31,398 bases of DNA from a virus. The position numbers and the translations under genes are program-made. The stretch spans positions 1 to 31,398 of the IMG/VR virus record IMGVR_UViG_3300034062_008006; one strand, 5' to 3'. Of this stretch, positions 1-31,398 are shown in pieces (position 1 is the first letter of the stretch; each line of letters starts with the position of its first letter). The notes below the pieces were generated by a model. The model saw only the letters and a program-made list of their open reading frames with translations, was not told the origin of the DNA and did no database searches.

Positions 1-666
1 TAAGTTACCTAACTCTAAACCTGTATTTTTTTCTATGATGTGTTTATACAAGTTCAGTTGTAAAGAGTAGGTATTTAATTCACAATAATCAAGATGTGAG
101 ATTGGTGTTTTGAAGTATTGACCATAAGTGTTTTTGGTTTTTATTTCCTTGTTTGTTTTATAGTCATAAATCTCCAACTTGTTTGACTTTTTGTTATAGA
201 ACAAACAATCGACCATACCAGCAATTCCATAATCAAGGTCGCCTACCACAAACTCCATCTTTACAGGAATCAGGTTTTCTTTTGCATCATTATAAAACTT
301 CTTGAAGATATCAACACACTTCTCAAATTTCTCTTTGATGATATCCTGACCAAACTTTCTAACAACAGGTAGTGGGTCGTAAGGGAATACCTTGTTATAC
401 CACCAGTTCTCGGCAAAGTTATGGACCAAAGAACCTTTCACGGTTGATACATCCCTTTTCAAATCCCACTCATTAATCACATCCTGAACATCAAGACCTC
501 TTTTGGTGGCATAATTTTCAGCAATATTTTCGGTATCAAACTTGTCTTTGAATTTACCGATAAATGTGGTAGCGCTTGTTAGTTCTTTATCGTTAACAAA
601 GTATTTGTGTGGTTCGTCATAATATTTTATATGAGAGAACTTATTTAATTCTAATAGTATTTCCAT
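1..666 (-). CDS. PD-(D/E)XK (RecB/Cas4-like) nuclease, C terminus outside window
   Basis: Open frame of 222 codons from an ATG at 666 to the left window edge, where it runs on without a stop, so the protein is incomplete. It shows the layout of a RecB-family PD-(D/E)XK nuclease: GSLVH at residues 78-82 (the conserved upstream histidine region), a possible helper acid E138, the metal-binding D153 in GIAGMVDCLF, the D-Y-K triad at 168-170 in LEIYDYKT, and the QxxxY motif at 203-207 (QLNLY). Such nucleases degrade or process DNA ends in recombination, replication or host DNA breakdown. The gene starts 27 bases after the primase stop and probably shares its transcript. No TATTTA late element precedes it. 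Family assignment is firm; the substrate and exact role are inferred, and a fused helicase domain beyond the edge cannot be excluded. Confidence 0.8.
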   Translation of the reverse strand, partial: MEILLELNKFSHIKYYDEPHKYFVNDKELTSATTFIGKFKDKFDTENIAENYATKRGLDVQDVINEWDLKRDVSTVKGSLVHNFAENWWYNKVFPYDPLPVVRKFGQDIIKEKFEKCVDIFKKFYNDAKENLIPVKMEFVVGDLDYGIAGMVDCLFYNKKSNKLEIYDYKTNKEIKTKNTYGQYFKTPISHLDYCELNTYSLQLNLYKHIIEKNTGLELGNL

Positions 667-693
667 AGTATTTTTTTAAAAGGTAAGAGAAAA

Positions 694-1593
694 TTATTTA
701 ATATCAAAATAGAACTCTTCGATTTTACCTTGTAAATCACATATATCTTTGTCTTCAGGAAGTTTCAACACTTTTACTTTTCCAAATAATCTACCCCCAT
801 TTAATTCGTGAAATAACTTAACCGTATTTTTCCAAGCGTCTCCATCTAAGGCTACGATTATGTTTCCGTTAGCCTTTTCATATAGTGTTTCAAATAACAA
901 TTTAGACATAGATTTACCTAACATCGGTATTGAGTTCTCTAAGAACACGGCATCAAACACACCTTCACATAAGTAAATGTCTTTACCCCAATCAATTAAA
1001 CTTTCGTTGAATATGATTTTGTCTTTCTCCGCTTGTGGGTTTTTGTATTTAGACCTAGTTGTTTTATTCCAAGACCTTGCTATAAAGTAATTTGGATTTC
1101 CGTCTTTATCAAAGGAGGGTATAATAATTCTTCCCATAAAATCACCTTGGTCGCAGAAACCTATTTTATATTTTTCTATAATTTCTTGACTTATGTTTCG
1201 TTCTTTTAGGTAATTGATTGCCTGTTTGTAAACAGGATAAACTGGGTTTGAGTCCTTGAATTGAGTGAATCCTTCAGGTAATCTGAACTTTGGTTTTTTT
1301 GGTTCTTGTTTTTTCTCTTCTTCGGGTTTAAATAAAGAATATATTTTCTTTTGTTTTTTGGTTCCGAACTCATCTATTAGTTTTCCAAGTGCTCCGTGAG
1401 TTCCGTTAGAGTCTCCACAGGCCCAACACTTATAAACATGTTTGAATACGTTGACCTCCAAGTTACCTTTGTTTTGGGCTTGGTCACAGTAGGGGCAGTT
1501 AAAGGAATACTGACCCTTACTTTCGTAATGCAGTTTTTCTTTACCCAAGAAACCTCTAACGATATCTACAACTATTTCCTGTTCGTCTTGCAC
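694..1593 (-). CDS. DnaG-type DNA primase (T4 gp61 analogue)
   Basis: Makes RNA primers for lagging-strand synthesis and would partner the DnaB-type helicase encoded at the other end of the window. With a GTG start at 1593 the protein has 299 residues. A CPYC...CWAC zinc finger lies at residues 33-36 and 56-59. A Toprim core follows, with the catalytic glutamate in CEGVFDA (E210) and the metal-binding acids in LDGDAW (D250, D252). The length is near that of T4 gp61. There is no ATG at the N terminus. The frame can be extended 12 codons to a TTG at 1629, but the extra residues are hydrophobic, unlike a primase N terminus, and overlap a promoter-like TATATTTG, so I prefer GTG. The stop is TAA. 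The nuclease gene follows after 27 bases. Confidence 0.85.
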   Translation of the reverse strand: MQDEQEIVVDIVRGFLGKEKLHYESKGQYSFNCPYCDQAQNKGNLEVNVFKHVYKCWACGDSNGTHGALGKLIDEFGTKKQKKIYSLFKPEEEKKQEPKKPKFRLPEGFTQFKDSNPVYPVYKQAINYLKERNISQEIIEKYKIGFCDQGDFMGRIIIPSFDKDGNPNYFIARSWNKTTRSKYKNPQAEKDKIIFNESLIDWGKDIYLCEGVFDAVFLENSIPMLGKSMSKLLFETLYEKANGNIIVALDGDAWKNTVKLFHELNGGRLFGKVKVLKLPEDKDICDLQGKIEEFYFDIK

Positions 1594-1597
1594 AAAT

Positions 1598-1629
1598 ACA
1601 AATATACAATAAAAATTAAACCCAATCAA
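1598..1629 (-). promoter_or_regulatory. Possible Bacteroidota-type promoter of the primase gene
   Basis: Read on the minus strand, a TTG is followed after about 20 bases by TATATTTG, matching the Bacteroidota promoter pattern TTG-N(17-23)-TAnnTTTG. The element ends 5 bases before the chosen GTG, so transcription would begin at or beside the start codon. The match is by eye only. Confidence 0.35.
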
Positions 1630-1655
1630 TATTCACAAGTTTTTGGCACCTGTTA

Positions 1656-1664
1656 TATTTATAA
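1656..1664 (+). promoter_or_regulatory. TATTTATAA late-promoter-like element
   Basis: TATTTATAA on the plus strand, 15 bases before the ATG of the 78-residue gene. It is the only plus-strand-oriented copy upstream of a gene, and it serves the only plus-strand genes, which supports a directional function. It lies in the 86-base divergent gap with the primase gene. Confidence 0.5.
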
Positions 1665-1679
1665 TCATAAGTTTAAAAT

Positions 1680-1916
1680 ATGCCAACAAATATTGTTATT
1701 AGTGGTGTTACCGGACAATCTCCCTATAATGTGTACGTATGTGATGATAATGTTACAAATTGTACTTGGGTTTCTCAATTTACAAGTGGGCAAATTCCTT
1801 ACAGTTTTGAATTACCCTACATATACCTTAGTTTATCGGATTTTGCGGTCAAAATTATTGACTCCAACGGGTGTTCAGTAACTAAACTAAGTGGTTCAAC
1901 TTATCCTGAATGTTAA
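1680..1916 (+). CDS. Small Cys-containing virion-type protein, paralogue of the 246-residue protein N terminus
   Basis: A 78-residue protein with ATG at 1680 and stop TAA. Its function is not known from any family I recognise. It aligns by eye over most of its length with the first ~67 residues of the 246-residue protein encoded at 8026-8766: both open with a short N-I/V-I-S-x-TG stretch, then PY-x-Y-CD, a Cys-containing turn and a K-I-I segment near the end. It ends in Cys (TYPEC). A TATTTATAA element lies 15 bases upstream, and the 479-residue gene follows after 4 bases, so the two are probably co-translated. Being a free-standing copy of a module found in a tail-region protein, it is probably a small virion or tail-tip component. 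The shared module makes it very likely a real gene despite its size. Confidence 0.65.
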   Translation: MPTNIVISGVTGQSPYNVYVCDDNVTNCTWVSQFTSGQIPYSFELPYIYLSLSDFAVKIIDSNGCSVTKLSGSTYPEC

Positions 1917-1920
1917 AAAT

Positions 1921-3360
1921 ATGAGTAGTAGTCATTGTAGTAGTTCTATAACAAATTGGTCTTTAGCAAGTGATGGTTCTGGAGATTATACCGGAACATC
2001 GGCATCAACAACATTTATATGTTTCAATTCAGCATCGGTGTTTTATACCGATTCCCCTAAATTCGGATATTTTAACCCAAATAACGATTATCAATGGCTT
2101 ATAAGTTCAGTGTTAGGTGGTGATGTTAGTGAAATTGCCAACACAGTAGATAAAGTTTGGGTCTATACGGGCGGAACTGACTTAGTAGAATTTGATTTAC
2201 AGTTATCACCAATATTATTTACAGCTTACGGTTCGGATTTTCCATCAACTACTTTCAATAGAGTTCTAACATCTAGCGGTGTTACGGCTTTTGAAGGTTT
2301 AGGGGCGTTAGATAATACAAGATTAGTTGGTGGTTCAGGTTCTACAGTTTATTTACATACAATTGTAGGTTCAGGTTTTACAAGTCAACCACTTTTTGTT
2401 CTACCTGAATCAAGAACTATAAACGATATCACATACAATTCACTCAAAAATACTTTTGTCGTTGCTTGTATGAAAGCTGATAAAACCATCAATTATATTT
2501 CTGAATTTAATACAGGAGGTACTTTAGTTAATGATTTTTCTTTTAATAACACGACTTATACAGAAATATTAAGTACTGTTGAATATTCGGGTAAAACCTA
2601 TTTTATGGGTTGGGATAACACTGTTTCGACTACTTATGAAGTTGAGGTTGATGTTTTTAACACTGGTTTCACAACAGGGTATGATTTTTTGAATCCAAGT
2701 ATTTCAGGATTTAGTCAGTCTCCAGGTTCTATCACATCATTCTTTAACTATTCGGCGGCCAGTTATTGTTTATCTACAGGATATTTTTCAACGTCACAAT
2801 ATGACGGAAATTACACATCAGGTGGTACATACGATGGTTATACTGTATATGTTGGAAATAACGGTGGGGTAATTTATTACAATACAGGACAAACAAGATG
2901 GTGTTTATCCACATCAGTTGGTGGTACCTGTATTTTATTCGGTGGTAATAGATGTTCAAGTTCTACACCTAATTTGGCCGATGAATTTTTTGCTAATAAT
3001 ATTTGTCCAACACCGACTCCATCACCAACTAATGATTGTAGCGTATTGGATTTGGCCGCTTATTTTGATTGTGATATTGCACCTCCAACACCTTCTATAA
3101 CACCTACTCAAACTGTAACACCATCCACAGGTTTTGTTTATCCAACACCTACTCCAACAATGACGATGAGTCCAACTGCATCAGGCAATGTTTGTGCGAA
3201 TGTTAATTTCTGTTTTGGTGTTCAAAATGTCGCTCCTTCACCATCACCAACACCTACGATGACACCAAGTAGTGCAGCAGGAAGAAACTCTTACGGTGGG
3301 GTTGTAACTTTCACGACAATAAACGATGTTTTTGTATGTCCACCCGCTCAAATCGGGTAA
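1921..3360 (+). CDS. Adhesin-like virion protein with Pro/Thr linkers
   Basis: A 479-residue protein of unknown family. The ATG at 1921 sits 4 bases after the previous stop; an upstream in-frame extension would overlap that gene and is rejected. Residues ~1-270 are rich in Gly, Ser, Thr and aromatics with recurring short beta-strand-like segments, as in a beta-propeller or fibre domain. A compact Cys/Trp module (about residues 300-360, with RWCLSTSVGGTC) follows. Three Pro/Thr/Ser linkers (363-370, 388-422, 438-451) then alternate with short Cys-bearing segments. No signal peptide is seen. The composition and linkers resemble the 545-residue protein at 6298-7935, so a host-recognition role on the virion surface is likely. 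The gene ends exactly against the stop of the convergent resolvase gene. Confidence 0.75.
   Translation: MSSSHCSSSITNWSLASDGSGDYTGTSASTTFICFNSASVFYTDSPKFGYFNPNNDYQWLISSVLGGDVSEIANTVDKVWVYTGGTDLVEFDLQLSPILFTAYGSDFPSTTFNRVLTSSGVTAFEGLGALDNTRLVGGSGSTVYLHTIVGSGFTSQPLFVLPESRTINDITYNSLKNTFVVACMKADKTINYISEFNTGGTLVNDFSFNNTTYTEILSTVEYSGKTYFMGWDNTVSTTYEVEVDVFNTGFTTGYDFLNPSISGFSQSPGSITSFFNYSAASYCLSTGYFSTSQYDGNYTSGGTYDGYTVYVGNNGGVIYYNTGQTRWCLSTSVGGTCILFGGNRCSSSTPNLADEFFANNICPTPTPSPTNDCSVLDLAAYFDCDIAPPTPSITPTQTVTPSTGFVYPTPTPTMTMSPTASGNVCANVNFCFGVQNVAPSPSPTPTMTPSSAAGRNSYGGVVTFTTINDVFVCPPAQIG
3004..3276 (+). repeat. Pro/Thr/Ser-rich linker repeats in coding DNA
   Basis: Degenerate cca/aca/act/tca codon runs encode P-T-P-T-P-S-P-T type linkers at three places in the 479-residue protein, separated by Cys-containing segments. 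The repetition is at protein level; the DNA is not an exact tandem repeat. Confidence 0.7.
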
Positions 3361-3966
3361 TTATTTCCAAAGTTCTTCTTGTTTCATATAACCCAAACAA
3401 CAGGTATATGCATCTGACATGTCAAAATTTTCCTTCTTGAGGGTTTGATTTTTAGTATATTGCCATTTGATTTGTGGTTCTTTTTTCGCCACCAAATCCC
3501 AAATAATCATTTTTTTATCTATGTCTTTAGGAAGTCCACCAAACAACACAAACTTACCTTTGTCGTTTTCTCTTACCAATTCAGGAAATGCGAATTTTCT
3601 TGAATTGTATGTTGATATGTATTCAGGTACAATACCAAGTATATCATAAATTTCTTTAGATATAAGTGTGTTAAATCTCATTAGAGTTTGAATGGTATAA
3701 ACGTTATTTGAGTTCAATAGAGGTTCTTCAATTATAACTTTTGTTATACCTAAATTTTTATATTGGATAAGTTTTTGTTTGAAAGTTTCGGCCTTCAAGA
3801 ATAACTCTTTCATTTTATTTTCTTCTTTCAATTTCGCCACAGGTGATATGTGTGTCAATTCTAACAACTCTTCAGTAATCATGTCAAATAAAGCCCATCC
3901 AATGGTCTTGGTACTAACGTCTAAACCCAATACTTTTGGGTTATTTTTAATTTGTTGTTTTGCCAT
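3361..3966 (-). CDS. RuvC-like Holliday junction resolvase (RNase H fold)
   Basis: A 201-residue protein with the four-acid RuvC pattern: D16 in VLGLDVSTKTIGWA (first strand, with the D-x-S-T typical of the fold), E80/E81 in VIIEEP, and D182 with D185 in FDMSDAYTC near the C terminus. Enzymes of this family cut four-way DNA junctions. In a T4-like phage such an enzyme can trim branched replicating DNA before packaging, the job done by the unrelated gp49 in T4. It lies alone between virion genes, tail-to-tail with the plus-strand adhesin gene (stop codons abut). A one-mismatch copy of the late element (TATTTACAA) is 31 bases upstream, consistent with late expression. The fold is well supported; junction specificity is inferred. 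Confidence 0.8.
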   Translation of the reverse strand: MAKQQIKNNPKVLGLDVSTKTIGWALFDMITEELLELTHISPVAKLKEENKMKELFLKAETFKQKLIQYKNLGITKVIIEEPLLNSNNVYTIQTLMRFNTLISKEIYDILGIVPEYISTYNSRKFAFPELVRENDKGKFVLFGGLPKDIDKKMIIWDLVAKKEPQIKWQYTKNQTLKKENFDMSDAYTCCLGYMKQEELWK

Positions 3967-3996
3967 ATATTAACTATGGTAATATAAACAATCTAA

Positions 3997-4005
3997 TTGT
4001 AAATA
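3997..4005 (-). promoter_or_regulatory. Variant late-promoter-like element (TATTTACAA)
   Basis: Minus-strand TATTTACAA, 30 bases before the resolvase ATG, differing from the consensus TATTTATAA at one position. It sits in the 45-base gap after the 753-residue gene. Confidence 0.35.
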
Positions 4006-4011
4006 TTTTGG

Positions 4012-6273
4012 TTAGAAATCGAGTTTCACAAGGAATTGCTGAATACTTTGTCTTTGTATTGGTGATTGCAATTTTGAAATTGCCATTAGATTCCTATTAT
4101 CATCAAATAATCCAATTTCTGTCACATATGAGGTTGTCCCTGCAGACCAAGTGGGATTAGAGGTATAAGTAAACTCATTCTGACTCAAATTACACAAATA
4201 TCTCATTTCATAAATCGTGGCTTGTATTTCCGTTTCAATATTACCATAAAAGAAATATTCATCACCAAAATTCAGCACATTACCAGTTGCTCCTACTGTG
4301 GTTAAATCAATATAACTTCCCAAGTTATAAGTAGATGCTGTAGAATATAACGTGTTGGTTATAACAAAAGTAGTTGCACTCAAGTTAGTTTGATTTATTG
4401 TTGATGAGGGTAATTGTGAAGTTACATTTATTATTTTCCAAGCACTAGGGTCGGGACGAGTATCTCCACTTACTTTTTGACAAATAATTTCAAATGCATC
4501 ATAATCATTCAAATTAGGTAAACAACCAAATTCGTTTCCGAAAGTAACAGAAAAATTTTGAGTAACCGCATTACAAGTAGGATTAGGTCCTTGTAATTTT
4601 TGGTAGTAGTTACAATGTAATGAATTAGTAAATGGAGATGGTGCGTTTGTTGTAAACCTATATGTAATATACATATATTCATTTTCATTGGTCAATACTC
4701 CTGTCTCAGCTCCGTCAGGTGTTATTGTTGCAACCCTTGGTGCTGTTAAAGTCCAATTTCGATTGGATTTGTATGACAAAGCGGCGACTATTTCCTCATC
4801 ATCTAATACAATTATATGTAAATCAGGAAAGACCTTACCTATTCTACTTGGGTTACCGTCAGGATTTGCATATGTGTCCCACAAATGATAGTATCTATGA
4901 CCAGGAATATTCATATCATTATTCAAGTTTGAAGTAAGGTAATGTTCTTGGAATAGATTTTGACTTTCAAATCCAGATGGGTCAACATAAAATGTCTGAC
5001 CTGAACAACATACCCCGCTTGATTTATGCCACCCTAAAGTTGGTATGTGTAATCTAAAATTGCGAGCCATTCCAACAGTATTTGTTATGTTTTCAGGGTC
5101 ATATGGTTCTAATGCGAATTTTTCTCCATAAACAAAATCAATAGTGTTATTAGTGTAGTGAATTATTGCTATTGTTTTTTGGTCTTTTCCTTTTACGGTT
5201 ATTTGGTCACCTAATGAATTATAATAGTAAACAGAACTACTATCAGTTTGACCTGTACTACTACTGTATCCAAAATACTCCTTACTACCTAAATAATTGA
5301 CCGAACCAAAATTTGTATAATCCTTATAAACCGCTCCGTTTAAACCGGCAGGAGATTCACTCCAAGGAATATTCATATTCCAAATATTTACGTTAAATAA
5401 ATCTATATCACATACTGATTGAAAATTCAAAACGTCTTGGTTCCAGTGTTCTTCAGGGGTCGCACTATCATAAAAATTAGTCATTCCTGAGGGATAAACT
5501 AATATTCTAGCATTACCTGTTGAACCTATATATGCATAGTTTACAACATCTCTATCTAATGTAAGTGTATTACCAGCAACATTTACAATCCTATAGGTTA
5601 AAATAGGATTACAACTTTGGAATGACAGTAAGCAATTTCTGTCTGTTGGTGGTACTGGCGGACAAGGATTATATGGTGAATATGGGGGTGAACAAGTTCC
5701 TGAACTTGGAGTATAGGTACAGTTACAACTTGTGTCTGTTTGGTAATAAATTGTTATAAAATCGCCAGCTGAAAAAGTATAAGTTGAGGCGGTATTACAT
5801 ACGTTTTCACTTACTGTTATGGTGTTTTGGTTGAGACTCAATGTTGATATATCGACTTCATAATTTGGTGTTTTTACATACTCACTTCCTGTCCTTACAT
5901 ACCAATTTGTTGGTAAGGTGGTTGTGTCGGCACTGAAAAAACCTCTCATGGGTGCAACATTATATACGTTAGATATAACCGAATCCATGAATGGTATTCC
6001 ATAAGTTGAGCCAGCATTACCATCAACATAATATGGGTATTTTATATTTTGAACGTTTGCCGATGGTATTGGTGCACTATTTGCCGAATTAAAAGAGGGT
6101 TCTAAAATTACTGTATTAGTCTGGTCAAAATTAGAAATCACATTATATGAAATCTCACTATCACCTATTTGAAAATAACTTATATTGAAGCTTCCTTGAG
6201 ACATTTTTTCTCTGCCTGTGTCAGTAATTCTTGTATTGATTAAGCCCGAAGTATTTTTGAGTATGTATGCCAT
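4012..6273 (-). CDS. Tail fibre/baseplate-associated structural protein
   Basis: A 753-residue protein. The N terminus (residues 1-45) carries a pattern I associate with T4-like phage virion proteins, reading LINTRITDTGREKMSQG followed by YFQIGDSEISY, probably the attachment domain. The C terminus ends with TEIGLFDDNRNLMAISKL and a terminal VKLDF, also typical of phage tail proteins, which often describe a beta-rich trimerising or capping end. A Pro/Cys-rich loop lies at about residues 190-212. The remainder is Asn/Thr/Tyr-rich, beta-type sequence. No enzymatic motif is visible. The gene is downstream of the 545-residue protein with a 24-base gap that holds its own TATTTATTA element 3 bases before the ATG. 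A role at the distal tail or in fibre attachment is inferred from this and the context. Confidence 0.7.
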   Translation of the reverse strand: MAYILKNTSGLINTRITDTGREKMSQGSFNISYFQIGDSEISYNVISNFDQTNTVILEPSFNSANSAPIPSANVQNIKYPYYVDGNAGSTYGIPFMDSVISNVYNVAPMRGFFSADTTTLPTNWYVRTGSEYVKTPNYEVDISTLSLNQNTITVSENVCNTASTYTFSAGDFITIYYQTDTSCNCTYTPSSGTCSPPYSPYNPCPPVPPTDRNCLLSFQSCNPILTYRIVNVAGNTLTLDRDVVNYAYIGSTGNARILVYPSGMTNFYDSATPEEHWNQDVLNFQSVCDIDLFNVNIWNMNIPWSESPAGLNGAVYKDYTNFGSVNYLGSKEYFGYSSSTGQTDSSSVYYYNSLGDQITVKGKDQKTIAIIHYTNNTIDFVYGEKFALEPYDPENITNTVGMARNFRLHIPTLGWHKSSGVCCSGQTFYVDPSGFESQNLFQEHYLTSNLNNDMNIPGHRYYHLWDTYANPDGNPSRIGKVFPDLHIIVLDDEEIVAALSYKSNRNWTLTAPRVATITPDGAETGVLTNENEYMYITYRFTTNAPSPFTNSLHCNYYQKLQGPNPTCNAVTQNFSVTFGNEFGCLPNLNDYDAFEIICQKVSGDTRPDPSAWKIINVTSQLPSSTINQTNLSATTFVITNTLYSTASTYNLGSYIDLTTVGATGNVLNFGDEYFFYGNIETEIQATIYEMRYLCNLSQNEFTYTSNPTWSAGTTSYVTEIGLFDDNRNLMAISKLQSPIQRQSIQQFLVKLDF

Positions 6274-6276
6274 CGA

Positions 6277-6285
6277 TAATAAATA
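6277..6285 (-). promoter_or_regulatory. TATTTATTA late-promoter-like element
   Basis: Minus-strand TATTTATTA ending 3 bases before the ATG of the 753-residue gene (hexamer TATTTA 6 bases from ATG). If it is a -10-like box, transcription would start at the start codon. Confidence 0.5.
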
Positions 6286-6297
6286 TCTTAATTTATT

Positions 6298-7935
6298 TTA
6301 TTTAACCGCGTTAGTTTGCATCTGTGTTGAGGTGGATGCGGTATTACTTATATTACAACAACTACAACCTGTTATTTGTTTATTTATAAGCCTTACAGTG
6401 TCCAAAGATTTCAAGATACAAACGTTACCTACCGCCGCAGTTTTGTTTACTTGAACCTGAATTGTTCCTGTAATACTATCACTACCTGAAATACTAATCC
6501 CATTGTACTGTTTAGTAATACCAGAACTAATTAATGTTGATTGATTTGGTGGACATGTTGATACTGCGGTAGCACTTTGTGATGTAGTAATTGTTGGCGA
6601 AATGACTTGCGTAACCCCATTTTTCTTAATCGAAACGTTAGAAATTACATTACCTCCATTTGAAACGGTTGTTTGTAAAATATTTTCAGCCTGTAAATTA
6701 AAAGATATCGTGGTATTTGCGGGTAGTGTTGTGACTACATTACCATTTACGTCTCTTACTTTAACTGTGAAATTTAACAAACTATTACCAGGGTTTTGAG
6801 GTACAATATTCGTATCAACTTCTAAGGTATATGTGTTGGTTGTGGGAGGTTGAGGTATTGTAACTTGTTGTTGTAATGTGGTTGAGTTACCATCTTGTAC
6901 TGTTATTGTATAACTTCCTGCCGGTAAATTAGAGAACAATGGACTTGATTGTGTTGTTAATCCACCATCTTTAGAATATGTTACAGGTGATTGACCGTTT
7001 AATATGTTAACAAAAATAGAACCTGTCAATGGTGTTGATTGGCAAGTTGGTGGAGTAATTGTAGCATTTTGTAATGTCATAATTGGGTTACCACAAACCC
7101 CATTTGTCATGACCGATGTAGTACCAGGACTTCCAAAAGCAATAAATGACCCCAAAGGAACTGAGGTATTTGATGAATTTCTCAATATAACAGGATTTAC
7201 ACCATCTCCAATCGGCATTTGAACTTGCCAAAAAGATGTTCCCTGTAAAGTTTGCCATGAAAGAACATATGGACCGTAAATCCATGTAAATTTATTATTT
7301 ATTCTTGTATTGGAAGGGGTGAAATTGTAGGTGTAAGTTCTATTTCCTATAGTTACTTGTAAACACAAGAAAGTAGTATTCAGTCCACCTGAAGATGGTG
7401 TTGGTGAAGGTGTAACCGTAGGTGTAGGTGTTGGTGGTGCTAATGTACACACAGTAGTTGCGGTATAATCAGGACCACCGTTAGGCCAACTATAATCAGT
7501 TACCGTAACACTATATGACACACCAGGTACTGCATTTGTTAACACAGGTCCTTGGAATCCGTTAGCCCAAACGATTTTATATGGGGGAGTTCCACCTGTT
7601 ACATTTATTGTTATTGTAGAGGCGGTAATGTTCGGTGAACATTCTATCCCCATCGGGAATTTAGTCACAACATCACACTCACTTGTCGCGGTAATCCTTA
7701 TACATGGGTTTGAGGTAATACAAGTCGCACAACTTCCAAAGTTAGTAAGTGTGGAACCAACTGAAGTATATGTTGGTGCTCCTGGTAATACAGAAGATAC
7801 AACTTGTGAACAACCTGTGAAATAGTTTGGTATTTGAGCGTAATAAACATTTCCTAAAGGTAAAGATGGACTCAAACCGGTTAGAATGAATGTGACACTA
7901 CTATCACAACAGGATTTTAAATATGATATTGCCAT
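6298..7935 (-). CDS. Modular Cys-rich host-contact protein with SprB-like repeats and a Pro/Thr linker
   Basis: A 545-residue protein built from modules. Residues 5-77 form a Cys-rich module (CC, then YYAQIP, GC, SC-x-x-C, NPC) that aligns by eye with the C terminus of the upstream 246-residue protein. Residues ~98-165 are SprB-repeat-like, with GGTPPYKIVW and a later S-V-T-V-T-D. Residues 167-182 are a Pro/Thr linker. Residues ~195-290 are a beta-rich segment with several Trp. A second SprB-like repeat spans ~292-360 (ITPPTCQ, LPAGSYTITVQDG). The last ~180 residues are beta-sandwich-like and end with GCSCC near residue 525. SprB repeats are known from flavobacterial surface adhesins. A host-binding fibre or tip role is inferred. 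Its own late-type element lies 42 bases upstream. Confidence 0.75.
   Translation of the reverse strand: MAISYLKSCCDSSVTFILTGLSPSLPLGNVYYAQIPNYFTGCSQVVSSVLPGAPTYTSVGSTLTNFGSCATCITSNPCIRITATSECDVVTKFPMGIECSPNITASTITINVTGGTPPYKIVWANGFQGPVLTNAVPGVSYSVTVTDYSWPNGGPDYTATTVCTLAPPTPTPTVTPSPTPSSGGLNTTFLCLQVTIGNRTYTYNFTPSNTRINNKFTWIYGPYVLSWQTLQGTSFWQVQMPIGDGVNPVILRNSSNTSVPLGSFIAFGSPGTTSVMTNGVCGNPIMTLQNATITPPTCQSTPLTGSIFVNILNGQSPVTYSKDGGLTTQSSPLFSNLPAGSYTITVQDGNSTTLQQQVTIPQPPTTNTYTLEVDTNIVPQNPGNSLLNFTVKVRDVNGNVVTTLPANTTISFNLQAENILQTTVSNGGNVISNVSIKKNGVTQVISPTITTSQSATAVSTCPPNQSTLISSGITKQYNGISISGSDSITGTIQVQVNKTAAVGNVCILKSLDTVRLINKQITGCSCCNISNTASTSTQMQTNAVK
7390..7437 (-). repeat. Pro/Thr/Ser linker repeat in coding DNA
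   Basis: Encodes the 16-residue linker at residues 167-182 of the 545-residue protein (P-P-T-P-T-P-T-V-T-P-S-P-T-P-S-S), the same type as the linkers in the plus-strand 479-residue protein. Confidence 0.75.
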
Positions 7936-7977
7936 TAAAATAACTTTTTAACAAAAAACATAATTCTGTTTTATCAG

Positions 7978-7986
7978 TTATAAATA
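7978..7986 (-). promoter_or_regulatory. TATTTATAA late-promoter-like element
   Basis: Minus-strand TATTTATAA in the 90-base gap between the 246- and 545-residue genes, 42 bases before the downstream ATG. The gap holds no gene and no GC-rich hairpin. Confidence 0.5.
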
Positions 7987-8025
7987 TTTGATTACCTATT
8001 TTATATAATAAGATTCGGTAAAAAC

Positions 8026-8766
8026 CTAACAAGGATTAACTTCTGTACAGTCACTACAACTATTCATAGTAGGAAATGGAAAAACGGGTGATGAACTTGT
8101 ATTGGTTAGGTTATTCCAATCTACTTGAACATATGTTTGGTCAGGGGTTTCGTAATTACTAATCACAACCGTACAACCAGTATATCCGGTTCCCGTCCCT
8201 GTTCCTGATGGTGGAATTTGTACATACCATGAAATGTTGGGGTCAAAGGTTGATTGAAATGTTTCATCAAATGTGAATGTATAATTACTACAACATGCAC
8301 TAAAATAAGAAGGTGCCACCGAATCGTAACATTCTTGACAAGTGGGATATGGTAAACCATTAACTGTTAAAACTTCACCTATCTCATTTGTGAATTGATA
8401 TCCTGAAAAATACCAACATTCGGGATATTCGTTCAAAGATACAACCTGACCAAAATTTAGAAAAGGATTTATTTCTGTGTATTTACATACAGAAAAATCG
8501 CTACATTTACAAAAAGTAAATAATACATTTCCAAAATAAGAACAAACAACCGGTACATTTTTTTCACAAGGAACGTTTGTTTCTATAATCTTCAAAGAAA
8601 CTGCGGGAGCCCCACTGAAAAAATCAGGTAAAGGATAGACTTCTATTGGTGGAACATATGATGTGATAATATCGAGTAATTGGCAATTGTTACCTTGAAA
8701 ATCGCATAGATAAATTTCATATGGTGGAGTTAATCCTGTAATCGATGATATTATGATATTTTGCAT
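8026..8766 (-). CDS. Cys-rich modular virion protein
   Basis: A 246-residue protein with many cysteines, of no family I recognise. The N terminus (1-67) matches the free-standing 78-residue protein at 1680-1916. A middle part (about 84-150) carries C-K-C, YPECWYF and PTCQEC. The C-terminal module (about 154-246: ACC, WYVQIP, GC, SCSDC, NPC at the very end) matches the N terminus of the next gene's 545-residue product. It starts 3 bases after the stop of the 765-residue gene, has no late element of its own, and so is probably translated by coupling. It ends with TAG, the only non-TAA stop seen in the window. It is probably a structural part of the tail-tip or adhesion complex, with disulfide or metal-binding potential. 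Confidence 0.7.
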   Translation of the reverse strand: MQNIIISSITGLTPPYEIYLCDFQGNNCQLLDIITSYVPPIEVYPLPDFFSGAPAVSLKIIETNVPCEKNVPVVCSYFGNVLFTFCKCSDFSVCKYTEINPFLNFGQVVSLNEYPECWYFSGYQFTNEIGEVLTVNGLPYPTCQECYDSVAPSYFSACCSNYTFTFDETFQSTFDPNISWYVQIPPSGTGTGTGYTGCTVVISNYETPDQTYVQVDWNNLTNTSSSPVFPFPTMNSCSDCTEVNPC

Positions 8767-8769
8767 AAC

Positions 8770-11067
8770 TTAACAACTTTCGCAATCAATGTCATAAACT
8801 ACCTTAAGTTGAACTGTAACGTTTTGATTAGATAAAGCGTTTGTTGTTTCTTCACAAGAGGTATCTATTGTAATTGTATTTTCATTTGTGTTAACAATTA
8901 CTTCGCCTACACCTGTAACCCCACTTAATAAAGTTTGAACTGTTGAGTACCATAAAGATTCACTTGGTACAGTATTTAATGTTGTTGCAGTATAAAAAGA
9001 TTGTGTAAATGCGCTTCCCGCAACAGTGGTCACGGCCGAAAATATTGCAGAATTCATCAAACAGTTAGTACAACCTGAAGTTAAATCAATGTAACCTTCA
9101 ACCAACATTTTAGATAAAGTTCTTTCGGTTACTTGTCCGGTTGAACTTATCACACTATCACATACGTTAAATAACGAAAAATTTGTTGCGTTGTAAGTTC
9201 CTGCCAAAGTAACCGTATTAGACTGAACGCACCCTGCATTGTCTTGTACTGTAAGGCTATAGGTACCGGCAGATAAATTAGTGACAGTCGTACCTGTTTG
9301 TCCATTGACATTAGATGACCATGTCAAAGTAAAAGGAGGTGTTCCTTGATAGATATTTGCAATTATTTGTCCGTTTGACCCGTTAGTTGAATCCGTTGGT
9401 ATCAAAATAAAATTTACAGGTTCACTGTTACTTATTTCAAAGAAGGTTTGTTCTTGACATCTATTTTTGTCACTTACGTAAGCAATATAACTTCCAGGTG
9501 CCAAATTGTAGAATGTACAAGAACTCAATGGTGTGTTGTCCAATGTTTGGTCGTTATTCCCATCAACATCCTCTATCCAATATGAAAAGGTACTTGTGCC
9601 ACCTGTTGATTTAGTTATAGTCACACTTCCATTATTATTACCACATGTTGTACCTGAAGTTTGAGTTGATATTGTAAATAACTGAGAGCTAGATAAACTT
9701 ATTGATTGTGTATAAGTACAATTTCCATCGGTTATAGTTAAGAAATAAGTTTGTGGAGTTAGGTTAGTGAATGTTTTATTAGTCGATGTTGTCTCTGAAA
9801 AAAACGCTCCATTGGCACCACTCAAAGAATAAAAATAATTATTCGAATTTGTATTTCCGATTAATCCTATTGAAATAGCACCATTTGAGTTTCCACATGT
9901 TGGCGGAGTAGTATTAATTTGTCCTAACGCAAAACTATTAGATTGATTTATTTGTGTTGTTGTTGATACACTACATAATGCTGCGTCAGTAATTACTATG
10001 GTGTAGTTACCACCAGGTAAACCACTGAAAACATATGTTTGAGAATAACTTATATCGGTAAATGAAATCGATGGTATACTGTATCTATACGGTGGGGTTC
10101 CATTGAGTACCTGTAAAGTTATTTTACCATTATTATCGAAACAAGTTGGTGGTGATGTTGACACAAAACCTATACTCACTGGAAATTTTTCAATAACTTG
10201 TGATGTTACAGAAAAACCACAATCATTTGAATCGGTTACTGTAACCTCATAAAAACCAACAGTTAATCCGGTTATTGATGTTCCTGTTAGTGATTGACCT
10301 GTATCGATAAGATAATCTAATGTCGTACCAACTCCTTGCCATTTATATGTATATGGTGGAGTACCTGTCAAACCTGTTATAAAAATTTTCCCAACACCTG
10401 TTTCTACATTACCACAGTCAGCATCATTAACAATATATGTTCCGAAATTGACACCTACCGATGGTAATATTATGACACTTTCACTTCTTCCTGTACACCC
10501 ACCTCCATCATCAGCAATAACATAATATTTTCCATACGGAAGATTATCAAATAAATAATTGTCATTGTCTATTTCAACTTCTCTAATAAAAGTAATATCT
10601 TCTTGACCTGGTGGTTGTGGTAATGGGACTACTCTACCATCATTATCCTCCAAATACAGTTTGATATTAACTGTACCATTTGTATTCTGAACCGTAGCCA
10701 ATAAAGAACCATCAGAATTACCGCAAGTAGTGTTTACAACATCAGTTATATTGACACACGACGAACCTGAGGATATAGTAATACTTATGGTTTCTCTATT
10801 ATTTTCAGTGGTGGCGGTAGGACTTCCGCAACTGTCATTAATTGTAAAAACATATGTCCCCGCAGGCACATTTAGATACTCTCTTTGACCATTAAAAACA
10901 GGAGTTTCGACTGTATTACCTCCACCTGGAGGCCATGGATTAGGTAATATCCAAGTAATACTCATTGGTTCTGACGTTGAGGATAGATAAAGTGTAAATC
11001 CCCCAGAACCGTTATTTTCACAGTCCCCTGTTACTGAAAATTGACTAAAATTATATTGACAAGACAT
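8770..11067 (-). CDS. Virion protein with about seven SprB-like adhesin repeats
   Basis: A 765-residue protein. About seven repeats of ~65-85 residues fill residues 10-615, each running roughly from C-x-N-x-x-G-x-I through (G)TPPYxYxW to L-x-x-G-x-Y-x-x-x-V-x-D-x-x-x-C. Clear copies begin near residues 108, 213, 302, 385, 469 and 555; the first (10-90) is weaker. This is the pattern of the SprB repeat (Pfam PF13573), known from the SprB gliding adhesin and other Bacteroidota surface proteins, with an Ig-like beta fold. The last ~130 residues form a different module, ending DIDCESC, that is shared with the C terminus of the 992-residue protein encoded just upstream. It starts 3 bases after that gene. 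There is no signal peptide, as expected for a virion protein. A host-contact fibre role is inferred. Confidence 0.8.
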   Translation of the reverse strand: MSCQYNFSQFSVTGDCENNGSGGFTLYLSSTSEPMSITWILPNPWPPGGGNTVETPVFNGQREYLNVPAGTYVFTINDSCGSPTATTENNRETISITISSGSSCVNITDVVNTTCGNSDGSLLATVQNTNGTVNIKLYLEDNDGRVVPLPQPPGQEDITFIREVEIDNDNYLFDNLPYGKYYVIADDGGGCTGRSESVIILPSVGVNFGTYIVNDADCGNVETGVGKIFITGLTGTPPYTYKWQGVGTTLDYLIDTGQSLTGTSITGLTVGFYEVTVTDSNDCGFSVTSQVIEKFPVSIGFVSTSPPTCFDNNGKITLQVLNGTPPYRYSIPSISFTDISYSQTYVFSGLPGGNYTIVITDAALCSVSTTTQINQSNSFALGQINTTPPTCGNSNGAISIGLIGNTNSNNYFYSLSGANGAFFSETTSTNKTFTNLTPQTYFLTITDGNCTYTQSISLSSSQLFTISTQTSGTTCGNNNGSVTITKSTGGTSTFSYWIEDVDGNNDQTLDNTPLSSCTFYNLAPGSYIAYVSDKNRCQEQTFFEISNSEPVNFILIPTDSTNGSNGQIIANIYQGTPPFTLTWSSNVNGQTGTTVTNLSAGTYSLTVQDNAGCVQSNTVTLAGTYNATNFSLFNVCDSVISSTGQVTERTLSKMLVEGYIDLTSGCTNCLMNSAIFSAVTTVAGSAFTQSFYTATTLNTVPSESLWYSTVQTLLSGVTGVGEVIVNTNENTITIDTSCEETTNALSNQNVTVQLKVVYDIDCESC

Positions 11068-11070
11068 TTA

Positions 11071-14049
11071 TTAAAAACAATTAATTGAAAAATCTATTCC
11101 GACATTTATTTGGAACTCTGAATTTAAATTTAGACTATCACAAGTAACTGTAAATATTGTTACTTGGTTCCCTGATATTTCGTATCCTAAACCGTAACTG
11201 AATAAATTATCTAATTGTGATTCTAATGCAGTTAACCATTCGTTTGGTGTAGGATAACTATTTTCGAATAAATCTAATCCTACTCCTTCAAAAAATTTAT
11301 AATTAATAATTTGAGTACCACCCAAACTTATGTTTACATACCAATTACTTGTTATGGTATTTACATCACAAAGAGGATTATTTGTATATTCAGATATTAC
11401 ATAGTTTAATACTTCTCCAAAATTATTTGATATATTAGGATTAGATGTCCAAGGATAAATATCACAAATCGTCGAAGCTTGTTGACAATCATATGTAAGA
11501 ATTGGACCAACCAAAGTACACGGATTACAAGGGACAGGCACAATTTGACAACCTCTTTGTCTTCTCCAAACAAACTTTTGTCTGTGAAATGCAGAATTTT
11601 CAAATCTAGTACCTGCGTTCCAAATTGTAGTTGCGGGGACCATTTGTTCGACCAATCTAATCCAATAATCACCAATACCTTTTACATAGTTTATCATTTT
11701 TTGATAAGTGAATAGACTATCAGGTATTTCTTCAAAATTGATTGATTTTAAATATTTCCAATAAACTGACTCTAAGGTTGGGTACCCTCCTGTTTTACCA
11801 TTTGTTATATACTGTCTGTCTCTAACATTTATCATGTTCTGCCAAAAGGTTTGTGCAAATTCAAAAAATGTTTTTGAAGCAGGGTTTGGGTCAATTAACG
11901 TTTTATCCAAAATAGTTGGATTTAAATATGTCGGACAATAGCAGTTTCCACTTATTGTAAAACCAGTTGATGGAATTGGGTAGTCATAATTTTGAGACAA
12001 ATACCAAACATCGTAAGTGATTGCCTGACCTGGATTTAAGAACACCTCAACATTTTTAGCGTTTAAAACAAGTCTTTCGTCATCAACAAAATAAAATGAA
12101 TTATTACCGTCAGTATTTCTTCTCAATCCTGTTTCTACGTCCACCCAACTTTTCTTATTGTCTTTTGTTCTAGTTAAAGAGAACCCTAAATCAGTGTACG
12201 GAAAATCTCTGAACCTATCAAAATATTTTTGACCGTAAGTGAAATCTTCTAACTTTGTTTGATAATTAGGATTTTGACCTGTGAAGGTGCTTGATGTTGC
12301 ATCAAATACTTCATTTGACCTGTGTTGTGGAGTTTGTTCAAACCAACCGGCGCCTTTTTGAAAGAAGAAATCTTCTGTGTCTTCGGGAGCTTTAGGATAT
12401 CCGTTTTCATCAACGGGGAATTCTTCCCTTGTCAAATCAACGTCCAAAATGGTACTTTGTGATGTAAATCCTGTGAATGTTCTACCTAATACTCTAAAAG
12501 TATTTTCTGGTTCTAAAACAGGTAGTTCAATCGCGAATGTTCCTCCTGAAATTTGAGCATATTGTTGATTGAATTGTTTCATGTTGATTCTTTGGTCGGC
12601 AACATATATATACTCATTAAAATCAACTAAAGCGTCAGGTGCTCCTATTAATCTCAGTAGATTTTGAATCGACTGTCTTGTACCTTTTGATTTAAAAAGA
12701 TAGGCGGAATTTAATATTAAATTTCTATAAAATTGATAATTAAGTTCATCAGGTGTTGGAGCAACCGGTACTCCAGCAAACTGACTTGGGGTATTTGTAC
12801 CAAAGACTGAACTTAAGAAGGATTCATTTGTAATGGGTGATATTGATGCCGGCCAACCAAGTGTTTGTGATAAATTTTTGAGTAATTGTGATGGTATATC
12901 ATTACTAATATTATAATTTACCGAATTCATATAAGCCAACGCATCTATAAATTTCTTAACTTGGTCAAAACTTCTACCATATAATTCCAAAACTTTGGTG
13001 ATTTTTTGGTCATCAGTATCGAAGTCTTTGAACGCACCTGTTGTTAAAAATCTTACAATTAATTTGGTTTTAAATGTGTCGTAGTTTTCAGCAATCGCAT
13101 TTAAGTTTTCTATATAAGTATTGAAACTAGGGGTAACTATATCTAAGTTCCAAGGACCGTACAATGGCCATGTAACCGAATCGCTTGTCAAAAATGTAGT
13201 ACCATCATCCGCCTCTTTAACTATTGAAAAGTAAGAAGTATAAATCGGTAAACTTTTCCTATTAAGAATGAATTTTTCTACTTCGTCAAAATCTTGACTG
13301 AAAACTCGGTCTGTTACATTAGGACTAGGTCTGATATTAAGATTATCATAGGAAATTGATTGCCCTGAGAATGGGTCACCCTCAACTTGAATTATAAGTG
13401 TGCCGGTTGTGAGACTTTCTGTGGGGGTAATAAACGAAACCAAATAATTGTTCCCGTTCAAATATAAACTATATTTATTAGCATTTTTAACCATATCTCT
13501 CAATGGTGAAACTGGTGTTTCCAAAAGAGAAAGGTTTCTTGTTGAGTTTACAGTAAAGTCAATTCCAAAAGGATTGAGGATTGTTGATACATCTATTGAG
13601 AGAATTGTTTGGTTAGTTTCTGAATTATAAGATATGTTAGTTGCCGTACTACCTGTGGCAAAATTTTTCCTATTGAAAAAAACATCTATTGATGCTGGAA
13701 AAAAATTTAATATTTTAGTAAGTGAAACCGCAACTCTCTTTACCAATGAACCATACTGTGAAAAGTTAGTAACTTGACTTAAATCAAAATTTGGATATAC
13801 TTTAAAGTTTTTTTCTATTATCACTTTAGACTCTTCAAGAGATGTCATTCCCATTGAGTCTAAAGTAATTGGTTCTGAAAAAGTCCCTACAACAAACTCT
13901 CTATTTGATTTTTCGGTTATGGAAACCGTGAAATCAAAATTACCTTGAGTTAGTCCTCCACCATCTACTATCTGAAATCCAACCAGATTATCTGAGAAGG
14001 TGTTATCTGCGGTTGCTTGTTGCGGTGGGCAAGTATATTTTTTAGCCAT
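11071..14049 (-). CDS. Large baseplate/tail protein with a tail-protein-I-like region
   Basis: A 992-residue protein. Residues ~300-480 read like the phage tail protein I/baseplate wedge type: a helical stretch with SFDQVKKFIDALAYM, then LSQTLGW, and a conserved SKGTRQSIQNLLRLIGAP near residues 450-467. In contractile tails such proteins help join baseplate wedges to fibres. The C-terminal ~130 residues are Cys-rich (C-x-x-C near VPCNPC) and end in a module whose Trp938-to-Cys970 spacing is identical to Trp706-to-Cys738 in the 765-residue protein. The start ATG overlaps the stop of the upstream gene by one base (TAATG), so translation is coupled. Assignment to tail/baseplate is supported by motif and context; an exact T4 counterpart is not claimed. 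Confidence 0.7.
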   Translation of the reverse strand: MAKKYTCPPQQATADNTFSDNLVGFQIVDGGGLTQGNFDFTVSITEKSNREFVVGTFSEPITLDSMGMTSLEESKVIIEKNFKVYPNFDLSQVTNFSQYGSLVKRVAVSLTKILNFFPASIDVFFNRKNFATGSTATNISYNSETNQTILSIDVSTILNPFGIDFTVNSTRNLSLLETPVSPLRDMVKNANKYSLYLNGNNYLVSFITPTESLTTGTLIIQVEGDPFSGQSISYDNLNIRPSPNVTDRVFSQDFDEVEKFILNRKSLPIYTSYFSIVKEADDGTTFLTSDSVTWPLYGPWNLDIVTPSFNTYIENLNAIAENYDTFKTKLIVRFLTTGAFKDFDTDDQKITKVLELYGRSFDQVKKFIDALAYMNSVNYNISNDIPSQLLKNLSQTLGWPASISPITNESFLSSVFGTNTPSQFAGVPVAPTPDELNYQFYRNLILNSAYLFKSKGTRQSIQNLLRLIGAPDALVDFNEYIYVADQRINMKQFNQQYAQISGGTFAIELPVLEPENTFRVLGRTFTGFTSQSTILDVDLTREEFPVDENGYPKAPEDTEDFFFQKGAGWFEQTPQHRSNEVFDATSSTFTGQNPNYQTKLEDFTYGQKYFDRFRDFPYTDLGFSLTRTKDNKKSWVDVETGLRRNTDGNNSFYFVDDERLVLNAKNVEVFLNPGQAITYDVWYLSQNYDYPIPSTGFTISGNCYCPTYLNPTILDKTLIDPNPASKTFFEFAQTFWQNMINVRDRQYITNGKTGGYPTLESVYWKYLKSINFEEIPDSLFTYQKMINYVKGIGDYWIRLVEQMVPATTIWNAGTRFENSAFHRQKFVWRRQRGCQIVPVPCNPCTLVGPILTYDCQQASTICDIYPWTSNPNISNNFGEVLNYVISEYTNNPLCDVNTITSNWYVNISLGGTQIINYKFFEGVGLDLFENSYPTPNEWLTALESQLDNLFSYGLGYEISGNQVTIFTVTCDSLNLNSEFQINVGIDFSINCF

Positions 14050-14957
14050 TATTCAGTAATGTTTGTAAAGTTTTTACTGTAATCAATATTATCCCCTCTA
14101 TCTTGTCTAACTTCATATAAAAGACTATTAAATTCGTCTCGTACTTCATACAAGTTGTATTGTCTGAAAATGTTATTGTCCGTATCATACATAGTGTAAA
14201 TACCATCTTCCATAGATTTTGTTTGGTTTCCAAGTAAAGCAATTGCTAATGTAGAGATGTCGTTTTCTACGATTTCTACTTCAATGGTTATTGGATTGAA
14301 AAAGGTATTAGAGATAATGACGTTTTGATTCGGTTGACCGATAAATGGTGTGGCATTTGGTTTATTTGTTGGTGATGACGATGGTGATAAAGTACAAAAC
14401 AATAAATTTGTAGAACCATCAACATATCTATATCTAATTGATTTTTGTGAGCTGTTAACTTGGTTTTCCAAAATAGGTTCACAGAAAAATGAAGAAGTTA
14501 TAATTCTGAAAAAGTTTGGTATTTTTGTTCCGTCAGAATTCAAATACTCCACTCTAAAACCTACAAGACCCTGAGCAACAAATTTATTTCTAAATTGCGA
14601 TGGGACGGCATCGATGTTAAACACAAGTCCTTTCACATTAGGTAGCGCCGACAACACACCACAATCAGTGATTGTCGTTCTTATCTCTGCCGGTCTTATA
14701 TAGATGTTGTATATACCAAGTTGATTGAACACATTACTTGGTAATTTTAAATTGTATAAACCGCCCAAAATTTCCACCCCAGCATTTCCTCCTGTATTTT
14801 CATTATTAAAATATGGTGTTAGAACTTCTTGAGCGTTCAATGTTGTTAGAATAAAATTATCGGTCTCGTCTCTACTTTCAGTGTAATTCAATATTATTTG
14901 TACATCTTCTGGTGAGACATCAGCGGGTCTTATGGTTCCGTAGGTTCCTGTAGCCAT
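14049..14957 (-). CDS. Structural protein of the baseplate cluster, unknown function
   Basis: A 302-residue protein that I do not recognise. The N terminus (TIRPADVSPEDVQIILNYTESRDE) is followed by beta-rich sequence. A Ser/Pro/Asn-rich linker lies at about 190-206. The C terminus is charged (YEVRDEFNSLLYEVRQDRG). No membrane segment or catalytic motif is visible. It heads a translationally coupled run: the 992-residue gene overlaps its stop by one base, and the 765- and 246-residue genes follow at 3-base gaps. A TATTTATAA element lies 12 bases before its ATG. It is probably a small baseplate or fibre-attachment protein, from its position between gp6-type genes and fibre genes. Confidence 0.6.
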   Translation of the reverse strand: MATGTYGTIRPADVSPEDVQIILNYTESRDETDNFILTTLNAQEVLTPYFNNENTGGNAGVEILGGLYNLKLPSNVFNQLGIYNIYIRPAEIRTTITDCGVLSALPNVKGLVFNIDAVPSQFRNKFVAQGLVGFRVEYLNSDGTKIPNFFRIITSSFFCEPILENQVNSSQKSIRYRYVDGSTNLLFCTLSPSSSPTNKPNATPFIGQPNQNVIISNTFFNPITIEVEIVENDISTLAIALLGNQTKSMEDGIYTMYDTDNNIFRQYNLYEVRDEFNSLLYEVRQDRGDNIDYSKNFTNITE

Positions 14958-14969
14958 TTTATTTTTTTA

Positions 14970-14978
14970 TTATAAATA
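14970..14978 (-). promoter_or_regulatory. TATTTATAA late-promoter-like element
   Basis: Minus-strand TATTTATAA in the 22-base gap between the 398- and 302-residue genes, 12 bases before the downstream ATG and followed by an A-rich leader. It would drive the coupled run 14957-8026. Confidence 0.55.
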
Positions 14979-14979
14979 G

Positions 14980-16176
14980 TTATGTTTGATTTTTTGTAAC
15001 TTTGAAATATTTGTATCCGTAAGATGCCAATCCTCCTATCGTAGACACTTCGCCTAATCTTCTTATTTTTTCAAAAGGTGAGACCTTTCCTCGTTCGATG
15101 TATACGTTTGAAAATATTTGAGGTTCATCTACGACGTTCAATAAAGTTTCATCTTTGGTTATTGCAGTCATTATTAAATTATCAGATGTCAGTCCTGATG
15201 AGGCAACAACATAAATTGATGTACTGTCAACAAAATCGTAATAATCAATACCATTGACTTTATAACTTACTGATAATCCATCATTTGATTCCCCTTTGTA
15301 AATACCTACTGTACCGCTCGAACCTGTTATTGTTTGGTTCAATTTAAATGACCTTCCGTTTTTACTAACATTACCTTTATACTGCGCCAAATCATTAAGT
15401 GTTGACACCGTATAACCTGTTATAATGAATGGTATTTGTGTGAAATCGGAACCTAAATAATCATTTAAGTTAGGATTTGAATCTCCTGAAAAAATGTAGT
15501 CGTATGAAATTGGTATACCTGACCAACTACCCCCTTGTGGTACAAAATAAGCAGTACCGTTTGGATTTGGAATTGTTGTTCCTGTAAATGGAACATATAT
15601 TGTTTTTTCTATGATGGATAAACCAAAAGAAGTCGAACCAGTCATTGTTATCTTGTAACTTGATGGTGTCGAAGGGTATGAATGAGATACGTAATTTGGG
15701 GCAAAATTAGTTATAGTTTGTATCGGTGAATTATCACCCCAATTAACTTTAAAAGTTGACCCTTTTAGAAACTTTTTATATTGTTGGTCTGAAGTATTAT
15801 ATAAATAAACAGTAGAGGCGTTAGGTCCGGTTCCTGATGAAAAAACAAAATTTGTGATAACGTCTTTTTGTAATATAGCGCCATCAAATACTGAGTAATA
15901 ACCGATATCTATGGTATTTTGTGTGAATAAAACAGGTATCGTTAATCCAGTCATCAATGATGTTCCACTTGTCGCACCTGTAACAACTTGTGACATTTTC
16001 AAATAAACATTTGTTTGTCCTGTTGTGAAATAAAAATTTTCAGTGTAAGATGTGAAATCACAACACGCCTCATCTATCGTGTATGTAACACCTGTTGACG
16101 CTGTGTAGATGACAGTTCTGAAATCACTTTTGATAACTTCAGGAGAAATTTTGATATAGTATTTTTGGTCTTCCAT
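14980..16176 (-). CDS. Virion protein with a PKD-like domain
   Basis: A 398-residue beta-rich protein. Residues ~120-197 look like a PKD (Ig-like) domain: FKVNWGDNSP at 142-151 and HSYPSTPSSYKITMTG at 165-180, the usual W-G-D...H-x-Y...Y-x-(I/V)-x-(M/L) core. PKD domains act as extracellular adhesive or spacer folds. The N terminus has one C-C pair (38-39). No enzyme motif is visible. It overlaps the upstream 273-residue gene by one base and belongs to the same coupled run that starts with the 1864-residue gene. A baseplate or fibre role is inferred from the neighbourhood only. Confidence 0.6.
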   Translation of the reverse strand: MEDQKYYIKISPEVIKSDFRTVIYTASTGVTYTIDEACCDFTSYTENFYFTTGQTNVYLKMSQVVTGATSGTSLMTGLTIPVLFTQNTIDIGYYSVFDGAILQKDVITNFVFSSGTGPNASTVYLYNTSDQQYKKFLKGSTFKVNWGDNSPIQTITNFAPNYVSHSYPSTPSSYKITMTGSTSFGLSIIEKTIYVPFTGTTIPNPNGTAYFVPQGGSWSGIPISYDYIFSGDSNPNLNDYLGSDFTQIPFIITGYTVSTLNDLAQYKGNVSKNGRSFKLNQTITGSSGTVGIYKGESNDGLSVSYKVNGIDYYDFVDSTSIYVVASSGLTSDNLIMTAITKDETLLNVVDEPQIFSNVYIERGKVSPFEKIRRLGEVSTIGGLASYGYKYFKVTKNQT

Positions 16177-16997
16177 TATGGATTAATATATTCATACCAG
16201 TTTATAGGATTAGATGTTTTTCCTACTCTAGCAGGACTTGAACCCACTATATCAAAAATTTCATATGTAAAATCACTATAGTTCATAACTACTTTGTAAA
16301 AGAAATATTTCTCTTCACTAAAAGTAAATTTACTTGATTGTAATTGTGGTGAACCTTGGCTTCTTGTAATCATACGAATGAACTGTCCCGTATTTGCATT
16401 GAAGAATTTTGCAGACATATAGAAAGTGTCTATGTTGTAAAAATCCCTTGATTTTAACCAATAGAAAAAATAACCTTCTTTTTGATTTACATAATCTAAT
16501 GTGTAAGTAGGTATACTAATATTAACATCAGGAAAGTATTCTGAAATTGAAAACTTAGCATCCGAACTTTGGTTTGCGGGTAATATAATTGAAAAATAGT
16601 TTCTTTGTGTCGCAAGTTTGTTGGTATCATAAAAGTCCAACTTAAAAAAAGATTTCAGAAATGGTTTTGTCGTATAATAAATTTCATTGTTGGTAAAACC
16701 CATAGGTAGATAAGATATACCCCAATCATTGTTTGTTGCTGATTGGAAATTATCTGTCGACCCTGTATAAAAGTGAAAATTATATTTAACTTGAGTTTCG
16801 AAACTATTAGGATATTGTTTGTTTGCGAACCTTGCGAGTTCGAAATCTTTTGGTTGTCCAATTGCTTTTTCTACCGCCTGTTGTTGAAACACATCGAGAC
16901 TATCGTCTTGACCATACATGTCCCATTTTATCTCTATTGGTATGTCAATTTGTTTACCCAAATTAGACCTCAATATTTTATATTTACTCACAGTCAT
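16176..16997 (-). CDS. Structural protein of the baseplate cluster, unknown function
   Basis: A 273-residue protein not recognised by family. It is rich in Phe, Tyr and Asn (for example FFYWLKSRDFYNIDTFYMSA) with an acidic-helical part near residues 28-55. No signal peptide, membrane segment or catalytic motif is visible. Its start overlaps the end of the 596-residue gene by 14 bases and its stop overlaps the next ATG by one base (TAATG). It has no late element directly upstream, so it is probably translated by coupling. Its place after the gp25-gp6-gp7-position genes suggests a baseplate wedge component. Confidence 0.6.
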   Translation of the reverse strand: MTVSKYKILRSNLGKQIDIPIEIKWDMYGQDDSLDVFQQQAVEKAIGQPKDFELARFANKQYPNSFETQVKYNFHFYTGSTDNFQSATNNDWGISYLPMGFTNNEIYYTTKPFLKSFFKLDFYDTNKLATQRNYFSIILPANQSSDAKFSISEYFPDVNISIPTYTLDYVNQKEGYFFYWLKSRDFYNIDTFYMSAKFFNANTGQFIRMITRSQGSPQLQSSKFTFSEEKYFFYKVVMNYSDFTYEIFDIVGSSPARVGKTSNPINWYEYINP

Positions 16998-18774
16998 CTG
17001 AAACAGGTTCTATTGGTGCGGTTATAGTTGATATCGAAGTAGAACCTTCAGGTATCAATCTGAAAATAATATTTTTGAATGGGTAGTGAGCTCCGTTCAA
17101 AAAGGGAAAATCCGAACCAACTCCGTCAGGGTCAATATAACCATATGGGTATATATCTCTCCAAAAGAAAGTTTGTGTGGATTTATTATAAATAGCCCAA
17201 TCAGGTATTTCACTTACCTTTGCAGGGTCACCTTCTTCTATGTATGACGAAAAATATTTAATCGTCATCGAATGATGTGGTTGATAATAAAAACCAAGTG
17301 GATTTTGTGGTGTTGATTCACCTGTTATATTGATATTAAAAACATTATCATTATAGGTTATTTTGTGATAAATGTTTGAAACCACCCTTTCTTTATATTC
17401 GAAATCATTCCATTCACAAAAGTCACCATCCAATACATCACCAATCTCTAATGGCGTATTATAGTAAAATGTTCTCGGTAATGAATTTGTGGGTGTCTTT
17501 ACATAAGATGCAGTTTCAATACTTGACACATATGAGTTTGAATCCGCGACTGAGGGGTCGTTTGTCCACCATTGGTCAGGTTTTTTTTCATATAGTGGTA
17601 AATTGAAAGCCCATCCTTGCCTCAGTGATTTTTGTCCTAATGTTGGTTTATTTGTCCATCCTAAATAACCAATCCATTGGAATGTAAAAAATAACTCGGA
17701 TAGAGGTCTTTTTTGATTGTCAATTAAATTTGAAATGGTTATGTTATCTAAAAAATTAAGATTGTAACTTTGGCTTCCTTCTTTGACCGAAACTCTTGAT
17801 ATATTATTTGGGGTAAGCGCCGATGGCTCATATTGTTTGATAACTTTAAATGGGTTCAATTCAAACCCTGAATTGGTTAAAACTGCGTCAGAGTTTTTTG
17901 TGATAATTTTTTGTCTCCTAACATAGTATTCTGACCTTGTTGATTCTACATTATTCTCATCTATAACTCTTTTGAAGGTACCTGTAACTCCTTGAGCAAA
18001 TGTAGTTCCTGTGTAACCAAAATCGGGGATACTGAAAACAAAATCTTGAGAACCGAATGTTCCATCACCTAATCGAGTTACTTGAAATACGTTTTGGTCT
18101 CCATATGAAAATGATAATTCTGCGAATTCGTATATACTTAACCCGTGTTTACCTAAACATCTGAATGATATTAAATTTTGTCCGTTAAATGTTGAGTGAA
18201 AAACAACGAAAGGTATTCCATTTATAGAGTTCCAGTTTAATCTTACTCCTGATTTGGGTTCCACACCTGTCATAAACCTCTGAACATTATCATAAGCATA
18301 GCTCAAAAAGAAATTCCAATTATATGATGTTGCACTAGTACTAACAAAATTTATATGTCCATTAGTATTTGGTTCTGTGTATCCATCGGTGTCGTTATCA
18401 GTTCTTGATAAATCAAACTCATTATATAACGGATATCCTGACCAATAAACATCCGAATTACCGGAGTCACAAGCCTGTCTTGTTGACGCAAGAGCATTAA
18501 CATAAAAAAGATTTTCGGTAAATGGCGGATAGTTTGTTTCACCAACATATGTGTTTTTGAACAAGTAGGTAATTTTTACTGATGGTCTGAATAACGTTGA
18601 TTTTTCTCTCTCATTTACATAAACATCGTACAAATTTATTTTCTGACTTCTATCAAATTCAGTTAATAACTTGGTATTTTGTACGAACGGAACATTTAAT
18701 GTTGAGGTCAGTACAGGTGCTGACTTGTACCTTAACTGACTTAAAACTATTCTAACATTTGATTCTCTTCCCAT
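16984..18774 (-). CDS. Baseplate-region structural protein, unknown function
   Basis: A 596-residue protein with no motif that I can name. It is beta-rich with many aromatics and repeated short Gly/Asn loops, and ends DDCE, that is with Cys next to the last residue. It follows the 1864-residue gene at a one-base gap and overlaps the next gene by 14 bases, so the three form one translational unit. In T4-like phages the position after gp7 is taken by gp8, but sequence similarity to gp8 cannot be claimed by eye. A TATTTATAA match inside the gene (17186-17194) codes for DWAIYNK and could be chance or a weak internal promoter. Confidence 0.6.
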   Translation of the reverse strand: MGRESNVRIVLSQLRYKSAPVLTSTLNVPFVQNTKLLTEFDRSQKINLYDVYVNEREKSTLFRPSVKITYLFKNTYVGETNYPPFTENLFYVNALASTRQACDSGNSDVYWSGYPLYNEFDLSRTDNDTDGYTEPNTNGHINFVSTSATSYNWNFFLSYAYDNVQRFMTGVEPKSGVRLNWNSINGIPFVVFHSTFNGQNLISFRCLGKHGLSIYEFAELSFSYGDQNVFQVTRLGDGTFGSQDFVFSIPDFGYTGTTFAQGVTGTFKRVIDENNVESTRSEYYVRRQKIITKNSDAVLTNSGFELNPFKVIKQYEPSALTPNNISRVSVKEGSQSYNLNFLDNITISNLIDNQKRPLSELFFTFQWIGYLGWTNKPTLGQKSLRQGWAFNLPLYEKKPDQWWTNDPSVADSNSYVSSIETASYVKTPTNSLPRTFYYNTPLEIGDVLDGDFCEWNDFEYKERVVSNIYHKITYNDNVFNINITGESTPQNPLGFYYQPHHSMTIKYFSSYIEEGDPAKVSEIPDWAIYNKSTQTFFWRDIYPYGYIDPDGVGSDFPFLNGAHYPFKNIIFRLIPEGSTSISTITAPIEPVSDDCE

Positions 18775-18775
18775 T

Positions 18776-21700
18776 TTATGCTAATCCCTCCGTATCAATC
18801 CATTTAGCAGAAAATCTATCAAAAGCACTTGAACCTTTAACTAAACCGAAATAAAAGTAATACGGTGCTCCCATTAAATATTCTTTAGGTAATCCAGGTT
18901 CCGGGTCGTAATCCAATTGTTCTGTATATGGATTATCTAAATTCTCCACATTATAAATCCACCCTTTATTATATTTGATTATATTGTTTGAACCGGGTTT
19001 GAATAGTTTACTATCATCACCATAAGGTAAAAGTCTATCTATTGATTGATATCCTGTTGTGTAATCTGTGAAGGTCCAATCATTTGATTGCGCCCCAAAT
19101 ATATTTGACCTTGTATTATTATCATTAATATTCCAAAGATAAAAAGGAACATTCTGACTGTTGATTGGAAAACTGTCATATCCGCAAGATGAACCAATTT
19201 GAGCATTTTCGTTATATGTAACCCTACCCGGTGATATAAAATCACGTCTTTGTTCATCACCATCATACATTATACCTGTTACAACGTCCTTTGGACTACC
19301 GAAATTAGTTCTTAGATATAAAGCGGAACTAAATTGAGTACCAGGTGGTGGTTCAGGATAATTCTCGGGGTCATACGCATCAACTCCGAACTGTGAATTT
19401 GTGGAAATTAACTGCGAAAAATCTCCGTCAATAAACCTTTTCTTTCTTGAGTCGAAGAAATTCATTACGCTAGCCCCTCTTGATTTGAAAACATTTGTAA
19501 ATGATGTGTTCGCCAATCTTGATAATACAAAAATGTTCAATAATTCTGATGTGTCTCCAAAAGTAGTTGAATCCAAAGTATCCATGATGTATCCTTCCCA
19601 CTGTCCACTTTGTGATAGAAATTTTTGTAATTCATCTCTTGGACCCAAATTCATAATTGTGGTCGGATACATATGATTTTTTCTATTTCCCTGTGGTAAT
19701 GAAAGATAAGTATTTCCTTCTCTTCCTATAAAACTACCTGTCCCATCACTGAATTTTTTATAAGGTGCGGACCTATAATAAAAATTATTGCTTCTTGGAA
19801 AATGGTAGACCATTTGGTCACATAACTTATAATATGGAGAATTAGGGGGTACTTCGTTAGGACCGGTAAAATTCCTTTTTGATTTGAAAGGTATTGAGTA
19901 TAAGGAACCATTGACCCAATTATTTACAAACAAATGAGAGAATACTTCTCTACATGCACCGAAATTTATATTTATTCTTGATGTCCACTCATTTATTAAT
20001 TCTCTGTCATTTTTTACGTTATCTTTTTGGTTATATGGTGGTCTAACTAATGAATAACAAGAACCTTCAACAAAAAATTGTGTGTTGAAGGTATTATTGT
20101 CTCTATCAGTATAAGAGGTAAATGTGCAAGTTCCGGTTGGTGCTATCTGTACACTTTCACCGTTAGCGGTCGGTGAATAACAGTTTAATGGTACCAAAGA
20201 CCCACAGTTAAATGAATCCAATAACTGCGATATTTGATTTGGTAATTCATCAGGGGCTGCGGGTTCAGGGGGGTCACTAATTTGGAACGTCAATTGTGCG
20301 GGTTGGGAATCACCACTGGTTACAATTCCTTCAATTGGTACTTCATATATTTTGAAATTACCGTTGGCCATACCACCAAATGAATTCGGACCTATTCCTT
20401 GGTATACATCTGATGTTGGCATTCTGTCACTTCTCATTACTATTCTTTCTGCGTTTGACATAGAAAATGTGGTCTCGGTGTACTTGCGAGAATAGTAAAT
20501 TGGTTGTATTTTCAAAAACCTATAAATATTTAGAGCAAGATTGTTTGTTAGTCCGTTATCCAATGCCTCACCTATTAAACACATAAATGGAATTCCTTCA
20601 ACAGGTTCACCGACTTGATATGACCACAAAAATCTTTTTTCTGTACCATTTTCCACAGGACTAGGTGGGCCTAAAATAACATCATTTCCTTGCCATTCAG
20701 TTCGTCCATAAAAATTGTTCACTCCAATTCTCAACCCTCTACCACTGTTTTGAGCCGTAAATGTATAATAGTTGGAGGTTTGTCTCAATACACTAGGTTG
20801 TATATCGGATTGGAATATGGGGTCAGGATATCCTGCCAACATATTAACATTAGAATCATCCTCTGATGTTTTTATGTAATTAAAAACAGAAGTAGTGTTG
20901 AACGGTTCCCACTGTTGTTGACTTGGTTTAAAGTGATAAGATTTGAAAAATAATCTACCTTCAGAATAACCATTATCTTTTTGGTTTGGTTCGTTGTTAG
21001 TCCCGATATTGTTGTGTTTTACACATCTATGCGCCCTATCAGTAGCGGTATTTTGTGAACCACTCGTAATTACCGTGTCACCAAAATCTAAACCATCATT
21101 AGGTTGTAGAGGTATATTCATTTTAAAATTACCCTCAACAGTATATGACCAATGATTTTGTTTACCAAAAATCCTACCTAATCCTATTTTCATAGGTTGA
21201 GCAGTAGAATGGGGGTCAACACCCCTCATAAGAATTGTCACATAAACACTTCCCTTGTCTTGATAATTGGTGTATGGTGAAGGAGCGAAAGCCCAATTCC
21301 AAGTGAAATTATTACCAAATCCGCCAGTGGTTGCAAAATACCTACCTTGACCAATCATTGTTGATTGTGAGAAAATTCTATTGTAGTAAGCAAAACTAGT
21401 CATATCATCTCTTGCATCATAAGTACCACCCCAAAAACCTTCGTCAATAAATTTTTGAGCTTTTTCTGAATATAAAACTTGATAATATTCTAATCCTGTA
21501 GGGAATCTCAAAAATTGATTGTCTTGACTATTACCTGATATATTATACTTAGTAATTAATCTTTTACCCGTCAATGGGTGAGTATGACTAACTCTGATTT
21601 GAGATATACCATCGTTAACTGAAGAACCTGTTGTAGAATAAGTTCCAAATTGATTAATTACATTACCTGATAGATTCAAGTCTCTATAATCTTTTGGGTT

Positions 21701-24370
21701 GTCAAATGTTAAAAGAGTTTCTTTGGAGTATGGTTCCTCTGTGAATAGTATTAATACACTATCGTAATGGAATCCTTGATTGTCGTAGTTATTTATGAGA
21801 TTGTTTACTAGTAAAGTCTGCGAATATTGCCCGTTTGGACCGAGTTGAAAATCTGGCCCTAAATTAGAAATGTTATTAAGGTTTTTATTAAAACAAACTT
21901 TAATTTGATTAGTCCCACCTCCAGCATAGTATGTTTGTGAACCGAAACCTACTTGATTGAGTAACGATTCTTGATTTGTCGGAACTTTACCCCTGTTTAG
22001 ACCACTTCCGAAAAACTTACCTTTAGCATTTTGTAACGTAATTCTTTCGTGGAAAGGTAAATTTAAAGGAAAATAATAATCGGTTGTAGATTGAGATGGG
22101 TCAAACAATTCTTCTCTAGTAAATAAAAGGTCCGCACCTGTTTTAAACAACCAACCATAATTGGTATTATTAGGAAAATATCCTGCGTGAAAGGTTTGAA
22201 CTAAAGGTGTAAAGTCGGTTGAGCCATTTTGTATGTTTGTTTCATAATTTGAACCGTTCAATATATCAGCCAAAACACTGTTGTTTCTGAATTGTGCCTG
22301 TTGTTGAGTTGGAAACACACCAAGTGGGAGTCCTCCCGCAGAATCTGGCGGTTTACAATCACATAATTCACAATCAGGAAACGTATACATAGGTAAATTA
22401 AATCCTGTCAATCCGGCAATCAATCTTTCTAAATTACCTATAGGTTTACTTAAACTAAAAAGGTTTTGTTTATCATCAACAAAAATCAAAAATTCCAAAA
22501 TGTTGGATAATAGTTTTAAAACTACGTGCAAAACTTTTACGAATATTTTGAGAAGTATTGAAAGAAATATTATTAATATAGAAAATAATATAAAAAGGAA
22601 GTCAGGTTTAAATTGTGCATCATTGGTCGGAAATTTATTACTCGTACTATCGCACTCTGTATCAGTTATATCTTTTATCGCCGAATATCTCCTATTTAGT
22701 GCCCCTTTAGTAAATCTAGTTATGAGTTGAGATACTGTATACACTCTATTGTAAGACATTTTGAAAAAAGTGTCTTCGCAATTTATTGCCGCCTCTTGGT
22801 CGGCATAGTCGTCCCAATTTAAACTGAAAGCATATGACCTCTCAACTTGATATTTTTTATAGGGTTCTATATAGACCACAATATCAGCAACTGTAATTGG
22901 CGGTGTTATATCTTTGAATATAATAGATACTGATAAGTTGTCTCCAGGTTCTACTATAATGTTATTTTTTTGAGGTATCGCTACGCCATTAAGTGTAAAA
23001 AACAAATCCTCTACATTTGTTTTACTTTCAATTCTTACAACACCTTCATATGGTAATAAATCTAAATACTGAACCTGTTGTGTGTTTGCAATTCCTAAAG
23101 GATTTTCTATTTGTGCAAATTGTAATGTTTGTGGTGTTTCCAACTCATTCACGTAGAATTTGTCATCAAAAGGGTCATCTTGAGTGTTATCCCATCCATA
23201 CTCTCTTATATTAGGAACCATAAAACTACCACGTCTTATTGTTTTTTTTTCGTCTTTACCTTGGTTCCATTTTATTTTGAATCTATATTTGGAATTTGTT
23301 GGTATTCCTTTTCTTTCGTCGTTTGAAAAAACCTGTTCCCCGAATTCATTTGTAACAATATAATCCAAGTTCATGGGAATATCTAACAACCATGTTCCAT
23401 TATCGTCAATTACATTTCCGTTATTTTCTAACTCATATTCTTCTAATACGGGTCTACCAAATGGGTCTTGTTTAATTGTCTGTCTGACCGCTAGTATTTG
23501 ACCCGGTCCCGCATATAATGAACACATCGAACCTGCAACTAATGGTGGTTTACATTTTCTTTTTATTGCACCTTTGTCGGAATCAGAAAAAATAGAACCC
23601 ATGAATATTGCAGCGGGTTTTATTTCAATGTTTTTAGCCTTGGTCAAATCCGTGTCGGCTCTTGTGATAGACACTTGACACAATTCTTCATCACCCCAAA
23701 GTGGACTTACGCTTACGTCCTGAACCAAAGTAACAAGTTGTGGCAATGAATCTAGATTTTCCGAAGTATCAAATTTAGTACCATTAACTTGATTTTCTGT
23801 AGCAATACCTAATCTTATCAAGTCCTGTGGTGATTGAGAAAAAGGTCCAATATCCGATAAATCAACATTTAATACTAATTTTTGAGACCCTACAGGCACT
23901 CCAAAAATCATGAAGTCACCACTATCATTTGTCGTCACAGAAAACTTATAGTATTTGTCATATATTTCAACAACAACAGGATTTATAAGTACATCTTCTA
24001 AATCAGGAAAAGAACCTGTTGCCGCATGACCAGGATATGATGGTTTGTATGGCAGTAAATTATATTTGTAACCATCCTCATTTGTGTCGGTTACATTTTT
24101 ATAAGGGTAAAGTGTACTTATAACAGGATTTAGTTCGTCTTCATCCGTAAGTGGTATGAATATAGAAAGTTTAGCATTAGGAACACCAAAACCATCATTG
24201 ACTGAAATTCTACCGACTACAACTCCGTAATCAGCACATTGTCTTACATATAATTCTTCTTGTGATAGTTTAAGAGATAAAATTTCGATAAATTCAAAAT
24301 CTTGGTCTAAATTAAATGTGACTGTTTTGTCCTTACCTACCTCTGTTCTTATTCTTAATGATTTTGACAT
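18776..24370 (-). CDS. Giant virion protein in the gp7 position of the baseplate cluster
   Basis: A 1864-residue protein, about 1.8 times the ~1030 residues of T4 gp7, whose genomic place it occupies directly after gp6. Residues 46-80 and 129-172 look like carboxypeptidase-regulatory/transthyretin-type beta folds (GVVVGRISVNDGFGVPNAKLSI; later TTNDSGDFMIFGVPVGSQ). Residues 591-631 form an unusually hydrophobic 41-residue run. A Cys cluster (CELCDC) follows near residue 667. The C-terminal two thirds is Asn/Tyr/Phe/Gly-rich without a recognised domain. No protease or lysozyme motif was seen. It heads a coupled run of four genes down to 14980 and has a TATTTATTC element 12 bases upstream. Structural role is confident from size and context; equivalence to gp7 is inference. 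Confidence 0.7.
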   Translation of the reverse strand: MSKSLRIRTEVGKDKTVTFNLDQDFEFIEILSLKLSQEELYVRQCADYGVVVGRISVNDGFGVPNAKLSIFIPLTDEDELNPVISTLYPYKNVTDTNEDGYKYNLLPYKPSYPGHAATGSFPDLEDVLINPVVVEIYDKYYKFSVTTNDSGDFMIFGVPVGSQKLVLNVDLSDIGPFSQSPQDLIRLGIATENQVNGTKFDTSENLDSLPQLVTLVQDVSVSPLWGDEELCQVSITRADTDLTKAKNIEIKPAAIFMGSIFSDSDKGAIKRKCKPPLVAGSMCSLYAGPGQILAVRQTIKQDPFGRPVLEEYELENNGNVIDDNGTWLLDIPMNLDYIVTNEFGEQVFSNDERKGIPTNSKYRFKIKWNQGKDEKKTIRRGSFMVPNIREYGWDNTQDDPFDDKFYVNELETPQTLQFAQIENPLGIANTQQVQYLDLLPYEGVVRIESKTNVEDLFFTLNGVAIPQKNNIIVEPGDNLSVSIIFKDITPPITVADIVVYIEPYKKYQVERSYAFSLNWDDYADQEAAINCEDTFFKMSYNRVYTVSQLITRFTKGALNRRYSAIKDITDTECDSTSNKFPTNDAQFKPDFLFILFSILIIFLSILLKIFVKVLHVVLKLLSNILEFLIFVDDKQNLFSLSKPIGNLERLIAGLTGFNLPMYTFPDCELCDCKPPDSAGGLPLGVFPTQQQAQFRNNSVLADILNGSNYETNIQNGSTDFTPLVQTFHAGYFPNNTNYGWLFKTGADLLFTREELFDPSQSTTDYYFPLNLPFHERITLQNAKGKFFGSGLNRGKVPTNQESLLNQVGFGSQTYYAGGGTNQIKVCFNKNLNNISNLGPDFQLGPNGQYSQTLLVNNLINNYDNQGFHYDSVLILFTEEPYSKETLLTFDNPKDYRDLNLSGNVINQFGTYSTTGSSVNDGISQIRVSHTHPLTGKRLITKYNISGNSQDNQFLRFPTGLEYYQVLYSEKAQKFIDEGFWGGTYDARDDMTSFAYYNRIFSQSTMIGQGRYFATTGGFGNNFTWNWAFAPSPYTNYQDKGSVYVTILMRGVDPHSTAQPMKIGLGRIFGKQNHWSYTVEGNFKMNIPLQPNDGLDFGDTVITSGSQNTATDRAHRCVKHNNIGTNNEPNQKDNGYSEGRLFFKSYHFKPSQQQWEPFNTTSVFNYIKTSEDDSNVNMLAGYPDPIFQSDIQPSVLRQTSNYYTFTAQNSGRGLRIGVNNFYGRTEWQGNDVILGPPSPVENGTEKRFLWSYQVGEPVEGIPFMCLIGEALDNGLTNNLALNIYRFLKIQPIYYSRKYTETTFSMSNAERIVMRSDRMPTSDVYQGIGPNSFGGMANGNFKIYEVPIEGIVTSGDSQPAQLTFQISDPPEPAAPDELPNQISQLLDSFNCGSLVPLNCYSPTANGESVQIAPTGTCTFTSYTDRDNNTFNTQFFVEGSCYSLVRPPYNQKDNVKNDRELINEWTSRININFGACREVFSHLFVNNWVNGSLYSIPFKSKRNFTGPNEVPPNSPYYKLCDQMVYHFPRSNNFYYRSAPYKKFSDGTGSFIGREGNTYLSLPQGNRKNHMYPTTIMNLGPRDELQKFLSQSGQWEGYIMDTLDSTTFGDTSELLNIFVLSRLANTSFTNVFKSRGASVMNFFDSRKKRFIDGDFSQLISTNSQFGVDAYDPENYPEPPPGTQFSSALYLRTNFGSPKDVVTGIMYDGDEQRRDFISPGRVTYNENAQIGSSCGYDSFPINSQNVPFYLWNINDNNTRSNIFGAQSNDWTFTDYTTGYQSIDRLLPYGDDSKLFKPGSNNIIKYNKGWIYNVENLDNPYTEQLDYDPEPGLPKEYLMGAPYYFYFGLVKGSSAFDRFSAKWIDTEGLA

Positions 24371-24382
24371 CCAATACTTTTT

Positions 24383-24391
24383 GAATAAATA
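24383..24391 (-). promoter_or_regulatory. TATTTATTC late-promoter-like element
   Basis: Minus-strand TATTTATTC, 12 bases before the ATG of the 1864-residue gene, in a 72-base gap after gp6. The same gap has an A/T-only hairpin (24401-24417) and a 12-base palindrome at the gp6 stop (24433-24444) followed by a T run on the minus strand, which could weakly terminate. Confidence 0.5.
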
Positions 24392-24442
24392 GTTTATAAT
24401 CTATTTTCAAAAAATAGTTCAACTAATTAAAAAATAAATTTA

Positions 24443-26281
24443 TTAACTAAAGTTAACTGTTTTGAGATTTTTAACCCTAACAGATATGTCTTTACCAGGA
24501 AATCTAACTTGATATGTTTGTGTTGGTTCTGCGAATATTGTTTCATCAATCAACTCTATTTGTTTAGTATCTGAATTAGAATATCTTTGAGAGGTTTGAG
24601 ATGAGGAATATTGTCCACCAACTTGATTAAATACATCGATTTGTGCAACCGTTACTACTCCATTTAGGTTTTGAATATCTTTTCTTATTTCTGAAACATA
24701 TATATTTTGACCCATTTCTCTGACTGAAGGTGCGAAGTAATTTGTTACAATATCAACTATTTGTGTAATTATTGTCCCTTGGTTTTGACCTCCATCCAAT
24801 ACAACGTATATATCAAATTTTAAATCTATTACTTGAGCACTTTCTATCGATACATAATCATTAATCATTCTATAGTTCGATAAATAATTCGCTAAATTAG
24901 ATTTCAATGTATTGGATATAACATTTGTTAGTTTACCTGTGGAATCATATGATAAACATTGAACTTTTATTTTGTTATCTTGTTCTGTAATTGCAACTTT
25001 TGCTGGAGCTCCGAACTGTGAAGGCATTCCTCTAATTATAGACTCATAATCATTTATTGTTACTGCTCTTTTTTGTGCCGCAAAATTATAAGTAACATAA
25101 TTTCTCACTTCTTCTACCGAGGGAACATTTGCCCCACCAATTGCCGCTGTAGTATTAGTACAATTCAATGAATTAATAACTGAGGTATTTTGGGACTGTG
25201 ACGGCCCATTGACCGCGAAGTTTATAGTACCCAATTGGTTAATTACACTTACACCAACATTACTTCCTAACCCACCACCAACTCTATACTGTATAAATAA
25301 TGTTGAGTTCGCTTTTAAAGTACTACCCAATGATAAATTATTAGAATATTTTTGTAAATTGAGTGGATTACCTGTTGCCGCAAATTCTCTTAACTGCTCA
25401 TCAGAAGATTGACTACCACCACCAAAAGTCATTTTAAAAAACCCTTCGGGTGTAAACTCTGTTATAAATTTGTTACTTGTAGAAATATATTTTCCAACTT
25501 TAATCCCTGGTTGGTCTGTGGCTTTAGTTGGGTCTTCTACAAATACTTTATCTTGAATTAAGGCATCTACTTCATACCATTTATTGTTTGTACCCAAAAA
25601 TTCTTGGTCTGATGGTACATTTGCATACTGAGTTCCGTCTTTGAGTATGACGCTTGTGACACCTAAAACATTTTTTTCAGGTAAGAAAATTTCTAAGAAT
25701 GGCACAACATCATTTGGTAACACAGTCTTTTTGAAAACTTTTGTAATTCCATTTACGACCGTTTCTCTTTTGGTAATTGTATAGTTTAATATGATTCCAT
25801 TTGAATCCAAATTTGGAATTTTGGTCCTGTTTGGGAATCCTTCATTATTAAAGGGTGATGAAAAATCGATGTCATATACCGTTTCAAACGTTTGTCCAGC
25901 ACCTTGTACTTGTGAACCTCTTCTTAATATACCACAATACCTTATATCTTCTTTGTCACCAAAAGCGGGTACAATAATAGAAAAATCTACTAATGCAACC
26001 GATGGTCTTTGACCCGGTACTTTTAATCCATATGTTCTTGCTAAGTTATATATTGAGGACCTTTGTTGTGCATATTGTAGTACTGTTTCTTGGATACTCC
26101 TATCTATTTGGAATTGTAAGTTATCTGATACCGCAGCATTCAAGTCTAACAAAACTGAAAAAATAGACGCATCATTAACATTAGCTAATAAATCAGGATA
26201 ATATGTTCTAACAAAATTTATTAATTCAGTTCTTATCGATTGAAAATCTCTGACCGTGTATGAAATTTTTTTATTTGCCAT
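24443..26281 (-). CDS. Baseplate wedge protein gp6 (baseplate J-like)
   Basis: A 612-residue protein close in length to T4 gp6 (~660). The N terminus has the gp6 signature: YTVRDFQSIRTELINFVRTYYPDL (residues 8-31), then ASIFSVLLDLNAAVSDNLQFQIDR and an RSSIYNLARTYGLKVPG segment. The C-terminal part has the J-like motif AQKRAVTINDYESII (about residues 398-412). In T4, gp6 forms the inner ring that ties baseplate wedges together. It lies directly after gp25 (4-base gap), the order seen in T4-like phages of other hosts. TATTTAAAA starts 11 bases before its ATG. Family assignment is strong. Confidence 0.9.
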   Translation of the reverse strand: MANKKISYTVRDFQSIRTELINFVRTYYPDLLANVNDASIFSVLLDLNAAVSDNLQFQIDRSIQETVLQYAQQRSSIYNLARTYGLKVPGQRPSVALVDFSIIVPAFGDKEDIRYCGILRRGSQVQGAGQTFETVYDIDFSSPFNNEGFPNRTKIPNLDSNGIILNYTITKRETVVNGITKVFKKTVLPNDVVPFLEIFLPEKNVLGVTSVILKDGTQYANVPSDQEFLGTNNKWYEVDALIQDKVFVEDPTKATDQPGIKVGKYISTSNKFITEFTPEGFFKMTFGGGSQSSDEQLREFAATGNPLNLQKYSNNLSLGSTLKANSTLFIQYRVGGGLGSNVGVSVINQLGTINFAVNGPSQSQNTSVINSLNCTNTTAAIGGANVPSVEEVRNYVTYNFAAQKRAVTINDYESIIRGMPSQFGAPAKVAITEQDNKIKVQCLSYDSTGKLTNVISNTLKSNLANYLSNYRMINDYVSIESAQVIDLKFDIYVVLDGGQNQGTIITQIVDIVTNYFAPSVREMGQNIYVSEIRKDIQNLNGVVTVAQIDVFNQVGGQYSSSQTSQRYSNSDTKQIELIDETIFAEPTQTYQVRFPGKDISVRVKNLKTVNFS

Positions 26282-26283
26282 GT

Positions 26284-26292
26284 TTTTAAATA
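26284..26292 (-). promoter_or_regulatory. Variant late-promoter-like element (TATTTAAAA)
   Basis: Minus-strand TATTTAAAA overlapping the gp25 stop codon, with the TATTTA hexamer 5 bases before the gp6 ATG, the same hexamer-to-ATG spacing as for gp25. It is a weaker match, and gp6 may instead be coupled to gp25. Confidence 0.3.
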
Positions 26293-26744
26293 TTGATTAT
26301 AATGAAATCACTCGATTCGAATGTATTTGTGGTTACAACAAAATCTATTTTTACTTTTGCGGTATGTTCTTTGGTACCAATACCAGGTACTCTAAAAACC
26401 CTTTCATCACCTGATATAACCGTTCTATTTTCAGACTCTTCCTCCGTTGAGGCATCAAAAACTTGTAAAGAAGTTATTTTAAGATTAGGTATGTATTTTT
26501 GTACTGAGTCCCTTATTTCCGCTTCTATTTGAGAAAAGGTCGGTCCATCGAGTGGTTCAAAAATGTATTCCAATAATCTAGTTCCAAAATCAGGTAAAAA
26601 ATATCTTGTACCTTTTCTTGTTAGTAGAAGATGAATCAAATCAGTTCTTAATTCATCTTTAGGTGTTGTTGATAAACTTAAATATCTACCGTCTTTAGAA
26701 TCATTAAATGGGAAATTTATTCCGTATGTTATTTGATTTGCCAT
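26286..26744 (-). CDS. Baseplate wedge protein gp25 (GPW/gp25 family)
   Basis: A 152-residue protein, in the normal size range of the GPW_gp25 family (PF04965). The hallmark lies at residues 29-57: a helix DELRTDLIHLLLT followed by KGTRYFLPDFGTRLLEYIF, then the acidic helix EAEIRDSVQKYIP. gp25 is a conserved baseplate component that helps trigger sheath assembly and contraction. It is followed 4 bases later by gp6, which supports the call. The start ATG (MANQITYGIN) is 2 bases from the end of a TATTTATAG element, so the leader, if transcription begins there, would be very short or absent. Confidence 0.93.
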   Translation of the reverse strand: MANQITYGINFPFNDSKDGRYLSLSTTPKDELRTDLIHLLLTRKGTRYFLPDFGTRLLEYIFEPLDGPTFSQIEAEIRDSVQKYIPNLKITSLQVFDASTEEESENRTVISGDERVFRVPGIGTKEHTAKVKIDFVVTTNTFESSDFIIINI

Positions 26745-26746
26745 AC

Positions 26747-26755
26747 CTATAAATA
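26747..26755 (-). promoter_or_regulatory. TATTTATAG late-promoter-like element
   Basis: Minus-strand TATTTATAG in the 18-base gap before gp25, ending 2 bases before the ATG (TATTTA hexamer 5 bases from ATG). A promoter here would give a leaderless transcript. Confidence 0.5.
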
Positions 26756-26762
26756 TAAGGTG

Positions 26763-27389
26763 TTAAATTTTGTTTTCTTTAATATCATAATAATAACTAT
26801 CCCCATCCTCAGAAATCCATCTATCTGAACTTGTTTCAACCGATGGTAATGAATTATCAACTTTTATGTCTTTTAAATTCAGTGGAAACTCAGTTGTTAT
26901 CCAATTGGAATCTTTCCAAAATATTCTGTTATTTGGTTGACATAAAAGATACCCATCGTCTGACACAAGTAAATGACCACACTTATAATCAGATGGTTCA
27001 TCTGAGTAAGCATTATCAAACCAATCTATTGTCATCATATATGTCACCCAAACTTTTGATTTATCTTTTAATAAGACCTCAGCCCTTTTACCTTTCAAAA
27101 ATTCATATTCCGTTATACTAACGTTTTCTGAAAAACAATCCCATAGTTGTTTGAAATGAAATGGTATATCCTCGGTTGGTTCTTTAAGAAAAATCTCAGA
27201 AATTGGAACTCTTGACCTTAACATTCCATAATCTGTCATGACATGAAAAGTTAATATTTTACCTGATACAGATTGAATACCGAAGGCATAACCATTGTGG
27301 AACTTATCTCGGTCTTTATCATTTTTAGTGAAGTGGGATACTCTGATTAAGCACTTAAAACTTTTGATATTTTCGTTAAGTGTTGCCAT
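26763..27389 (-). CDS. Protein of unknown function between terminator and gp25
   Basis: A 208-residue protein with ATG at 27389 (MATLNENIKS). A TTG 24 bases upstream is in frame, but using it would place the late element inside the coding region, so I reject it. Trp/Asp-rich, soluble-looking sequence with no membrane segment; notable stretches are HNGYAFGIQSVSGKILTFHV, VWVTYMMTIDWFDNAYSDE and a Trp-rich end with DGDSYYYD. No catalytic motif is recognised. It is the first gene after the nrdA terminator and the first of the late virion block, with its own TATTTATAA element, so it is probably expressed with the baseplate genes. It could be a baseplate, assembly or regulatory protein; I cannot choose. 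Confidence 0.65.
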   Translation of the reverse strand: MATLNENIKSFKCLIRVSHFTKNDKDRDKFHNGYAFGIQSVSGKILTFHVMTDYGMLRSRVPISEIFLKEPTEDIPFHFKQLWDCFSENVSITEYEFLKGKRAEVLLKDKSKVWVTYMMTIDWFDNAYSDEPSDYKCGHLLVSDDGYLLCQPNNRIFWKDSNWITTEFPLNLKDIKVDNSLPSVETSSDRWISEDGDSYYYDIKENKI

Positions 27390-27393
27390 TTTA

Positions 27394-27402
27394 TTATAAA
27401 TA
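27394..27402 (-). promoter_or_regulatory. TATTTATAA late-promoter-like element after the nrdA terminator
   Basis: Minus-strand TATTTATAA 9 bases downstream of the terminator T run and 4 bases before the ATG of the 208-residue gene. The order terminator, then promoter, then gene is what a new transcription unit needs. Confidence 0.6.
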
Positions 27403-27410
27403 TCCCAAAA

Positions 27411-27436
27411 CAAAAAATCCCGATTTCTCGGGATTT
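27411..27436 (-). terminator. Intrinsic terminator after nrdA
   Basis: On the minus strand, a perfect 9-bp stem (AAATCCCGA / TCGGGATTT) with a GAAA tetraloop is followed by TTTTTTG and more T. It begins 3 bases after the nrdA stop codon. The plus strand has no T run after the hairpin, so it acts only for the minus-strand operon. Confidence 0.9.
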
Positions 27437-27439
27437 ATG

Positions 27440-29860
27440 TTATGCTGAACATCCAAAACATTCGACCAAACTACTGTCGGGTCTTGGAGGTAAGTTCATT
27501 TTACTGTAATCAACATCAGGTAATGGTTGTGGTTTTGACTCTTTACTAATATCAACCGCCAAGTGTTTTGCCCCTGTTGATATAGCCTTTGTTCTAACGT
27601 AATAACACATAGTTTTTAATCCGTTTTCCCAAGCCCTAAAGTGAGATGAAGTGATTTTTGATACTGTTGGATTTGCCAAATAGATATTCATTGATTGAGA
27701 TTGGTCGATAAATGGTGCTCTATCAGATGCCATATCAATTAATTCTTTTTGTGAAATCTCCCAAATCGTTTTGTATTTTTTCAACAAATGTTCAATTCTT
27801 TTTACTTTTTTGTTGTAGTTTTTATCCTCAGCGTCCAAGTATTTGTTGAAATTAATTGATTGGATTGAACCTTCATTTATAATAATTTCGTTTTTAACTT
27901 GTTCGGTCCAAATACCAATTTTTTCAAAGTCGGTAATTAGATATTTGTTAACAATCATGATTTCTCCACCAACAACTCGTCTGTTAAATAATGCTGAGTG
28001 AGCGGGTTCTGTCATTTCATAAGACCCTGTGATTTTAGCTGATGACGCAACTGGCATCTGAGCGGTGGTAAGTGAATTACAAACACCAAAGAATTTAACA
28101 CTTTCTTTAAGTGAGTTCCAATCCCACATTCCTGACAAATCACTCTCATTTAATCCCCACATATCAAATTGGAATACTCCTTGAGACATTGGTGACCCTT
28201 TGAAGAAGTCATATGGTAAATATTCTGCGGTTTTGCATAAGTTATTTGATTCGTAAATCGCTCCGTAATAGATGGTTTCAAAGATGTTTTTATTTAGTTT
28301 CTTTGCTTCATCAGAAGTGAAAACATAATCCATTAAATAAAATACGTCAGCCAATCCTTGAGTTCCGATACCGATTGCTCTTTGTTCTAATCCACCTTTT
28401 CTACCTTTTTCGGTTGAGTAATAGTTGATATCAATAACTTTGTTAAGTGCTCTTACAACTTTACGAGTTTCTTCAAACAATCTTTGGAAATTAAACTTTC
28501 CCTCCTCAACAAAGTTCTTCAAAATCATAGAAGATAGTGTACAAATCGCGGTTGTTTTTTCATCAGTATATTGATAAATCTCGTTACACAAGTTAGATTG
28601 TTTGATAACACCGATATTTTGATGGTTTGTCTTTTTGTTGGCATTATCTTTTGAACAAAGGTATGGAACGCCAGTTTCAATTTGTGATTCAATAATCTTA
28701 TACCATAACTCTTGAGCCTTAATTTTTTTACCAATACCTAAACTTACGGCTTTGTTATAGATTTCTTCGTATTCCTCACCGTAACATTCTTGTAGTGGTT
28801 TTAACCCCGCTTTACTGATATCATCAGGACAAAATAAATACCAATCTGATGACTCACGAACCGCTCTCATAAAGTTATCAGGTAACCATAAAGATGTGAA
28901 AAGGTCTCTCGCTCTTAACTCTTCAGGACCTGTGTTTTTCTTAATATCCAAAAGGTCAAAAATGTCTTTATGCCAAGGTTCAATATAGATGGCCGCACTT
29001 CCCGGTCTTCTTCCTTGTTGGTTAAAGAATCTCAAAGATTCATTCACGATTTTAAGATACTTTAATAATCCGCCTGCAAATCCACCTGATGAAGAGATAC
29101 GAGTATCTTTTGACCTTAGATTACTCATACAAAGTCCGATACCTGCGGCGTCTGATGAATATGTTGAGATGTCTTTTAATGTGTCTAACAAACCTACTCT
29201 TGAGTCGTCGTTATTGTAGTGTAATACACAAGATGCTAGTTGAGGTACTTTGGTTCCCGCATTAATCATAATAGGAGTTGCAGGGGAAATAAGTTGGTTT
29301 GACAGGGAATTATAGTATTCAACAGCCTCTTCAAAAGATTTTGTAACCCATAACGCGACTCTCATATACATATGTTGAGGTCTTTCAACTGACACACCAT
29401 TTGAGTTCTTTAGTAGATACATCTCTTGTAGTGAACGCCAAGCAAAGTAATCAAAGTTATAATCCAATTCGTGGTTAATTACCTCATCAATTTTGTCTTT
29501 ACCATAGTATTTCATAGTTAAAATAAGGTCTTCATTAATGATACCCTCCTTATTTAAACTTTCCATAACCTCTGAAAAACTTGGGTTTGTTTCTTTGTGG
29601 TATGATGAAATCGCAACGGTTGCTGCCAATCTACTATAATCGTAGTGACTACCAGTATAAGCCGCAGAAATCTCATAAACCAACTTGTCCAAATCCTTAG
29701 TGGTGATTTTACCTTCAGTTGGAACGGATGTGATTACTTTAATGAATATTTCGTCTGAATTTACGTTAAGTGACTTAGACGCCTTTTTAATACGGTTGTA
29801 TATTTTGGTGGGGTTGAAGGCTACTTCTTCCCCGCCTTTTTTAATAATTGTTAATGACAT
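27440..29860 (-). CDS. nrdA: Ribonucleotide reductase class Ia, large (alpha) subunit
   Basis: An 806-residue protein that reduces ribonucleoside diphosphates to deoxy forms for phage DNA synthesis. An ATP-cone-like regulatory region occupies the first ~90 residues. Catalytic residues, by comparison with E. coli NrdA: C211 (SCVLHY) and C440 (AICTLSS) as the redox pair, N423-x-C425-x-E427 (NLCNEI) with C425 as the thiyl radical site, Y753-Y754 in the radical-transfer path, and C801/C804 (CFGC) at the C-terminal tail that is re-reduced by thioredoxin or glutaredoxin. All key residues are present, so the enzyme should be active. It lies 10 bases after nrdB and ends at a strong terminator. No intein or intron is seen. 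Confidence 0.96.
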   Translation of the reverse strand: MSLTIIKKGGEEVAFNPTKIYNRIKKASKSLNVNSDEIFIKVITSVPTEGKITTKDLDKLVYEISAAYTGSHYDYSRLAATVAISSYHKETNPSFSEVMESLNKEGIINEDLILTMKYYGKDKIDEVINHELDYNFDYFAWRSLQEMYLLKNSNGVSVERPQHMYMRVALWVTKSFEEAVEYYNSLSNQLISPATPIMINAGTKVPQLASCVLHYNNDDSRVGLLDTLKDISTYSSDAAGIGLCMSNLRSKDTRISSSGGFAGGLLKYLKIVNESLRFFNQQGRRPGSAAIYIEPWHKDIFDLLDIKKNTGPEELRARDLFTSLWLPDNFMRAVRESSDWYLFCPDDISKAGLKPLQECYGEEYEEIYNKAVSLGIGKKIKAQELWYKIIESQIETGVPYLCSKDNANKKTNHQNIGVIKQSNLCNEIYQYTDEKTTAICTLSSMILKNFVEEGKFNFQRLFEETRKVVRALNKVIDINYYSTEKGRKGGLEQRAIGIGTQGLADVFYLMDYVFTSDEAKKLNKNIFETIYYGAIYESNNLCKTAEYLPYDFFKGSPMSQGVFQFDMWGLNESDLSGMWDWNSLKESVKFFGVCNSLTTAQMPVASSAKITGSYEMTEPAHSALFNRRVVGGEIMIVNKYLITDFEKIGIWTEQVKNEIIINEGSIQSINFNKYLDAEDKNYNKKVKRIEHLLKKYKTIWEISQKELIDMASDRAPFIDQSQSMNIYLANPTVSKITSSHFRAWENGLKTMCYYVRTKAISTGAKHLAVDISKESKPQPLPDVDYSKMNLPPRPDSSLVECFGCSA

Positions 29861-29870
29861 AGTTTATAGT

Positions 29871-30818
29871 TTAAAAATCTTCATCAAATGAGATTGCCTC
29901 GTTAAGTTTTGCTTTTTGATACTCGATAGTTCTACTTTCAAAGAAATTACCTTTGGTTTCTACAGCAATTTGTTCCATAAATTTAAATGGTTGTTCTACG
30001 TTAAATTCTTTTTTACATCCAAATTTAACTAAAAGTCCATCAACAACAAACTCCAAGTATTGTTTCATTAGGTTTTGGTTCATACCAATAAGTGAAACAG
30101 GTAATGACTCGGTGATAAATTCCTTTTCAATTTCCAAAGCCGACAATAATATCTCTTTGATTCGTTTTTCTGAGATTTTGTTTTCTATGTGATTGTTAAA
30201 TAAATGAATTGCGAAGTCGCAGTGTAGGTTTTCGTCTTTGAAAATTAAGGCGTTTGCGTTACACAATCCTTGCATGATACCTCTTGACTTCAACCAAAAA
30301 ATTGAACAGAATGACCCTGAGAAAAAGATTCCTTCAACCGCAGCGAACGCTACTAATCTTTCTTGGAAAGAGGCATTTTTAATCCAATTAAGGGCCCAAT
30401 TTGCCTTTTTCTGAACTGCTGGTAGATGTTCGATTGCTCTAAAACATTCCATTTTTTCCTTTGGGTCATTGATGTATGTGTCAATTAATAAGGAATACAT
30501 TAAAGAGTGAATGTTTTCCATTGCAAGTTGGAATCCGTAGAAGAATTTCGCTTCAGGATATTGAACCTCTCTGTAGAAGTTTTCTGCTAAGTTCTCATTA
30601 ACAATACCATCAGAAGCAGCAAAAAACGATAACACATTTTTCACAAAATACTTTTCATTGTCAGAAAGTTTTTCCCAATCTCTGATGTCTCCACTCAAAT
30701 CAACTTCTTCAGCCGTCCAAAACGCTGCTTGGTGTTTTTTGTAAAAATCCCATATATCGTGATACTCAATAGGGAATATAACAAACCTGTTAGGGTTCTC
30801 TTTTAATATTGTTTCCAT
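29871..30818 (-). CDS. nrdB: Ribonucleotide reductase class Ia, small (beta) subunit
   Basis: A 315-residue protein that houses the di-iron centre and tyrosyl radical used by NrdA. Ligands visible: D40 (AEEVDLS), E101 and H104, with the radical tyrosine Y108 (ENIHSLMY fits E-x-x-H-x-x-x-Y), E162 (VEGIFF), E196 and H199 (KDENLH). The C-terminal FDEDF fits the peptide that docks on NrdA. The length is slightly short of the usual 340-375, but complete in motifs. It starts 2 bases after the helicase stop and is followed by nrdA after 10 bases, so helicase, nrdB and nrdA form one operon. Phage copies usually raise dNTP supply during replication. Confidence 0.96.
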
Positions 30819-30820
30819 AA

Positions 30821-31398
30821 TTAATTAACTTGTGTTTTTTCTTTTCTTTTATCCATCAATTCTTTCATTCTCTGACGACGTTTCTCTTCTTGGTTTTCTT
30901 CATGACCCAAGAATGTGGTTGAGCTTTCAACATCAATTTCCAACATAGCGTTATCAAATTTACAATTTTCAAAGATGATACCATCATCACCGATACGAGA
31001 TTTTGTAATTGCAATTGTTGCTAGTTTCATTTCTTTTTGTGGAAGTGATTTTGCCACAGAAATGATTACGTGACCAACTTGAGCCTTTTTGATTGACCCA
31101 CCCATTTGGTCTGTGGTTACGACCTCTGATGAAATAGATGACCTATTTCCTTGTGTTGCGGTCCAACCTACCAAACTTAGTTCGTGACACATCGCTTCAA
31201 ACCCTCTCATTACTGACCCCTCACTTTTCCACTCATCTTCAAGTTGTCTGTCGGGTAAAACACAATCAATATAATCAAGTAAAATCATATCAATTTGTTG
31301 TCCATCAGCAATTAACTTTCTGATTGAGTTTTTAATTTGATTCATAGACAAAGTATCAGAAGCGTATTTTTGTAAAATGAGTTTGTTTTTCATCGTAC
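30821..31398 (-). CDS. DnaB-type replicative helicase (T4 gp41-like), C-terminal part only
   Basis: The frame is open to the right window edge; the codon before the first in-window ATG (31393) is sense (ACG), so the ATG is probably internal and the N terminus and Walker A lie outside. In numbering from that ATG, Walker B is MILLDYID (36-43, D40), the H3-type TATQGNR is at 78-84 with the conserved Gln, the DNA-binding H4-type [17 protein letters not shown] is at 96-112, and KSRIGDDG (131-138) matches the arginine-finger region of DnaB (K-x-R-x-G-x-x-G). The last ~25 residues are a Lys/Arg/Glu-rich tail. The enzyme unwinds DNA 5' to 3' at the fork and works with the primase encoded at 694-1593. 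Confidence 0.88.

Follow-up and report, generated by a model that had tools for sequence, protein, structure and literature searches.

The 765-residue protein encoded at positions 8770 to 11067 of a 31,398-nucleotide virus fragment from IMG/VR (the whole stretch analysed, hereafter the window) consists of seven SprB-type Ig-like domains followed by a C-terminal domain (CT). We consider this protein, here named SprB7, to be probably a baseplate-associated tail-fibre shaft or adaptor of a contractile-tailed phage of Bacteroidota, which carries or positions receptor-binding parts. Its gene context suggests that SprB7 is present in the virion.

Domain composition and predicted fold of SprB7

The coordinates in the preliminary description of this DNA were exact, and the coding strand is the minus strand. 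Its assignment of the protein to the SprB repeat family was borne out by a PF13573 search, in which the protein scored 45.2 bits over five stretches (cut-off 28; E 7.1e-12), and this family was also matched by 27/27 SprB7 relatives (best 3.6e-27). PF07495 (Y_Y_Y) likewise scored over its cut-off in SprB7, and a PHROG search of the protein gave no match at all. Domain borders were obtained by cutting an alignment of 12 orthologues at the conserved cysteines, which resulted in seven domains and a tail. What had been described as about seven repeats is thus exactly seven, D0 and R1 to R6:

10759..11067, minus strand: D0, residues 1-103; SprB-like and the most diverged of the seven, conserved between orthologues
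10456..10758, minus strand: R1, residues 104-204
10174..10455, minus strand: R2, residues 205-298; resembles the T5 decoration-protein Ig domain 5lxk
9928..10173, minus strand: R3, residues 299-380; best Pfam SprB stretch
9682..9927, minus strand: R4, residues 381-462
9424..9681, minus strand: R5, residues 463-548; Pfam Y_Y_Y as well
9199..9423, minus strand: R6, residues 549-623
8773..9198, minus strand: CT, residues 624-765; alpha/beta by prediction, not related to the repeats and conserved across the family

Single-domain profiles from 12 orthologues were scored against ~4,800 shuffled segments, and nearly all domain pairs matched above the best shuffle. The R3 profile, for example, matched R5 with 42, R6 with 38, R4 with 35, R2 with 34, R1 with 33 and D0 with 16 bits, while shuffles reached at most 11.4. 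None of the domain profiles matched the last 142 residues, i.e. CT. When a profile of R1 to R6 was run on the window, each of these six domains was found with values of 1e-21 to 1e-24, and D0 gave a weak match (0.02). No DNA-level tandem repeat was found, which is in line with the earlier remark that the repeats diverge from each other.

AlphaFold2 modelling, which reached middling confidence (pLDDT 73, pTM 0.34), predicted the anticipated beta-sandwich, namely Ig-like folds in tandem with nearly all-beta repeats, and an alpha/beta fold for CT. Because of this middling confidence the relative placement of the domains is not fixed by the model. A fold search of the PDB returned 222 matches at E <= 0.001, and most of the top ones were proteins that string together Ig-like or related beta-sandwich domains. 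The best of these was the grappling-hook protein GhpA from Aureispira, which belongs to the Bacteroidota, and the best viral structural match was A0A6J5LD72, annotated as 'SprB repeat'. A deeper sequence profile also found GhpA in the PDB, together with a T5-type decoration protein and a neck-whisker protein.

SprB7 is encoded in a baseplate/tail module

The window is a piece of a contractile-tailed phage genome, which also encodes DnaB, ribonucleotide reductase (RNR), primase and RuvC-like genes. The tail module and the genes around SprB7 are as follows:

26286..26744, minus strand: baseplate wedge gp25-like gene; PHROG 261/43
24443..26281, minus strand: baseplate wedge gp6-like gene; PHROG 219/6; 26% identity to Flavobacterium phage immuto
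18776..24370, minus strand: 1864-aa gene, conserved tail module
14980..18774, minus strand: 398-, 273- and 596-aa genes, conserved tail module
14049..14957, minus strand: 302-aa gene (U302), the module's most conserved member
11071..14049, minus strand: 992-aa partner gene (U992), directly upstream of SprB7 in nearly every relative
8770..11067, minus strand: SprB7 gene; 765-aa protein with seven SprB/Ig-like domains and CT
8026..8766, minus strand: 246-aa gene, conserved partner downstream of SprB7
6298..7935, minus strand: 545-aa gene; one clear SprB-like domain (~6847-7065), a weak second one and a TPTPT linker
4012..6273, minus strand: 753-aa putative tail fibre, so named from its position and N-terminus

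The gene order is gp25, gp6, 1864, 596, 273, 398, 302, 992, SprB7. Large genes without assignment begin after gp6 and have SprB7 at their end, in a slot straight after the 992-aa gene, and the order from the 1864-aa gene to SprB7 was seen again across IMG/VR contigs. A misassembled bacterial adhesin gene was ruled out, the slot being identical in dozens of contigs. The 992-aa protein had no clear match in Pfam, PHROG or PDB, and its position points to a baseplate component. No homologues of the 302-, 992- and 1864-aa proteins were detectable in the 50,697 phage records searched, and the 302-aa protein was found in 0/395 Bacteroidota genomes, in a search run without a positive control. The tail module of Flavobacterium phage immuto (Immutovirus) likewise starts with gp25/gp6, its gp6 being the 26% match listed above, but it has no SprB repeat and no detectable homologue of the 992-aa, the 302-aa or any other module protein.

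On the opposite strand, between the primase and RuvC-like genes, the window encodes a 489-aa protein with TPTPT linkers (1891-3360, plus strand) that had no family match; ORFs of ~480-490 aa occupy the matching place in two related loci (L004 and L005).

The seven-domain array is fixed among relatives

Close relatives were collected by protein search, and a DNA-level pattern for GTPPYxYxW added many others, the counts below being among the matches listed. This census favours motif-bearing proteins and contains near-duplicates (28/36 were left at 85% identity); proteins of ~260 aa with a single repeat from the motif scan were put aside as a different family. At least 74 ORFs had three or more repeats, and at least 40 of them were intact, i.e. 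not cut by the end of a locus. The intact relatives listed from IMG/VR reach down to ~31% identity. Among these 40, CT was present in 39, and a homologue of the 992-aa protein was encoded on the same strand in 38, almost always overlapping or abutting. By profile, 32/40 of the intact relatives listed had exactly seven repeats; beyond these, three reach seven when a weaker first domain, picked up by the other scan, is counted, and in one further relative listed the frame is broken by a stop, leaving two plus five repeats, which again makes seven.

The best match of each of the eight domains was the domain at the same position in another phage, for 27/27 members. The repeats are therefore orthologous by position, and the fixation of the seven-domain array predates the radiation of the group. 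This agrees with the earlier suggestion of an old domestication instead of recent copying; a recent repeat expansion was ruled out by the lack of DNA repeats and by the position-wise orthology. D0, R6 and CT were the most and R1, R4 and R5 the least conserved domains, a pattern that would fit an anchoring at the rod ends. Since some relatives also have long N-terminal heads, either end of the rod may face the baseplate.

CT is shared with the 992-aa protein and precedes exchangeable tips in many relatives

CT is homologous to the last ~120 residues of the 992-aa protein (~11077-11442; hhalign probability 96.9, E 1.9e-10), a homology that is also visible in the window itself. In a distant phage (contig G008) the homologue of the 992-aa protein is split in two, and the latter half is joined to seven SprB repeats in a single ORF of 1580 aa. 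The two proteins are thus tied by constant adjacency, a homologous C-terminal domain and a fusion in a distant phage; the shared CT and the fusion suggest that they are physical partners.

In many relatives, CT is followed by a Thr-Pro (TPTPT) linker and then by an interchangeable tip. These tips vary: one (in L086) matched DUF285 at 1e-94, and others had no assignment. A linker followed by varying tips is what one would expect of a shaft or adaptor whose tips can be exchanged. The C-terminal tails of the SprB7 homologues in L086 and L090 contain DUF285/BspA-like repeats and are apparent phage tips. Nothing follows CT in the window phage, where the tip may be supplied by downstream genes, one of which itself encodes a SprB-like domain and a TPTPT linker.

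SprB7 compared with SprB adhesins and other Ig-like proteins

A0A6J5LD72, from an uncultured Caudovirales phage (UniProt/BFVD), matched SprB7 structurally over its full length (714 aa, 31% identity, E 1e-59) and evidently belongs to the same family; its name is a database label for a phage protein from a metagenome, with no function attached. The host SprB adhesins (PF13573; Fluviicola, Saprospiraceae and others) share the repeat family with SprB7. Since the phage repeats scored equally against host repeats and against phage repeats of other positions, descent from host-type repeats is plausible, with either direction of transfer possible. The host proteins had 4 to 38 repeats in the stretch compared (some are cut by the end of a locus), in contrast to the fixed seven of SprB7. 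Furthermore, a hydrophobic signal-like stretch is present in those Fluviicola-type host proteins whose start is intact, whereas neither simple hydropathy nor reading revealed a signal-like N-terminus in SprB7. A C-terminal domain for type IX secretion (T9SS) was present in 4/4 bacterial SprB proteins scanned, whereas Pfam found neither CHU_C nor Por_Secre_tail in SprB7; sub-threshold Por_Secre_tail matches in relatives lay inside repeats and not at the C-terminus. A T9SS cargo or secreted gliding adhesin was thereby ruled out for SprB7, which, judged by its sequence, belongs to the repeat family and not to the secreted adhesins.

GhpA of Aureispira sp. (PDB 9flp, 9fly), the best solved structural match (sequence profile E 8e-6), is a bacterial protein of 5,898 residues, unlike SprB7. 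T4 Hoc is a string of Ig-like domains with a conserved C-terminal anchor on the phage head (PMC10385173). SprB7 resembles Hoc and T5 pb10 as a phage protein with strung Ig-like domains, and Hoc also in having a conserved C-terminal domain; the pb10-type Ig domain matches SprB7 by profile. However, Hoc and pb10 are head proteins with a gene context other than that of SprB7, and the likeness covers the layout and the Ig domains.

A tail-fibre shaft and its alternatives

In the reading that we favour, the seven SprB-type Ig-like domains would form a rod of fixed length. CT would serve assembly by docking to a partner common with the 992-aa protein, or to the 992-aa protein itself; we infer both this docking role and the rod geometry. 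Receptor-binding parts would sit beyond CT, in many relatives as a same-chain C-terminal tip behind the Thr-Pro linker, and in the window phage they would probably come from the separate downstream genes (246, 545 and 753 aa). The repeats may have been recruited long ago from the adhesin repertoire of the host phylum, or share a common ancestor with it, and then have been frozen. The preliminary description had offered use of the fold as a spacer next to mimicry of, binding to or competition with host surface fibres. The evidence favours the spacer or rod; no sign of mimicry of, binding to or competition with host SprB fibres was seen in the sequence or gene context. Since many related viruses keep the exact rod beside a baseplate-module gene, a tail-fibre shaft is more probable than an adhesin decoy.

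The SprB-type domains might themselves bind sugars or fibres of the host surface, including SprB-like adhesins, for receptor binding or reversible attachment. Phage Ig-like domains can indeed be adhesins, as in gut phages on epithelium (PMC13370021), and the SprB7 domains match adhesins of the host phylum. In addition, gliding/T9SS mutants of Flavobacterium columnare resist a phage (PMC9233685), a result that concerns phages other than that of the window. We nevertheless regard such a direct adhesin as rather unlikely, because the seven domains are fixed, SprB7 changes more slowly than its 545-aa neighbour (the fastest-evolving among the neighbouring genes compared in close relatives), and unrelated tips are attached beyond the rod in relatives, suggesting that binding occurs there.

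It is more doubtful still that SprB7 is a Hoc-like decoration, a head or neck fibre whose conserved C-terminal domain holds it in place while its variable Ig-like domains project outwards. The Hoc-type layout of C-terminal anchor and Ig string and the sequence matches to decoration and neck-whisker proteins in the PDB agree with such a role, but the slot in the baseplate module beside the 992-aa gene, the CT common to both proteins and the fusion argue against it. Finally, molecular mimicry, in which displayed SprB-type repeats would bind or block the host gliding machinery or evade recognition, draws on family resemblance only and is highly improbable given the ~30% identity to host proteins, the lack of a T9SS C-terminal domain and signal-like start, and the repeats frozen by position.

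Putative secreted SprB-like proteins encoded by phages

A 261-kb relative of the window phage (contig G003) encodes a second SprB protein of 858 aa (L188:2743-5319, plus strand). With its signal-like start, SprB and PKD repeats and CHU_C T9SS sorting domain, it is apparently a secreted adhesin encoded by the phage. A 642-kb uncultured phage (LR756502.1) encodes a 1670-aa protein with 13-15 SprB repeats, PKD, CHU_C and a signal-like start (L187:9379-14391, plus strand); three CHU_C matches were found in this genome and a homologue of the 992-aa protein was not. Further CHU_C-bearing proteins occurred in virus contigs at L195 (G003 189451-189663) and L194 (G015 120714-120938). Conceivably, though we think it improbable, phages of the G003 type act on the adhesive surface of the host in a twofold manner, through a SprB rod on the virion and a secreted SprB adhesin made during infection. 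If true, this would alter how infected cells attach or glide.

Bacteroidota as the very probable host phylum

Shine-Dalgarno-like motifs preceded few genes, 1/16 in the window and 1/44 in relatives, compared with 1/26 in a Flavobacterium phage and 10/12 in a Salmonella phage. The closest RNR DNA was that of Tenacibaculum phages, the nearest gp6, an uncultured huge phage aside, belonged to Flavobacterium phage immuto and Microcystis phage Mel-JY01, and the cellular matches of the SprB profile were all from Bacteroidota (23/23). Together, these observations make a Bacteroidota host very probable. A Bacteroidota-type promoter pattern, which matched 7 times where 3 were expected, was left out of this argument. 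As for phage Mel-JY01 (PP395634.1, L031), which has the gp6-like protein in common with the window, its Shine-Dalgarno-like motifs (10/28) were fewer than the 10/12 of the Salmonella phage, and its host assignment may merit a look.

Implications

A literature search limited to open-licence papers, and hence weak evidence of novelty, found no paper linking SprB repeats to phage virions or describing the SprB7 family. SprB7 defines a tail-module protein that is widespread among uncultured phages of Bacteroidota and has apparently not been described before. As a probable shaft with a swappable tip, it would serve to mark this phage group and would show where to seek what determines host range among the phages of a dominant aquatic phylum. 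It would also represent a bacterial adhesin repeat that has been put to use as a phage part of fixed length.
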